Part shown: piece after piece, positions 1 to 64,000 of the stretch
Layout of the letters: the number at the start of each line of letters is the position of its first letter
Numbering within the stretch: the stretch's first letter is position 1
Assembly: GCA_012033335.1 (NCBI GenBank)
Contig: JAAURB010000010.1
Span: 1-64,000, forward strand
Source: Oscillatoriales cyanobacterium RM2_1_1
GTDB taxonomy: Bacteria > Cyanobacteriota > Cyanobacteriia > Cyanobacteriales > Microcoleaceae
Reading direction: 5' to 3'
DNA length: 64,000 nucleotides
Position numbers and translations under genes: made by a program
The notes under the pieces: model-generated
What the model was told of the DNA's origin: nothing
The model's input: only the letters and a program-made list of their open reading frames with translations
Database searches by the model: none

Positions 1-1
1 G

Positions 2-226
2 CAAGACGCTCTGTTATTCCAAATCCGTAGAAATGCTGAAGCACTCGATTCGGTTGCTACTTCATTACCTCAAATTCTGGGATGTCCCGATTCCGCAATG
101 ATTCATTGCATCATTCAGCAACGCCGGGAGCTTTTCATCCGGTTCCCTATCCCAACTTGGAAGAGGACTAGGGTGAGGACAGTACGGGCAATCACACAAA
201 AGATTTGTCAGTTAATCAGGCGGTAA
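2..226 (+). CDS. 3' end of an unidentified reading frame, cut by the window edge
   Basis: A frame is open from the left edge to TAA at 224-226. About 43 codons read like ordinary protein (residues such as LLFQIRRNAEALDSVATSLP). The last 30 or so codons lie inside a dispersed repeat (126-218) that also occurs at 9100-9193, so the natural C-terminus has probably been replaced or extended by the repeat. I do not recognise the family, and the start lies outside the window. It could equally be chance coding over non-coding DNA. Confidence 0.35.
   Translation, partial: QDALLFQIRRNAEALDSVATSLPQILGCPDSAMIHCIIQQRRELFIRFPIPTWKRTRVRTVRAITQKICQLIRR
126..218. repeat. dispersed repeat, copy A
   Basis: About 93 bp that align almost base for base with 9100-9193; the shared tail includes GGGCAATCACACAAAAGATT. 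In copy B the core is a perfect inverted repeat with 11-nt arms; here the arms are degenerate. This looks like a small non-autonomous interspersed element of the kind common in cyanobacteria. It appears to be fused to the frame ending at 226. Confidence 0.75.
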
Positions 227-270
227 ACTAGCGTTAAATGTAAGTTTCAATAGCTTCTACCCAAAAAAAT

Positions 271-951
271 ATGGCACGCGGAGACCAGATTTATGTTTAT
301 CGAGAATTTTTTAACCTGGAGGGAGTTTACGAACATCATGGGGTTGACTGCGGTGATGGCACGGTGATTCACTATCGCAAACCCAGTGAAACCGTTGAGC
401 GAACCTCAATTGAAACCTTTGCTCGGGGGAACCGGCTTTATACTCGGGAATATGCCTTTCGATATATTCCAGATACCGCGATTCGCCGGGCCGAAAGCCG
501 CCTGGGAGAACGCAAGTACAATCTTCTCGTGAACAATTGTGAACACTTTGCCACCTGGTGTGTGACGGGGGTAAGTGACAGTCGGCAGATCCAAGACTTT
601 GTCCCGATTTTAAATCAACTCAGTGTTGATAATCTGTTTGAACCGATTCAGGAAGCCCTAATTGGCACCCACCGAGAAGATGCCCCCCAATTGCTCAATA
701 AAGCCCTGGCTGAAATTCGCGTTGCCTGGGATGATGTCCATCCTCAGTACAAGCAGGCCCTCAAAGAGATGGAGTCCTGGGATCGGGTTGCCCGGGAGGC
801 GTTGCAGCGCGATCGCGAAGATCTGGCTCGACAGGCGCTCCTCCGGAAAAATCTCTCTAAAAAACGGGCTCAAACCCTGGAAGAAAATCTAGACAAGATT
901 GCCAAGATGACCGAAACCCTGCTGAAAAGTCAAAGCAGCTTGGGGTATTGA
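271..951 (+). CDS. LRAT/NC-domain (NlpC/P60-like) protein
   Basis: This 226-residue protein has an LRAT-type domain in its first 115 residues: a histidine block near residues 22-34 (YEHHGVDCGDG...VIHY) and the catalytic-type motif NNCEHFATWC with Cys90. These are the thiol-type acyltransferase or hydrolase residues of the LRAT branch of the NlpC/P60 superfamily. The rest (about 130-226) is charged, helical and probably coiled coil. No signal peptide or membrane segment is seen, so it is probably cytoplasmic. The substrate is unknown; bacterial members are mostly uncharacterised. The gene stands alone, between the repeat-fused frame and a candidate small RNA gene. Confidence 0.8.
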   Translation: MARGDQIYVYREFFNLEGVYEHHGVDCGDGTVIHYRKPSETVERTSIETFARGNRLYTREYAFRYIPDTAIRRAESRLGERKYNLLVNNCEHFATWCVTGVSDSRQIQDFVPILNQLSVDNLFEPIQEALIGTHREDAPQLLNKALAEIRVAWDDVHPQYKQALKEMESWDRVAREALQRDREDLARQALLRKNLSKKRAQTLEENLDKIAKMTETLLKSQSSLGY

Positions 952-1043
952 AGATGGGTGGCGAGAATCAATCTGGATTGGCGGGGATTGCCCTGAATAT
1001 TCGGGTTTTGCTAGAAAATTTGGCAGAAAAGATTCATAGGGGA

Positions 1044-1071
1044 TTGACAAAGGCGGGGGCTGTTCGATAAA
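1044..1071 (+). promoter_or_regulatory. sigma-70-type promoter for a candidate small RNA
   Basis: A perfect -35 box TTGACA (1044-1049) is followed after 16 nt by GATAAA (1066-1071), a four-of-six match to the -10 consensus. This predicts a start near 1078. No credible reading frame begins downstream before the terminator at 1202-1236, which points to an RNA gene. Confidence 0.55.
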
Positions 1072-1077
1072 GTTACT

Positions 1078-1236
1078 CTCGTGTGAGGAGCGAACCAGAG
1101 AGGGCACCGAGACGAAACACGGCCAGTCGCCGGTGTCCTTCCTGATCAGAAGCATATGCTCTAGGAGAATTGAGTTTAGTAAGTGTGGTGTGGGCATTTT
1201 TTAAAGCAGCTAATTGTGTTAGCTGCTTTAATGTTT
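1078..1236 (+). ncRNA. candidate structured small RNA, about 160 nt
   Basis: The stretch lies between a good promoter (TTGACA/GATAAA) and a perfect terminator hairpin. Inside it, AGGGCACCG pairs with CGGTGTCCT across a 20-nt loop, and the stem continues outward with few mismatches (around 1096-1145). It is not a signal recognition particle RNA (no GGAAGGAAGC loop), not tmRNA and not RNase P RNA. I cannot assign it to a known family; 6S-like or Yfr-type RNAs are possible but unproven. It sits 200 nt upstream of the methyltransferase at 1438 and could also be an attenuated leader. Confidence 0.45.
1202..1236 (+). terminator. Rho-independent terminator
   Basis: A perfect 12-bp stem, TAAAGCAGCTAA (1202-1213) with TTAGCTGCTTTA (1219-1230), has a 5-nt loop and is followed by ATGTTTT. 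It ends the candidate small RNA unit. Confidence 0.8.
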
Positions 1237-1437
1237 TAGCTAGTGTTTTACCTAGAACTCCTGGATCGGGCTTTGATCTAGTTTGGGGTCAGAGTTACAG
1301 AATACAGCATTTCTCACGCTGTGAAGTATGGAAGTTGGGGTCGGGGTTTGCCTCAATTCCTAAACCCTTATTTTGCTCAATTGGAAATCGCTGTCAATCA
1401 GAATTAAGATCGAGAAGCATCAAGATCAAGAATAAAA

Positions 1438-2562
1438 ATGACGAGCTATTTTGCAACTGTCGCGCGGGGCCTGGAACCAGTTGCGGTAGCAGAGCTAGAA
1501 CGGCTAAATGCTGACAATATTCAACCCGACTTTGCCGGGGTGCATTTTACCGGCGATCGCACCCTCCTCTATCAAGTTAATCTTTGGGCCAGAACCCTAT
1601 TTCGAGTTTTAGTCCCGATTCACCAGTTTGTCTGTACCGATGCCGATCAACTCTATCGGGGGGTGCAGGAAATAGATTGGGAAATCCATCTGACACCGAC
1701 GATGACGTTTGCGGTCAATTGTACGGGGAGCAACGATGTCCTGAACCATAGCCACTTTACGGCTTTACAGGTGAAAAATGCCATTGTTGACCAGCAGCGC
1801 CAGCGGTTTGGGGAACGGTCGGACATTGACCCCAAACTCCCCGATTTATTAATTAACCTGCATATTCGTCAGGATCAGGGAATTTTGAGCCTGGACAGTT
1901 CTGGAACCAGCCTCCATCGCCGAGGCTATCGTCCGGCGGTAGGGCAAGCTCCCCTGAAAGAAACCCTGGCCGCCGCCCTGCTGGATCTGGCGGAGTGGAG
2001 CCCAGATTTACCCCTGCTAGATCCCATGTGTGGCTCAGGAACATTACCCCTGGAGGCCAGTTTGAAGGCCCTGAAAATTGCTCCGGGCTCTTTTAGAGAG
2101 CATTTTGGCTTTATGACCTGGCGAGACTTTGACCCAGAGCTCTGGCAACACCTGTGCCATCAGGCTGAAATCGGTGAGAAGTCAGAGCTGCCTGCCTTGA
2201 TTCAGGGATGCGATCGCAATCCCAAAATGGTCACCCAGGCTCAATTTAATGCCGTCCAATGTGGTGTGGCGGATCAGTTGAGGTTCTGGGAACAGGATTT
2301 AAATACCCTGGAAGCCCCCGCCGACCGGGGCATTGTCATCTGCAATCCCCCCTATGGAGAGCGACTGGGAGAGGCCCAAAAATTGGGCAGTTTATACAAG
2401 CTGCTAGGGGATACATTTAAGCAACGGTTCAAGGGTTGGACAGCCTTTATCCTCACAGGAAATCGCGATCTGGCAAAGCAGATTGGCCTCAGAACCGCTC
2501 GCCGGACGGCAGTCTACAACGGGGCTTTGCCCTGCACGCTGTTGAAGTATGAATTGTATTAA
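1438..2562 (+). CDS. THUMP-domain class I SAM-dependent RNA (guanine-N2) methyltransferase
   Basis: This 374-residue protein belongs to the RlmL N-terminal/YpsC/Trm14 family (UPF0020), which makes N2-methylguanosine in rRNA or tRNA. Residues 1-60 form the ferredoxin-like N-terminal domain (SYFATVARGLEPVAVAELE). About 65-165 is the THUMP domain. The Rossmann methyltransferase follows, with the SAM motif DPMCGSGTLPLEA near 200 and the catalytic-type motif NPPYGERL near 305. The length is normal for cyanobacterial members. The ATG is close to the start of the family homology. It is probably cytoplasmic; the exact target base is not deducible. Confidence 0.9.
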   Translation: MTSYFATVARGLEPVAVAELERLNADNIQPDFAGVHFTGDRTLLYQVNLWARTLFRVLVPIHQFVCTDADQLYRGVQEIDWEIHLTPTMTFAVNCTGSNDVLNHSHFTALQVKNAIVDQQRQRFGERSDIDPKLPDLLINLHIRQDQGILSLDSSGTSLHRRGYRPAVGQAPLKETLAAALLDLAEWSPDLPLLDPMCGSGTLPLEASLKALKIAPGSFREHFGFMTWRDFDPELWQHLCHQAEIGEKSELPALIQGCDRNPKMVTQAQFNAVQCGVADQLRFWEQDLNTLEAPADRGIVICNPPYGERLGEAQKLGSLYKLLGDTFKQRFKGWTAFILTGNRDLAKQIGLRTARRTAVYNGALPCTLLKYELY

Positions 2563-2591
2563 ATATGGATTGTATTGAAGCTGAGCGCCAG

Positions 2592-3938
2592 TCAAGCAAC
2601 GCTGGTCGAAGCCGACAAATCAATTAACCAGCGTACTGTCTGGGGAAACAAAATTACAATCAGCAAAACCACCACCTGAAGCACCATAAATGGCAACGCA
2701 CTTCTGTGGATCTCTGCCGTGCTAATTTCCTTGGGGGCGACGCTCTGGAGATAAAACAGGGAAAATCCCACCGGGGGAGAAATAAATGCAGTTTGCAGGT
2801 TAACGGCCATGATCACCCCGAACCAGACCATATCCAGCCCTAGGGCTTGAGCCGCCGGAACCAATAGAGGCAGAGCGATAAAGCAAATTTCAATGAATTC
2901 CAGAAAAGCCCCCAGAATAAAAATTATGATGTTGCTGACGACCAAAAAGCCCCCGTAACCCCCCGGCAAATCGGTCAATAAATCCGTGATCACGGTTTTT
3001 CCCCCCAGGGCATCAAACACCAGACCAAACAGGGAAGAACAGAACAAAATCATCAACACCAGAGCCGTAATTGCCGCCGTAGAGTGGGCGGAATCCCTCA
3101 ACAGCTTGGGGGTGAGCCGTCGGTTCAGGGCAGCCAATCCACAGGCTCCCACTGCCCCCACCGCCCCGGCCTCCGTGGGAGTCGCCAGCCCAAAGAAAAT
3201 ACTCCCCAGAACCGCAAAAATTAGTAACAGGGGAGGTAAAACCGCTTTAACCACCCGTTGAATCAAGGCTTTACCGTGAGGAACGGCAAGGTCTGCCGGT
3301 AAGGCTGGCACTTTCTCCGGCTGAAAAAAGGCCAGAGCAACGACGTAGACCATGTAGGAGCCAGACAACATCAACCCTGGAATCAACGCACCTAAAAATA
3401 AATCCCCCACAGAAACCCCAATTTGATCGCTGAGAATCACCAGAACTAAACTGGGCGGAATTAGTTGGGCCAGGGTTCCGGAGGCGATAATTACCCCAGA
3501 GGCCAACTGTTTGTCGTAGCCATAGCGCAACATCACAGGCAGGGATAACATCCCCATCACAATCACCGTAGCGGCTACAACCCCTGTGGTTGCCGCCAGC
3601 AGCGTACCCACAACAATGACCGCCAGGGCCAACCCTCCCCGCAATCGCCCCATCACAATCCCCAGGGCTTCCAGCAGTTCCTCGGCGATCCCGGACTTTT
3701 CTAAAACTGCCCCCAAAAACACAAAATAGGGAATTGCCAGCAGGGTAAAGTTGGACATCGTGCTAAACCAGAGATTGGGTAGCAGCAGGAGTCGGTTCGG
3801 GTCAAATGCTCCAACCCCCCAGCCAATCAATCCAAAAATGATGGCAGTTCCAGCGAAGGAAAAAGCGACTGGATAGCCAGTCATCAAAATAATAAAAAAG
3901 CCAGCGAACATCAAGATGGCTAACCATTCAAATCCCAT
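2592..3938 (-). CDS. dctM: TRAP transporter large permease subunit (DctM family)
   Basis: This 448-residue protein has 11-12 hydrophobic segments and the typical DctM start ([20 protein letters not shown]). It carries the conserved internal repeats with [17 protein letters not shown] and [12 protein letters not shown]. It is the ion-coupled channel subunit of a tripartite ATP-independent periplasmic transporter in the inner membrane. It lies 8 nt downstream of dctQ on the same strand, and the binding-protein gene dctP is divergent. Related cyanobacterial TRAP systems move 2-oxo monocarboxylates (Anabaena) or glutamate (Gtr of Synechocystis). The permease alone does not fix the substrate. Confidence 0.93.
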
Positions 3939-3946
3939 ATTTTTTT

Positions 3947-4570
3947 CTAATCAACCTTAATCTGTTCCGCTGTTTCTAATCGAATTTGATCCGCGATATT
4001 GGAGTAGTTTTGAATGACTGCCCAATATTTAATCGCTTGAGAAATCCCCTGGAGCAGCAGCAACAATAAACTAATGGGAATCATGGTTTTGATCGGAGCC
4101 CGGGGCAGTCCATTGGCATCAGGGGAGATTTCCCAAGTTCCCCAGGTGCCATCAGGCAATCGTCCCCAGGATTGTAAAACGGGATTGATCGTCACCCAGA
4201 TTCCGAGAATACAAAAGGGAATCAAAAATAAAACTGTTCCCAGAAAATCAATCCAGGCTTGCTGTTTTGAATTGAATCGGGCATAGAGGAAATCAACCCG
4301 AACATTTTCTCCATGCCTGAGAATATAAACAAACCCCAGAAGAAAAAATAATGAAAATAAGTACCATTGCAACTCAATAAAAATATTTGAAGAGAGGGAA
4401 ACTCCAACAAATCGCCCAATGTAGCGCGCCATTACATTATAAAAACCTACCCCCAATGTAATCAAAACTAACCAATTGGCTAGCTGACCCAATTGATCGG
4501 TAAAACTATCAATCCTCTGAGACAGTCTGAGCAATTTTTGGAGTCGAGGAAATTCATCTGAACGATACAT
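3947..4570 (-). CDS. dctQ: TRAP transporter small permease subunit (DctQ family)
   Basis: This 207-residue protein has four predicted membrane helices: [19 protein letters not shown], then [20 protein letters not shown], a third near 105-125 and a last near 170. The motif [12 protein letters not shown] between helices 2 and 3 is diagnostic of DctQ (usual form HVRVDL). It partners DctM in the membrane and is probably translated from the same mRNA. The N-terminal 25 residues are charged and cytoplasmic. ATG at 4568-4570. Confidence 0.92.
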
Positions 4571-4732
4571 TTTTGAGAGGGCTCCCGACTATCGACATCC
4601 TCCAAGACCCCTCTGAAAACCGAATAATATCCGGATTGAGGTGGAATTGAGATTTCTATCTTACCGGAACTTGAGCGGGTGTCATGATATTCTGAAAACT
4701 TAATTATTATATATTCGGGTTTAGCAAAGGTC

Positions 4733-5905
4733 ATGAAACGTCGATCTATAGTTAAAAGATTATCTCAGGGAGCGGCGGTAGCGACTGGCGTTGCCATTGT
4801 CGGTGGGTGTCAAACCGCTCAAAATTCCTCCGAGAACTCCCCTCAGAACTCCCCTCAAAACTCAGCCCAAAACACCCCTAGCGCTGCCCAACCTGAAACC
4901 TTACCCAACCTAGAATGGCAAATGGCTACGAGTTGGCCCCCTGCCCTGGATACTATTTTTGGTGGGGCTCAGGTTGTTGCGGATCGGGTGGCCATATTGA
5001 CAGGGGACAAATTCAAAATAGTTCCTCGAGCGGCGGGAGAAATTGCTTCAGGTTTGGAAGTGCTGGATGTCGTTTCCCAGGGGGCGGTTCCCTGCGGTCA
5101 TTCGGCTGCCTACTATTACATTGGCAAAAGTCCTGCCCTAGCCTTTGGAGCTACGGTTCCCTTTGGATTAACGGCCCAACAACAGAACGCCTGGCTTTAC
5201 GATGGGGGCCTAGAGGCATTACAGAAGATTTATGCTAGCAAATTCAATGTGATCCAATTTCCAGCGGGGAACACAGGAACTCAAATGGGAGGATGGTTTC
5301 GCCGGGAAATTAATAGCCTCAATGATCTCAAGGGATTGAGAATGCGAATTCCTGGCCTGGGGGGTCAGGTGATGGCAAGACTAGGCGTGACGGTGCAAAC
5401 TCTACCCGGTGGAGAAATCTTTCAGGCCCTACAAACTGGCGCAATTGATGCGGCTGAATGGGTTGGCCCCTACGATGACGAGAAACTTGGTCTCAATAAA
5501 GTGGCGAAGTTTTATTACTACCCTGGCTGGTGGGAACCTGGGGCAACCTTAGAAATCCAGATTAACCTGAATGAATGGAATAAATTGCCCTCACTTTATC
5601 AAGAAGCCATCAAAACCGCAGCCTATGAATCAAATACAACGATGCTAGCCCGCTATGATTCTCGCAATACTGAAGCCCTACAACGATTATTGGCCAGTGG
5701 AACCCAGGTGCGCTCCTACGGGGATGAAATTTTAGCGGCGGCTGAACGGGAATCCTTTGCTCTGTACGATGAATTTGCTGCGAAAGATGCTGACTTTAAA
5801 GCAATCTATGGGCCATGGAAAGAATTTCGAGACAGAACCTATGCCTGGGACAATCTGAACCAGCATAGCTTTACCACCTTTTCCTATAGGAAGCTGAAAA
5901 AATAG
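4733..5905 (+). CDS. dctP: TRAP transporter substrate-binding lipoprotein (DctP/TakP-like)
   Basis: This 390-residue periplasmic solute receptor starts with MKRRSIVK, a twin-arginine-like basic run, then a hydrophobic stretch and the lipobox VGGC (Cys26), so it is probably a membrane-anchored lipoprotein. A Ser/Asn/Pro-rich linker (about 30-55) precedes the folded domain. The segment [11 protein letters not shown]...[11 protein letters not shown] (about 242-270) matches the TakP group that binds 2-oxo acids with a cation. Conserved RMRIPGLGG near 205 would supply the carboxylate-binding arginine. It is divergent from dctQ-dctM across 162 nt that should hold both promoters. Pyruvate-like 2-oxo acids are the likeliest substrate, by inference; glutamate is the alternative. 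Confidence 0.9.
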
Positions 5906-6360
5906 AGTCAGATCAGGCAGTCAGGCTAGTCAATCAGATCAGGACTCAAACCAGGGAATCAGGCATCTCGCCTGATCCACAGAGTTTTGGAATTAAAACT
6001 CTAGAATTAAAATTCTAAAATTAGAAATTCTACAGGAATCCTGCTTTAATTATTAATCCAGGGCGAGCTGCTTACCTCAGCAGGCGAGATGCCTTCGCTA
6101 ACAATTCATCAATCTCAGATTAGGATAAATGGGATATTTTCTAGCAGGTGAGATGCCTGCACTGTTCAGCATCAGCCATTAAATTTCCTTGCCTAATACC
6201 CGTTTCAAAAATCCTCTCCGGTCTTTTGCCCAAGCAAGCTAGAAGCCTGGACTACGAACTTTTATCAATCTAGAATTGTCGGATAAAGGTAGAGGAATCT
6301 TCTGGTGAAATGCTTAACTTTCGGGTTGAAACCGACATAGAACTAAGCCAAACCATTTTT
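5906..6360. repeat. non-coding DNA with three copies of a dispersed GCAGGCGAGATGCC repeat
   Basis: No gene is visible. The core of a dispersed palindromic repeat recurs: GGCATCTCGCCT near 5961, CAGGCGAGATGCC near 6080, and AGCAGGTGAGATGCCTGC near 6143. Related sequence recurs near 51480, 53925, 63352 and 63450. Between the copies is an AT-rich run (5990-6035) made of near-repeats of AGAATTAAAATTCT. The region separates the convergent ends of dctP and egtD and shows no clear terminator. Confidence 0.6.
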
Positions 6361-6387
6361 GTTGATCTGTCCAGGTTTGCAGAGTTT

Positions 6388-7359
6388 CTAAACTATGGGA
6401 TTGCAGGGTTTTTGCAAAAGTAACAGATCAAACTTGCGGGAGATTTCGGTGTGAATGGTTTCTCCGGCAGTCAAATCAACCTTTAAATCTAAGCGGCTTA
6501 AATTAACGGTTTGCGATCGCAAACTTCTCAGGTGCATTTCAATTTGAGATTTCTGGGAATTATAAAATGCTAAATGTTCAAATTCATTCAAGTCAAAGTC
6601 ACCTTGAAACTGCCAATTTAGGTGACTCAGCATATTAAGATTAAAAGCCGCTGTCACTCCCTGGCTATCATTATAAGCTGCTTCTAGAATCGCAGGGGAT
6701 TTATCTAGATCAATTCCCAAAAGAAAGTATTCTCCCGGTTGTAAAGTGGCTGTAATCTGAGTAAAAAATTGCTTGGATTCCAGGGGATTTAAGTTGCCCA
6801 AAGTGCTACCTAAAAAGCAAATCATCCGGGCTGAGGCGAGGGATGGTTCCAGGGCAGATAAAGCCAGTTCATAGGTTCCCACCAGTCCTCGAATTTGTAG
6901 CCTTGGATAGTCCTGTAACAATTCATAAGCACTTTGTTCGAGAATTCCTCCGCTGATATCAATGGGCAAATAACGCAAAGGATACCCGAGTTTTTGATAA
7001 GCATCCAGGAGAATTCGAGTTTTGGTGGAGCTACCGCTTCCGAGCTCAACTACCTCGCAAGGTCCAGTAAGACGGGCAATTTCTGCCGAGTATACCGATA
7101 AAATTGCCGCTTCTGTCCGGGTTGGATAGTATTCTGGCAAGTCACAAATTTGCTCAAACAATTCCGAGCCCCGGTCATCGTAAAAGTATTTAGGGGGGAG
7201 AGTTTTAGGAGCTTGAGTCAAGCCTTGAATCACTTCAAATTCTGAGGAGATTTGAGATTCGAGGGCAAACGTTTCACTCGCTAAATATTCAATTTTTAAA
7301 CGTTTTTGTAAAGCAGAGACAGTACGATTCAGAGCAAACGAAGAGTTGGAAATTTGCAT
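6388..7359 (-). CDS. egtD: L-histidine N-alpha-methyltransferase EgtD (ergothioneine biosynthesis)
   Basis: EgtD transfers three methyl groups from SAM to histidine to give hercynine, the first step to the antioxidant thiol ergothioneine. The SAM site VELGSGSSTKTRILLDAY is intact, as are the DUF2260 family features LPPKYFYDDRGSELFEQIC near 60 and the late EIHTEIS-type segment (ETIHTEISRKF). ATG at 7357-7359 gives 323 residues, the usual length; a TTG 57 nt upstream would add an unsupported tail. The sulfoxide-synthase partner egtB, often adjacent in cyanobacteria, is not in this window. Cytoplasmic. Confidence 0.92.
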   Translation of the reverse strand: MQISNSSFALNRTVSALQKRLKIEYLASETFALESQISSEFEVIQGLTQAPKTLPPKYFYDDRGSELFEQICDLPEYYPTRTEAAILSVYSAEIARLTGPCEVVELGSGSSTKTRILLDAYQKLGYPLRYLPIDISGGILEQSAYELLQDYPRLQIRGLVGTYELALSALEPSLASARMICFLGSTLGNLNPLESKQFFTQITATLQPGEYFLLGIDLDKSPAILEAAYNDSQGVTAAFNLNMLSHLNWQFQGDFDLNEFEHLAFYNSQKSQIEMHLRSLRSQTVNLSRLDLKVDLTAGETIHTEISRKFDLLLLQKPCNPIV

Positions 7360-7571
7360 ATATTTGGCTAGACGCAGCAGCAGGAAAATTCTAAGATCAA
7401 AGACTCCATGAATCAATAAATTTGATAATTAATGAATCTGAGATTACAGAAAAATTCCTGATCGGTATTCTCTCATACCGTCATGCCATTTAATCCCGAC
7501 CTTGGGGAGAGTTTTTTTACCCAGTATTGGTCAACCCTACTCCTAGCCCTGAGACAAGCCTGAACTACCGG

Positions 7572-7982
7572 TTACCTTGAGGTCTGATTCGCTTTTAAAT
7601 TCCCACAGCGCTCTTGCAAACAAGCCTGCAATGTGTCGGCATTGAATAGCATTGGCAGAAAATGAATACTGTTCACCTCTTTGAAATAAAATAAAATTGG
7701 AACAGGAGGCCAGAACACGTCCCAGTTTAACCAATCTTGATAAGGGAAATTTCGGATGAGCTTTCCCGAACGATAAACATCTAGAGCTACCTCAGTAAAT
7801 TGCAAGCGAATAGTCGCGGTTTGAATCATCAGGAATAGACCAAAAATCGCCACGGTCAGTCCCAACCAGAGCTGTATCAGAGTTAATCCCAACCCACCCA
7901 AAAGAATGCCTGCAGGGAGAAGATAGCTGGGTGGAAGCTCAACAATCTGAGTAGAAGTCGTTGATGGGGGAGTAGTTGTCAT
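7572..7982 (-). CDS. DUF3119 family membrane protein
   Basis: This 136-residue protein has two adjacent hydrophobic helices (about 20-60: YLLPAGILLGGLGLTLI and GLTVAIFGLFLMIQ). A soluble PH-like domain follows, with YRSGKLIRNFPYQDWLNWD and FYFKEVNSIHFLPMLF. It matches the DUF3119 family found in cyanobacteria and plastids, of unknown function. It is probably a thylakoid or plasma-membrane protein facing the cytoplasm. ATG at 7980-7982. Confidence 0.8.
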   Translation of the reverse strand: MTTTPPSTTSTQIVELPPSYLLPAGILLGGLGLTLIQLWLGLTVAIFGLFLMIQTATIRLQFTEVALDVYRSGKLIRNFPYQDWLNWDVFWPPVPILFYFKEVNSIHFLPMLFNADTLQACLQERCGNLKANQTSR

Positions 7983-8149
7983 ACCAAAATCAGGGCAGAA
8001 TATTAAAGCGGGGCAGCAAAACTTGAGTTAGACAGGTCAACCTAATAACGCAACTTGATGGTAACAAAAGTTAGATGCATTTTCCACCTCTGCTAAACTA
8101 GAATTCTAGCTAAACATAAAATTCAGATTCCTAGGGATTGATCTTACAA

Positions 8150-8551
8150 ATGGCTGACATTGTTGAAACTGCGGTGAGCGCAGGTTCGTTTCAAACTTTG
8201 GTGCAGGCGGTTCAGATTGCCGACCTGGTTGATGTGCTGAAGAGTCCTGGGCCATTTACGGTGTTTGCCCCCAATGACGATGCCTTTGCCAAGTTGCCCC
8301 CTGGAACAGTTCAAACTCTGGCCCAGAATCCTCCACAATTGGCCAGAATTCTCAAGTATCATGTCGTCTCTGGAAAATTAATGCAGGCTGATCTAGAAAA
8401 GCTAGATACTGTGATCTCGGTGGAAGGTTCTCCGATTCCAATCAATTGTTCTGGGGGATTTGAGGTGAAGAACGCCACGGTGATCGCCCCTGATATTGAG
8501 GTCGATAATGGCGTAATTCATGTCCTGAATACTGTCATTTTGATGGGATAA
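8150..8551 (+). CDS. fasciclin (FAS1)-domain protein
   Basis: A single FAS1 domain fills the protein (133 residues). The H1 region [15 protein letters not shown] and the H2-like end [12 protein letters not shown] are both clear. There is no signal peptide, unlike secreted fasciclins, but cytoplasmic-looking FAS1 proteins of this size are common in cyanobacteria. ATG at 8150 fits the family start (MADIVETAV); a TTG 12 nt upstream is less likely. It ends 5 nt before the convergent VanZ-like gene. Confidence 0.9.
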
Positions 8552-8556
8552 CCTGG

Positions 8557-8949
8557 CTATTCCCTGGCAGTTTTTGGCGGAAAGTACACCCTTCCAACTG
8601 AGTAGAATAAAACAATCCCCAAGAGGCTGGCACTCAAGTCAATCAGGCTAAAAATTCGATGGGGAAGAATTCTTTGTAACAATTCTTCCGCAATGGTAAT
8701 CAGGGAAAATAGGAATGGCCCCAGGGGCAGGGGCCATCCCAGAATCATCATCATCTGGCAATTTAATGCCCGATAACTGAGGATAGACGCAATTCCGTAG
8801 AGAATAAAATGCAGGATGATGTCATAGTTGGGGACTTTGGACAATAGCTCTATTGGGAGTTTACCAAAATCAGCAATCAGCATAATAGTCAGCAAGATCA
8901 ACAGATAGATCAAGCAGGCGACTCTCCAGATCCCAATTCGATTTTTCAT
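8557..8949 (-). CDS. VanZ-like membrane protein
   Basis: This 130-residue protein has four hydrophobic helices. The VanZ-family pattern is visible: YDIILHFILYG, then EELLQRILPHR, then SLIDLSASLLGIV. VanZ gives low-level teicoplanin resistance in enterococci, but cyanobacterial members are uncharacterised and resistance should not be inferred. Convergent with the fasciclin gene; ATG at 8947-8949. Confidence 0.8.
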   Translation of the reverse strand: MKNRIGIWRVACLIYLLILLTIMLIADFGKLPIELLSKVPNYDIILHFILYGIASILSYRALNCQMMMILGWPLPLGPFLFSLITIAEELLQRILPHRIFSLIDLSASLLGIVLFYSVGRVYFPPKTARE

Positions 8950-9250
8950 CTAAGATTTATCTAATTTTATTAGTCATCCATAGGTTTCTTACGCTGCTGT
9001 AACCTCACGGGATTGGAAATCGCTGTAAGATTATTGCCTCAAGAATCCCTGGACTGACAAAACTCTCTCGCCCCCAATCTCTCTCCCGTTCTGAGAGAGG
9101 GGAGATCTTCATCCGGTTCCCTCTCCCAACTTGGGAGAGGGCCAGGGTGAGGGCGGTCTGGGCAATCACACAAAAGATTTGTCAGTCAATCAGCAGGAAC
9201 CCTTCAATCTTTTGGCTTCAATCTTTTGACTTCAATCTTTTAACTTCAAT
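8950..9250. other. non-coding gap between the VanZ-like gene and polA
   Basis: It contains dispersed repeat copy B (9100-9193), preceded by pyrimidine-rich CTCTCGCCCCCAATCTCTCT. The short motif CAATCTTTTGACTT recurs imperfectly three times at 9205-9250, just after the polA stop. No gene is seen. Confidence 0.5.
9100..9193. repeat. dispersed repeat, copy B, with perfect inverted-repeat core
   Basis: It matches copy A at 126-218. The core at 9119-9141 has 11-nt arms, CCCTCTCCCAA and TTGGGAGAGGG, around a single C. The mRNA or DNA strand could form a strong hairpin. It may act as the downstream processing or termination structure of polA, but there is no T-run. Confidence 0.8.
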
Positions 9251-12163
9251 CTACTTGGCTTCCATCCAATTTTCCCCGACATGGATATCAACTAACAGGG
9301 GAACTCTAAGCTCAATAGCCGTTTCCATGGTGGATTGAATCCGAACTTTTAGCTCATCCCATTCTGTAGGAGAAACTTCAAATACAAGCTCATCATGAAC
9401 CTGCAACAATAGCCTTGATTGATATTCTCGCAAAACTTCATGGAGCTTGACCATCGCAACCTTGATAATATCTGCGCTCGACCCCTGAATTGGAGCATTT
9501 GATGCCGCCCGTAATAATTGAGCATCGTTTTGACCTACTCCTTTTAACTGCTCGAGATCAATTTCATCCGGAGACTGACCCAACAAGTTTTGTAAACTTC
9601 CGGTAAGGAAATTAAAATAACGGCGACGACCCAACAGGGTTTCAACATAACCCTGGGTTACAGCCTTTTTCTTTTGGGTTTCCAGATAGTCAAAAATCTT
9701 AGGATAGCGCTGACTGAATCGTTCAATAAACTCTTTTCCTGCGGTTTGGTTGACTTTAGCCTCCCGAGCAAATCGCTGGGCTCCCATGCCATAGATAACG
9801 CCAAAATTAATTGTCTTGCCCAGGCGGCGTTCATCAGGGGTGACAGTCTCTTTTTCAAACAACAATTGGGCGGTTAAAGTATGAACATCCTGATGATTTT
9901 GATACGCTTCAACCAGAACCTCTTCCCCACTCAAATGGGCTAGAATTCTCAGCTCAATTTGTGAGTAATCCGCCGCCACCAAAAGCCAACCGGGCTCAGG
10001 AACAAATGCCCGTCGAATCTGTCGAGAGAATTCTGTCCGAATCGGAATATTTTGCAGGTTGGGATTTGAGGACGAGAGCCGTCCTGTGGCGGTAATCGCC
10101 TGGTTAAAATCAGTATGTACCCGATGGCTTTGGGGATGCACCAATTCCGGCAGGGCATCCACATAGGTGGACTTCAATTTTGCCAGGGTGCGATGCTCTA
10201 GAATGCAGTCAACAATGGGATGATCTCCTTTTAGTTTATCTAGGACTTTGGCATCCGTAGAGTAACCTGTTTTAGTCTTACGGGTTTTCCGTTTACTTAA
10301 ATTTAGGGTTTCAAATAAAAGCCGACTGAGCTGTTTGGGAGAATCAAGATTAAACTCGGTTCCAGCAACCTGATAGGCTTCCTGTTCAATCTTAGCCAGT
10401 TGACTTTCAAGCTGTTGAGATAGGGTCTTCAAATAATCAGTATCAATCCGAATTCCCCGAAATTCCATCTCCGCCAGAACGGGTTCTAACGGTTGCTCAA
10501 TCTCATGCAAAAGCTTTAAAAGATCTGGCACTTGCTGGAGTTCATGTTTGAGTTTCTCCGCCAACTGCAAGGTCGTATACACATCTAGACCGCAGTACTG
10601 AGCCACCGTTAGAATATCTAAATCCGCAATGGTTTTGCCTCGAGGTACCAAATCGCTATAGCTTTGGGCCACTAATCCTGCCCCTAGATATTTCAACGAC
10701 AAGGCACTGAGATTGTGGGTTGCTTCAGGGTTTAGCACGTAACTGGCCAGCATCGTATCCAAGACAACCCCAGCTAAATTAATGCCTTGAACCCGAAAAA
10801 TCAGCCGATCAAACTTGGCATTTTGGAGAACTTTGGGATAGCGATCGCTCTCTAGAATGGGCCGCAAAGTATCCAGGACAACAGCACGATCTAACTGCTG
10901 ATTGTCCGCTGGTTCGATATGGCCCAGGGGAATATAAGCCATGTCTGCAACCCCAGGCCCCCAACAACAGCCAATACCAACCAGAACCGCATCTCTGGGT
11001 TCTAACGCCGTTGTTTCTGTATCCCAGGCTACCAGAGATTCCCCATCCGTTAAACTCACTAATCGTTGATAGAGTTCCTGCAATTGCTCAGGAGTTTGAA
11101 TCACTTGAGGCTGAATCTTAAAGGTTTGAATATCCGGTTGATTCTGAGTTTCTGCCGCACTCCAGAACCATAGATCTCCTCCATCTTGAGATTGGTTGAG
11201 GAATACCGATGAAGCGGATGAATCTTCTGCTGACCGGGGTTCTGAGGTGGAGCATGATTGGGTATCAAGATCTTGAGGCTGAATCTGATGGATGAAAGAG
11301 TAAAACTCTAGCTTTTCTAACAGAGGAATCACATGGGCTAGATGCAAACCGCTAAATTTACAGGCTTCTACTGCCACATCTAGAGGCACATCACGGATAA
11401 TCCTGGCCATATATTGGGAATGGTAGGCGGCAGCTTTGCCCTCCTCAAGTTTTTTGCGGGTCGCCCCTTTAATCTGGTCAAGAGCCCCATAAATGCCCTC
11501 TAGAGAGTGATGCTCTCGTAATAGTTGCACCGCTGTTTTCTCGCCAATTCCCCTCACCCCTGGAATATTGTCAGATTTGTCCCCACAGAGGGCTTTATAA
11601 TCTACAACCTGAGCGGGTTGGACATTGAGCTTGTTCACCACTTCCTGAATCCCAAACTCCATAGGAACACTCCCCCGATTGTGACTGAGATGGAGAATTT
11701 TAACCTGTTCTCCCGAGTCAATTAACTGAAACAAATCCTGATCTCCAGACAGGATTTTGACCTGCATTCCGGCCTGAAGTCCCTGTTGAGCCAGGGTTCC
11801 CAATACATCGTCGGCTTCGTACCCGGCCCGGGTGATTACAGGCAAACCAAACCCTTCTAACAATTCATACAGGTTGTGGATATCTTCTATAAAATCCTGG
11901 GGAGTCTCGCTGCGATCCGCTTTGTAGGTGGTGTCGGCATCATGGCGAAAGGTGGGTTCATCCCGATCAAAGGCGATCGCCAGATAAACGGGCCCATAGT
12001 TTTTGATCACTTCTATCAGAGACTTCAGAAACCCAAAGCAAACGCTGGTAGGAATTCCGGTTTTTGTGCGGAGGCCGCCATCTCGACTTTTAGCATAGGC
12101 ATAGTAAGCGCGAAAGGCCAAAGAGTGACCGTCTACAAGGATAAAAACTGGGGAATCCACCAC
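9251..12163 (-). CDS. polA: DNA polymerase I
   Basis: This 970-residue family A polymerase fills gaps in repair and removes Okazaki primers. The 5' nuclease domain covers about 1-290 (ILVDGHSLAFRAYYA; CGDKSDNIPGVRGIGEKTA). The 3'-5' exonuclease retains WDTETTAL (Asp381, Glu383), so proofreading is probably active. In the polymerase, motif A is ADYSQIELR (Asp732), motif B RRLGKTINFGVIYGMG, and motif C VHDELVF (Asp924). The start is GTG at 12161-12163, placed directly before the family's usual first residues. Cytoplasmic and monocistronic. Confidence 0.98.
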   Translation of the reverse strand: MVDSPVFILVDGHSLAFRAYYAYAKSRDGGLRTKTGIPTSVCFGFLKSLIEVIKNYGPVYLAIAFDRDEPTFRHDADTTYKADRSETPQDFIEDIHNLYELLEGFGLPVITRAGYEADDVLGTLAQQGLQAGMQVKILSGDQDLFQLIDSGEQVKILHLSHNRGSVPMEFGIQEVVNKLNVQPAQVVDYKALCGDKSDNIPGVRGIGEKTAVQLLREHHSLEGIYGALDQIKGATRKKLEEGKAAAYHSQYMARIIRDVPLDVAVEACKFSGLHLAHVIPLLEKLEFYSFIHQIQPQDLDTQSCSTSEPRSAEDSSASSVFLNQSQDGGDLWFWSAAETQNQPDIQTFKIQPQVIQTPEQLQELYQRLVSLTDGESLVAWDTETTALEPRDAVLVGIGCCWGPGVADMAYIPLGHIEPADNQQLDRAVVLDTLRPILESDRYPKVLQNAKFDRLIFRVQGINLAGVVLDTMLASYVLNPEATHNLSALSLKYLGAGLVAQSYSDLVPRGKTIADLDILTVAQYCGLDVYTTLQLAEKLKHELQQVPDLLKLLHEIEQPLEPVLAEMEFRGIRIDTDYLKTLSQQLESQLAKIEQEAYQVAGTEFNLDSPKQLSRLLFETLNLSKRKTRKTKTGYSTDAKVLDKLKGDHPIVDCILEHRTLAKLKSTYVDALPELVHPQSHRVHTDFNQAITATGRLSSSNPNLQNIPIRTEFSRQIRRAFVPEPGWLLVAADYSQIELRILAHLSGEEVLVEAYQNHQDVHTLTAQLLFEKETVTPDERRLGKTINFGVIYGMGAQRFAREAKVNQTAGKEFIERFSQRYPKIFDYLETQKKKAVTQGYVETLLGRRRYFNFLTGSLQNLLGQSPDEIDLEQLKGVGQNDAQLLRAASNAPIQGSSADIIKVAMVKLHEVLREYQSRLLLQVHDELVFEVSPTEWDELKVRIQSTMETAIELRVPLLVDIHVGENWMEAK

Positions 12164-12309
12164 GTCACTGGAAAATAGAGATTAGCACCATTCTAGCGAA
12201 TTGGCCTAGGCTGCAAACGCTCTAGGGGTTTTCCCAATATTGCGGTTCTTGAGCAAAATATTACGATTGAAAAAAGTTACTGGAAAATACTAAAAAATAC
12301 TAAACAACC

Positions 12310-12345
12310 CTAAAGAAATTCCCCAATCTCTATGCCAGATCAGGG
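12310..12345 (-). terminator. terminator of the DUF4114 PEP-CTERM gene
   Basis: TTCCCCAATCT and AGATCAGGGAA form an imperfect hairpin. On the minus strand it is followed by a T-rich run (AATTTCTTTA). It lies about 70 nt past the DUF4114 stop. The same stem sequence recurs at 13700-13725. Confidence 0.55.
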
Positions 12346-12410
12346 AATAAATTCAGGATAAACCATCAGAATTAACCTGGTATACCTGGGTATCAAAGCC
12401 AGTCAGTTGC

Positions 12411-13175
12411 TTAAGCTTTCTTCTGACGACGAACCCGAGCCAAACCAACAATTCCCAAGCCAAACAAGGCAGTTGTGACACCGGGTTCAGGTACTTTAAC
12501 CGCGCCTACATTTTTCTTGCCTAATTCCAGGGCGATCACAACATCGTTGTAATCCTTATCGCCACCGCCTTTGATGTCTTCCCAGGCCAGAACTACATAG
12601 TTATCAATGGCGTAGGCCATGGCGTGCTGGAGGCCATCTTTGTTCCGAGCGGTATCGTTGTACCAGACATCATCAACTTTGCGGCCGTAGGCATCCCGGT
12701 TCAAGAAGAAGTCCAGTTGAGTGTCGGCTTTAAGAGTCCCTAAGCTCTTGTAATCTCCTTTCCCTAGAACTTCTGCGGGGGCAATATCCTTACGCAGGTA
12801 GCTAGTGAGACAGGGTTGGTCGGTGCAGACAATATCCTTAAAGATTAAACCAGACTGATTGCTAGCCCCAGTGGCTTTGTAACCAAACTGGTTTCTATAG
12901 GCTGCTCCTTCATGCAAGAAGTGAACTTTTACTTCATAGTCGTCCACCAGAAACAGTTTGCTGAGATCAACACCATGCTTCTTAACCCAATCCGGATCCA
13001 GGGCTTGAGCTTCTTTATGAATCACACCAACATCATTAATCTGGGTCAGCAATTTATCGAATCCAGCAATTTCTCCAGCCTGATACTTTTTCAAGTCCCC
13101 AGCATTTGCTGGAGCAGCGATCGCCATGGAGCCTGCGACCAAAGCAGTCAAAGCAGCGATTAGTTTAGTTTTCAT
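12411..13175 (-). CDS. DUF4114-domain PEP-CTERM protein
   Basis: This 254-residue exported protein has a Sec signal peptide at 1-24 (LIAALTALVAGSMAIAAPANA). The DUF4114-type end has the acidic motif GGGDKDYNDVVIAL, a likely calcium-binding loop. The C-terminal PEP-CTERM sorting tag (VPEPGVTTALFGLGIVGLA, then RVRRQKK) should be cut by an exosortase, so the product probably goes to the outer envelope or sheath. ATG at 13173-13175 has an AGGAG-type site just upstream and starts the signal peptide; a longer frame upstream is not supported. No exosortase is in the window. Confidence 0.85.
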   Translation of the reverse strand: MKTKLIAALTALVAGSMAIAAPANAGDLKKYQAGEIAGFDKLLTQINDVGVIHKEAQALDPDWVKKHGVDLSKLFLVDDYEVKVHFLHEGAAYRNQFGYKATGASNQSGLIFKDIVCTDQPCLTSYLRKDIAPAEVLGKGDYKSLGTLKADTQLDFFLNRDAYGRKVDDVWYNDTARNKDGLQHAMAYAIDNYVVLAWEDIKGGGDKDYNDVVIALELGKKNVGAVKVPEPGVTTALFGLGIVGLARVRRQKKA

Positions 13176-13691
13176 GATAGTTCTCTCCTCTGAGATTAGG
13201 ATTTTTTCTAGTAGACAAACCTCAACAGAAAATATAAATTTTGTTAGATAACTTCTGTTAGACTTTAATTGAATTTTCACTCTAAAACTAATATAGTTTT
13301 CAACCATAAGAATGCCAATATTTTTTAACAGATTTTACTAAAGATTTATGAATTTAATCAAGATTAAACAGTTTTAATCTCCGTATTATTTCTGACTAGA
13401 TAGCCAGGTCGTAAAGCTTTATATGCCTGAATATGCTGAGATTGAACCGGGAAAAGCTTTTGTTTTCTAGAACTGGTTGGTTGAAACATTCTGATTCTCC
13501 GTGAAACCTTTTAGAGGTGAAGTTATGCAATCAAAGCCAACTTTTAAAACTCCGTAGTTTCCACATTCTTTTCTGACTTGAAGAACCATCAAGAAATGGT
13601 AAAGCAAACTGATCGACCCGAGTTAATACAGACTAGGTAAGTCCAGAACTGCATCCATTATTCGGGGTTGCCCCATACCTGAAGTGGCAAT

Positions 13692-13725
13692 AAAAAAATT
13701 TCCCCAATCTGGAAAGATTAGGGAA
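13692..13725 (-). terminator. orphan minus-strand terminator
   Basis: TTCCCCAATCT (13700-13710) pairs with AGATTAGGGAA (13715-13725) over a GGAA loop with one mismatch. On the minus strand the stem is followed by AAATTTTTTTA. The stem is nearly that of the terminator at 12310-12345. No minus-strand gene is visible upstream of it. Confidence 0.65.
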
Positions 13726-14194
13726 TGGCATTTAGAGAGGGATGACTACCTCTGGATCGGGGTAGATCGATGACCTCATGGGGTGACAATACCATTCGAT
13801 TTGCTGCTAGACTTGACTTTCAGAGGATTGATTTCTGTGAAAAACAGGTAGTTTTTCTGGTGATTTTGGGATTCAACAGACCTAGAATACCGATTCTTTG
13901 ATGTACCCTTCTCTAGGATTGCTCTAATTCTTTCTGGGATACACAGGTGTGAAAACCCTTTGTATCAGGGATTTTAACCCTCATAAGTGGAGTTGCTTCA
14001 GGACTACTAATCCGGGGGATCACAGGAAAAACGCGATCAATGTAAGTTTGGCAAAATTCCCTATGGGCAAGGGATTCACGATTTTTGCCCGGTTAGATCT
14101 TTAAGTTTGTAAAACCTCTCTAAAAAAAGCTTAAAGATTCAGTAAAATCCCTGAGATCGACTTGCGGTTTCCTGATACAGTAACTAAAATTACG

Positions 14195-14206
14195 TATACT
14201 AGTATA
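14195..14206. promoter_or_regulatory. palindrome TATACTAGTATA
   Basis: A perfect 12-bp palindrome, preceded by overlapping TACGTA, lies upstream of the PEP-CTERM gene at 14311. It could be an operator or overlap a promoter; no regulator can be named. Confidence 0.35.
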
Positions 14207-14310
14207 GAAAAGTCAAACGCGCGCTTTGCTTTTTAATCGAACTGGGGCATGGGTGAGAGTTTTACTCAATCCAAATGTAAACGTCTACTAAGCTCTTGGT
14301 AACATAACCT

Positions 14311-14949
14311 ATGATGAACAAAGTTTTTAGCTCAATCGCAGCAACGTCCCTCATTGTAGGTAGTGTGCTGGCAGGAAATGGCGTGGCAAATGCTGTTGCT
14401 ATTGATGGTAGGGCTACTTTTTCGACTACCGCCTCCCTCAGTGCCGGATTGGTTGACTTCGATACGCCAGACTTGCTGGCGTTTCTAGTGAATGATGGGT
14501 TTGCTGATATCACTCAAGCGACCGTTCTGAGTGATCTTGATTTGGTTGGAACCCCTGTTACCGACAACCCATTTATTCAGTTTGCGGGTGGTTCTGGTGA
14601 TGATCAGGGGGTGATGAATGTTTTGAGCTTTGAGGGTGGAGGGACTCCAATCCAAGTAGCCCAAAATGTCGCGATTCCTTACAGCTTCTCCGTCAGTTAT
14701 TTAACCGAAGACGGGGAAGCCTCTGATGGCCAGTTCATTTTGACGGCTCAGTTCACCAACGCGAATGCTGATGATATTCTGGCGGCCCTGGAAAATGGTG
14801 AAGTTCTAGATACCGTAGCGATTTCTGGTACTATTGATGCCTTTGCAGATGAGCCTCCGATTGAGCAGATTCCAGAGTCCAGCAATATTTTAGGAATTCT
14901 AGCCCTGGGTGTCTTTGGTGCTAGCGTGACCTTGAAGCGTAGAGCCTAA
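14311..14949 (+). CDS. exported PEP-CTERM protein of unknown function
   Basis: This 212-residue protein has a signal peptide at about 1-30 (SSIAATSLIVGSVLAGNGVA). The body is acidic and probably beta-rich, with no domain I recognise. The end IPESSNILGILALGVFGAS followed by LKRR has the shape of a cyanobacterial PEP-CTERM sorting tag. Two consecutive ATG codons open the frame. A strong terminator follows at 15060-15098. The body is rich in Asp/Gly/Ala, like other secreted cyanobacterial proteins. Confidence 0.75.
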   Translation: MMNKVFSSIAATSLIVGSVLAGNGVANAVAIDGRATFSTTASLSAGLVDFDTPDLLAFLVNDGFADITQATVLSDLDLVGTPVTDNPFIQFAGGSGDDQGVMNVLSFEGGGTPIQVAQNVAIPYSFSVSYLTEDGEASDGQFILTAQFTNANADDILAALENGEVLDTVAISGTIDAFADEPPIEQIPESSNILGILALGVFGASVTLKRRA

Positions 14950-15059
14950 GAGATTCTAGGGAATCCCTTGATCTGAATCTTTACCGAATCTGGAATCAAG
15001 TCATGAGCAACTACTCCTCCCATAGAGTGGTTTTTGACTTTAGTACTCCCTCCTCTACA

Positions 15060-15098
15060 GAAAAGCCACCGGTTCGGTGGCTTTTCTATTTTTTCTAT
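15060..15098 (+). terminator. Rho-independent terminator between the PEP-CTERM gene and glnA
   Basis: A perfect 11-bp stem, GAAAAGCCACC (15060-15070) with GGTGGCTTTTC (15076-15086), has loop GGTTC and is followed by TATTTTTTCTATT. It ends the plus-strand gene and probably also serves the convergent glnA, since the opposite strand carries a partial T-run. Confidence 0.9.
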
Positions 15099-15138
15099 TA
15101 AAACAAACTATTCCTGAACCCTCGCTAGAGTCTGAAAA

Positions 15139-16560
15139 TTAGCAATCATAGTAGAGGGCAAACTCATAGGGATGAGGCCGCAACCGCATAGGGTTCACTT
15201 CATTGTCGAGCTTAAAGGAAATCCAGTTGGCAATGAAGTCCTCAGTAAAGACCCCTGTCTCCGTCAAGAAAGCATGGTCATTTTCTAGGGCCTCTAGGGC
15301 CAGTTCCAATGATCCAGGGGTGGATGGGATCTTACGCAATTCCTCTGGACTAAGGTCGTAGATATCCACATCTAGCGGATCACCTGGATCAATTTTATTT
15401 TTCACACCGTCTAATCCAGCGCAGAGCATCGCTGCAAAGGCCAGATAAGGATTGGAGGTGGCATCCGGGCAGCGGAACTCCATTCGGCGAGTCTTCGGAT
15501 TGGGGCCTGACAATGGAATCCGCACTGAAGCAGAACGATTACCCTGGGAGTAAGCCAGATTGACAGGTGCTTCAAACCCTGGAACAAGCCGTTTGTAGGA
15601 ATTGGTTGTAGAATTTGTCAGGGCTAGCAGGGCCGGGGCGTGCTTCAGGATACCCCCGATGTAGTGTAAACCAAACTCACTCAAACCGGCATAGCGATCG
15701 CCCCCAAACAGAGGTTGCCCATCTTTCCAAACAGACTGGTGAGTATGCATTCCAGAGCCGTTGTCATTGAATACCGGCTTGGGCATAAATGTGACTGACC
15801 GACCATATTTTTTGGCGACATTCTTGATCACATACTTGTAGATCATCAAGTTGTCAGCCGCTTCCATCAAGGTACCAAACCTGAACCCCAGTTCGCATTG
15901 ACCCCCAGTCGCCACCTCATGGTGATGCTTTTCAATTGGAACCCCACACTGCATCATGGTCAACAGCATTTCTGTCCGCATGTCTTGCAGGGTATCGGTG
16001 GGAGCAACCGGGAAGTAGCCCTCTTTATAACGGGGCTTATAACCCAGATTTCCACCAGGTTCCTCTCGTCCAGAGTTCCAGCGACCCTCAATCGAGTCTA
16101 CATAGTAGTAGCCACAACTCTGATTTTGGTCAAACCGAACATCGTCAAACACAAAAAACTCAGCTTCCGGGCCAAAATACGCCACATCTCCCAAGCCAGT
16201 TGAAATCAGATAATCTATCGATTTCTGAGCAATTACCCGGGGACAACGCTCGTACCATTCTCCAGTTCGAGGCTCCTTGATACTACAAATAATGCTGAGG
16301 GTTGGCTCTGACATGAATGGGTCAATCCAGGCTGTTGTTGGATCGAGGGCCATCATCATATCGGATTCATTGATCGCTTTCCATCCCCGAATACTTGACC
16401 CGTCAAAGGGAACACCATCTGTAAAGGAGCTCTCATCGATCTGATCTTGATAAACCGTGAGATGCTGCCATGTTCCAGGCATATCAATGAACTTCAGATC
16501 AATCATCTGAATGTTTTGATCTTGAATCATGCTCAAGACTTCTTGGGCTGTTTCAGGCAT
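15139..16560 (-). CDS. glnA: type I glutamine synthetase
   Basis: GlnA joins ammonium to glutamate using ATP, the entry point of nitrogen assimilation. The 473-residue length is that of dodecameric GSI. The expected blocks are present: FDGSSIRGW near 54, [12 protein letters not shown] near 130, [12 protein letters not shown] near 210, and [11 protein letters not shown] near 340. It is monocistronic and divergent from apcF. The promoter at 16634-16676 has a canonical NtcA site, so expression should rise when combined nitrogen is short. No GS-inactivating-factor gene (gifA/gifB) is nearby. Confidence 0.98.
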
Positions 16561-16633
16561 TGAACTCTCCTTGAACTCCTAATTTTAAGCTTTATGAAGC
16601 GTTAGCTACTCATTTTAATGGCATATCTGAGCG

Positions 16634-16676
16634 ATCATAGGGATTTAGATTGATTAATTTTTGTATCAGTCAATAC
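16634..16676 (-). promoter_or_regulatory. NtcA-activated (class II) promoter of glnA
   Basis: The NtcA consensus GTA-N8-TAC is met exactly by GTATCAGTCAATAC (16663-16676). On the minus strand it is followed after 23 nt by TATGAT (16634-16639), a TAN3T -10 box. This places the site centre near -41.5, the standard geometry for NtcA activation. Transcription should start near 16628, giving a leader of about 68 nt. Confidence 0.9.
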
Positions 16677-16734
16677 ACTCCTCAAGAACATACCTCAGAA
16701 TAATTGAAGGATAAGATTGGGAGATAACTTTATC

Positions 16735-17244
16735 ATGCGGGACACCGTTACAAGCTTAATTAAAAACTACGATACCACTGGCCGCTATTTAGATCGGGAT
16801 GGTCTTGATCGACTTAAATCCTACTTTCAAACTGGAACAACACGAGTTCAGGCGGCTACAGTGATCAATGGCAATGCGGCTAGCCTGGTGAAGCAAGCCG
16901 GATTGCAACTATTTGCTCAAATTCCAGAGTTGATTCGTCCCGGGGGCAATGCCTATACGACTCGCCGTTATGCGACCTGCCTTCGGGATATGGATTACTA
17001 TCTGCGCTATGCCACCTATGCTCTGGTAGCCGGTAATACTGATGTCCTCGATGAGCGGGTACTTCAGGGATTGCGGGAAACCTATAACTCCCTCAGTGTT
17101 CCTATCGGCCCTACGGTCGTAGGCATTGGCATTTTAAAGGATCTGGTACGGGAGCAGATTGCAGCGGCAGATTTGCCCGTGGGAGATTACCTAGACCAAC
17201 CCTTTGACCATATGATCCGGGAGTTGTCCGAAACCGATATCTAG
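16735..17244 (+). CDS. apcF: allophycocyanin beta-18 subunit ApcF
   Basis: ApcF replaces one ApcB in the phycobilisome core and helps energy transfer to chlorophyll. The family is clear from MRDTVTSLIKNYDTTGRYLD and the block RRYATCLRDMDYYLRYATYA. Cys82 is the phycocyanobilin attachment site and Asn72 the usual methylation site. ATG at 16735 gives the standard 169 residues; an upstream TTG (16717) is not needed. It is divergent from glnA, so the NtcA-bearing region could also affect it. Confidence 0.96.
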   Translation: MRDTVTSLIKNYDTTGRYLDRDGLDRLKSYFQTGTTRVQAATVINGNAASLVKQAGLQLFAQIPELIRPGGNAYTTRRYATCLRDMDYYLRYATYALVAGNTDVLDERVLQGLRETYNSLSVPIGPTVVGIGILKDLVREQIAAADLPVGDYLDQPFDHMIRELSETDI

Positions 17245-17265
17245 TCCCCCATCGATTCAGTGTCC

Positions 17266-17290
17266 TGAGCCCGTGAATCTGACGGGCTCA
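17266..17290 (+). terminator. hairpin after apcF
   Basis: TGAGCCCGT and ACGGGCTCA pair perfectly over a 7-nt loop, 22 nt after the apcF stop. No T-run follows, so it may stabilise the mRNA end rather than terminate transcription. The 280 nt to tlyA also contain ACCCCCAAAGTTGA twice (about 17370 and 17391) and nothing else recognisable. Confidence 0.5.
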
Positions 17291-17606
17291 CTAGTGTTGA
17301 TCAAGAACCTAGCATGGCTAAACTGAGGGATAAATTCGTTAAACCATGCCGTTCTACGTCACACCCTAACCCCCAAAGTTGAGAAACCCCAAACCCCCAA
17401 AGTTGAAAATTTAGGGAGTGTAGAGATGTTTAGGGTTGTTATATGTCTCCCTCCCTACAGGCCAAAAGCTTGAGCCACAAAATCTCACAAATCATTTCCG
17501 ATGGCTACAGCTCAGAAAATTAATTTAAAGTAAAACTTAACAATAGAATCCAACAGAACTTAGTGGATAATTGGGCGATACAGCGAACCTTAGATGCGGA
17601 TGTTCT

Positions 17607-18479
17607 GTGAAGCAGCGACTTGATGCCATACTGGTTGAGCGGAATTTCTGTAGTTCCCGCCAGCAGGCCCAACGCCTGATTCGAGCGGGGGCGGTCAGAG
17701 TCAATCATCAATTGATTGATAAGCCTGGTACAGCCATCGACTCCGGGGCAGAGATTCAGCTTAAAGCGCGATCGCCCTACGTTTCTAGAGGGGGAGAAAA
17801 GTTAGCCAAGGCCCTGGATATCTTCCAGATTTCTGTCCAGGATCGGATTTGTTTGGATGGGGGAATCTCAACCGGGGGCTTTACCGATTGCCTATTTCAG
17901 AGGGGAGCAGCCCAGGTCTATGGGATTGATGTGGGCTATGGTCAGGTAGATTGGCAGTTGCGCAATGACCCTCGATTGATCCTGTGGGAGCGCACTAATC
18001 TACGTCACTTAACGCCAGAACAGTTATATGGAGAAGCGGATCCCCTTGCCAAGAGTCCATCAGAGGATAATACTAGGGGCAGACATGCCGATCTAGCCGT
18101 AGTTGATGTTTCTTTTATTTCTCTTGGAAAAGTCCTGCCTGCCCTCTGGAATTTGCTTGACCATCCCCGTGAAGCGATTTTGCTGGTCAAGCCTCAGTTC
18201 GAGGTGGGCCGGGAACGAGTCGGAAAAAAAGGAGTAGTGCGAAATCCAGCTGACCACGCCCAGGCAATCTTTCAGGTCTGCGAGGCCGCCTCCGCCCTAG
18301 GGTGGCAATATCGGGGGTTAACCTGGTCGCCCCTAGTTGGCCCGGCGGGTAATATTGAGTATCTACTCTGGCTAGCCACAACGGGGCTGCCCTTTCCTAC
18401 CCTCACAGCCATTGCTATAGTGACTGATAACGCTCAACAGGATTTGACCCCGACTTCTCCGAACCATGCAGAGTTCTAA
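17607..18479 (+). CDS. tlyA: TlyA/YqxC-family RNA methyltransferase with S4 domain
   Basis: This protein of about 290 residues has an S4 RNA-binding domain at the N-terminus (KQRLDAILVERNF...RAGAVRVNH) and an FtsJ-like methyltransferase. The motif SRGGEKLAKALD precedes the SAM loop, here LDGGISTGGFTDC instead of the more common DIGSSTGGFTDC. VYGIDVGYGQVDWQLR follows. Mycobacterial TlyA 2'-O-methylates 16S and 23S rRNA; older annotations call the family hemolysin. GTG at 17607 fits the family start; an in-frame TTG at 17571 is possible. The stop overlaps the next gene by 14 nt, so the two are co-translated. Confidence 0.88.
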   Translation: MKQRLDAILVERNFCSSRQQAQRLIRAGAVRVNHQLIDKPGTAIDSGAEIQLKARSPYVSRGGEKLAKALDIFQISVQDRICLDGGISTGGFTDCLFQRGAAQVYGIDVGYGQVDWQLRNDPRLILWERTNLRHLTPEQLYGEADPLAKSPSEDNTRGRHADLAVVDVSFISLGKVLPALWNLLDHPREAILLVKPQFEVGRERVGKKGVVRNPADHAQAIFQVCEAASALGWQYRGLTWSPLVGPAGNIEYLLWLATTGLPFPTLTAIAIVTDNAQQDLTPTSPNHAEF

Positions 18480-18966
18480 CTCCATACTCCCCATATTCAA
18501 AAAGGTCAGACAGATTAGCCTCTATGGCCTCAGTGCTATGGCCTTTGTTGCCAGCGGAATGGTGATTGTCGCGATCGCCATCTCGATGAAGGTAGCCGCA
18601 TTGATCCTGGCCCACAATTTTATCTATCCAATCTTTATCTTTGGGGATTTGATCCGAGGGTTAGAGCTGATCGATTTGATTAATCTATTGGTTTTTGCGG
18701 TTTTGGGGATGGGATTTGGTCTGGCTACAGGTCTACTTCCGAGTTCCGCAGGACGGAAAATCAGTGCAGCATTTTTAGTGGTTTTAGTGCCTGTTATTGT
18801 GGCAGTGCCTCAGGTGGTGAAATACGACCTGTGGGTCAGTGACATTATCAAGGATGACAATCTGTCCAGGCCCCAGGCTACTGTCCTGGCTAACGCATTT
18901 CTCGAGAACAAATTGGTCATGCTGGGGTATTTGGCTTCTATCTCTACACGGGTCAATTTCCAATGA
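18466..18966 (+). CDS. unidentified three-helix membrane protein
   Basis: This 166-residue protein has hydrophobic segments at about 18-42, 64-88 and 93-115, and a C-terminal soluble part. I do not recognise the family; it may be restricted to cyanobacteria. The start overlaps the end of tlyA, and the end overlaps the next gene in an ATGA, which indicates a translationally coupled cluster. Confidence 0.7.
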   Translation: MQSSNSILPIFKKVRQISLYGLSAMAFVASGMVIVAIAISMKVAALILAHNFIYPIFIFGDLIRGLELIDLINLLVFAVLGMGFGLATGLLPSSAGRKISAAFLVVLVPVIVAVPQVVKYDLWVSDIIKDDNLSRPQATVLANAFLENKLVMLGYLASISTRVNFQ

Positions 18967-19178
18967 TTCCAACCCAGGTTGAACAGATGCAAGACCTAGA
19001 AAAACTACAGAAGCAGGTCAACTCTAAATTTGTCAAAGTCAGTGGCATCCCCCCCGCCGTGGTTAACGGGTTAATGGGGCTATGCTTTTGGGGAATTCGT
19101 CTGTTTTACTTTGCCATAGCGGTAATCACCACCATTGCCCACTACAAAGATGGTTTGAAGATTGTCGGACGGTCTTAG
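18963..19178 (+). CDS. small single-helix membrane protein
   Basis: This 71-residue protein has a basic and polar N-terminus (LEKLQKQVNSKFVKVSG) and one long hydrophobic segment (about 29-55). The ATG overlaps the upstream TGA as ATGA, so it is almost certainly translated by coupling to the 166-residue membrane protein, and the two may form a complex. Function unknown. Confidence 0.65.
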   Translation: MIPTQVEQMQDLEKLQKQVNSKFVKVSGIPPAVVNGLMGLCFWGIRLFYFAIAVITTIAHYKDGLKIVGRS

Positions 19179-19281
19179 GATCCCAGTTCTAGAACCCCAA
19201 AAACATCTATCCCTGCATCTTATCCCTGAACCTGCTCCAGAATTCTGGAAGGATCCGATCTGGAAGGAACCAAATCACCCT

Positions 19282-19731
19282 TTAGCTCAACCCTGAGGAA
19301 TCGGCTGATGCTGTAGCTCGAAGTAGATCGATGCGGATATAACCCCCTTCCCAAATCCAATCTTCTTTGGAGTCTTGAGGAATGAAAGCGGCAACAACTT
19401 GATCCGGTGAAATCTGATAAAAGTTGGTAATTTCAGCCACCGCTTGATCACCCCAAGGGGCTCGAACTAAAATCCGCTCCCCTACTTTGAATGCTTCACC
19501 TTGAGGAGTAATCACCTCGGCCAATTCTACTAAGGGCTGGGGCTTGGAACGTTTGGTTGGTTTCTGAGGACGGCTGACTAATTTCTTTTTCTCATCACCG
19601 GAGGCACTAGCAGTGCTGGCAGTACTGGTTTTGGAATCTTCTGAAGGGGCTTCGAGCTTCCCGGTGGTCTGGGAAGCATCAGGCATTTTGGGTCTATTAG
19701 GACGGGTAACGGCTAAAATCTTGTTCGTCAT
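19282..19731 (-). CDS. conserved cyanobacterial protein with SH3-like C-terminal domain
   Basis: The product of about 149 residues has a low-complexity N-terminal half (residues 20-65, Ser/Thr/Lys/Pro-rich). The compact C-terminal half, GEAFKVGERILVRAPWGDQ and FIPQDSKEDWIWEGGYIR, looks like a small beta-barrel. I cannot name a function. ATG at 19729-19731; a TTG one codon upstream is less likely. It stands alone between convergent and divergent neighbours. Confidence 0.65.
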   Translation of the reverse strand: MTNKILAVTRPNRPKMPDASQTTGKLEAPSEDSKTSTASTASASGDEKKKLVSRPQKPTKRSKPQPLVELAEVITPQGEAFKVGERILVRAPWGDQAVAEITNFYQISPDQVVAAFIPQDSKEDWIWEGGYIRIDLLRATASADSSGLS

Positions 19732-19867
19732 CAAACTGACCTAGGGGTAACTGCTAACTGCTCTGTTCATCCATTATATTCTGAAGTTCTGGTGATCATC
19801 TACTGCGGATGGCTGTAATACTCTCTGGCTTAGGGATTGCAGGATTCTAGAGTGGTCTTAAACTCCT

Positions 19868-20643
19868 CTAAAATTCTGGCCGTGAGAGGGTATCTAATCT
19901 GGCCGCAACCAGGGAAACTGCCGCCGTCGGCGCAGTTATGGCCCTCAAGATTCTCTGTCCCAACGACACAATCTGAAAACCGTGCTGGATGGCTGTGTCT
20001 AATTCTGGCGCTGTCCAGCCTCCCTCTGGGCCAGTGCGATCGCGATTTCAGCTTGAACAGGCTGCTGCAAGTCATGGTGTAAAGCTTGCCAGAGATGAAA
20101 ATCCTGACGAGCCCCACAGATGTACTTGAAGGATTGAACTGGGCTCAATGGATTCAGAAGATGATTCTCGAGGGCCCTGGTAAAACTCACCGGATCTAAT
20201 ATTTGGGGAGTCACCTGACGCTCGGATTGCTCTGTCGCTTCTATGGCGATTTTACGCCAGCGTTCTATTTTCTGGGGACTGGGATGGAGCAGGGTGCGAT
20301 CGCTGATCACTGGCATAAAAGTACTCACCCCCAGCTCCGTACAGGCTCGGACAATCTCCTCAAAACCATTGCCCTTGGGCAGGGCGGTCAGTAAGGTAAT
20401 CGGGCAGGTTAGTTCGGTTTGAGTGGCCCAGGGCTCCAGAATTCTAGCTTGATGGCCCTCGGCTGGTAGGGAACAGATTAATTGTACCAACCAGCTTTGG
20501 CCTTGACCATCCATGGCGATGAACCGATCATTGATCTGCAAACGCAGAACCCGACCCAAATAATGCTGCTGTTCAGCCGTCAGGTTGATGCAATCATCCT
20601 GTATTTGCAGGGGAGAGACCGTAACCCGTTGCAACTGAGCCAT
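19868..20643 (-). pseudogene. rsmE: 16S rRNA (uracil1498-N3)-methyltransferase RsmE, split by one frameshift
   Basis: RsmE methylates U1498 in the ribosomal decoding region. The first frame (20643 down to 19999) encodes the N-terminal PUA-like domain and the start of the SPOUT fold (LTALPKGNGFEEIVRACTEL, then ATEQSERQVTP). It then runs into 15 alien residues and a stop. In another minus-strand frame the missing end is intact: TGPEGGWTAPELDTA, FQIVSLGQRILRA, AAVSLVAARLDTLSRPEF, stop at 19868-19870. Joining them needs one extra base near 20034-20037. GPEGGW and LGQRILRA form the SAM-binding knot, so the short product should be inactive. A sequencing error is the main alternative. Confidence 0.88.
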
Positions 20644-20651
20644 GCTCAGAA

Positions 20652-22736
20652 CTAATCCACAGTATTATCCTGGGGCGCTGCTTTAAGTCGTTCCAGATAC
20701 TCTTCGATGGCACGGGAGGCAATGTCAACAACCGGTTTACCCTGGCGTTTGGCTTCGTCTTTGAGCTGGCCATAGACATCATGGCGGACACTAACTCGAT
20801 GGCGAATTTTTCCGGGTTCAGGGGTCTCGGAAGCTTCGGGCGATTCGGGATTCATTTCATCAGCAGTGGCAGGGGTTTCCAGCTCAGGGTCAACAGGAGT
20901 CATGGGAGAAACAGGATCTAATGAGGTTTCGTAGGATTGGGCTAGGTTTTGGCCTTGGGTTTCAAGATTCATACAGGATGTCTCGGGATAATGGGCAATA
21001 AATTGACGGATTGAATCAAATCCAGTCCGATGACAGAAGTCACCAAAAGATTCCTCAGGTTGCCGATTTTGCTTAAAGTTAACGAAGATCGGTTCCAGAG
21101 TCACTTCTAGATCTGAAATTGCCAATCGTTCTATAAAAGGTTGGGCTAATCGAGTTTGGTTGGGAGAACCTCCTAACCAAATTTGATAAGTGTTGGGGGC
21201 ACTTCCGACAAATCCAAGCTCAGCCATGTAGGGTCTAGCACATCCATTAGGACACCCCGTCATCCGGATAACAAAGTGTTCTGGCGCTAAACCCACCTTG
21301 TCCAACAATACCCGAATCCGGCTCAGGATACTAGGGATGATCCGTTCAGATTCGGTAATAGCCAGTCCACAGGTAGGAAAAGCAGGACAGGCCATGCTAT
21401 GGCGTACCAGGGGATCAATTTCAGTTTCTTTCTGAATGCCGCAGCGATCCAGAATGGCTTGAATTTCAGATTGTTGTTCCGGTAAAATCTCACACAGAAT
21501 TAAATTGTGATTAGGAGTCAGCCGTAGGGGCATCTGAAATTTTTGGACGATTTCTTTCAGGGCAGTCTTTAACTGCAGGGCCCCTTCATCCTTTACCCGA
21601 CCATTCTCAATCGAGATTCCGAGGAACAATTTGCCATCTCCCTGTTCCTGCCAGCCCAGGTAATCCTGATACTTCCAGGTTGGTAGGGGCTGAAATGGGG
21701 CCATGGATTTGCCCAAATATTCTTCAACCTGGGCTTTGAATTTCTCCACGCCCCAGTCTTCGAGTAAATACTTCATCCGGGCATGGCGGCGATTGTAGCG
21801 ATCGCCATAGTCCCGTTGAGTCGCCACAATGGCTTTCATCAGGTCATAAACATCAGCCTTGTCCACATAGCCGATTTCGTTGGCGGCCCGGGCAAAGGTC
21901 TCTTCTTTATTGTGGGTTCGACCCAGACCCCCGCCCGCCAGGACATTAAATCCCAGCAACTTCCCAGTATCATCGGTCATCACCACCAGGCTGACATCCT
22001 GGGTATAGAGGTCAACGGAGTTATCCCCCGGTACGGTGACGGCTACCTTAAACTTCCGGGGCATGTATTGCTCACCGTAGATCGGCTCTTCGGACTGGCG
22101 GAACAGGATGCCATTGCCCTGGCGGGCCGCCTTGACTTCGGGATTTTCTTCCGCGCTGATGAACTTCTCTCCGTCTAGCCAGATCTCATAGTAAGCTCCG
22201 GTTTGGGGGGTGAGCAGATCAGCAATATTATTGGCATATTCCCAGGCATGGAGATACTCTGGACGGTTTTTGTAAGGAGCCGGAGGAGCCATCACGTTGC
22301 GATTCAGGTCTCCACAGGCCCCTAGGGTCGAGCCCATATTCTCTACAATCCGGGCGATCGCTTGCTTGAGATTCTGTTTTAATATCCCATGGAGCTGAAA
22401 TCCCTGTCGGGTCGTTACCCTCAGGGTACCATTGCCATATTCATCAGCTAGCCGATCCAAAGTTAAATAAAGGGTTGCAGGCATGATCCCCCCCGGATTT
22501 CGGGTTCGGAGCATCATTTGATAGTCTTTTTCCTGACCTTTGACCCGGTTGTCCCGATTATCTTGCTGATACGACCCATGGAATTTGAGAATTTGAATCG
22601 CATCCTCGGTAAAAAAGTTGCAATCATTGAGTAACTCAGAGGCGAGGGGTTCCCGCAGAAAATTACTCCGCTCTTTGATGCCTTCGACTTTGGAGCGTTT
22701 TGGGGTGATTTGAGGAGGAGTTGCAGAAATCGTCAT
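20652..22736 (-). CDS. sir: ferredoxin-sulfite reductase with C-terminal ribbon-helix-helix-like tail
   Basis: This enzyme reduces sulfite to sulfide with six electrons from ferredoxin, in assimilation of sulfate. The siroheme/[4Fe-4S] ligands are Cys450 and Cys456 (ACPAFPTC) and Cys495 and Cys499 (TGCPNGCAR). Both halves of the duplicated nitrite/sulfite reductase fold are complete. ATG at 22736 gives 694 residues, about 50-60 more than usual. After an acidic Pro/Glu/Thr linker (about 600-645) comes [20 protein letters not shown] and [12 protein letters not shown], which reads as a ribbon-helix-helix DNA-binding unit. Plant plastid sulfite reductase also binds nucleoid DNA; a parallel here is inference. 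Confidence 0.95.
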
Positions 22737-22990
22737 AACTGTAATTTGCCTCAGCCTAGCTGAATAGAATTGAGAAGCCAAATCTTGCTGAACCCTGGTT
22801 CAAAACTCAATTCAGCTTCCGGGTAGATTAAACTAAATTAAACTCCGGTAATCCGGTCGGGATTTAGTAGGTTTCTTCATGCTAACACGAGACCCCCGAC
22901 CATTGTCCCCCATTCTGCCCGGAGTCTGACCAGGTAAAATCGAGATTTAAGACTTCCGCAAGGGTTCATAAAACTATAAAAAATACGGCA

Positions 22991-23248
22991 ATGTCCAATA
23001 CTCTGATGTATTCTGAAGACTATTTTGTGGTGCTGCAATCGGGACAACCCGAGGAAATCATCACTGCTGCTGAACTGCTCGAGAAACTCACAGAGGTTTT
23101 AGCAACCTGTCCCGAAGCATTACCCCAGGATGCCCAACGATTCACGACCCTGCCGGAGCAAGCCCAATACTTGCTCGGTAATTATTGTGATCTCGATCTA
23201 GGCCCAGGTGAATTTATTCAGTGGTATGCGGTCAGGCTAGAAAAATAG
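22991..23248 (+). CDS. CRR7-like NDH-1 complex protein
   Basis: This 85-residue protein matches the CHLORORESPIRATORY REDUCTION 7 family (MYSEDYFVVLQSGQPEE, then EQAQYLLGNYCDLDLGPGEF and QWYAVRLEK). In plants CRR7 is needed to accumulate the chloroplast NDH complex, which carries out cyclic electron flow. The cyanobacterial role is presumably similar. Soluble, with no cofactor motif. The gene is monocistronic and divergent from sir across 250 nt. Confidence 0.8.
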   Translation: MSNTLMYSEDYFVVLQSGQPEEIITAAELLEKLTEVLATCPEALPQDAQRFTTLPEQAQYLLGNYCDLDLGPGEFIQWYAVRLEK

Positions 23249-23274
23249 AAATTTTGTCGGATTAATCTATTATT

Positions 23275-23751
23275 CTAAGCATCGGCGGGGTTGAGCTGCA
23301 TCATTTTCCAGGTGACGTAGGTTCCAATCGGGCTCCAGATTAAGTAGGGCAATAGTAAAATTGCAGCCCAGGTTTTAATGGGTAGAACCAGCACCGTCAG
23401 GATACAACCCAGAAAGAATCCTGTTGCTCCAATGACCGTCCCTGCCTTCAGGCTTTTGAGCTTACACATTACCGGGGTGTAGGCAACAATGACAATCTCT
23501 ACCAGCAGATAAACTCCCATCAAAAGCCAGGTATTATTGGTTCCGGGAGAATTTTCCCAGACAAGATAAGCTGACCAGGCTCCACAGATGAAAACGACTG
23601 TCCAAATGACTGGAATTGCCTTCTCAAACGTGAGCCATTGGGGGCGTTGCAGGTGCATAAACCAGCGAATATCCTGGCGGGAAAGCAGGTTTGCCAGCAG
23701 GGCAACGGCCAGAGTTACTCCAGCAATAACTAACCAGGAGGGAATTGACAT
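23275..23751 (-). CDS. TspO/MBR-family membrane protein
   Basis: This 158-residue protein has five hydrophobic helices, as in TspO. Family signatures are visible: RPQWLTFEKAIPVIWTVVF with the Trp-rich loop, GAWSAYLVWE, and the last helix LPYLIWSPIGTYVTWKMMQLN. TspO proteins bind porphyrins and tetrapyrroles and respond to stress; the bacterial function is debated. ATG at 23749-23751. Confidence 0.85.
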   Translation of the reverse strand: MSIPSWLVIAGVTLAVALLANLLSRQDIRWFMHLQRPQWLTFEKAIPVIWTVVFICGAWSAYLVWENSPGTNNTWLLMGVYLLVEIVIVAYTPVMCKLKSLKAGTVIGATGFFLGCILTVLVLPIKTWAAILLLPYLIWSPIGTYVTWKMMQLNPADA

Positions 23752-24136
23752 ACTTCAGCGATTGAGAAACATTCTGATCTATATGTTGTCATCCTGGAAC
23801 CTCACAACTATCAAAAGAAATAAAACTCATATATATATAGCAATCACAAGTGATGGATAAAAGGGGAGTGAAGGGGACATTGCCCCCTTCTTAGGGCAAA
23901 GCCCCAGACCCCCTTCAACTTAACAATTAACTACAACCACCTATTTAGACCATTTTCAATTGCTACAGTTCTCTCCAAAGTTAGATTAATTCAATCCTCA
24001 ACTTGGTCATAGTAGAGACTGCAATACCCGAATCTCTAGCCATTTGAATAGCTCATTTAGAGATATCTGAAGTGAGAGTTCAGGGTCAAGAGTTATCGGA
24101 GATCAGGATAGATTGAATGAATATTAAACGATTTAG
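23752..24136. other. non-coding gap after tspO
   Basis: It holds an AT-dinucleotide run (ATATATATATAG near 23830) and a G/C-rich patch at 23855-23930 (AAGGGGAGTGAAGGGGACAT, then CAAAGCCCCAGACCCCCTTC). The latter resembles the sequence near 35745-35800 and looks like a dispersed repeat. No gene is seen until the remnant at 24137. Confidence 0.45.
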
Positions 24137-24355
24137 AGTCGCAACATTAAACGATATGGAGCGGGGGATATTGTTAGCTTTCCCCTGGCATTGACTGGAG
24201 AAATAACCCGAATTGAACATTGGCGATTGGCTATACAACACGGGGAGGTGGCCGCTCGAAATATGTTGGGACAGCAGGTCAAATTTTCTGGGGCTCCTTT
24301 TTTCTGGACAGGGCAATTTAGAGAGGGGTTTGGGGACGAAATTCCCAAGACGTAG
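24137..24355 (+). pseudogene. C-terminal remnant of an AIF-like FAD/NAD(P) oxidoreductase
   Basis: One frame encodes YGAGDIVSFPLALTGEITR followed by IEHWRLAIQHGEVAARNMLG and FSGAPFFWTGQF. These are the FAD-binding GDI motif and the signature EHW...A...G..AARNMLG...PFFWT of the apoptosis-inducing-factor/ferredoxin-reductase family. Everything upstream, including both Rossmann domains, is missing: a TAG lies directly before at 24134-24136. The end beyond GQF diverges and stops at 24353-24355. It is a decayed fragment, 5'-deleted, just before the GMC gene. Confidence 0.8.
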
Positions 24356-24431
24356 GCAACGCCCCTTCACCCCTGTTCACCAATCATTTGGGATTGCCAT
24401 ATCAGTCCATAACTCATCTCAGGATCTATCC

Positions 24432-25949
24432 ATGACTCAACATTACGACTTTATTATTATTGGAGCTGGGGCTGGCGGCGGAACCCTGGCCTATGCTCTT
24501 TCTACTACAGGTCAGCGGATCTTAATTCTAGAACGGGGAGATTATCTGCCTCGGGAAAAAGACAATTGGAATGCTGATGAAATCTTCCTGAATCAACGTT
24601 ACCAGGTTACGGAAAAATGGCTAGATCAAGCTGGCAATTCCTTCAGTCCAGAGGCGTTTTATCGGGTAGGGGGCAATACTAAAGTTTACGGTGCGGCCCT
24701 GCAACGGATGCGGGCCGAAGACTTTGGCGAATTGCAACACTACGATGGGATTTCTCCCGCCTGGGAATTGAGCTATGACGATTTTGAGCCCTACTACACC
24801 CGCGCCGAAAGTTTGTTCAAAATCCATGGTCTGCGGGGAGAAGACCCCACAGAACCTCCCGCCTCGGCAGAATATCCCTTTCAACCGTTTGGCCATGAAC
24901 CCCGGATTGCCGAGGTAGCAGCGGGGCTTGAAGCCCAGGGACTACATCCATTTCATCTAACTTTGGCTCTGAACCGGGATGAAGCCAATCCCCAGAACCG
25001 CCCCTGTATTCGCTGCGAAACCTGCGATCCCTATCCCTGTCTGGTTGATGCTAAGTGTGATGCTCAAGTCACCTGTGTTGACCCCGCCTTACAACACGCC
25101 AATGTGACGTTACAGACGAACGCCTACGTGACTCACCTGGAAACCAATTCAACTGAAAATCGAGTTGAAACCGTGGTGGCAGAGGTAAATGGTCAGATTG
25201 AACGATTCAGTGCAGATACCGTGGTGGTGTCCTGCGGAGCCATTAATTCGGCGGCTCTGTTGCTCAGGTCAGCCAATGATCAACATCCCCAGGGATTGGC
25301 CAATGCTTCGGGTCAGGTTGGGCGTAATTTGATTATGCACAACCACTCTGCCCTATTCTCTATCTCCGATCAACCCAACTCAACGGTATTCCAGAAAACC
25401 CTGGGGGTTAATGATTTCTATTTCCAGGGGCCAGATCAGGATTATCCCCTGGGACAGATTCAGTTGACCGGGAAAGCCAACTGGCAACGGATGAGTTTGT
25501 TTGCCCCGGAGTCAACGCCCCGTTCTACCCTGGAATACATGGCCGCCCATTCCGTAGATTGGTGGCTGACTAACGAAGACTTGCCTCGACCGGAAAATCG
25601 AGTGACGCTGACGTCTATGGGGAAAATTCAGGTGAACTACACTCCCAATAATCTCAAACCCCATCAGGACCTGATCAATGTCTGGCAAACCCATCTGAAG
25701 CAGATTGGCTTTTTTATGTTCTGGAGTCAATTGATGCCGCTCCGGGTCGTCTGGCATCAGGGAGGAACCTGTCGATTTGGGAGTGATCCGACCACCAGTG
25801 TTCTAGACTTGAACTGTCGTGCCCACGAGGTTGAAAATCTGTATGTGATTGATGCTAGTTTCCTGCCCTGCATGGGAGCGGTGAACCCAACTTTAACGAT
25901 CATTGCCAATGCTTTGCGAGTGGCGGATCATCTCAAGGCAGCGATCTAA
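24432..25949 (+). CDS. GMC-family FAD-dependent oxidoreductase
   Basis: This 505-residue flavoprotein opens with the Rossmann FAD motif IIGAGAGGGTLAYALS and has the GMC C-terminal signatures HQGGTCRFG and NPTLTIIANALRVADHL. It has the cysteine-rich insert CIRCETCDPYPCLVDAKC (about 195-212), a variant of the short motif seen in the glucose/choline-dehydrogenase-like subgroup. It probably oxidises an alcohol or sugar; the substrate is unknown. ATG at 24432 fits the family; a longer in-frame extension upstream covers the AIF remnant in another frame and is not protein-like. The stop lies in a 13-nt tandem repeat. Confidence 0.9.
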   Translation: MTQHYDFIIIGAGAGGGTLAYALSTTGQRILILERGDYLPREKDNWNADEIFLNQRYQVTEKWLDQAGNSFSPEAFYRVGGNTKVYGAALQRMRAEDFGELQHYDGISPAWELSYDDFEPYYTRAESLFKIHGLRGEDPTEPPASAEYPFQPFGHEPRIAEVAAGLEAQGLHPFHLTLALNRDEANPQNRPCIRCETCDPYPCLVDAKCDAQVTCVDPALQHANVTLQTNAYVTHLETNSTENRVETVVAEVNGQIERFSADTVVVSCGAINSAALLLRSANDQHPQGLANASGQVGRNLIMHNHSALFSISDQPNSTVFQKTLGVNDFYFQGPDQDYPLGQIQLTGKANWQRMSLFAPESTPRSTLEYMAAHSVDWWLTNEDLPRPENRVTLTSMGKIQVNYTPNNLKPHQDLINVWQTHLKQIGFFMFWSQLMPLRVVWHQGGTCRFGSDPTTSVLDLNCRAHEVENLYVIDASFLPCMGAVNPTLTIIANALRVADHLKAAI

Positions 25950-25972
25950 GGCAGCGATCTAAGGCAGCGATC
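25935..25972. repeat. 13-nt tandem repeat across the GMC stop codon
   Basis: AAGGCAGCGATCT is repeated twice and then a third time as AAGGCAGCGATC, running into a HIP1 octamer (GCGATCGC). The GMC TAA falls in the first junction. This fits local slippage or duplication. Confidence 0.9.
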
Positions 25973-26049
25973 GCAATCTGAACGTCAGTACAGTCGGTAC
26001 AGTTGATGGTAGATTCGGGATTGAGTCAAGTTATTCTGAGAGATTCCCC

Positions 26050-26364
26050 ATGTCAGATTCGGCCCTTACAATTATCGCCCGGATTAAAGCCAAAACTGGA
26101 TTGGAAGCGCGAATGCGGCAAGATTTACTCAGCTTGCTAATGCCCACTCAAGCAGAATCAGGCTGCCTGACGTTTGATCTGCTGCAAGACATAAACGATC
26201 CCACTATTTTTGTGCTTTACGAGAATTGGAGAGATCAGGCTGCTGTGGATGACCACTTTCAGCAACCCTATGTGAAACAGGTTTTGCAAGCCTATGAAGA
26301 GACATTGGCAGAACCAATTGAGGTTTTGTATCTGAGAAAAATTGAACCCTCGTTGCTGCAATAA
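26050..26364 (+). CDS. antibiotic biosynthesis monooxygenase (ABM)-domain protein
   Basis: This 104-residue dimeric alpha-beta barrel protein belongs to the YgiN/ABM family. Typical features are SALTIIARIKAKTGLEARM, ESGCLTFDLLQD and FVLYENWRDQAAVDDHFQQP. Related proteins act as quinol monooxygenases or heme-degrading enzymes; the substrate here is unknown. It lies 100 nt after the GMC gene on the same strand and could be co-transcribed with it. Confidence 0.85.
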   Translation: MSDSALTIIARIKAKTGLEARMRQDLLSLLMPTQAESGCLTFDLLQDINDPTIFVLYENWRDQAAVDDHFQQPYVKQVLQAYEETLAEPIEVLYLRKIEPSLLQ

Positions 26365-26365
26365 A

Positions 26366-26406
26366 GGTGGAGTAGACATTCTGTCCACGGGCTGAAGTCC
26401 GCTCTA
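26366..26406. repeat. probable dispersed repeat
   Basis: GTGGAGTAGACATTCTGTCC and GGGCTGAAGTCCGCTCTAC form imperfect inverted repeats after the ABM stop. The shape resembles the other dispersed repeats in this window, but the match is loose. Confidence 0.4.
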
Positions 26407-26551
26407 CAAAATCTCATATCCACTCAAACTTTGAATGGTTTGAATGGATTGAAATGGCTTTAAAACTCCCTCTGATCACTCTCTGGAATGAAAGTGCTAC
26501 ACTAAACATTCAAATCAAATCAGTGTTCTAAAGATTCAAGAGGTTTTCACG

Positions 26552-27166
26552 ATGACACAGGCCACCTCTTCTCCAGGCTTCTTCCCACCGTTCCCAGAGT
26601 TTGCCCCGTATCCCAGCCAGGATAGTGACCTGCTGAGTCAGATGGGGTTTCTGCCGGGGTTCAAGGAAATTTTGAGTGTTCGGCAGGTTCATGCCTTGGA
26701 ACACGCTACGGTTTGGGTGTTGAGTGAACTGGGGACAGACTCTCAAGGCACTTCTACGGAGTCTTTAGGTGGCATGTCTACCCCAGAGGGATTTTATCTC
26801 TACGGGGAAGTAGAGGAGAGCAAACTTCAACAAGGGGCTCAAATTGCCCTCTCCCGTCTGATCTCTGGGGAATGGAACCTGGCTGTGCATCCGCGCTGCG
26901 GCACAAATTTATCCGTTAACCTGTTGCTGACGGGAGGTCTAGCCCTAGGAATTAATAGTCTCTTACCAAAAGGCCCCCTGGAACAGCTTTTAGGAGTTGC
27001 TACGGCGGCAACCCTGGCCAATCAAATTGCTCCAGATCTCGGCCTTCTGGCTCAGCAATACGTGACAACCGCCGTTCCATTCAACCTCGAAATAGACGAA
27101 ATTATCCCAGCCCCAGCTACCTGGGGTCGTCCGACTCACTTTGTTAAGGTTCACTGGCGGGGTTAA
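26552..27166 (+). CDS. conserved cyanobacterial protein, probably DUF6391 family
   Basis: This 204-residue protein has the block LSVRQVHALEHATVWVLSEL, then SGEWNLAVHPRCGTNLSVN, and two hydrophobic helices (about 128-165, starting LLLTGGLALGINSLLP). I place it in the DUF6391 family with moderate certainty. The HALEHAT motif with conserved histidines hints at a metal site, but no activity is known. It is probably membrane-associated. Confidence 0.65.
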   Translation: MTQATSSPGFFPPFPEFAPYPSQDSDLLSQMGFLPGFKEILSVRQVHALEHATVWVLSELGTDSQGTSTESLGGMSTPEGFYLYGEVEESKLQQGAQIALSRLISGEWNLAVHPRCGTNLSVNLLLTGGLALGINSLLPKGPLEQLLGVATAATLANQIAPDLGLLAQQYVTTAVPFNLEIDEIIPAPATWGRPTHFVKVHWRG

Positions 27167-27305
27167 GGTTCTAGCAGGGTTCTAGCCAGCCTGCAGCTAG
27201 CAATAAAACTTAAACACCAAAATGTACTCCAGGGTCGGTTCCAGTAGTACGCTGGACAATAAATAACCTGATTCATCATTAGATTTAGAAAAGGGAAAAA
27301 CACGA

Positions 27306-27521
27306 ATGGCTGAACTGAAGCGTGGTTCTAAAGTCCGTATTCTTCGGAAAGAATCCTACTGGTTCCAGGAAGTGGGCACTGTTGCCACCGTGGATCAGAG
27401 TGGAATCAAATACCCGGTTATCGTTCGCTTTGATAAGGTGAACTACACGGCTTACAGCGGTGTTGATGGCGGTGTTAATACCAATAACTTTGCTGAGTCT
27501 GAGTTGGAAGTTGTCAAGTAG
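27306..27521 (+). CDS. psaE: photosystem I subunit IV PsaE
   Basis: PsaE is a small SH3-like peripheral subunit on the cytoplasmic (stromal) side of photosystem I. It supports ferredoxin and flavodoxin docking and cyclic electron flow. The 71-residue sequence is typical: [20 protein letters not shown], then [18 protein letters not shown] and [12 protein letters not shown] purine-rich ribosome site (AAAAGGGAAA) lies before the ATG. Monocistronic. Confidence 0.97.
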
Positions 27522-27567
27522 TGCTCCAGTGAGAGGTTAGCTAGACCCTTACCTGAAGTGATTGCCT

Positions 27568-28542
27568 GTGCCAGAGCTTCCAGAGGTTGAGACAGTTAAA
27601 CAAGGTCTGAATCAAACAACCTTGAATGCCAAAATCTTGGGTGGGGATGTGTTGCTGGAACGCACCATCGCCCACCCTTTCTCAATGTCTGAGTTTGTTC
27701 AAGGGCTAGAAGGACGGGTGATTTCCCAGTGGCACCGTCGGGGCAAGTATTTACTCGCTGAATTAACCCAGGCTGATGGGGAGTTTCAGGCGCTTGGCTC
27801 AAGGTCTCAAGGATTACAAGAAGGACAGATCACCGCTTCATCTCTGTTTAACCCTGAGAAAATTGTGAGTTCCGCCGGATGGCTAGGGGTGCATCTGCGA
27901 ATGACAGGACAACTCCTCTGGGTAAGTCCAGATCAACCCTTGGAGAAGCACTGCCGGGTACGATTATTTTTTCAAAGTTCCTGGTCAAGTTCCCTGCAAA
28001 ATCGTTGGGAACTCCGGTTTGTTGATCAGCGTACCTTCGGACAAATGTGGTGGGTTCCCCCCGGTCAAGCCCCAGCAGAGATTATCACCGGACTGCAACA
28101 GTTAGGGCCAGAACCATTTGACCCCAAGTTTTCTGTGAATTATTTGACGACCCAACTGCATTCCCGTCAGCGCCCGATTAAAAATGCCCTGCTGGATCAA
28201 CGGCTGGTGGCCGGGATTGGCAATATTTACGCCGATGAAGCTCTATTTTTAAGTGGAATTCAACCAACAGTTCTCTGTAGTCAGTTGAAACGGCAACAGA
28301 TTCAAGCGCTACATAGTCAAATCTGCACAGTTCTTCAAAATGCCATTCAGGTAGGCGGTACAACCATTCGTAACTTTCTCAATGTAGCAGGGTTGAATGG
28401 CAACTACGGTCAAACCGCCTGGGTTTACAACCGTGCTGGAAAACCCTGTCGAGTCTGTGGCACCCCCATTCAACGCCTAAAACTGGCGGGGCGCTCGGCC
28501 CATTTTTGTCCTGTATGTCAGAAGTCAGCTTCAGGTCGCTGA
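27568..28542 (+). CDS. mutM: formamidopyrimidine-DNA glycosylase (Fpg/MutM)
   Basis: This enzyme removes 8-oxoguanine and formamidopyrimidines and nicks the DNA. The start is GTG at 27568 because catalysis needs proline as residue 2 (mature PELPEVETV); the in-frame TTG two codons upstream would bury it. Glu3 and the lysine in HRRGKYLL are also present. The zinc finger CRVCG...CPVC closes the protein. An insert of about 25 residues near 70-100 (GSRSQGLQEGQITASS) makes it longer (324 residues) than the usual 270-290, as in some other cyanobacteria. Confidence 0.96.
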   Translation: MPELPEVETVKQGLNQTTLNAKILGGDVLLERTIAHPFSMSEFVQGLEGRVISQWHRRGKYLLAELTQADGEFQALGSRSQGLQEGQITASSLFNPEKIVSSAGWLGVHLRMTGQLLWVSPDQPLEKHCRVRLFFQSSWSSSLQNRWELRFVDQRTFGQMWWVPPGQAPAEIITGLQQLGPEPFDPKFSVNYLTTQLHSRQRPIKNALLDQRLVAGIGNIYADEALFLSGIQPTVLCSQLKRQQIQALHSQICTVLQNAIQVGGTTIRNFLNVAGLNGNYGQTAWVYNRAGKPCRVCGTPIQRLKLAGRSAHFCPVCQKSASGR

Positions 28543-28626
28543 GTGACATCGAAAACCTTAACTTCCATAAAAAATCGTCACAATGGAAAATGATCAAGGA
28601 TATTGCAGCGGTTTAGGAAATTGGTC

Positions 28627-29178
28627 ATGGTCAATACAGCACCACGAATTTATGTCACCCCTGAACTGTTCTGGCAACTGTGCCAGGTTAATCCTGAGCT
28701 GCGACTCGAACGCACTGCAACCGGAGAATTAATCGTGAACCCACCCACTGGCGGTGATACCGGCAATCGTAACGCTGATTTGATTATTGACTTTGGTATC
28801 TGGAACCGAAAAAACAAATTGGGTAAACTATTTGACTCCTCTACCGGGTTCAAACTGCCCAACGGAGCCACCCGATCCCCTGATGTTTCCTGGGTGAGAT
28901 TGGATCGGTGGACTGGGCTCTCCCCTGAACAACGACGGGGATTTCTTCCCCTCGCCCCTGATTTTGTCCTGGAGTTGATGTCACCTAGCGACAAATTAAC
29001 AGACGTTCAGGAGAAGCTGGAGGAGTACATGGAGAATGGGGTTCTCCTGGGCTGGCTGATCAACCCCGATGGGAAAACCGTTGAGATTTACCATCGGGGG
29101 CAACCCGTTCAACTCCTTAGGATTCCAGCAACCTTGAGGGGTGAGGCAGTATTACCGGGATTTGAGTTGGAGGTGTGA
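28627..29178 (+). CDS. Uma2-family (DUF820) restriction-endonuclease-fold protein
   Basis: This protein of about 183 residues has the PD-(D/E)XK-like pattern of Uma2: RSPDVSWVRLDRW, then PDFVLELMSPSD and EKLEEYMENGVLLGWLINP. Cyanobacterial genomes carry many such genes, with unknown targets and often transposon-linked. ATG at 28627 precedes the family start; a TTG 24 nt upstream is not needed. It is a lone copy here with no transposase nearby. Confidence 0.88.
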   Translation: MVNTAPRIYVTPELFWQLCQVNPELRLERTATGELIVNPPTGGDTGNRNADLIIDFGIWNRKNKLGKLFDSSTGFKLPNGATRSPDVSWVRLDRWTGLSPEQRRGFLPLAPDFVLELMSPSDKLTDVQEKLEEYMENGVLLGWLINPDGKTVEIYHRGQPVQLLRIPATLRGEAVLPGFELEV

Positions 29179-29198
29179 TCCTTGAACTCACCAAACTA

Positions 29199-31805
29199 TC
29201 AAGTCAAAATTGAACCCCCCATCATGCGCTGATAACGCCGCTCCCACTCGACTTGCAAGGTTGGCCACCGTCCTAAACTGGGATCTTGATCGAGCAATTG
29301 TTGGGCAGCGGTGCGGGCAACTTCCAGAATTCCCTGATCTTCCACCAAGCTTGCCAAGACAAAATCTGGTAATCCAGACTGCCGAGTTCCCAAGACCTGA
29401 CCCGGCCCCCGCAGTTGTAAGTCCATTTCTGCAATAAAAAAGCCATCTTGAGATTGTTCTAGAACGTTTAATCTCTGGCGGGCTTCAGGGGTTTTGCTAC
29501 CGGTCATTAGCAGACAATAGGACTTGTGTTCACCGCGACCGACCCGACCCCGCAATTGATGCAGTTGAGACAAACCAAACCGTTCGGCATTTTCAATCAA
29601 CATCACCGTGGCATTAGGGACATCCACACCCACTTCTACCACCGTGGTAGATACCAGAATGTGGGTTTGTTGATCGCGGAATTGACTGATGGCTTGATCC
29701 TTATCGGCACTGGTCATACGGCCATGGAGCAACCCCACCTGAAATTCCGGGAAGACTTTTCCCTGAAGCTTTTCATGTTCTTCCACGGCGGATCGCACGT
29801 CGAGTTTTTCCGACTCTTCCACCAACGGCAACACAATATAAACCTGCCGCCCCTGAACAATTTCCCGGCGAATCAAATCGTAGGCTTGCTGCCGTTGTTG
29901 CCCCGTGAGAACCGTGGTTTGAATCGGTTGGCGACCGGGAGGCAGTTCATCCAATTGACTCACATCTAAATCCCCGTGGAGCGTTAAGGCCAGGGTTCGG
30001 GGAATCGGGGTAGCCGTCATGGTCAGCACATGGGGGGATTCACCTTTTTGCTGGAGCTTGGCCCGCTGTTCCACCCCAAACCGATGCTGTTCATCGATTA
30101 CTACCAACCCCAACCGACTGAAGTTGACCGCATCCTGAATTAAAGCGTGGGTTCCTACCAGTACCGAGAGTTCCCCGGTTTCCAACTGGGCATGGATTTG
30201 CCGTCGCTTAGCAACTTTAGTGGAACCAGTGAGTAATTCCACCGGAAGATGGAGCAGATTAAACCAGGATACAAATTTGCGATAGTGTTGCTCGGCCAGA
30301 ACCTCCGTGGGAGCCATCAGGGCCGTTTGATAGCCCGCCTGAATCGCCGCTAGCATCGCGACTACTGCCACCACAGTTTTGCCCGCTCCCACATCCCCCT
30401 GAACCAGACGATTCATCGGTTCGGAAGAGTTTAAATCCTGCAAAATTTCCTGAACAACCCGACCTTGAGCGTTGGTGAGTTCAAATGGTAAAATCTGATA
30501 AAACTGGTCAATCAGTTTCCCAGTGGGGGACAGCACCACACTGGTTTCGACCACTTTTTGTTGCTGCCGCCGTTGCAGGAGCCACAACTGTAGATAAAAG
30601 AATTCATCAAATACCAATCGCTGCCGAGCCTGGGTGAGCAACTCTGGATTCTCGGGGAAGTGAATATTCTGTATGGCAGTTTGCAAGTCAATCAGCTCAT
30701 GGGTTTGGCGCAGTTCTAGGGGCAACGGTTCTGGTAATTGCTTCACCGTCGGCAACACTGCGGTGACGGCCTTTCTGACAATATCTGCCCCCAATCCTTC
30801 CGTCAGGGGATACACAGGTACCACTCGCCCCACTTTCATGGACTCGATCTGACCCCCGGTGTGATTGAGTACCTCCAGTTCCGGGTTTTCCAGGGTGATG
30901 CCGTATTTGTTGCGTTTGACCAAACCCGAGGCCGCCACAATTGCCCCGGTGGGATAGTTGCGCCGCTGAACGTTTTGCCAAGCAGGGGTTGCATAGCGGC
31001 TTCCAGCATAGAACCGACTGAGTTTGAGCTGGCCGGTGTCATCCACCAGCATCAATTCCAGAATCGTCAACTTCTTGTTGCGAGGACTACTGAAACAGCT
31101 ACAACGCTTGACTCTAGCCATGATCGTCACCGTTTCTCCTGGCTCCAGATCCCGAATCCGGGCATGGTGGCCATAGTCCACATGGTTGCGGGGATAATAG
31201 TACAGCAAGTCGTAAACGGTATAGAGCCCCAAACGGGCCAGGCGATCGCCATTTCTCGGCCCGACAATTCCTTTCAAGGGAGCTTCCAGGGTTAAGTTCT
31301 TTGCCGGTTGTTCCTCTGCCTTAAGGGTTGGAGAAGAATCTTGACGGAGATTGGCTGGCTGCTGGTTCCAGGTTGAGTCTGCAGTAGACCTGACTGCAAC
31401 AGTTGGGGCTCGGGAAATTTGAGACCGGGAACCCGTAGGACTTGACTCAGTAGAGCTTGCATCGGTAGACCGGGACTGCGACGGTTCGATCCCTAGCCGA
31501 CGGCTCTCTTCGACCCTGAGTTTATAGTCACTAAACCGCTGTATTTGTAGCAGGAATCGATGGCTATCTGTGACTAGATTTTGTCGCTCGTAGAGATTCA
31601 TGTCAGGATAGCGGCTGAACTGTTGAGTCAGCTCCCGGCAGCGGTGCTGAGATTCAATCGGTACGATGCCTAGGATTTCACCCAAACTCACTTGCAGAAA
31701 TTCATAGAAGCGGTATTGATGGCCCTGGAGATTTACAAATCCCCGCTCCGCTTCAACCGAAAGTGCTTTCTGGAGCCTGGCCCAGTCAGGCTGAAAAGTT
31801 TCCAT
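29199..31805 (-). CDS. recG: ATP-dependent DNA helicase RecG
   Basis: RecG reverses stalled replication forks and migrates branched DNA. The 868 residues include a cyanobacterial N-terminal extension (about 1-170) with a Ser/Thr-rich linker. The wedge/OB domain follows (RNGDRLARLGLYTVYDLLYY), then the superfamily 2 motor: motif I GDVGAGKT (Lys476), motif II DEQHRFG, motif III TMTATPIPRTLAL, and motif VI QLRGRVGRG. It starts 3 nt after the stop of the 299-residue gene upstream, so the pair is an operon. ATG at 31803-31805. Confidence 0.97.
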   Translation of the reverse strand: METFQPDWARLQKALSVEAERGFVNLQGHQYRFYEFLQVSLGEILGIVPIESQHRCRELTQQFSRYPDMNLYERQNLVTDSHRFLLQIQRFSDYKLRVEESRRLGIEPSQSRSTDASSTESSPTGSRSQISRAPTVAVRSTADSTWNQQPANLRQDSSPTLKAEEQPAKNLTLEAPLKGIVGPRNGDRLARLGLYTVYDLLYYYPRNHVDYGHHARIRDLEPGETVTIMARVKRCSCFSSPRNKKLTILELMLVDDTGQLKLSRFYAGSRYATPAWQNVQRRNYPTGAIVAASGLVKRNKYGITLENPELEVLNHTGGQIESMKVGRVVPVYPLTEGLGADIVRKAVTAVLPTVKQLPEPLPLELRQTHELIDLQTAIQNIHFPENPELLTQARQRLVFDEFFYLQLWLLQRRQQQKVVETSVVLSPTGKLIDQFYQILPFELTNAQGRVVQEILQDLNSSEPMNRLVQGDVGAGKTVVAVVAMLAAIQAGYQTALMAPTEVLAEQHYRKFVSWFNLLHLPVELLTGSTKVAKRRQIHAQLETGELSVLVGTHALIQDAVNFSRLGLVVIDEQHRFGVEQRAKLQQKGESPHVLTMTATPIPRTLALTLHGDLDVSQLDELPPGRQPIQTTVLTGQQRQQAYDLIRREIVQGRQVYIVLPLVEESEKLDVRSAVEEHEKLQGKVFPEFQVGLLHGRMTSADKDQAISQFRDQQTHILVSTTVVEVGVDVPNATVMLIENAERFGLSQLHQLRGRVGRGEHKSYCLLMTGSKTPEARQRLNVLEQSQDGFFIAEMDLQLRGPGQVLGTRQSGLPDFVLASLVEDQGILEVARTAAQQLLDQDPSLGRWPTLQVEWERRYQRMMGGSILT

Positions 31806-31808
31806 AAT

Positions 31809-32708
31809 TCATTCTGATTCATCCTCAAACCAGCTTGAGCGCCATGCGGCTTCTGCCTCTAACACAGCCCGTTCTCGAAACTTTTTACGGTATTCCCGCC
31901 GGATCTTATTCAATTTTCCCATCAGGTTGCGAATTTGATGTCGCCCGGCCATAACAGTAGCATCAGCAAACTCAATTTCATTCAATCGCAGATGAATTGC
32001 CATCAATCGGGTTATCTTGGCGCTTTGACCCTGCTCTAGATCTTCTACTTCGATCATCAGATTAATCAAATTTGGCGGGCTGGCAATGGTTTCAGCCGTT
32101 TCAGCCGTGGACGCAACCTCCAACAATTTCTCAGGCAATTTTTGAGGGAGAACCCTGGAACGCCGAATCAAAAAATTAACATCCCGCGATAGGGTACGGA
32201 GGGTTTTGCTGATGTCTGCATCTATTTTTTCTTGCCAGTTCATCAGGCTCTCTGGCAAGCTGGGAACCGTCTCCACCAGGGTGAGGGCCACGTCACTAGA
32301 GCTTAATTCAAGCAGCAACTCGGAGAAATCCGTCTCTGTAATCAGATCCAGCTCCTCATCTATGGTTTGAGACGTTTGAGTGTCTTCTGGAACCTCATAT
32401 TCCCCCTCGGGAGCTGACTGACTTGAAGACGTGTGAATCAAATCCCTGAGCTGACCATGGGCGACTTGAGCCAGGTGTCGGAGTTCCTGTTGAAAATTCT
32501 GTCTCTCTGAAAATGGCAGCTTCAGGAATGCCTCCGGATATCCCTGAGTGCAGAGGTGATAGGTGGCTAGGGTTAACTGTTGCCGAACAGCCTGCCCCAA
32601 TCCATCAAGGTACTGAGTATAAGCCTGTTTTAAGTCTTCGGTGATCCTAGCGATCGCCTCCTCTAGGTCTGAAATATCCTGTTCAATCTGTTTAATTGAT
32701 CCCGTCAT
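31809..32708 (-). CDS. conserved cyanobacterial coiled-coil protein upstream of recG
   Basis: This 299-residue protein is mostly helical. The first 70 residues are a predicted coiled coil (IEQDISDLEEAIARITEDLK). An acidic linker follows (about 105-140), then another helical region and a C-terminus rich in Arg/Lys and Trp (KIRREYRKKFRERAV, ending SWFEDESE). I do not recognise a domain. Immediate coupling to recG suggests a part in DNA handling, by inference only. Confidence 0.7.
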   Translation of the reverse strand: MTGSIKQIEQDISDLEEAIARITEDLKQAYTQYLDGLGQAVRQQLTLATYHLCTQGYPEAFLKLPFSERQNFQQELRHLAQVAHGQLRDLIHTSSSQSAPEGEYEVPEDTQTSQTIDEELDLITETDFSELLLELSSSDVALTLVETVPSLPESLMNWQEKIDADISKTLRTLSRDVNFLIRRSRVLPQKLPEKLLEVASTAETAETIASPPNLINLMIEVEDLEQGQSAKITRLMAIHLRLNEIEFADATVMAGRHQIRNLMGKLNKIRREYRKKFRERAVLEAEAAWRSSWFEDESE

Positions 32709-32869
32709 TCACCCCAGCTCAACAGCAATAAAAACTACACCAGCCTATCCAAGTGTAGCAAGATCAGACCCGTTAAAGCCCAGGGCTGATCAGCCCGTTA
32801 CCTTGAGATCGCTCCTGATCGAACCCAGATATTATTATCGCAGCTTGAGGACATTGAAACCCTGACTTT

Positions 32870-32907
32870 TTACCGGGCTAAATTCAACTTACCGGGCTAA
32901 ATTCAAT
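32870..32907. repeat. 19-nt tandem duplication
   Basis: TTACCGGGCTAAATTCAA(C/T) occurs twice in direct succession, 27 nt beyond the stop of herA and upstream of the coiled-coil gene's far side. No coding meaning. Confidence 0.9.
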
Positions 32908-32933
32908 GCGAAATTTGATGCGGAATTTACAAG

Positions 32934-34661
32934 TTACCCCAACCGTTTCATAGTTTTTTGAAACCGAGCCTGATCGGCTGCGGTTTTTTGCACTTCTTCT
33001 TTGCGGGTAGCGTAGGCTGGAAAGGGAAACCGGATCAGGATTGGTGCTGGCACTTCCGGTTGTTGAATAAATAGGGAACCAGATTTTAGAAATAATACCC
33101 GCTCCTTGGCTGAAGCCGTGAGAAAGTTATACTCTGGTCGAGTCGCTTCGGCAGAATCCAAACGCCCCACCACTCGAACTGCCGCCTGCCCTACCACGCG
33201 GCGCTCCACTTCTGAGGCGGTCTGTTGAGCCCCAATCAGAATAATTCCCAGGGATCGGCCCCGTTCGGCGATATCGGTCAAGAGAGATTTGATCGGGCTG
33301 CGACCTTCTCGGGGGGCGTACTTGTTGAGTTCGTCCAGGGTGACCATGACAATCGGCTCCCGGCCTTGACGCTCTTTCTGGGTGAATAGTCGCTGCAAAA
33401 TCGTCCCCACTACAAACTTTTGGGCCCGTTCCCCCAGGCGATGAATATCAGCCACAATCACTTGGGCTGGCTCTGACAGGGGATCAAGTCGGAACCGGGC
33501 AATTTCATCGGGGGCCAGATCTCCCCGAATTAAATGTTCAACTTCAGCCCGAATCCCAAACAGGCGACGAATCAAAGCATTGGCCGTGGCCGGAGCATTT
33601 TTACTCAGCCAGCGCTGATCTTCCTCGGTAATTAACTGATGTTCCAGGAACCGGATCAGATCACTAAAGCTCTCAATGGATGTTTTCGGGTGGTCTTCGC
33701 CGTAGGGTTCTACTTCAAGACCAGAGAGGGGTTCACCCAACCTTTTATCCCGGGCATCATTGTCTGTGGCCAGTTGGGCCAGTCGTTCTTCCACATTGGC
33801 GATCAGATAGGGCAAGTTTCCTCGCTCTAGATCTTCCCCGGTGAATAAAAAACTAAACAGGCGATCGCGACAAACCTCCCGAATACTCCACAGGTAAGGG
33901 GTTACCCCTTCTGAGCGTTGATCTAGATTGACTTCAATCTGGGGAACTCCCGGTTTAGGAGTGGCCCGGAAGCTGACGTTTTGAAAGGGAATGGCTGGCA
34001 GGTTGATTTTTTCATAAATCGGAGCCACGTCAGCGGCTTTTTTGTTGAGCTGGTCAATGAAAAATAAATCTTCCCCCTTGACATTAAAAATCAGGGCTTT
34101 GGTGTTGGCTTTGGCTGTTCCTAAGGCCGTGGAATTAAATATGGAATGGAGCAGAAACAGCATGTAGGAGGTTTTAGTAGCGACCCCAGATAATCCTGAA
34201 ATATTCACATGGGCTCCCTTCTCCCCATTGATGAAGGAGAAATTCACCGCTGCCGGCGAACCGTTGGTCATCAGCCCTGCCGAAATCGGTTTGTCCATAC
34301 TGTCAAAGTACAGGGCTTGTTTTAACTCCTGACCCAGGGCCAGTTCGACTACAGTACCCGGAAAAGGCGGCAACAACTCTTCCTCTGGCTCAATCCGGGT
34401 GACCCGAACATGGGCGGTGTAGGAGGTATTGATCGGCAACTGTCCCTGCTGGGCTAGAAAAGTGTCACTATCAAACTGTGCCCCCTCATATTGGGTCTGA
34501 ACCCGATCCACAATCCCATAGAATTCAACCCGGGCGGCGGTATCGGGCCGTTGAGCCACCACCTTGACGACATCGTCTAGTCGTAGGGTTTGACCGGATT
34601 CCACCGCTACCCAAAATTCCAACGGAGTTGCCGGTTGCGTACCGAGAATATAACCAATCAC
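32934..34661 (-). CDS. herA: HerA-like hexameric DNA-pumping ATPase
   Basis: HerA ATPases thread DNA ends for resection together with the nuclease NurA. The 575 residues include an N-terminal HAS-barrel (GYILGTQPATPLEFWVA; VEFYGIVDRVQTQ) and a FtsK/HerA core. The P-loop reads GLSGVATKT with Lys163, where the glycine before the lysine in the usual GKT/GKS is replaced by threonine. Walker B is IVMVTLDELN (Asp443, Glu444). The late motif LIGAQQTASEVERR resembles the family's sensor region. The start is GTG at 34659-34661. It lies 117 nt downstream of nurA on the same strand. Confidence 0.85.
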   Translation of the reverse strand: MIGYILGTQPATPLEFWVAVESGQTLRLDDVVKVVAQRPDTAARVEFYGIVDRVQTQYEGAQFDSDTFLAQQGQLPINTSYTAHVRVTRIEPEEELLPPFPGTVVELALGQELKQALYFDSMDKPISAGLMTNGSPAAVNFSFINGEKGAHVNISGLSGVATKTSYMLFLLHSIFNSTALGTAKANTKALIFNVKGEDLFFIDQLNKKAADVAPIYEKINLPAIPFQNVSFRATPKPGVPQIEVNLDQRSEGVTPYLWSIREVCRDRLFSFLFTGEDLERGNLPYLIANVEERLAQLATDNDARDKRLGEPLSGLEVEPYGEDHPKTSIESFSDLIRFLEHQLITEEDQRWLSKNAPATANALIRRLFGIRAEVEHLIRGDLAPDEIARFRLDPLSEPAQVIVADIHRLGERAQKFVVGTILQRLFTQKERQGREPIVMVTLDELNKYAPREGRSPIKSLLTDIAERGRSLGIILIGAQQTASEVERRVVGQAAVRVVGRLDSAEATRPEYNFLTASAKERVLFLKSGSLFIQQPEVPAPILIRFPFPAYATRKEEVQKTAADQARFQKTMKRLG

Positions 34662-34777
34662 ACCAAAACTCCTTGCTCAATTCAAAAAACCGATTAAAAA
34701 ACTCTGTAACCGTCGGGAAACCAGGGTTTGATTGCCCATGACCCGACTCAATTCCCGCTCCAGAGCCCCAACCGGGG

Positions 34778-35710
34778 TTAAGTTCTGGGGGGCCCGGCGA
34801 TCGCGGTTGGGGTTGAGGCATATTCGGGGATCAAAATACACATTTGATTGGCCACGGCGATTCCCAGCTCCAGCTCAACATCCCCATAGAGATCCATCCG
34901 CACTATGCCGTGGAGCCCATGATAACCCAGGGCTGAGGAATTGATACCCGGTTGACCTGAGCGCAAATACCAGCTCCAGCGCCGTTTGGGGCTTCCCGAT
35001 TCCCCCAGGGCAAAGATCGGAGTCCGTTCTCTCGGCTTGAGCTGCCAGAGAATTTCACCATAGTCCCCCTTCAGGTAAGACCGACCCATGGTTTTGACAT
35101 AGCCCACAGCCAGATCGGGAGAACGATAGGGTTGGTAGAGCAGGGGGCCATCTCGCACCACCACTAGATTGGGCTCCGCCGCAAACTGACTGGCATAGCG
35201 ACTCTCCTCAGTGAGCATCGCCTCCTGAATCAAATTTGTCGGGGTTTGGGGATCGTTGGCGCGATCGCTCATGATCAGGTCATAACTCAACTCCCCTACC
35301 CCCCCATTGGGAACAGGAATCTGGGTTTTTGGAGCCTGAAAACCTCCCCCGGTGGCGATTACCCGCCGAACGATGGGTTTTAGACAAACCGCTTGATTTT
35401 GGCCGCGATCGACGAGAACACCACCAACCGCAACGGTACCAAAAGCCCCGACCACCAGATCATGACCGTTACGCCCCATAAATCGGGCATCAACCCGTCT
35501 GCGTCCATCCACAAACAGAAGACGTTCAGGCAAGGGGGTGGAATTTGGAGCCTGACAGGGGAGCCATTCGGGTTGCTCTACATTGAGGTCAATGGCAATA
35601 TCTGCGGGGGTTTCCTCCGCCGAAAACTGGACTGGGGTATCATAATCTATCCCCCAGGGCTCCAAACGAATCTGATAATTTTTCCAGAAGTTATCCAAGT
35701 GTTCTATCAA
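34778..35710 (-). CDS. nurA: NurA-domain nuclease, partner of HerA
   Basis: NurA is a manganese-dependent RNase H-like nuclease that digests DNA ends with HerA. The 310-residue protein carries the family metal motifs LLFVDGRRRV (Asp68) and VVVRDGPLLY (Asp187). The end GDVELELGIAVANQMCILIP fits the NurA C-terminus. The start appears to be TTG (35708-35710); no ATG lies near. Together with herA it forms a two-gene unit. In archaea the pair works with Mre11-Rad50; no such genes are in the window. Confidence 0.85.
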   Translation of the reverse strand: MIEHLDNFWKNYQIRLEPWGIDYDTPVQFSAEETPADIAIDLNVEQPEWLPCQAPNSTPLPERLLFVDGRRRVDARFMGRNGHDLVVGAFGTVAVGGVLVDRGQNQAVCLKPIVRRVIATGGGFQAPKTQIPVPNGGVGELSYDLIMSDRANDPQTPTNLIQEAMLTEESRYASQFAAEPNLVVVRDGPLLYQPYRSPDLAVGYVKTMGRSYLKGDYGEILWQLKPRERTPIFALGESGSPKRRWSWYLRSGQPGINSSALGYHGLHGIVRMDLYGDVELELGIAVANQMCILIPEYASTPTAIAGPPRT

Positions 35711-35964
35711 TTAATCATCTGTTGATAATCTATCTACTGATATGACGACCACAAATGACTTATAAAAGTGGAGTGAGCACCTTGCCCGTAGGCCAGAAGC
35801 CTGCACCATCACAGATTTTTACAAATTTTTACAAACGAGTTGTATGAGGTATGGATTTATGAGGTACAGATTGAGGAGTGGGTGGCCCATTACGAAACCA
35901 ACTCCCGTATTCCAGCAGCACGGGAAACGCTGTAATCAAACGCTGTAATCATTTGTCCTGGACA
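35711..35964. other. gap with a possible gene remnant and tandem duplication
   Basis: Plus-strand 35842-35935 reads ELYEVWIYEVQIEEW followed by VAHYETNSRIPAARETL and TAA. This looks like the last 30 residues of a protein but has no upstream body. Its end (AAACGCTGTAATC, 35925-35937) is duplicated immediately (35938-35950). A dispersed-repeat-like patch lies at 35765-35810 (TTGCCCGTAGGCCAGAAGCC). The family of the remnant is unknown. Confidence 0.35.
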
Positions 35965-38040
35965 TCAACTGCTAACTTTTACAGGCTCTTGAGCGGCTTG
36001 ATAGTGGGTTACGGTGACTCGATTTCGGCCTTTGCGTTTTGATTCCTGCAGGGCTCGCTCCGCCGATTGCACCAGGGTGGCATAGGAATCACCAATTTTG
36101 GGAATTGCACTCGCCACCCCCACACTAACGGTCACAACCTCCTCAGGAAACCCTCCAAACTTATAACTTTTAATATCAATTCCCAGGGCTTTCACCTGTT
36201 CTCGAACCCGTTCCGCTACACACACGGCCCCAGCAACATCAGTCCGAGGGAGTAAAATCATAAACTCTTCTCCCCCATATCGAGTCACCAGATCATCGGG
36301 TCGATTGACACAAGCGCGAATCGACTGAGCAATCTGTTGCAAACAACTGTCCCCGGCAGGATGGCCATAGATAGCATTGTAGATCTTGAAGAAGTCAATA
36401 TCGGCCAGAATTGCCGATAAACAAGTCTGATCCCGTAGGGCACGCCGCCACTCTAACTTGATGTAATTATCAAAGTAGCGCTTATTTGCCAATTGAGTCA
36501 ACTCATCTAGGTTACAAATTTGCAGCAATTCCAAATTTTCTTTTTTGAGTTGCTCGGGCTGATGGGATGGCTCCGAAACAGGGTACAAACCGTTCAGGAT
36601 GGGTTCGGGTTCTAATTCAATTTCCATCAAAGCGCTCGTCCGGTCGGATTGTAAAAGTTGATTCCGGAAATAGATGGCATAAAGCTGACAACTGGGCATG
36701 GTGTAGTTGCCATCTAAATTCACCAAACCCAGACTGTTGAGCTTATAAGCCAGGGTTGGTTCTAGAGAAACCCCCTGGTCACTCGACACCACCTGTTGGA
36801 GGGCTAGACGAAGATAGGAATTTGACTGAATCATCGACAGCATCCGCCGGAGATGGTCGTTATAGACTCCGGCTTCAGTGGGAGCCTGATGCAATAGATC
36901 TTGCAATCGCTGACGCTGTTGTTCCCAGGTTTCGGTGCGATCCTTGGCGGGGGGCATGAACATGATAGAGGTGGGATTGAGGGAATGCTGAGGAAATGCC
37001 AGGTGATGCAGGGCTAGCTGAATCAGATAGGGATGCCCGCCGACAATCCCCATCAGTTGCTCAGTATCAATCTGACTAAACCAGGCTAATCCGTAGCGTC
37101 GGGCCAGTTCCGAGACCTGATCGGGGGTAAATGGGGGTAGGGTGAGGGGCAACCCGATGTTAAACGGAGATTGATTCAGGTTCAGGGGAATGTAGACTTC
37201 AGTTGAATAAGAAACGATCAGACGCAGCTTTTGCCAAACTTCAGTTTTGCGGGCCTGTTCATGCCAGAATCGCAGCAAGGGCAGGAACTCTTTGGCAATT
37301 TCGGGATATTCAAAAACCCGGTCAATTTCAGTCAGGGCCAGCACCAATGGAGTCGGCAGTTGTGTCAATAAATGGGCTTGCATATATATCGTACAACTGA
37401 CTTTACTCCCAATATCCTCATCCCAGTATTCGTTGAGTTTGGGTGAGAGTTGGAGTTCCCGGCTGAGATTCGCGCAGAACCATCGTAGAAATCGATCCAG
37501 GCTAGAAAATGCTGTGTTGTCCGCCTGGCCTAGGTCAAGATGAATCATCTGATAGTTTTCCTGGGCTGCCCGATCCAGGATATTCAAAATCAGGGAGCTT
37601 TTGCCCATCTTACGGGGAGCCTTAATCCGGATCAAACTCCCGGGCTCTAAAAGCTTGGCATAGGCCAGATCCTCAATCGGAGGCCGAGGAATATAGAATC
37701 CAGAATCTGGAGCCAGGGGGCTATCGGGAAACTCTAGGGTGGGAACTGAACCCAGGCTAGAATAGCTGCGGATCGATTGCTGTTGGGCCGGAGTCAGGGG
37801 ACGATGCTCTAACAGCTTACGAAAATTGGCTTTGCTAATCGGTTCACCCAGCACGTCGCTGGCCAGAACCCAGAGTCCTGCGGCCACTTTCCGCACCCGT
37901 TCAGCTCCATAGAATGCTTCTTGGGCAATCACCGCGTAGGTTTTGCCCTCCCAAGCATGACGGAGAATCAATTCCTGGAGAGTAGTAATCGGGGTGGGAT
38001 GACCGGCATTCAACAGTTGGATGAGTTCATCAATTGTCAT
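35965..38040 (-). CDS. vMAP-like N-domain + AAA-like NTPase + GGDEF diguanylate cyclase fusion
   Basis: The 691 residues divide into three parts. Residues 1-80 are helical and resemble the N-terminal domain of vWA-MoxR-associated proteins (TIDELIQLLN...AVIAQEAFYGAERVRKV). About 110-460 is an AAA-like NTPase with P-loop APRKMGKSS (Lys147), Walker-B-like LVLALTEIDRVF, and GGHPYLIQLAL. About 515-680 is a GGDEF domain with active GGEEF (589-593) and an intact RxxD inhibitory site (RPDD) five residues before it. It should make cyclic-di-GMP with product inhibition, perhaps gated by the NTPase. Cytoplasmic, no membrane segment. Confidence 0.88.
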   Translation of the reverse strand: MTIDELIQLLNAGHPTPITTLQELILRHAWEGKTYAVIAQEAFYGAERVRKVAAGLWVLASDVLGEPISKANFRKLLEHRPLTPAQQQSIRSYSSLGSVPTLEFPDSPLAPDSGFYIPRPPIEDLAYAKLLEPGSLIRIKAPRKMGKSSLILNILDRAAQENYQMIHLDLGQADNTAFSSLDRFLRWFCANLSRELQLSPKLNEYWDEDIGSKVSCTIYMQAHLLTQLPTPLVLALTEIDRVFEYPEIAKEFLPLLRFWHEQARKTEVWQKLRLIVSYSTEVYIPLNLNQSPFNIGLPLTLPPFTPDQVSELARRYGLAWFSQIDTEQLMGIVGGHPYLIQLALHHLAFPQHSLNPTSIMFMPPAKDRTETWEQQRQRLQDLLHQAPTEAGVYNDHLRRMLSMIQSNSYLRLALQQVVSSDQGVSLEPTLAYKLNSLGLVNLDGNYTMPSCQLYAIYFRNQLLQSDRTSALMEIELEPEPILNGLYPVSEPSHQPEQLKKENLELLQICNLDELTQLANKRYFDNYIKLEWRRALRDQTCLSAILADIDFFKIYNAIYGHPAGDSCLQQIAQSIRACVNRPDDLVTRYGGEEFMILLPRTDVAGAVCVAERVREQVKALGIDIKSYKFGGFPEEVVTVSVGVASAIPKIGDSYATLVQSAERALQESKRKGRNRVTVTHYQAAQEPVKVSS

Positions 38041-38769
38041 GGGATTAGCGACACAGAAGGAACTTCACGAGTAAGGCATGGGATGTAGCTATGGTACTCG
38101 ATATGATGGACAAGATGCCAATTTCAACATGAGTTTGCTACCCCATCTTGAAAAGAGCTCTAGTTATGCCCTATACTTAATCTTTAGTTTAGCCGTTATC
38201 AAGGTTAAATTCTTATCTAATCAACCCTTTTTCCCTTTATCAACTACAAATTCAACTAACTACAAATTCAACTACAAATCATCCTCAGAGTTTGGTCGTT
38301 TGTTCATCTTGTGATACCCAATCGCAGATATTTGGGGCTATGATCATTTGAGGACTTGCAAAGCCAGGATTGAGACCATCCCTAAGTCATCGGTACATTA
38401 GAGTTTTTCGCAGAGGTTTCTCGCAGAATTTCATCAGCATAATACACTATGAGCCAACTCAATCTGCGATCTCAGGTAGAAATCTGGATTGCAGATATTT
38501 CTTAGATGTAATTGATGTTGATTTGATTTAAATTTTGATTTCAGTATCGATCGAATGTCCAGGGTTGCTGTAGGTCAACAGCCCAGTTTCCCGCTCAGAA
38601 CTTAAAAGGTTAAGATCTAATTTCAAACTGAACAACGAGTCTCCCCCATAAAAAACTGCTGACCGCTTCAGGCGGGGCAGTCTAGGTCTGGAGTATAGTA
38701 CTCCGTATTTCACTCTAATCCCTTAAGCTCCTGAAGTTAACACCCAAAAACTGCCAGATAAGGATTTGT
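38041..38769. other. 730-nt non-coding region before the hybrid kinase
   Basis: It contains a 16-nt tandem duplication (AACTACAAATTCAACT, 38242-38273) and AT-rich DNA. An AAGGA ribosome site lies just before the kinase ATG (38762-38766 region). I see no gene; two short open frames lack protein-like composition. Confidence 0.5.
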
Positions 38770-41700
38770 ATGGGAGAAACAATAAGCATCAACTGTTGCT
38801 GGGTCAGCAATTTTCTTGGGCTGATATCGCCTCAGCTCTCTCAGTTGCAAAACCTGACAGATGTTTTAACTCTATTTTTAGCTTATGGCGCTCTATTCTA
38901 TCTGACTTCGCGCAGTCAGCCATCAGTAACCGGCAATTTCTATTTTTTTAATTATTTTTTAATCTTTCTAGGGGTTTGGGGATTGCTCAATAGCTTTTTA
39001 CATTTATTGATGGCTAGACCAATTTGGACTAGCCATTCAGGTTTCCTAGACTGGATTCAGGAAATTTTCCTAGCTCTATTGACGGGTCTTTTTGCCCTAG
39101 GGCTGATCCGTCAGCGCCAACCGACCCGGATACCGAACGGCTATGGGCAACGGCTGATTCCGGAGGCAGCCCTTGAGCCACCCTGTCATTGTTCCCCTTC
39201 GAGTCTGGCCACGGCCCTGGAAAATCTCACAGCCAAAACCAATTCTCTTACGGGGCAGGATTTCTTTGCGGCCTTAGTTCAACATCTGGGTCTGACTTTA
39301 GAGGTCTCCTACGTGGCGATAGCCGAAATCTCAGATCAAACCCCTTTGACCTTAAAAACCTCAGCCATCTGGCATAATGGTCAATTGCAGGAGAATGGGG
39401 AGTTGATCATTACCCATTCACCCTGTGAGCAAGTGATTCAATCTGGACAATTGCAATTCTTCCGCAGGGATGTTCAGGAATTGTTTCCAGATTTCCAGAA
39501 TTTGGGGGCATTGAATGCTGACTGCTATTTGGGGATTCCTCTGGTGGATCAATCCCAGGTTCCGACTGGGGTTTTATGTATTCTTAATCAAGCGCCCCTG
39601 AGAGATGAAACTACCGCCCAGATTGTCCTGACTCTATTTGCCCCCCGAGTATCGGCGGAATTTCAGCGGCTACAGACAGAATCATCGCTCCATCAGGTGC
39701 GCGACCAGCTAGAAGTTCGAGCTCAGTCTGCAACCCAAACCCTGCAGCAATGCCCAACGGATCTAGGACAGGTTAATTTGGCCCTGGAACGGGAGATTCA
39801 AGAACGGGTAGCGGCAGAATTCAGTCTCCTGACCAGTGGAGTTCGGCTGCGGAAGCAACAAAACGGATTGCTAGACTTGGCTCAAAGCCAAAAGCTTTAT
39901 CAAGGGAACCTCAAAGAAGCATTGGGGGAAATTGTTGAAGTTGCGGCCCACACCCTGAGCGTTGAGCGGGTAAGTATCTGGCTCTATAGTAGCGATCGCA
40001 TTGAGTTTCATCTGGCCAGTTGTTATGATTCGATGCTCTCGTCCTCCTCTTATGCCCTGCCTGAATTACCTGAAGCCTTAAGTTGTCAGGATTACCCCTT
40101 TTATTGTCAAGCTTTAGATGCTGAACGGGTGATCTCTGTCACCGATATCCAAACCGATCCCCGGATTCAAGAACTTGCCCTGAGCTATTGGAGTTTGGCC
40201 CAGGTATCGACTGTTCTGATTGTACCAATCCAGCTCAGGGGTCAGGTTCAGGGGGCGATTTGGTTTGAACAACGCCATGCTCCCCGAACCTGGATGATTG
40301 AAGAACAAAATTTTGCCAGCTATCTGGCCTATATGACGGCTTTGGCCATTGAGTCCCGGGAGCACCGGCAAGCCGAAGAGGCCCTGCGGGCCAGCCAGCT
40401 CTGGGTTCAGGGCATTGCCGATGCTAGCCCTAGTATTCTCTATCTCTACGACCTGGAAACCCATCGCAATCTCTACATCAATCGGACTGTAATTGATATT
40501 CTGGGCTATACGGCTGAAGACATTCAAGGAATGGAGCAAACCTTCTTGGAAGCTCTGATGCATCCGGAGGATCTAGATCGGATGGCCGATTACTACACCC
40601 AGATGGCCATTGGTTATGAAGGGGATATCTTTGAGGTGGAGTACCGGATGCGGCATCGGGAGGGTGATTGGCTCTGGTTGGTCAGTCGTGATACGGTCTT
40701 TAGCAAAACTCCAACAGGAATGCCCCAACAGATTTTAGGGACAGCGAGTGATATTACGGAGATCAAGCAAGCAGAAACCGCGCTAAAAGCCAGTGAAGCC
40801 TTCTTGCATCGGGTGATCAACTCCGTGGCTGATCCAATCTTTGTCAAAGATGCTCAGCATCATTGGACAATGGTGAATGAAGCCTTCTGTCAATTGGTGG
40901 GCCAGAGTCGGCCTACACTACTCAATGCTGCTGATGGTCAAACCCAGGCCATCAACCCCACCCAACTGTTTGGCGATAGTGATGAGCAAGTGTTGAGGTC
41001 AGGGGCGGAGGTCGAGCGTGAGGAAACCTTCGTAGACTCCCAGGGAATCGCCCATATCCTGATTACTAAAAAGATTGGATTTACCGATCTTTCAGGTAAC
41101 CCCGCCTTGGTGGGAATTATTCACGACATTACTGAGCGCAAACGCTCCGAAGCTACCCTGCGGCAAGTGGCTGAACGGGAAAGGGCCTTGTCTCTGATCA
41201 TCCAGCAAATGCGGCAATCGCTGGAACTAGAAACCATCTTTAGCTGCACGGTTCAAGAGTTGCGGGCGGCCACCGAAAGTGATCGGGTCGCGATCTACCA
41301 ATTCAACCCAGATTGGAGTGGACAATTTGTTGCGGAGTCGGTTGGCCAGGGCTGGAACTCCCTATTGAGTCAGCAGGATCAAGCTTCTAATTCTGTCGTG
41401 AATCAGCAAGCAATCCAAACCGATGGCTGCGTGGTTCAGCTCATTAGTCAAGCTGAAGACCAGATTCAAGACACTTACCTTCAGGAAACCCAAGGGGGAG
41501 CCTATCGCCAGGGAGCCAGTTTTCTCTGCGTTCATGATGTCTATCAGGCTGGGTTTGAGCCCTGTTATCTGGAGCTGCTCGAACAGTTTCAAGCTAAAGC
41601 CTACATTACAGTACCAATTTTTTGTGGTAACCAACTCTGGGGCTTGTTGGCCACCTATCAAAACTCTAACCCCCGACTCTGGGAAGAAACTGAAATCCAA

Positions 41701-43293
41701 ATGGCGGTTCAAGTGGGAACTCAGCTTGGGGTAGCCGTGCAACAGGCAGAACTCTTGGCCAAGACCAAGCAACAGGCAGAAGAACTCAAACAAGCTAAGG
41801 AAGTTGCCGATGCGGCTAACCGATCCAAGAGCGAGTTTCTCGCCAATATGAGCCATGAGCTTCGGACTCCCTTAAACGCGATTTTAGGGTTCACCCAACT
41901 GATGAACCACGACCGGGAGTTGTCCACCGAATATCAGCAATATTTGGGGATCATCTCCCGATCCGGAGAGCACTTATTAAACCTGATCAATGACATTTTG
42001 GAAATGTCAAAAATTGAGGCGGGACGGATTACCCTGAATTCCTGTGATTTTGATCTGCATCGCTTACTCAAAAGCTTGTACGAGATGTTACAACTCAAGG
42101 CGGAGTCGAAGGGGCTTGACTTGATTTTTGAGTGGGATACTACTACTATTCCTCAATACATCTCAACGGATGAAAATAAACTGCGTCAAGTATTGCTCAA
42201 CCTGCTGGGCAACGCCATTAAATTCACCCAGACGGGTCAGGTTGTACTGCGGGTTAGATTGCAGGATTATCCGATTGCTGAGAAACCAGCACTGAAACCA
42301 GCATTGAAACCAGCACTGAATGGAACCCCCCCAGCAAAGACACCGGAGATCGCCCTGATTTTTTTTGAGGTAGAAGATACCGGACTGGGAATTGCCGCCG
42401 AAGAACTCCATCGATTGTTTGAAGCCTTTAGTCAAACTGAGGTTGGGATCAAGTCAGGGGAAGGCACAGGTTTAGGACTGCCGATTAGTCAGAAGTTTGT
42501 CCACCTGATGGGGGGAGAGATTCAGGTTCAGTCTCAACCGAAACTGGGAAGCGTATTCACATTTGATATTCAAGTTGAATTGGCAAATGTAGCCGTGACT
42601 GAGACGAGTCCCGGTTGTCAGGAAATTGCCGGTTTGGCCCCCGATCAGCCCATTCCTCGGATCCTGGTGGTTGAAGATAAGTTTACCAATCGCTTGCTTC
42701 TGGTCAAGTTTTTAGAAGGAATTGGATTCCAGATCAAACAAGCCGAAAATGGGGAAGAGGCGATCGCCCTCTGGTTAGAGTGGCAACCCGATCTAATCCT
42801 GATGGACATGCGGATGCCAGTGATGGACGGCTATGAAGCGACTAAACGGATCAAAGCCCTGGATGAGTCGGAAAAAACCAGTATTATTGCGCTGACGGCG
42901 AGCGCATTTGAAGAAGAACGACAACTTATTTTATCCATTGGCTGTGACGGTTTTGTTCGGAAACCCTATAAGGAAACTGAGTTGCTAACGGCTATCAGCG
43001 CTCAATTGGGCATTGAGTACATTTACAAAACAGCATCCTCCACCCCATCCTGTGACTCTGGAGAGAATCTATCCAAATTTATGCTCAATCCTGAAGCATT
43101 GCAGGTGATGCCTCGAGAATGGGTAGAAAACCTGCACAGCGCAGCAGCTCAGTGTAGCGATTTATTAACCGCCAAGATGATTGAGCAAATTCCGCCTGAA
43201 CGTCAAGAACTCGGGGATGCTCTGCAGGAATTAGTCGAAAATTTCCGATTTGATCGGATTATGGATTTAACCCACTCATCCGTATTTAAGTAA
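38770..43293 (+). CDS. membrane-anchored hybrid histidine kinase with GAF, PAS and CBCR-type GAF domains
   Basis: The domains of this 1507-residue sensor, in order: two or three membrane helices (about 30-115); GAF (about 150-300); coiled coil; GAF (about 375-530); PAS (about 548-665); PAS (about 675-800); a GAF of the phytochrome/cyanobacteriochrome type (about 815-995); HisKA with [13 protein letters not shown] (His1029); HATPase with [11 protein letters not shown]; a receiver with [13 protein letters not shown] (Asp1346); and a C-terminal tail. In the third GAF the bilin-binding Cys position is kept ([13 protein letters not shown], Cys932) but the usual next histidine is tyrosine. A second Cys lies at 920. 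A KPAL triplet repeat sits in the kinase domain. Confidence 0.92.
42285..42320 (+). repeat. 12-nt tandem triplication inside the histidine kinase gene
   Basis: ACCAGCACTGAA occurs three times (the middle copy has one change), coding KPALKPAL-type residues within a variable loop of the HATPase domain. It stays in frame, so the kinase is not broken. Confidence 0.9.
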
Positions 43294-43741
43294 AGCCAGG
43301 TTCAAATAGCGCCAAACAATCCTGAGCCAGAATACCACCCACCACTTTGATCTCCTGAAATCCTCGTTGAACGATGGCTTCGCAGGTCAGATCAATCTGC
43401 TCTGAACCAATGGCAATCAAGTCTTTTGTAGAAGCCCCAAAAACAATTTCTGAAACCCCTGACCACACGCAAGCCGCCGCACACATCGGACAGGGTTCGC
43501 AAGTTGTGTACAGAGTATATCCTTTTAAAATCTCTAGAGAATAGGACTTACGAGCTTGAGTAAATTGCCGCAGAACATTTAGTTCTCCATGGGCAGAAAC
43601 ATCGCTGTCTCGCTGCGCCGTATTATAGCCTTTGAGAATGACTTCACTATCTTTAACCAGCACCGCCCCGTAGGGCATGTCTCCTTTTTTTGCTTCTTCT
43701 AAAGCAATTTGCATAAAATATTCGTGGGTTCGATGAATCAT
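43286..43741 (-). CDS. CMP/dCMP-type nucleoside or nucleobase deaminase
   Basis: This 151-residue zinc hydrolase has the family motifs [10 protein letters not shown] (zinc His and catalytic Glu; Gly replaces the common Ala between them) and [14 protein letters not shown] (the two zinc cysteines). The form is closest to guanine deaminase/cytosine deaminase-like proteins; tRNA adenosine deaminase is the alternative. The 3' end overlaps the histidine kinase gene by 8 nt, convergently. A double GAATATTC palindrome lies 34-50 nt upstream. Confidence 0.85.
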
Positions 43742-43774
43742 TTTGATGCTTGATGATAATTTTTTGACATATTT

Positions 43775-43791
43775 GAATATTCAGAATATTC
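43775..43791. promoter_or_regulatory. double palindrome GAATATTC-A-GAATATTC
   Basis: Two copies of the 8-bp palindrome GAATATTC, one base apart, lie upstream of the deaminase ATG. Their spacing of nine bases is close to one helical turn. This has the look of an operator; the regulator is unknown. Confidence 0.45.
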
Positions 43792-43792
43792 C

Positions 43793-43820
43793 TTGAAAGT
43801 CCTGTACTGAGGACTTTCAA
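43793..43820. terminator. 11-bp perfect hairpin between deaminase and DUF2267 gene
   Basis: TTGAAAGTCCT and AGGACTTTCAA pair over a 6-nt loop, 28 nt after the DUF2267 stop. There is no T-run on the minus strand after it, so it may be a weak terminator or an mRNA-end structure for the DUF2267 gene. Confidence 0.5.
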
Positions 43821-43847
43821 AAAATACGATGATGATAAATCAGCAAC

Positions 43848-44315
43848 CTAAGCTCTGAGCCAGATCTCCTGGATTTTTCCCGGTAAACTCTGACTAATCT
43901 CTTGAATTCTTTCCTGAGATAGTTCATCTTTAGTGGCTGAAAATACCGCCTCGATCACCGCTTCACCACTTGTTCCTCGGGGCATTCCTCCCTCTTGTTC
44001 AATCCGGCGAACAAAAAGCTGATCATCGATATTCAGAGGTGGACGGATGCGGCTCAACCAGGCAACAATGGGGTTAGTATCCTTCCAGAGCGTTGCAACT
44101 TCTGTCTGCAAGGATTTATCGTCTGAGGCAGATTGAGCCTCAGTGTGGAGTTCTTTGGTGACTCGATCAGCGGCTTCAGTCGTCATCACATCCCGCATGG
44201 TGCGGAAAACAACTTCACATAAATCCCTGGCTTCATACAGATCGGTTAGTCCGGCTTGGGACTGAACCTTCTCTAAAAACCTGGAGTTCGATTCAGAAAT
44301 TTGTTCGGTTGTCAT
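43848..44315 (-). CDS. DUF2267 family protein
   Basis: This 155-residue helical protein carries the DUF2267 pattern of two similar halves: ARDLCEVVFRTMRDVMTTEAA and GEAVIEAVFSATKDEL, each followed by a short amphipathic stretch. DUF2267 proteins are soluble, widespread and uncharacterised. ATG at 44313-44315. Confidence 0.75.
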   Translation of the reverse strand: MTTEQISESNSRFLEKVQSQAGLTDLYEARDLCEVVFRTMRDVMTTEAADRVTKELHTEAQSASDDKSLQTEVATLWKDTNPIVAWLSRIRPPLNIDDQLFVRRIEQEGGMPRGTSGEAVIEAVFSATKDELSQERIQEISQSLPGKIQEIWLRA

Positions 44316-44551
44316 AGAATTTTCCTCAAAAGTATGAATTTAGTAACATTAGGAACTTAATCAAATACAAGAATTGTTGCATCTTCCAAAAGAGATACAA
44401 CAGTTTTCGTAAGAGTTCCCCTATCTAGCTCCAGCCGTTGCATTCAGGATGGGATTGGGATTCGCATCAGGTTCCCAGACAAAGACCAGTCCTTGCTCAA
44501 CGGCTGTGACTATAGCCACTCCTTTAAAACTATCAGGCTTTTGACCTCAGC

Positions 44552-46735
44552 TTAAGGTAAAATTTGCCAAACTTTGATGGTATCGTCGAAGCTACCACTG
44601 ACCAACATTTTCCCCTGGGGTTCAAACGCTAAGTCAACCCAGGATTTATGGCCTTTCAGGGTACCGATCAAGCTTCCAGTTGGCATTTGCCAGAGATTAA
44701 TTGTGCCGGCAAAGTCCCCACTAGCCAGAATCTGACTATTGGAACTGAAGGCGAGAGAATAGATTTTGTCGTGATGTCCTGCTAAGGTTTGCTCAGGAAT
44801 ATTGTTAAAGTACTGGGACTTAAGCTGCTCCAAATCCCAAAGCTTGACGGTTTGATCCGAACTGCCGGTCGCTAGAATGCGCCCATCTGCACTCACTGCA
44901 ACGGACCAAATTGTACTAGAATGACCCCTAATGCTTCGCAACAGTTGACCGGTGCGCCAATTCCACAGCTCAATCATTCCGTCCCCACTCCCTGCAACCA
45001 ACTCAGACGCATCGGGAGTAAAAGCCAGGGTTTGAACCTCGTCCGTATAGCCTTGAAATTGTCTGAATTCCTGGCCCGTTTGCAGGTTCCACAACCGAAT
45101 GGTGCGATCGCGGCCCGTACTGGCCAGAATTTTGCCATCCGGACTCAGGGCAATGGCGTAAATCCATCCCTGATGACCTTCAAGTACCTTCAATAGCTCC
45201 CCTGTAACCAAGTCCCAGACTTTAATACTATTGTCGCCACTGCCACTGACCAAAATGCGATTGTCAGGACTAAAAACCAGGGTACTAACGGGATGGGAAT
45301 GGCCCCGCAGAGTTTCTAGAATTCTGCCCTGAAAGTCAAGAATGTCGATGGTTCCATCCGTGTTTCCAGAGGCAACCGTTTGTCCATTGGGACTCATGGC
45401 GATCGCCCAAACTGGCCCAGAGCTTTGTTTGAGGGTCTGCACTAAGGGTAGCCCGGAGGTTGGGGGAAATTGATCCGGTTGTGACTGGGTGGGAGGTGAG
45501 GAGTAATCTGGCTCTATAGGAGCGTAAACAATTGGCCTGGAACCTGGCCCTAACAATCGGGAAACCAGAACCAGTATCAACCCGACAAAAGCGGCCCCTG
45601 TCCCGACGGCAAATTGCCACTTGACCCTTTGGATCTGAGGCAACGTTCGCCAATGCTGCGATCGCTCCATATCCTTGAGCACTGCAGCAACGGATTGGTA
45701 TCGCTTGGTAGGATTTCGTTCAATCAACCGATCCAAAATACATTCCAGGCGGGGACTAACGGGCTGCTGAAGATAGTCCTGCCAGACCCACTGCTGGGAT
45801 GTCGTTTCAACCAGATCAAAGGGGGGCAGATGGGTCAAGGCATTCAGACAGGTTACCCCCAGGCTATACAGATCGCTATTGGGCTGAGGATGGCCCCTAA
45901 GCTGTTCTGGAGCGGCATACTCTGCTGAACCCCAATTTGAATGGGCATCGTCTATAATCCCATCAGTTTCTAGTTTTGAAGGAATCCCAATATCAACTAA
46001 AGCAAAGGGTCGAGGGGCAGTATCTTCTGGATCCGAGGTGATGGTGGCACGAACCAAATGATCGGATCTAGATGAAGGATAATTAGACCACTTCAGTGGT
46101 GAGTTCGGGGAACGTGACAAGGACTGAGGTGTTGTTTGAGTAGTCGCTGGAGTAGTGGTTTGAATAATGTTTTCAGGCTTGATGTCGCCATGGATCAAAC
46201 CCCGTTGATGGAGGGTTTGGAGATTCGGGAGAATATCTTTTAAGAGTCGCCAGACCTGCTCCTCCGTGAAGGTCTCACCCTCCGCAACGGTTGTGGCCAA
46301 ATTCTCTCCAGCCACATACTCGTAAACCAGATATTGATAATTATCCTGTTCAAAGACCGCCCATAGATCCGGCAATGTAGTTGGGCGAACAGCCTGCTGC
46401 CAATGGGCGGCAAGATTTTGCAGGTGTTGTCTCTGATCCAGGTTTCTCTGATTTAAATTGCTTTGATCCAGAGCCGAAGGAAAATCAACTGAATCCTGAG
46501 TTTCAAGGTCAGAACGGCCTGGGGTAGAAATCAGCAATTGTTTGATTACGCAGGGAGGCTGGGTGGGTTGGTCTGTGTCAATCCCCAGAAAGGTTTGATG
46601 AGTCGTCGATTTCCCCAAGCGTTGAACAACTTGATAACGCCCTTTAAGCTTCAAACTAGAACCACAACCCTGGCAAAAGTTAAGGTAAGCCGGATTCTTG
46701 GGGGTATTGCAGTGAGGATTAATGCAGTAGCTCAT
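44552..46735 (-). CDS. Ser/Thr protein kinase with zinc-ribbon N-terminus and seven WD40 repeats
   Basis: This 727-residue protein begins with a zinc ribbon (Cys4, Cys9, Cys21, Cys24). The kinase domain (about 33-360) has a weak glycine loop (LGKSTTHQTF), VIK near 65, catalytic HGDIKPENI (Asp184) and VDIGIPS where DFG is expected; cyanobacterial kinases of this type often deviate here. One membrane helix (about 374-395) separates it from an extracytoplasmic beta-propeller of seven WD40 repeats (about 435-727), each with a SPDG/xxGH...KVWD pattern. The propeller probably senses a ligand or docks a partner. Signalling target unknown. Confidence 0.92.
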   Translation of the reverse strand: MSYCINPHCNTPKNPAYLNFCQGCGSSLKLKGRYQVVQRLGKSTTHQTFLGIDTDQPTQPPCVIKQLLISTPGRSDLETQDSVDFPSALDQSNLNQRNLDQRQHLQNLAAHWQQAVRPTTLPDLWAVFEQDNYQYLVYEYVAGENLATTVAEGETFTEEQVWRLLKDILPNLQTLHQRGLIHGDIKPENIIQTTTPATTQTTPQSLSRSPNSPLKWSNYPSSRSDHLVRATITSDPEDTAPRPFALVDIGIPSKLETDGIIDDAHSNWGSAEYAAPEQLRGHPQPNSDLYSLGVTCLNALTHLPPFDLVETTSQQWVWQDYLQQPVSPRLECILDRLIERNPTKRYQSVAAVLKDMERSQHWRTLPQIQRVKWQFAVGTGAAFVGLILVLVSRLLGPGSRPIVYAPIEPDYSSPPTQSQPDQFPPTSGLPLVQTLKQSSGPVWAIAMSPNGQTVASGNTDGTIDILDFQGRILETLRGHSHPVSTLVFSPDNRILVSGSGDNSIKVWDLVTGELLKVLEGHQGWIYAIALSPDGKILASTGRDRTIRLWNLQTGQEFRQFQGYTDEVQTLAFTPDASELVAGSGDGMIELWNWRTGQLLRSIRGHSSTIWSVAVSADGRILATGSSDQTVKLWDLEQLKSQYFNNIPEQTLAGHHDKIYSLAFSSNSQILASGDFAGTINLWQMPTGSLIGTLKGHKSWVDLAFEPQGKMLVSGSFDDTIKVWQILP

Positions 46736-46931
46736 AACAAACCTAATGTTCGCCTAATGTACATGATAAATCTTTCTTCTAGTTTCATCAGTAGAAATCA
46801 TCATTGCCCCCCAAGTTATCAATCAAGTATTGAACCTTATCACCCAGTTAAACTAGCGATCCGATGCTCGGTTCTTGAGTTACAATTCAGACAAAACTGA
46901 TGCCCTCATTTGCTATCTCAATTGATTCCCC

Positions 46932-47195
46932 GTGATCCAGGCCATTCAGCCCAAACCAGACACTTTGACCCTGAGCCAAACTCCTTCTGTTTGGCACGAT
47001 CCTACTGTGCTGAGAGCAGCAAAACAAATTTATCTAGCTTATTTTCAGATCCATGCTCAGCGGATGCGCCGTCCGCTGGGGGTAGCGGTTGATCGAGAAA
47101 CCTATCGAGGTCTACTGCTATTTGCCCGCCGACCCGTTTTGCTCCCTGGGGAAGCATTTATCCCATTTGAACAGATTGAAGCGGAGATTTATTAA
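46932..47195 (+). CDS. conserved small protein upstream of mnmE
   Basis: This 87-residue protein with GTG start has a Thr/Ser/Pro-rich beginning, then helical VLRAAKQIYLAYFQIHAQRM and the hydrophobic RGLLLFARRPVLLPGEAFIP. I believe it is a conserved cyanobacterial family without known function; I cannot name it. It lies 92 nt before mnmE on the same strand. Confidence 0.55.
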   Translation: MIQAIQPKPDTLTLSQTPSVWHDPTVLRAAKQIYLAYFQIHAQRMRRPLGVAVDRETYRGLLLFARRPVLLPGEAFIPFEQIEAEIY

Positions 47196-47287
47196 GCAAG
47201 TCACTTCACTAGCCGATTGACTAGAAAAGATTAACCCGCCAGGATTAGCTTGCAAAGATTGATTAAAACAGCTATTAGACAAGCCTT

Positions 47288-48744
47288 ATGGTGAACTGGA
47301 TTGGCCCTGGAGGAACCATTGCAGCGATCGCCACCGCCATCGTTCCCCAGCAGGGAAGCATCGGGATTGTTCGGCTCTCTGGGTCGGAGTCAGTTGCTAT
47401 TGCCCGTCAGATCTTTCAGCTCCCGGTCGCCAACTCTGGGAAAGTCATCGGATTCTCTACGGCTACATTCGCCATCCCCAAACCCAGCAGGTCATCGACC
47501 AAGCCCTATTACTTTTAATGCTAGCCCCCCGATCCTACACCCGTGAGGATGTGGTGGAGTTCCATTGTCATGGGGGGATTGTCGCCGTGCAGCAGGTATT
47601 GCAATTGTGCCTCGAAGCGGGGGCAAGGTTAGCTCAGCCCGGGGAATTTACCCTGCGGGCATTTTTGCAGGGGCGGCTGGATCTGACCCAGGCTGAAAGT
47701 GTGGCCGAGTTGGTGGGGGCTCAATCCCCTGCAGCGGCTCAAGCGGCCCTGGCGGGGTTACAGGGAAAGTTGGCTCAGCCGATTCGCCAACTGCGAGCTA
47801 CAGCCCTAGATATTCTGGCGGAAATTGAGGCTCGGGTAGACTTCGAGGAAGATTTGCCCCCCTTGAATGAAGCAGAAATTATCGCCCAATTGAACCATCT
47901 GCTGGCAGAACTCTCCAATTTTCTGGCCACAGCTGATCAGGGAGAACTGCTCCGCACCGGGTTGAAAGTGGCAATTGTCGGTCGTCCAAATGTAGGGAAG
48001 TCCAGTCTGCTCAATGCCTGGAGTCGCAGCGATCGCGCCATTGTCACGGATTTGCCAGGAACGACCCGGGATGTAGTGGAGTCCCAGTTGATTGTCGGGG
48101 GGATTCCGGTGCAAGTTTTGGATACTGCTGGGATTCGGCAGGCGGAGGATCGGGTGGAGAAACTAGGGATTGAGCGATCGCGGTCTGTGGCCCAAGCGGC
48201 GGATTTAGTCCTGTTGACCCTGGATGCCACGGCTGGTTGGACAGATGAGGATCGAGAAATTTATCAGCAGGTTAGACAACGACCTGTAATTGTAGTTTTG
48301 AATAAAATCGATCAGGTGTCGGCTGCCCAGTTAGAGCAACTGCAACAGAGCATTCTCCAACAGTTATCTTGGGGTGAATTTCCCCCTGAATCCCAATCTG
48401 AATCTCCCACCAGACCCCAGTCTGAGTACTCAATTATTCTGACGGCGGCGGCCCTGAACCAGGGAATTGCTAAACTCGAAACCTCTATCTTGAAGGCAGT
48501 CCAGGCCGGGGATCTACAGGCCAACAATCTAGACATTGCAATCAATCAGCGTCAGGCTGAAGTCCTAACCCGAGCCAGGTTAGCCTTAGAGCAGGTCAAT
48601 GCCACGATTACTGCTGGCTTGCCCTTCGATTTCTGGACAATTGATCTGCGGGGGGCAATTCAGGCATTGGGGGAAGTGACGGGGGAAGAAGTGACTGAAT
48701 CGGTTTTAGATCGAATTTTTAGTAAATTTTGTATTGGCAAGTAA
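47288..48744 (+). pseudogene. mnmE: tRNA modification GTPase MnmE, split by one frameshift
   Basis: MnmE with MnmG puts the cmnm5 group on the wobble uridine of several tRNAs. The first frame gives the start of the tetrahydrofolate-binding domain ([35 protein letters not shown]) and then departs near 47434. The next frame resumes exactly at the expected [29 protein letters not shown], and continues intact through the G domain ([27 protein letters not shown]) to the C-terminal FCIGK. One missing base between 47434 and 47437 (for example one T before GGG) explains it. A 485-residue protein would result if repaired. Sequencing error is the leading alternative. Confidence 0.92.
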
Positions 48745-48764
48745 ACTTGAATTGAAGGAGAATT

Positions 48765-49133
48765 ATGGCTTTAGATCATCAAGAAAACAAGAACCCGGAA
48801 ATTACCCTGACCCTACAAAAATCAACCCGCAATGCAATCGTTGCTAAATTGATTTTGCTGTTCATTATGGGCAGTGGCTTTGGTTACTTGATGTCAAAAG
48901 ATGCCCTGAGAAACTATGAAAAATCCCAGCAAATCTCTCTTGAGAAATGCGCTGAAACTCTCTGTGTTGAGGAAATTAGTCAGTACAAGACGGCGTTGGC
49001 GGCTGACCAGAACTTCAGAACGGTACCATCTGGAATGGCTCTAATGATCGCAGGTTTGATTATTCTTGCTGGGGCCTATGAATTCTCAGCGTTGCTACTC
49101 CGGTTGATCCTGGAGAAAATTATTAACCACTGA
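48765..49133 (+). CDS. small two-helix membrane protein
   Basis: The 122-residue product has a charged N-terminus and two hydrophobic segments (about 26-44 and 83-105). Between them is a hydrophilic loop with two cysteines (EKCAETLCVEEIS). The strong ribosome site GAAGGAGAA precedes the ATG, 20 nt after mnmE. Function unknown; it may be co-transcribed with mnmE. Confidence 0.7.
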   Translation: MALDHQENKNPEITLTLQKSTRNAIVAKLILLFIMGSGFGYLMSKDALRNYEKSQQISLEKCAETLCVEEISQYKTALAADQNFRTVPSGMALMIAGLIILAGAYEFSALLLRLILEKIINH

Positions 49134-49296
49134 ATTATTAACCATGAACTACAGGAATTAAGAATCCTGGAGTCAATCAACCAGAACAGGGGTAGAGTTC
49201 AATGGACATCCCAGGGCCCCCAGCCCAGAACTCCTCTAGAAAACCAGAGGAGCCTGCGCTACACTAAAGGGCGATTGGTAGCCTATTCATTCAGGG

Positions 49297-51438
49297 ATGA
49301 TCATGACGAATCGCCTCGCCCAATCCCAAAGCCTCTATCTTCGAAAACACGCCGAAAATCCGATTGATTGGTGGCCCTGGTGCGATCAAGCCCTGACCAA
49401 AGCCAAACAGGAAGACAAGCCGATCTTTCTCTCGATTGGCTACTCCAGTTGTCATTGGTGTACGGTGATGGAGGGGGAAGCGTTTTCCAATAGGGCGATC
49501 GCCCAGTATATGAATGAGAATTTTGTCCCGATTAAAGTGGATCGGGAAGAGCGCCCGGAGATTGACAGTATTTATATGCAGGCGTTGCAGATGATGGTGG
49601 GTCAGGGGGGATGGCCCCTGAATATTTTCCTGGCCCCGGACGATCTGGTTCCCTTTGTTGGGGGGACTTATTTCCCCCTGGAGCCTCGCTATGGACGACC
49701 GGGATTTTTAGAGGTGTTGCAACGGGTGCGGGAGTTTTACTACACCGAGAGAACTCGATTGCAGAGCCTCAAGCTGGAAATTCGCAATGCCCTAGTGCAG
49801 TCTACCAATCTTCCCACCGCTGACCTCACCGAAGATCTGCTCAAAAAAGGTCTGGAAACAAGTCTGGGGATTATTGGTCGGGACAATTATGGGGGGCCAC
49901 GATTTCCCATGATTCCCTATAGTGATCTGGCCCTCCATGGTATCCGATTTCCAGAACTGGACTCCAATAACCGTGAGGTTTGCAGCCAACGGGGGCTAGA
50001 TCTGGCCCTGGGAGGAATTTATGACCATGTAGCCGGGGGCTTCCATCGCTACACCGTAGACCCCACCTGGACAGTGCCCCACTTTGAAAAGATGCTCTAC
50101 GACAACGGCCAAATCGTAGAATACCTGGCAAATCTCTGGAGTGCTGGGATTCAACCCCCTGCTTTTGCTCGGGCGATCGCCGGAACGGTTGATTGGCTGA
50201 GTCGAGAAATGACGGCCCCAGAAGGCTACTTCTACGCAGCCCAGGATGCGGATAGTTTCCTAACAGCGGCTGAGCTTGAGCCGGAGGAGGGAGCATTTTA
50301 TGTCTGGCGTTGGACACAATTGCAGCAGTCCTTGACCCCAGAGGAATTCCTGGAATTGCAGTCACAATTTTTGATCACCCAGGGGGGCAACTTTGAAGGT
50401 CAGATTGTCCTGCAGCGCAGCAGTGCTGAGGAATTAAATGCCACCGTGGAAACGGCCCTGGCAAAGCTGTTTAAAGTTCGTTATGGTTCAGATCCACAGC
50501 ACCTAACCACATTTCCCCCGGCCCGTGACAACCAGGAAGCTAAAACCCAAATCTGGCCTGGTCGGATTCCGGCGGTGACCGATACTAAAATGATCGCGGC
50601 CTGGAACAGTTTGATGATTTCAGGATTGGCCCGAGCAGCAACGGTCTTTCAGGCCCCAAACTATTTGGACATTGCAGCAACGGCGGCTCAGTTTATCCTA
50701 GACAATCAATGGGTTGCCGGTCGATTCCAGCGGGTGAACTACAGTGGACAGCCTGCAATTCCCGCCCAGTCTGAAGATTATGCCCTGTTGATTAAAGCCT
50801 TGATTGACTTGCATCAGGGAAGCTTGGTTGGGATCAGTCAGGGTTCTCCTGAAGAGAATTCTAATCAAAATTCCGGTCAAGATTCCCATCAGAATTCTAA
50901 GCTTAAACCTGAATACTGGTTAGAGGCGGCCCTCAGGGTTCAACAGGAATTTGATCAGTACCTCTGGAGCGAAGACACTGGTGGTTACTACAATACGGCC
51001 ACGGATACCGGGGAGGAATTGCTAGTGCGGGAGCGCAGCTACATCGATAATGCTACCCCAGCAGCCAATGGTACAGCTATGGGCAATTTACTCCGGCTGT
51101 TTTTATTGACGGAAGATTTACAATACCTCGACCGGGCTGAACAGGGCCTCCGAGCCTTCGGCAGTGTGATGCAAAGCTCTCCTCAGGCTTGTCCCAGCTT
51201 GTTTGCCGCCCTGGATTGGTATCGGAACAATACTCTGGTACGAACAACCCCATCCCAGATCGCTCAGTTGAGTTCCCAATATTGGCCCACTGTAATTTTT
51301 AAATCCGAATTTTTTAAATCGGATCAAATGCCAGAGACAGTCGTTGGACTGGTCTGCCAGGGATTAAAATGCAAAAAGCCCGCCAGAGATGAGGGAGAGA
51401 TGTTAGCGCAATTGCAGGAAAGTCAGACCAGGGCGTGA
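49297..51438 (+). CDS. DUF255 (thioredoxin-fold) protein, YyaL/SPATA20 family
   Basis: This 713-residue protein has the N-terminal thioredoxin-like domain of the family (NPIDWWPWCDQAL; SIGYSSCHWCTVMEGE with the CxxC-type pair) and an (alpha/alpha)6-barrel region behind it (GGIYDHVAGGFHRYTVD, then FEKMLYDNGQIVEYLA). The overall length is normal. A Ser/Asn/Gln-rich insertion of about 25 residues near 515 (EENSNQNSGQDSHQNS) is unusual. The exact biochemical role of the family is not known. ATG 49297 or 49303. Confidence 0.88.
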   Translation: MIMTNRLAQSQSLYLRKHAENPIDWWPWCDQALTKAKQEDKPIFLSIGYSSCHWCTVMEGEAFSNRAIAQYMNENFVPIKVDREERPEIDSIYMQALQMMVGQGGWPLNIFLAPDDLVPFVGGTYFPLEPRYGRPGFLEVLQRVREFYYTERTRLQSLKLEIRNALVQSTNLPTADLTEDLLKKGLETSLGIIGRDNYGGPRFPMIPYSDLALHGIRFPELDSNNREVCSQRGLDLALGGIYDHVAGGFHRYTVDPTWTVPHFEKMLYDNGQIVEYLANLWSAGIQPPAFARAIAGTVDWLSREMTAPEGYFYAAQDADSFLTAAELEPEEGAFYVWRWTQLQQSLTPEEFLELQSQFLITQGGNFEGQIVLQRSSAEELNATVETALAKLFKVRYGSDPQHLTTFPPARDNQEAKTQIWPGRIPAVTDTKMIAAWNSLMISGLARAATVFQAPNYLDIAATAAQFILDNQWVAGRFQRVNYSGQPAIPAQSEDYALLIKALIDLHQGSLVGISQGSPEENSNQNSGQDSHQNSKLKPEYWLEAALRVQQEFDQYLWSEDTGGYYNTATDTGEELLVRERSYIDNATPAANGTAMGNLLRLFLLTEDLQYLDRAEQGLRAFGSVMQSSPQACPSLFAALDWYRNNTLVRTTPSQIAQLSSQYWPTVIFKSEFFKSDQMPETVVGLVCQGLKCKKPARDEGEMLAQLQESQTRA

Positions 51439-51469
51439 CCCTGGAGTTTGAGATCTGAAAGTCTATCAA

Positions 51470-51545
51470 ATCAGATGAAAAGCTTGTGGAGCAGGTATAT
51501 TACCTGCAGGGAAACAGCCGTCTCGCCTGTTCTACGGATTAATCC
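51470..51545. repeat. dispersed repeat copy downstream of the DUF255 gene
   Basis: AGCTTGTGGAGCAGGTATAT, then ACCTGCAGGGAAACAGCC and GTCTCGCCTGTTC. It shares the elements AGCTTGT, GCAGG(C/T)A and GGAAACAGCC with copies at 53925, 63352 and 63450. Confidence 0.65.
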
Positions 51546-51560
51546 ATAATCCAATCAATC

Positions 51561-52334
51561 CTAAGCCAACATCGATCCCCCAAAGTCAGGGGGCACATCT
51601 TGCCAGCGACCCTGACCGACCGCCTGAATGGCTTCTTTGAGGCTGACATCCCCTGTATACAGAGCTTTCCCTACAATTACCCCCGTAACTCCCAGGGGTT
51701 CCAGGGACAGCAAACCCAATAAATCCGTGACTGAACTCACGCCCCCAGAGGCGATCACCGGAATCGCCACCACCTCAGCCAATTCCCGTAAGGCTTGCTT
51801 ATTTGGCCCCTGGAGAGTTCCATCCCGGTGAATGTCAGTGTAAATAATTCCTGCCGCCCCCAGTTGAGCCATTTGATGGGCCAGATCCGTGGCTAGTACC
51901 TCTGACGTTTCAATCCAGCCGCGAGTGGCGACCTTGCCATGGCGGGCATCGATACCGACTAGGATTTGACCGGAAAAAGCTTCGCAGAGTTGGGTCACCA
52001 GTTGGGGATTTTCAACGGCTACGGTTCCCAGGATCACCTGGTCAACCCCTAAATCAATTAAACTCTCCACCGCCTCCCGACTCCGCAATCCTCCCCCCAC
52101 TTGCACCGGGATGGCAACGGCATTGACGATAGCTTGAATGGTTGGATGATTGATCGGCTGTCCGGTTTTGGCCCCATCCAAATCCACTAAATGCAGGCGG
52201 GTTGCCCCCTGTTCGACCCATTGATGGGCAACGACAATGGGATCGAGGTTAAAGGTTTGGGCCTGAGCATAATCTCCCTGATAGAGACGCACACATTTTC
52301 CGTCGAGTAAATCAATTGCCGGAATAACGTTCAT
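51561..52334 (-). CDS. hisA: phosphoribosylformimino-AICAR-phosphate isomerase HisA
   Basis: HisA catalyses the fourth step of histidine biosynthesis, an Amadori rearrangement of ProFAR. It is a TIM barrel of 257 residues. Catalytic Asp8 lies in [15 protein letters not shown] and Asp130 in [15 protein letters not shown]. The two phosphate-binding loops [11 protein letters not shown] and [12 protein letters not shown] are intact. Monocistronic here; ATG at 52332-52334. Confidence 0.97.
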
Positions 52335-53042
52335 GGATTTTTGATCAACTCTAGATAGTTAAATAGTGAACGGTTAGCTGAGTCGCGGTTGGATAACCTG
52401 TTAGCCACTCACGGTGCTAGGGGACTGATACCGGGCACGGCCCGAAGGAATTATTCCATCCTAACGAACCAGATGAAAAATCGCTAGAGGCAGGATCGAC
52501 CCTGAATCAATTATGAAAAAAAGGAGAGCGGGGCTTGAGGATGAAGTCCCCACAAAAGGGACAATGCCCCTTCGTTTCATTGCACAAATTTTCTGTGATT
52601 ACCCTTTCTGTGATTACCCTACCAATGGACTCTTGGATTGGCCCAAAATTGATCCACGAATTCGGCTGGTTCTGGCCAATTGCTTCCGGATTCTAACCCT
52701 GGGTCTGGTATCTCTAAGTTAGGAACTCCCTGAAGATTTAGTCCCTAGAGATTGAGGGAGTATAACCGTACCCAAAGCCGAATTCATCTCCAGACCATTA
52801 GGAGCTATCCTGGAATTTAAGGGTAGTGGAGTAGCCATGTAGACATACCCTCGTTAAACTTTTTTTAACTTTATTTCAACTCTTTTTTAGAAGTGCTCGG
52901 ACTCTTAGGAGTGGGTGAGTTAAATACTATTATTACCGATTATAAAGTTTCCAGGTTCAATGTGAGTTCAGGTGGATCATTCAGTCAAGTCGTTCAATTA
53001 AGTCGTTCAGCTAATTTAACCTTATCAATAGGAAACTATTCA
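52335..53042. other. 700-nt non-coding region between hisA and a small secreted protein gene
   Basis: It holds a 15-nt tandem duplication (TTCTGTGATTACCCT, 52591-52620) and a hairpin-like stretch CTCCCT...AGGGAG near 52725-52760. An open frame of 69 codons at 52513 is not convincing (see rejected). No promoter or terminator is clear. Confidence 0.5.
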
Positions 53043-53300
53043 ATGAAAAGCAAACCAATGAAAAGCAAATATTTGAAGTCTGGTACTTATCTGAGTAGTC
53101 TGGCAATTGTTGCTAGTTTAGCATATCCTGGCTCGGCCATAGGACAGGTTGGCTCGGCCAACCCCAAGGGCGACAATAATTATAGAAATCCGATTCAGGA
53201 AAGCCTGTTCAGGCCGGGTTCTGCAATTGGTTCAGGCAGCTTACCCGACCAAAGCTATCGGGCTCAAGTCGATGATGAATTAGTTCCCCCCAGACGATAG
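53043..53300 (+). CDS. small exported protein
   Basis: This 85-residue product has a signal peptide (YLSSLAIVASLAYPGSAIG, cleaved near there) and a short hydrophilic mature part rich in Gly/Ser/Asn and Pro. The start is ATG at 53043, or the duplicated ATG at 53058: a 15-nt duplication (ATGAAAAGCAAACCA) gives the frame two starts. I do not recognise a family. Confidence 0.5.
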   Translation: MKSKPMKSKYLKSGTYLSSLAIVASLAYPGSAIGQVGSANPKGDNNYRNPIQESLFRPGSAIGSGSLPDQSYRAQVDDELVPPRR

Positions 53301-53496
53301 TTCTGTCATTGGGCAGAGGATTTTCGGATTTTCTCTTGATAGGTTAATCGATGGATAGGTGGTGAATCACCCAAAGTTTTTAGTGATGTTTTTGGCAATC
53401 ATTTCTGCAGACTTTGAAACGATAAGCGTCTCTGACTTACTACACGTCATTGCTGATTATTCCTAACCAACGATCAAAGAATTATCCAGGAGATTT

Positions 53497-53988
53497 ATGA
53501 CTCAGGAACTTGCAGATAAAAAAGTGGCCGTTTTGCTAACAGATGGCTTTGAACAGGTAGAAATGACTTGGCCCCGTCGCGCCCTAGAGGCTGCGGGGCC
53601 AACAGTACATTTAATTTCGCCCCAGAGCGATCAGGTACAGGGCTGGAATCACTTCGAAAAGGCGGACTATTTTTCGGTAGATGTTCCGCTGGATCAAGCC
53701 AATGCCAGCAGCTATGACGGGCTTCTCTTGCCCGGTGGAGTCGCCAATCCTGACCAACTTCGTACCCAGCCCAAAGCAGTGCAATTTATTCAAGGGTTTA
53801 GTCAGGCGGGAAAGCCCATTGCTGCGATTTGTCATGGCCCTTGGACATTGATTGAGGCCAATTTGGTTAAGGGTCGCAAGTTGACCTCCTGGCCCTCCCT
53901 CAAATTAGAGCACGGCCTCGGCTGTTTCCTGACAGACAGGATGCCTGCACTACAAGCTTGGCATCTGATTTGGATAAACGTTCCCTAG
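53497..53988 (+). pseudogene. DJ-1/PfpI-family protein with its 3' end replaced by a dispersed repeat
   Basis: The first 135 residues are a normal PfpI domain: KVAVLLTDGFEQVEMTWPRR, LLLPGGVANPDQL, and the nucleophile elbow AAICHGPW (Cys at the elbow). After KLTSWPSLK the family should continue for about 50 residues (the last beta strand and helix). Instead 25 unrelated residues run to a stop, and the DNA there (GGCTGTTTCCTGACAGACAG onward) is a copy of the dispersed repeat. The truncated product probably does not fold. It could still be translated: a GGAG site precedes the ATG. Confidence 0.8.
53917..53962. repeat. dispersed repeat copy that truncates the PfpI gene
   Basis: GGCTGTTTCCTGACAGACAG, then GATGCCTGCACTACAAGCTT. 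It has the same elements (TGTTTCCTG, CAGGATGCCTGC, AAGCTTG) as copies near 51480, 63385 and 63450. It begins close to the point where PfpI homology stops. Confidence 0.75.
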
Positions 53989-54108
53989 CCTGGGTCTGCA
54001 TTGTTTAGAGATATGTGGGAGATATGTTAGAGATAAAAATTATTGATCTGGCTACAAATTCTGAGATGATGAGAAAAATTAAAATTCATATCTTCCTCTG
54101 GCTAGGTC

Positions 54109-55242
54109 ATGCGAATTGCTCTATTTACAGAAACCTTCTTACCCAAGATTGATGGCATCGTCACCCGGCTCCGTCACACCGTAGAGCAGCTTCATCGGGC
54201 TGGCGATGAAGTTTTGATTCTTTGTCCTGAAGGTGGATTGAAGGAGTACAAAGGCTGCACGATATACGGGGTCGAGGGTTTCCCTCTGCCCATGTATCCT
54301 GAGCTGAAGCTGGCCATTCCCCATCCCGGCATTGGGGCTCAGCTCGAACGGTTTCGGCCTGATATTGTCCATGTTGCCAATCCGGCGGTGTTGGGTTTGG
54401 GGGGTCTGTACTATGCGAAGAAGCTCAATCTCCCGTTGGTGGCTTCCTATCATACCCATCTGCCCCAATATCTACACCACTACGGCTTAGGAATGCTAGA
54501 AGAGGTACTCTGGGGATTGTTGAGATCGGGTCATAACCAGGCTGACTTGAACCTTTGCACCTCAAGTGCGATGGTGAGTGAACTGCGGAGCCATGGAATT
54601 GAACGGGTAGATCTGTGGCAGCGGGGAGTGGATACAGAGATGTTTCAGCCCTATCTTGCGAGTGCAGAAATGCGCGATCGCCTCAGTCAAGGGCATCCTG
54701 ATTGCACTTTGCTACTCTATGTGGGGCGTTTAGGAGCTGAAAAAGAAATCGACCAGATTAAGCCTGTGCTTGAAGCCATTCCCAATGCTCGTTTAGCCTT
54801 AGTGGGAGATGGCCCCCATCGTCAGGCTTTGGAGCACTACTTTGCCGATACTCCGACTCATTTCGTCGGCTATCTCAAGGGCCTAGACCTAGCGGCAGCC
54901 TATGCATCAGCCGATGCGTTTATTTTTCCCTCTCGCACCGAAACCCTAGGGTTAGTCCTCCTCGAAGCGATGGCGGCGGGAACACCCTTGGTGGCGGCTC
55001 GTTCGGGGGGAATTCCTGATATTGTCACGGATGGGGTGAATGGCTATCTATTTGATCCTACCGATGAGCAAGGCGCTGTTGCCGCTACCCAAAAGTTGTT
55101 GGCGCGACCGGCAGAACGGGAAATGCTGCGGCAAAATGCCCGCCGGGAAGCGGAGCGTTGGGGTTGGGCGGCGGCAACCGAGCAACTGAGAAACTATTAT
55201 CAGATTATCCTCAGCCAGAGTTCTCTGCCGTCAGCGGCCTGA
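54109..55242 (+). CDS. sqdX: UDP-sulfoquinovose:diacylglycerol sulfoquinovosyltransferase SqdX
   Basis: SqdX transfers sulfoquinovose from UDP-sulfoquinovose to diacylglycerol, the last step of thylakoid sulfolipid (SQDG) synthesis. It is a GT4-family glycosyltransferase of 377 residues, the family length. Recognisable blocks are MRIALFTETFLPKIDGIVTR, SYHTHLPQYLHHYGLGMLEE, VDLWQRGVDTEMFQP, and the GT-B donor site FPSRTETLGLVLLEAMAAG. The partner sqdB is not in the window. Monocistronic and peripheral to the membrane. Confidence 0.96.
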   Translation: MRIALFTETFLPKIDGIVTRLRHTVEQLHRAGDEVLILCPEGGLKEYKGCTIYGVEGFPLPMYPELKLAIPHPGIGAQLERFRPDIVHVANPAVLGLGGLYYAKKLNLPLVASYHTHLPQYLHHYGLGMLEEVLWGLLRSGHNQADLNLCTSSAMVSELRSHGIERVDLWQRGVDTEMFQPYLASAEMRDRLSQGHPDCTLLLYVGRLGAEKEIDQIKPVLEAIPNARLALVGDGPHRQALEHYFADTPTHFVGYLKGLDLAAAYASADAFIFPSRTETLGLVLLEAMAAGTPLVAARSGGIPDIVTDGVNGYLFDPTDEQGAVAATQKLLARPAEREMLRQNARREAERWGWAAATEQLRNYYQIILSQSSLPSAA

Positions 55243-55854
55243 AGGGAATAGATGAAAGAGAAACAGATGAAAATGTACGATAATAGAAGTTATCAGAGGT
55301 TACTCACCAGTCACCAGTTACCAGTCATTCCGCCCTTTTGGTTTTCTGAGTCAGGTGAAGGGCTTAGTTAAGGCGCAGTCAAGGCGCGGTAGATCCCTGG
55401 AGATATTTCAAGAAATCACCAGAATGTTCAGAGCGCCAGATGAAGTTCCAGATTGAAATTTCAGATTGAAGTTCCAGATCAGGGAAAAGTGCTTTTTAAA
55501 AGCCATTTTTGAGTCACACTCTCACGAAATGATCAATGGGGGATAGTTATAGAGGAATCATATCGATGGGGCAAATCCATCGATCCCTGCCCAGGAATGT
55601 CTATTGAATTAAAATCCTCGTCGTACAGTATCTTGCCTACTAGGACATAGCTGAGACCGCTGTTCCACCCGTTTACTCTAGGGCCTTTACTTATCTTCCT
55701 GATCCCATAGTCAGGATTCAGACAGAATTTCTATCTCATCCTAGAGACAGAGATTGATCGGCATCGCTTTGACGAATTCAGGGGCAACCTCTAGAATTAA
55801 GGATTCAGACCCTGACAAGTTTTTTCATATTTTTCCTCCTCGACAGCTCAAATA
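55243..55854. other. 610-nt non-coding region before cyaB
   Basis: It contains the inverted repeat ATCGATGG...CCATCGAT (55562-55584), with 8-nt arms and a 7-nt loop, and near-direct repeats of CAGATTGAAGTTCCAGAT at 55440-55485. CACCAGTCACCAGTTACCAG lies at 55305-55325. No gene is seen. A pyrimidine-rich CTCCTC patch lies just before the cyaB ATG, so no ribosome site is evident there. Confidence 0.5.
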
Positions 55855-58461
55855 ATGGCTCCTCCTATCGGTAGTATTCTTGCTACCCTGGCTCAGACTG
55901 ATCGCATCGTTTCATTGGCAGAACAGGTTAAGGGGCTGCCAGTTGGAGAATTCATCTGCATTTTAGATTTCATTACCGCTGAGTTTCAGCAGTCGCTTCA
56001 TGCCTTGGATCTAATTAACAATGAAGCGTTAGAAACATTATTAGAACAACTGTTAGATGCCTTTACGGTGAAAATTGGTGAGGTTCTTGAGGCTGATCGG
56101 ACTACGATTTTTCTGATTAATCGGGACAAAAACCAGCTCTGGTACAAAACAGCCCTAGAAGAGACGGGGGAGATTTCTGAAATTCGTTTGCCCCTGGGAT
56201 TGGGAATTCTGGGTCAGGTGGCCCTTTCTGGGGAGGCCATTAATTTAATCGAGGCGGGTGAAAGTTCTCTATTTGACGCAGAGGTCGATCAGCCCCCAGA
56301 TTATCAAGTTCGGAGTATCCTCTGTATTCCGATTTTTAGCAGCCAGAATTCCCAGGAAACTGTTGGTGTGGTTCGGCTGCTGAATAAATCAAATAGTCAA
56401 ACCTTTACCCCGGAGGATGAACAGCAATTTAGTGCATTTGCCAGTTCTATTGGGATTATTTTAGAGAGTTGCCAATCCTTTTACGCCGCCGCCCGCAACC
56501 AACTGGGTGTTTCAGCTTTGCTTCAAGCCACCACGATCTTGGGGCAAAGTCTAGACTTAGAAGACACTTTAATATCGGTGATGGAGCAGGCCAGACGATT
56601 GATGCAAGCCGACCGCAGTACCCTGTTTCTCTTAAATCGAGATACCCGGGAGCTATGGACGAAAGTCGCTAAGGCGGATGGTCGAACCTTGATGGAGGTT
56701 CGGATTCCGGCCAATCGCGGGGTGGCGGGGTATGTGGCCTCAACGGGTCAAGTCTTGAATATTACCGATGCTTACACTGATCCCCGATTTGACCTGACGG
56801 TTGACCAGCAAACTGGCTATCAAACTCGCAATATTCTCTGTATGCCCGTGTTCAATGCGGAGGGAAACCTGATTGGGGTGACCCAACTGATTAACAAGTT
56901 CAAGGGCAGTTTTACCCAGTCCGATGAAGACTTTTTGCGGGCGTTTAATGCTCAAGCTGGGATGGCCCTGCAAAATGCTCAGCTATTTGAGAATGTTCTG
57001 GTGGAAAAACAGCACCAGAAAGATATTCTGCAAAGTTTATCGGATGTGGTGATTTCAACGGATCTCCAGGGCAGGATTGTTACCATCAATGATGCTGCCC
57101 TGGAGTTGCTCGGGTGTGCCCAAAAGCAAGGGGGCGATCGCCAGGTTTATCAATATTGGGAACAGCAGTTGATTGGTCGCTATGTCTGGGAAATCGTACC
57201 GATTGAGAGTTTGCGCTGGCGGTTGGAGGACAGCCTGCAATATGCCTCCCGCCATTATGTCCCTGAACGCACCCTTTTAGTGGGGTTGGTCATTCCTGAC
57301 AAGCATTCCAGGTCTACGGATTACGGCACGACGTACCCCATGCTAGTGATTCCCGATCCGACGGATATCGAGCGTTATTTACCCTGGGGTTTGCCAGATG
57401 AATCCGCCAGCCAGATCTTTAAGCCCTCGGAGATTCAACCGATTGAACGCAGCATTAATCTAACCGTCAATCCCCTGACCAATCCAGAAGGGGGAGTTCG
57501 GGGGGGATTGGTGGTATTGGAGGACATCAGCCTGGAAAAACGGATGAAAAACACCATGTATCGCTATATGACCCCTGGGGTTGCTGAACGGGTGATGGCC
57601 CTGGGAGAAGATGCTTTGATGGTGGGGGAGCGGAAAGAAGTAACGATTCTATTCTCGGACATTCGGGGTTACACCACCATCACTGAAAACCTGGAAGCCT
57701 CTGAAGTGGTTGCCCTGCTCAATCAATACTTCGAGACGATGGTTGAGGCCGTATTCACCTACGAAGGAACCCTGGACAAATTCATTGGGGATGCTTTGAT
57801 GGCAGTGTTTGGAGCGCCCCTACCCCTGCAAGAAAATCATGGCTGGCTGGCCGTGCAGTCGGCCCTAGAGATGCGTCAACGATTGCAACAGTTCAATCAG
57901 CAGTTCACCCAACCCACCAGTCACAACCTCCTGCGGGCCCCGATTCGGATTGGCATCGGCATAGGCTCAGGGGAAGTGGTCTGTGGGAATATTGGCTCCC
58001 AAAAACGGATGGACTACACCGTGATTGGAGACAGTGTCAACCTGAGTTCTCGCCTAGAAGAATTAACAAAGCTCTATCGGTGCGATATTATTCTCAGCGA
58101 AACCACCTATGTCCTGTGCGATCAAAAAATTCGAGTCCGAGAACTGGATCGAGTCCGAGTTCGGGGGAAGCGGCAGGCTGTGAACATTTACGAGCTGATT
58201 GAGGGCAGCAGTGTGCCGCTGCCGAGGGAAACTGAAATATTTTTAGAGCATTATCATCGGGCTCGCAATAGCTATTTGAATTGTAATTTTTCAGTCGCCT
58301 TGAAACAGTTTCTTGGAGTTCAAGCCATGCGACCCCAGGATCGGGTGACCCAAATTTATCTGGAACGAATCCGAACCTATCTGGAAACCCCGCCTCCCGA
58401 AGATTGGGACGGGGTCTATCCGATTCCGATGACGACTGGCATTGACCCTAACCCTGGCTAG
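55855..58461 (+). CDS. cyaB: CyaB-type class III adenylate cyclase (GAF-GAF-PAS-cyclase)
   Basis: The architecture and length (868 residues) match Anabaena CyaB1/CyaB2: GAF-A (about 65-205), GAF-B (about 235-380), PAS (about 390-565) and a class III catalytic domain (about 590-790). Both GAF domains have the NK...FxxxDE cyclic-nucleotide signature (FTPEDE and FTQSDE). Catalysis: Asp602 and Asp646 bind metals (LFSDIRGYT; FIGDALMAVFG), Lys642 and Thr722 define adenine (class IIIb), and Asn729 and Arg733 stabilise the transition state. Bicarbonate stimulation and cAMP feedback are known for the family. No signal peptide; cytoplasmic. Confidence 0.94.
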   Translation: MAPPIGSILATLAQTDRIVSLAEQVKGLPVGEFICILDFITAEFQQSLHALDLINNEALETLLEQLLDAFTVKIGEVLEADRTTIFLINRDKNQLWYKTALEETGEISEIRLPLGLGILGQVALSGEAINLIEAGESSLFDAEVDQPPDYQVRSILCIPIFSSQNSQETVGVVRLLNKSNSQTFTPEDEQQFSAFASSIGIILESCQSFYAAARNQLGVSALLQATTILGQSLDLEDTLISVMEQARRLMQADRSTLFLLNRDTRELWTKVAKADGRTLMEVRIPANRGVAGYVASTGQVLNITDAYTDPRFDLTVDQQTGYQTRNILCMPVFNAEGNLIGVTQLINKFKGSFTQSDEDFLRAFNAQAGMALQNAQLFENVLVEKQHQKDILQSLSDVVISTDLQGRIVTINDAALELLGCAQKQGGDRQVYQYWEQQLIGRYVWEIVPIESLRWRLEDSLQYASRHYVPERTLLVGLVIPDKHSRSTDYGTTYPMLVIPDPTDIERYLPWGLPDESASQIFKPSEIQPIERSINLTVNPLTNPEGGVRGGLVVLEDISLEKRMKNTMYRYMTPGVAERVMALGEDALMVGERKEVTILFSDIRGYTTITENLEASEVVALLNQYFETMVEAVFTYEGTLDKFIGDALMAVFGAPLPLQENHGWLAVQSALEMRQRLQQFNQQFTQPTSHNLLRAPIRIGIGIGSGEVVCGNIGSQKRMDYTVIGDSVNLSSRLEELTKLYRCDIILSETTYVLCDQKIRVRELDRVRVRGKRQAVNIYELIEGSSVPLPRETEIFLEHYHRARNSYLNCNFSVALKQFLGVQAMRPQDRVTQIYLERIRTYLETPPPEDWDGVYPIPMTTGIDPNPG

Positions 58462-58476
58462 TCTGCTTCAATCCCA

Positions 58477-59691
58477 TCAACGGTATTCAGTATTCAGTTG
58501 TTTTTCCAGACGGCGGGCAGCCATGGACATGGCATAGCAGAATAGCCAGTAGAGAATCCCGATAAAGATATAAACCTCTGAATAGCGTCCCAGAAACTTG
58601 GGGTTCGCCAAAATCGAACGGCTAATTCCCAGCAGTTCTACCAGTCCCACAATGGCCAGCAGCGTTGTATCTTGAAACAGGCTAATAAATTGCCCCACAA
58701 TGGAAGGAATTGCAATTTTCAACGCCTGGGGCAGCACAATCAATCCCAAAGACAACGGTACATTTAATCCCAGAGCTTTGGCGGCTTCAGTTTGACCTCG
58801 GGGAATAGCTTGAAGACCCCCTCGAATATTCTCAGCCAGATAGGCCGAACTAAATACCGTTAACCCAATAATGGCCCGGAGTACCCGGTCAGGTCGCATT
58901 CCTTCCGGTAGAAATAAGGGAACCAACACCTGACCCATGAACAAAATTGTAATCAGAGGCAGACCTCGCACCACCTCAATGTAAGCAACAGAGAGCCAGC
59001 GAATCACGGGCAGGCTACTCTGTCTCCCCAGAGCCATGGCTATTCCCAGGGGAAAACACAGAAGAATACTGATAATTGACATCAACAGGGTCAGCATCAA
59101 CCCACCCCAGAGATTGGTCGAGACCACGGGCAGCCCCAGTCCTCCGCTGATCAGCCAGACGAAAACCAGCAGCGCCGCAAACCAGGCAAACGGCAACCAT
59201 CGAGTCCATTGAGGTTGGGAATTTCCCAGCCAGCGCCCCACCGCTGCCATTATCACCAAACCAGCTAATAATCCCAGGAGCATGAATCGCGCCAGCAAGG
59301 GTACAGGAACCAGCACTAGTACCAGGGCCCAGAGACTGAGGCCAATGATTATAGGTTGGCTGTAGAGCTTGGAAACGCTCCGGGCCAGTATTCCCCAGGT
59401 CAGGCCCCCCAACAAGAAAATGATCCCCAGCACCAACCAGAGTCGCCACAATTGATCCGATGGAAATCGTCCGGTAAAAAACAGGGATAGGTTAGCGGGA
59501 ATCACATTCCACTTTGCTTCAGTAGTGGCCCAGGTAACAAATCCAGCCAGTATCCAGCCAAATATCCCTAAAATGGCCAGAGTTAACAGGCTGTTGTACC
59601 AGGTATTGAATAAATTCTTTCGCAGCCAACCGGGAATATCCAGGGACTCGACTGTAGGCTGGAAGTTGGCGGAATGGGGAGTGGTGGTCAT
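58477..59691 (-). CDS. amino-acid ABC transporter permease (NatH/AapM-like)
   Basis: This 404-residue permease has about eight hydrophobic helices. The HAAT/PAAT family signature EVVRGLPLITILFM lies in the BPD inner-membrane domain, and the EAA loop reads GQTEAAKALGLNVP. The long N-terminal membrane part distinguishes the AapM/NatH subgroup. It ends 15 nt from cyaB (convergent) and follows the next permease by 38 nt. Confidence 0.9.
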   Translation of the reverse strand: MTTTPHSANFQPTVESLDIPGWLRKNLFNTWYNSLLTLAILGIFGWILAGFVTWATTEAKWNVIPANLSLFFTGRFPSDQLWRLWLVLGIIFLLGGLTWGILARSVSKLYSQPIIIGLSLWALVLVLVPVPLLARFMLLGLLAGLVIMAAVGRWLGNSQPQWTRWLPFAWFAALLVFVWLISGGLGLPVVSTNLWGGLMLTLLMSIISILLCFPLGIAMALGRQSSLPVIRWLSVAYIEVVRGLPLITILFMGQVLVPLFLPEGMRPDRVLRAIIGLTVFSSAYLAENIRGGLQAIPRGQTEAAKALGLNVPLSLGLIVLPQALKIAIPSIVGQFISLFQDTTLLAIVGLVELLGISRSILANPKFLGRYSEVYIFIGILYWLFCYAMSMAARRLEKQLNTEYR

Positions 59692-59729
59692 AGAATTCTA
59701 GCCATGGAAAAGGACTGAGGCATGACTCT

Positions 59730-60890
59730 CTAACGCTCTCTGAGCTGGACACTGCGATTAAAGGCATTCATGGTCAGGGAAATCATCAAATTAATCGTCA
59801 AGTAAGTCGCCATGATAATTAGCATCACCTCGACAACATGGCCACTTTGGTTAAAGGTTGTGTTGGCCACGTTGTAGATATCCGGATAGGCAACGGCGAT
59901 CGCCAGACTGGAGTTCTTGGCTAGATTCATATACTGGCTATTGAGGGGGGGAATAATCACCCGGAGAGCCTGGGGAAAAACCACCAACTGCATCACCAGC
60001 CCTGCTTTGAGTCCCAGGGAACGAGCCGCTTCCCATTGACCCTTGGGCACGGATTGAATCCCAGATCGGACAATCTCAGCGATATAGGCTCCGGTATAAA
60101 CCACCAGACCAATCAGCAGAGTGGTGAACTCAATCGTCAGCCGCATCCCGCCATCGACCCCAGATTCAGTAGATTGAGGAAAGCTCCAGCCAAAACCAAA
60201 CAGAATAATCAAAAGGGCAGCTAATCCCAGCCCCAGCATTAATCGTTGTTGTAACTGACCCGATTGTCCTTGCTCAACGATGACTTGCAATTGCCAGCGC
60301 CAAATCAAGAAGGCGGCGATCGCCTCAACCAGCAGAATTCCCAGCCAGATCCAGATCAGATTACTCATGGGCCAGGGCACATAGATGCCGCGCTTACTGA
60401 GAAACGCCAGATTCAGAAGGTTGAGCCTCTGATCCAGGGCGGGTAATTGCAGAAACAATCCATACCAGAAGAGTAATTGCAACAGTAAAGGAGTGTTGCG
60501 GACGATTTCTACATAGACTACGCTGATTTTTTTCACCAACCAGTTATTGGAAAAATAAGCCACCCCCGCCGCAATTCCCAACAGCGTGGTTAGAATAATC
60601 CCCAGCACCATGATTCGCAAGGAATTCAGCAAACCCGCCAACAGCACCCGGGCATAGGGATCCGTGGGCTGGTAGGGAATCACACTTTCCCCAATGCCAA
60701 AACCTGCCGTGCTATCCAGGAAGCCAAAATCAAACAGAGTTCCCCCGGTTTTTCTCAGGTTCAAGGTGAGATTATTGGCCAGAAGACTGAATAAAGCAAT
60801 CACCCCAATCAACACCACGGCTTGCAGGGCAATCTTCCAGAATCGTTGATCACGCCAGAGGGGAATTTTTTGGGGAGTATTGGTTATCAT
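59730..60890 (-). CDS. amino-acid ABC transporter permease (NatG/AapQ-like)
   Basis: This 386-residue partner permease has the EIVRNTPLLLQLLFWYG signature and the EAA loop GQWEAARSLGLKAG. The extra periplasmic loop region between helices 2 and 3 is typical of AapQ/NatG. It forms the channel with the downstream permease. The gene order binding protein, NatG-like, NatH-like matches the Anabaena N-II neutral/acidic amino-acid system, where the shared ATPase BgtA is encoded elsewhere. Confidence 0.9.
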   Translation of the reverse strand: MITNTPQKIPLWRDQRFWKIALQAVVLIGVIALFSLLANNLTLNLRKTGGTLFDFGFLDSTAGFGIGESVIPYQPTDPYARVLLAGLLNSLRIMVLGIILTTLLGIAAGVAYFSNNWLVKKISVVYVEIVRNTPLLLQLLFWYGLFLQLPALDQRLNLLNLAFLSKRGIYVPWPMSNLIWIWLGILLVEAIAAFLIWRWQLQVIVEQGQSGQLQQRLMLGLGLAALLIILFGFGWSFPQSTESGVDGGMRLTIEFTTLLIGLVVYTGAYIAEIVRSGIQSVPKGQWEAARSLGLKAGLVMQLVVFPQALRVIIPPLNSQYMNLAKNSSLAIAVAYPDIYNVANTTFNQSGHVVEVMLIIMATYLTINLMISLTMNAFNRSVQLRER

Positions 60891-61099
60891 CTTTGCTGAT
60901 TATCTCTGCTCAAGGAGGGCCAAGGGAAGTCAAGGGATTGGGTTTTTCCTAGAGTTTGGGTTGGTCGAGGCTATCTAAGGGAAGTTTGAGTTTACTCATT
61001 TCCCTCCTGTTCAAGGGGGGAATTAGGGGCAATAAACCAACAGATTGAATAACTCTCCATTAGGAGACCACCCCGCCCGAAAAGCACATAGAACAAGAG

Positions 61100-62203
61100 T
61101 TAGCGGAAGGGCGGAGAATACATCAAACCCCCATCCGTCCACAGGGCATTCTGTCCTCGGGGTAGCTTGAACTGAGAACCTTCTCCCAGGTTACGTTCAT
61201 AGATCTCCCCGTAGTTGCCGACATGCTTGATCACCCGAGCCGCAAAGTCATTGGTTAGTCCCAGACCTTCCCCCAGATCCCCCTCTGTCCCCAGAAATCG
61301 ACGAATGGTTGGATCCGTGCTCGTTTTTGCCAGTTCCTCAACGTTGGCTTGATTGATATCCAGTTCTTCGGCATCAATTAGGGCGTAGGTCACCCACTTA
61401 ACGGTATCAAACCAGGCTGAGTCATTGTTGATGGTTACAGGGCCCAAGGGTTCCTTAGACATGGTGACATCTAGAAGAACATGTTCCTCAGGATTGGGCA
61501 AAGTACTCCGTCTCGCCACCAACTGAGACTTGTCGGAAGTCATCCCATCACAAGCCCCTTCAGCATAGGCTTGATAGGCGGGGTCAGCCTGTTGAAAGGT
61601 TTTGGTCTCAGCCGTAACGCCAGCCTTGCGCAGACTATCGGTCAGGTTGAGTTCGGTGGTGGTTCCCGCCTCAACACAAACTGCCTTACCCTCAAAATCC
61701 TGGAGTGAGGTAATCCCACTGCTCTCCCGCACCATCATTCCCTGACCATCGTAGAATGTGGTAGGAGCAAACTCCATCCCGACCGAAGTGTCCCGACTGA
61801 TTGTCCAGGTGGTGTTTCTTGAGAGCATATCAACTTCACCCGATTTCAGCGCTTCAAAGCGTTCAGTAGAGTCAAGGTTGCGATAATCGACCGCATTGGG
61901 ATCATCAAATAGAGCTGACGCAACGGCTCGACAAATATCTACATCCAAGCCTGAGTATTGCCCGCTTTCGTCCACAAAGCTGAACCCAGGAATTCCTCCA
62001 TCTACCCCACAAACCAACCTGCCACGACTTTTAATAGTATCTAGGCGGCTATTAACAGTTCCAGTATTGCCCTCGGCTCCTTCGGTGGTACTAGTGGAGC
62101 TTGCTGTATTGGAAGCTGTATCGTTAGATACACAAGATGTCAGGGGAATGGAGATAATAACAGCCGCAACTAGATAAGAACGCCACCGACTAATATTTTT
62201 CAT
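61100..62203 (-). CDS. amino-acid ABC transporter substrate-binding lipoprotein (NatF/AapJ-like)
   Basis: ATG at 62201-62203 gives 367 residues; an in-frame TTG upstream is not needed. A signal segment with lipobox LTSC (Cys24) indicates a lipoprotein. After a Ser/Thr-rich linker, the mature domain starts RLDTIKSRGRLVCGVDGGIP, a hallmark of AapJ/BztA-type receptors, and continues with DVDICRAVASALF and MLSRNTTWTISRD. Substrate by homology: neutral and acidic amino acids, broad. It heads the operon; the gap to the next gene (about 210 nt) may hold an mRNA structure that lets the receptor be made in excess. Confidence 0.92.
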   Translation of the reverse strand: MKNISRWRSYLVAAVIISIPLTSCVSNDTASNTASSTSTTEGAEGNTGTVNSRLDTIKSRGRLVCGVDGGIPGFSFVDESGQYSGLDVDICRAVASALFDDPNAVDYRNLDSTERFEALKSGEVDMLSRNTTWTISRDTSVGMEFAPTTFYDGQGMMVRESSGITSLQDFEGKAVCVEAGTTTELNLTDSLRKAGVTAETKTFQQADPAYQAYAEGACDGMTSDKSQLVARRSTLPNPEEHVLLDVTMSKEPLGPVTINNDSAWFDTVKWVTYALIDAEELDINQANVEELAKTSTDPTIRRFLGTEGDLGEGLGLTNDFAARVIKHVGNYGEIYERNLGEGSQFKLPRGQNALWTDGGLMYSPPFR

Positions 62204-62544
62204 CAAGTACTTTAACTTCTCCTCTGTCAATTAAATTTGCTGCGATCAGACTCTACAATTAGAAGCTTTGTAAGTCAAATGTGCTCAGCTCACCTCAGGT
62301 AATTTGAGATAATTTTAAGCTTACCTTAATTTAAAACAGACTCAAGCCTGATGCGTAAATTTTTCAGAGGATATTTCATCAGAGGATATTTTAAATATCG
62401 GATTGATTGCCCGATTAACCCGGCAGCAATATAAGTTCAATTTATCTACGCTGTTGGATTTCCTTATTTAAACCCCTTTAGCCCAGATGCAGTTGGATTG
62501 CTGTTGGGCAGGAGGAGAGTTATCCCAGGAATTTGACCCAGAAT

Positions 62545-62769
62545 CTAAGGTTCACCAATCAGACGAGATTCCGCCAAGTCTCGAATCAAAGAGACCTTGG
62601 AACTGATGTAATCATTCATCACAGCAGCTTCTTTACTATTGATCTGGGCATCAGCCTCCAAGCGCTTTAGTAACCATTGCACTAGGGCGGCATCATCTAG
62701 CGTGGCTATGGTGGGAGCTTGGGTCGCTTCCACTAGAGACCAAATTTTACGAAGTAGAATGGGAGTCAT
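62545..62769 (-). CDS. small conserved helical protein
   Basis: A protein of about 74 residues starting MTPILLRKIWSLVEATQAP, then LDDAALVQWLLKRLEAD and LIRDLAESRLIG. It is all-alpha and leucine-rich. I suspect a cyanobacterial family of unknown function; ATG at 62767-62769 fits better than the longer frame from 62802. Confidence 0.6.
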   Translation of the reverse strand: MTPILLRKIWSLVEATQAPTIATLDDAALVQWLLKRLEADAQINSKEAAVMNDYISSKVSLIRDLAESRLIGEP

Positions 62770-62968
62770 AGACCCTCCTGACACTAAATTGTTCTCTCGC
62801 ATCCCGATAGGCCCACCTGTACTAAACGGTTGAACTCTAGAGAGTCCACATTCACCAGGAATTTAATTTTTTCTTTATATTTAGGATAACTGAATATAGC
62901 TATAACAAATCTCTAGAGATACAAGATGTCATGGTAGATACAAATCTCTTCATTCAACGTATTAGTTC

Positions 62969-62998
62969 TTGACATACGATTTAATCTATCTTTAACCT
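62969..62998 (+). promoter_or_regulatory. promoter of a second candidate small RNA
   Basis: A perfect TTGACA (62969-62974), 18 nt, then TAACCT (62993-62998), which keeps the key T1, A2 and T6 of the -10 box. Start predicted near 63005. Confidence 0.5.
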
Positions 62999-63004
62999 TG
63001 ACCC

Positions 63005-63211
63005 TGCATGCTTAAGGGCTTCTCTAAGGAGCGCTTACCGAAACAGCTTGCCAATCGGCACTCAAACGACCCCACAAAAGTATTCTGTTTGACGGCTGAA
63101 GCGATATCAATTCAAGAAAAAGGTGCATATTTCAATCCAACCCAACCTAATGTTGGATCGAAGGGTTCCTATTATCAATCATCATCCTCCCTCAGGGGGG
63201 ATGTTTTTTTT
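63005..63211 (+). ncRNA. candidate small RNA of about 205 nt
   Basis: Promoter (62969-62998) and strong terminator (63183-63211) bracket a stretch whose only reading frame runs straight through the terminator and is not protein-like. Short stems such as CCAAC/GTTGG near 63143 are visible. No known RNA family is recognised. It lies between the small helical-protein gene and ispF, on the plus strand. Confidence 0.45.
63183..63211 (+). terminator. strong Rho-independent terminator
   Basis: CATCCTCCC (63183-63191) pairs with GGGGGGATG (63195-63203), with one G-T pair and loop TCA, and is followed by eight T. No protein gene ends just upstream on the plus strand, so it marks the end of the candidate small RNA. 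Confidence 0.85.
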
Positions 63212-63351
63212 ATTGGTATAGATTATACCTCTGCCAGGGCCGTTGAGACAGAAACAGGTTTATCAGCAGGGGAAGCGGCCTTTCAAATATACTTTCGAAT
63301 ATGTTTTCAAATATATTTTGAGGTATCTTAAGTTTAAACTCACAGAGTCAA

Positions 63352-63478
63352 CCGAGTGGAATAGCCATCTCGGCTGTTCCCTGGCAGCTAGGATACCACA
63401 AGCTTGTCGTCTAACTTGATGGATTCTAACTTAATGGATATTTATTCCTTGACAGGCAGGATACTTGCTCCACAAGAT
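63352..63478. repeat. two dispersed repeat copies before ispF
   Basis: GTGGAATAGCCATCTCGGCT, then TGTTCCCTGGCAGCTAGGAT near 63352-63410, and GACAGGCAGGATACTTGCTC, then CACAAGATT near 63455-63478. They share CTGTTCCCTG, CAGGAT, and CACAAG(C/A)TT with copies at 51470 and 53917. TCTAACTT and AATGGAT also recur in the spacer. Confidence 0.6.
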
Positions 63479-63555
63479 TTTCATCTGACTTGATAAATAG
63501 TCAACACATGATTGGAAAATGGGTCTAAGGCGGTTACTAAGGTAAATTTAAGGCG

Positions 63556-64000
63556 ATGAATATTCGGATTGGCAATGGTTATGATATCCATCGTTTGGTT
63601 GAGGGGCGGCCCTTGATTTTGGCTGGAATCGAGATCGAACACACCCTGGGTCTGCTGGGTCATAGTGATGCGGATGTGCTGACCCATGCGATCATGGATG
63701 CAATGTTAGGAGCCTTGAGCCTAGGAGATATTGGGCTCTACTTTCCGCCATCGGATCAGCAGTGGGCTGGGGCTGATAGTTTGATGTTACTCCAGCAGGT
63801 TCATCAGATGATTAGTGAACGGGGGTGGCGAATTGGAAATATTGACTCGGTGGTAGTAGCTGAACGCCCTAAACTGAAGCCCCATATTGCCGCTATGCGC
63901 GATCGCCTGGCCCAGGTTTTAAAGATTGCTCCGGAACAGATTGGCATTAAGGCAACCACCAATGAAAAACTGGGGCCTGTGGGCCGGGAGGAAGGAATTG
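63556..64000 (+). CDS. ispF: 2-C-methyl-D-erythritol 2,4-cyclodiphosphate synthase, 3' end cut by the window
   Basis: IspF is the fifth enzyme of the MEP isoprenoid pathway and makes the cyclodiphosphate from CDP-ME phosphate. The visible 148 residues start [17 protein letters not shown] (zinc ligands Asp10 and His12) and continue with [19 protein letters not shown] (His44) and [17 protein letters not shown]. Only about the last 12-15 residues are missing. ATG at 63556 follows an AAGG-type site. The family makes trimers. Confidence 0.96.

Follow-up and report, generated by a model that had tools for sequence, protein, structure and literature searches.

The window, the whole 64,000-nucleotide stretch of DNA that was analysed, carries on its minus strand a single open reading frame that occupies exactly positions 35965-38040 and codes for a protein of 691 amino acids; the gene is real. 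A gene for a hybrid histidine kinase of 1507 amino acids lies in divergent orientation to it, the two being 730 bp apart. The features of the locus are given below, with the supporting evidence in brackets.

35965-38040, minus strand: HTH-AAA_35-GGDEF protein, 691 amino acids (open reading frame, Pfam, motifs, AlphaFold model)
37747-38040, minus strand: N-terminal domain, residues 1-98, predicted to be an all-helical HTH (model helices, structural matches, weak profile matches)
36661-37728, minus strand: AAA_35 STAND-like NTPase domain, approximately residues 105-460 (PF14516; VIA alignment to 2qen)
37594-37620, minus strand: P-loop APRKMGKSS, residues 141-149 (motif reading, alignment)
37327-37332, minus strand: Walker B position, residues 237-238, Thr-Glu instead of Asp-Glu (alignment; end of model strand 232-237)
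37021-37044, minus strand: VGGHPYLI, residues 333-340, which we take to be a GxP-type STAND motif (G335 and P337 invariant)
36514-36561, minus strand: helical stalk N-terminal to the GGDEF domain, residues 494-509 (model helix 494-509)
36019-36513, minus strand: GGDEF diguanylate cyclase domain, residues 510-674 (PF00990, 148 bits; WspR GGDEF fold match)
36292-36303, minus strand: I-site RPDD, residues 580-583 (motif reading)
36262-36276, minus strand: active-site GGEEF, residues 589-593 (motif reading)
38770-43293, plus strand: divergent hybrid histidine kinase (GAF/PAS-HisKA-HATPase-REC), 1507 amino acids, likely functional neighbour (Pfam, locus comparison)

The presence of an AAA-like NTPase and a GGDEF domain in one protein, as put forward in the original prediction, is confirmed by Pfam scores far above the cut-offs, with 446.8 bits against 27 for AAA_35 and 148 bits against 23.8 for GGDEF. 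The AAA_35 match is made up of two stretches, the best at residues 105-354, and the C-terminal part of the profile reaches approximately residue 459. The structure prediction proposed at the same time yielded an AlphaFold model of the 691-residue protein with a mean pLDDT of 87.2 and a pTM of 0.57, in which the linker ahead of the stalk helix (residues 471-493, pLDDT below 50) is disordered; for both of these last reasons the relative positions of the domains in the model are not to be read. Residues 102-460 of the model resemble the Pyrococcus Walker-type ATPase 2qen (Z 21.1, rmsd 4.3, 309 residues aligned), presumably a member of the STAND/MNS branch, and the GGDEF part matches the isolated WspR GGDEF domain 3i5b_A with Z 28.9 and an rmsd of 1.3 over 167 residues. 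In the Foldseek search with the full model, the matches listed were filled by GGDEF entries, and the comparison of the AAA_35 profile with solved structures gave one lysozyme entry and otherwise short matches to RecA P-loops; these were set aside.

Matches to AAA_35 or GGDEF at 1e-20 were found in all 59 relatives searched, and HTH-AAA_35 proteins of about 450 amino acids occur in nearly every relative searched. The AAA_35-GGDEF fusion itself, traced with a profile built on the C-terminal part, is present in at least 29 of 388 genomes of the class and at a minimum of 31 loci; a contig search with the full 691-residue protein gave only GGDEF-domain relatives (80 loci kept) and was not used. The comparisons below are based on 39 unbroken fusions, of which 15 were chosen by similarity to the 691-residue gene or retrieved among other AAA_35 proteins and 24 were detected with the C-terminal profile; since these 24 were found with residues 395-691 only, their choice was blind to position 237. 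Nine fusions bear the HTH (the 691-residue gene, L126, L127, L138, L139, L155, L244, L258 and L260), and 30 are devoid of it. Broken AAA_35-GGDEF copies exist at L132 (genome G016) and L136 (genome G009), so some lineages can do without the gene.

Regarding the output domain, the catalytic GGEEF and the RPDD inhibitory site, described earlier as intact, are both in place with the canonical spacing of five residues, so that the protein conforms to the GG[DE]EF active site and to the RxxD I-site ahead of it, and its GGDEF domain is, to judge from these motifs, an apparently active diguanylate cyclase. Among the 39 fusions, the GG[DE]E[FL] signature is kept in 30 and the RxxD I-site in 20, and this distribution suggests that a minority of fusions have probably lost cyclase activity; the nine with a changed signature count against a reading in which the NTPase gates a cyclase. 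For the 691-residue protein, PADLOC produced no system and a single weak match to Cas10 (E 0.0066), located in the palm-like region of the GGDEF domain.

The P-loop had also been considered complete. Its GKS core is present at residues 146-148, but the NTPase site as a whole is incomplete, because the Asp expected at position 237 of Walker B is replaced by Thr (LALTEIDR), with the next residue, Glu238, kept. Therefore, of the features of a hydrolysing NTPase, the protein has the P-loop GK[ST] and lacks the Walker B hhhhD[D/E]; this substitution, overlooked by the earlier reader, shifts the expected mechanism towards binding rather than hydrolysing the nucleotide. The change is not restricted to this gene, since position 237 in the 39 fusions is N in 26, S in 5, T in 3, Q in 3, H in 2 and D in none, versus D in all 52 alignable AAA_35 domains that come from the WD40-type proteins (35 of 35, a WD40 row that contained no AAA_35 letters being excluded) or from the remaining classes (17 of 17). 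Unfused HTH-AAA_35 proteins are mixed at this position, with 18 D, 13 N and one E. The P-loop lysine K147 is kept in every one of the 39 fusions, and S/T148 in 38. The Fisher tests applied to such counts take no account of relatedness, and their p-values are unsafe and are not used as proof. In the tree, 38 of the fusions fall in one cluster of 54 rows together with 16 unfused proteins, 13 of which have N at position 237 and three of which have D (L150, L151 and L153), the only fusion outside the cluster being L134, with S; for this reason the loss of the Asp may be a single old event. The simplest history that the alignment and tree would allow is a single old loss of the Asp that all fusions have retained, D being regained only where the GGDEF domain is absent. 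Nucleotide cutting thus seems, as far as the conserved motifs tell, to have been lost from the AAA_35 domain in the cyclase chain and binding to have been kept.

The genes next to the fusions supply the intact counterpart. The next same-strand gene downstream codes for an AAA_35 protein in 23 of the 39 fusions versus 0 of the 198 random open reading frames that had a downstream neighbour, with 5 of the first 15 fusions (L126, L133, L134, L152 and L155) and 18 of the 24 profile-found ones contributing. This partner is mostly an AAA_35-WD40 protein of approximately 1200 amino acids in which the Walker B DE is intact. Both types of AAA_35 are joined in one chain in four genomes: in G038, the chain L179:6217-8931 (plus strand) has the order AAA_35-class III cyclase-AAA_35, with the partner-type copy altered (IDP) and DE in the effector-type copy, and is closely preceded by a hybrid kinase gene in the same orientation; in G170, G161 and G274 both halves of the query lie in one open frame of 744-766 amino acids, without a cyclase. 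The one-chain fusion, together with the gene adjacency, argues for the two AAA_35 types working as a pair. Partner and fusion AAA_35 domains have correlated distances (Mantel r 0.84 over 23 pairs, a value reached in 0 of 2000 permutations), but this correlation is confounded by the species tree, which could produce it alone. The adjacency is found in 20 of the 30 HTH-less fusions and in three of the nine HTH-bearing ones, a point against the WD40-driven reading for the 691-residue gene, which has no adjoining AAA_35-WD40 partner; in its own genome, an AAA_35-WD40 protein of 908 amino acids is encoded elsewhere, on contig C122.

These data bear on the alternative view that the protein is an ordinary diguanylate cyclase acting independently, with AAA_35 as a nucleotide sensor that is relaxed and in decay; the neighbours would then be there by coincidence, and the Walker B change would be drift that one clade inherited. 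The grouping of the fusions in essentially one cluster, the variety of the residues that replace the Asp (N, S, T, Q, H) and the missing AAA_35 partner beside the 691-residue gene are all compatible with it. Nevertheless, the invariant P-loop lysine and the nearly invariant S/T speak against general decay, no fusion has gone back to Asp, though the unfused L150, L151 and L153 of the same cluster have it, and the partner adjacency differs sharply from that of the random frames; altogether, this view is considered unlikely.

The second recurrent neighbour is the divergent kinase. In G003, the homologues of both genes are likewise divergent, with 60% identity for the 691-residue protein and 47 and 51% in two HSPs for the kinase. 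Within 1.6 kb, 17 of the 35 close loci, from 11 genera, have an HK/REC gene in divergent orientation, versus 4 of 200 random open reading frames from 20 regions (4 of the 60 that had a divergent neighbour); the 35 close loci were chosen by score, and L132 was left out as broken. At L158, a further HK/REC gene lies 2239 bp off. The kinases differ in kind, including ETR1_N-bearing, PAS and REC-HK types. Among the kinases divergent from HTH-AAA_35 genes, the ethylene-receptor-like ETR1_N membrane domain was recognized by Pfam at L126 and L149 and by BLAST label at L159-L162 and L164, an apparent link between ETR-type kinases and STAND proteins. Only five of the 39 fusions have the divergent HK/REC gene within 1.6 kb (the 691-residue gene, L126, L133, L138 and L258), which counts against a kinase-driven reading, and it was found in none of 11 more distant HTH-AAA_35 loci, one of them without an upstream gene on its contig; since L258 is also the only case among the 24 profile-found fusions, the kinase link appears to belong to the HTH-bearing branch.

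Genes for second messengers are also found repeatedly around the unfused relatives. In the first tree, the unfused HTH-AAA_35 proteins of G002, G017 and G030 form a starred sister group (97/89) of the 691-residue gene and its G003 homologue; the support in this placement tree is rough and a second, faster tree puts L138 with G002, G017 and G030, so the sister-group point is a moderate one. A REC-GGDEF-EAL gene is the divergent neighbour of the unfused gene in two of these three genomes, and in G030 (L140) it is found beyond an inserted 402-residue open reading frame. With the sister relationship, one side would have the cyclase output within the fused protein and the other side in a neighbouring gene. 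REC-GGDEF-EAL also adjoins the fused gene in G038, and the neighbours of other unfused relatives include GGDEF-EAL at L154 and L156 and a REC-GAF-class III cyclase at L164 and L165. Further along the window, 32934-34661 (minus strand) codes for a HerA-like ATPase (PADLOC HerA models, best E 7e-7), 34778-35710 (minus strand), upstream of it, for a protein that looks NurA-like by eye and has no Pfam match, and 44552-46735 (minus strand) for a protein that joins a protein kinase domain to a WD40 propeller. A link with the downstream HerA-like and NurA-like genes was dropped, as their homologues did not adjoin the AAA_35-GGDEF gene in the 20 loci compared.

The N-terminal domain is modelled with helices at residues 3-13, 20-30, 35-42, 46-64, 73-78 and 84-96, and most rows of the structural comparison are NarL/LuxR-type HTH domains, the best Z of 7.2 being below the trust level of the tool; Foldseek with this domain gave a best E of 0.9. 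No Pfam match above the cut-off was obtained for it, alone or in the full protein. Across 37 homologous N-domains, Sigma70_r4 was matched in three and GerE in two at E up to 1, and the best matches of single members were E 5e-4 for Sigma70_r4 and E 3e-4 for GerE, all of them weak. A profile of the domain against solved structures retrieved only Dicer, at E 0.06 or worse, which was not used. The accessible text of a 2024 census of cyanobacterial sigma70 homologues lists AAA_35, NB-ARC and WD40 as accessory domains of these proteins, in agreement with an HTH reading (PMC11119718). On the model and these matches, the domain is most likely a predicted helix-turn-helix of the sigma-region-4/LuxR type. 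It is thus probably an HTH as to fold, which the original prediction had counted against itself as an unrelated one, but this does not sink the idea of a switch. A search for the same domain on other proteins of the genome, also proposed at the outset, gave four copies, all on STAND proteins: two with AAA_35 (the 691-residue protein and an HTH-AAA_35 protein on C122) and two with NB-ARC (on C8 and C164). This complete association indicates an HTH-like module common to STAND proteins, more likely a STAND assembly or recruitment domain than the core of a transcription factor. The two NB-ARC proteins headed by the domain, at L123:2052-3272 (plus strand) and L124:1758-5474 (minus strand) on these contigs C8 and C164, have WD40 repeats; in the C8 copy, the WD40 repeats are in an overlapping reading frame, perhaps by a frameshift.

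If the HTH instead bound DNA, for example in the 0.7-kb divergent intergenic region, the protein might be a transcription regulator whose binding is controlled by NTP-driven assembly, with GGDEF as a local co-output. The NarL/LuxR-like model, the weak Sigma70_r4 and GerE matches, the sigma70 accessory domains of the census and the divergent arrangement with the kinase gene would all suit such a regulator. Nevertheless, the HTH is missing in 30 of the 39 fusions, and is therefore not needed for AAA_35-GGDEF function, and the structural resemblance remains below the trust level, so a regulator of this kind is rather improbable. An anti-phage or other conflict system of the VMAP/STAND type, with c-di-GMP as an alarm signal, could be recognized in the STAND architecture and patchy distribution, typical of such systems, and in GGDEF as a rare VMAP output, reported in the accessible part of Kaur et al. 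2020 (PMC7159879), but it is very unlikely, given that VMAP-C (PF20028) had no match in the genome at E up to 0.1, that Pfam gave no vWA or MoxR match in the nine neighbouring proteins scanned (29199-46735 plus 27562-28542), that PADLOC assigned neither the 691-residue protein nor the WD40 partners submitted to it to any system (the partners showed only matches to HEAT-ARM_XIII, within their WD40 part), and that the recurrent neighbours are two-component genes, c-di-GMP genes and a second AAA_35-WD40 NTPase. Hence the assignment to a conflict system is not supported here. The same applies to the description of the N-domain as 'vMAP-like', in view of the NarL/LuxR-type model, the lack of a Pfam match and the genome without VMAP-C; PF26355 we take to be HTH_VMAP-M9.

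The reading that is preferred, and to which we give about an even chance, is that of a STAND-gated diguanylate cyclase, in which the NTPase domain would bind and hardly hydrolyse its nucleotide and would be driven by a hydrolysing partner NTPase, a phosphorelay, or both. Of the switch originally imagined, a STAND-like NTPase coupled to c-di-GMP synthesis and triggered by a partner, the domains, the fold and the gene neighbourhoods uphold the core, and the conflict and VMAP part falls away. In this switch, AAA_35 would bind NTP through the intact P-loop and, without the Walker B Asp, hydrolyse it poorly or not at all, and NTP binding together with the partner would lead to dimerisation or a higher assembly. 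By analogy with the biochemistry of diguanylate cyclases, assembly would then pair two GGDEF domains through the helical stalk for c-di-GMP synthesis, and the product would feed back at the RPDD site. The input would come from the partner, which, and not the cyclase chain, is expected to hydrolyse. In most AAA_35-GGDEF systems it may be the operon-encoded AAA_35-WD40 protein, with its intact Walker B, as the sensor subunit able to hydrolyse; for the branch with the HTH, which includes the 691-residue gene, the divergent hybrid histidine kinase or phosphorelay, the C122 AAA_35-WD40 protein, or both, are more likely. A more far-reaching and only tentative proposal is a two-part STAND machine, in which AAA_35-WD40 senses and hydrolyses NTP, a permanently hydrolysis-dead AAA_35-GGDEF uses bound NTP as a structural latch and supplies the c-di-GMP, and the branch of the 691-residue gene replaced or supplemented the WD40 partner with the hybrid histidine kinase. 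Were this the case, one cyclase would read both a phosphorelay and a nucleotide state in that branch.

In comparison with known systems, the protein shares its NTPase family with the cyanobacterial HTH-AAA_35 and AAA_35-WD40 proteins and its front half with the HTH-AAA_35 proteins of about 450 amino acids, which are annotated as 'AAA-like domain-containing protein' on cyanobacterial plasmids; unlike these other AAA_35 proteins, it has a C-terminal GGDEF domain and no Walker B Asp. With diguanylate cyclases of the WspR/PleD type it has in common the GGDEF signature, the I-site and a WspR-like GGDEF fold; those enzymes are gated by a REC domain, a role that in the 691-residue protein would fall to the STAND-like NTPase of its own chain. 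The nearest tested precedent for a P-loop NTPase as the partner of a diguanylate cyclase is E. coli DgcE, which, according to the accessible part of the report, is activated by the P-loop GTPase RdcA with RdcB, probably by promoting dimerisation, the NTPase being a separate dynamin-like GTPase whose hydrolysis is required (PMC6510439). In the 691-residue protein, in contrast, the NTPase domain is in the cyclase chain and apparently hydrolysis-deficient. The VMAP ternary conflict systems, as far as described in the accessible part of Kaur et al. 2020 (PMC7159879), likewise combine NTPases with nucleotide-signal outputs, rarely GGDEF, and differ in the VMAP-C and the vWA/MoxR neighbours discussed above. 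In the literature searched, neither the AAA_35-GGDEF fusion nor the paired NTPases were found described, although an earlier mention of the bare architecture is possible. The intact second NTPase that is usually encoded beside the relatives points to a signalling machine of two parts that has so far gone undescribed.

In summary, the systematic loss of the Walker B Asp in cyclase-fused AAA_35 domains beside intact partners is the point that merits an experiment, and the asymmetry leads to a sharp prediction, namely that the cyclase subunit binds without hydrolysis and the WD40 subunit hydrolyses. Immune receptors of plants and animals have STAND NTPases as their switch, and bacteria have c-di-GMP as the main signal governing their lifestyle; a direct coupling of the two has scarcely been described. 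If true, the arrangement would be a bacterial counterpart to receptor pairs with one degenerate NTPase subunit, and a large NTPase family of cyanobacteria that so far has no name beyond 'AAA-like domain' would gain a role.
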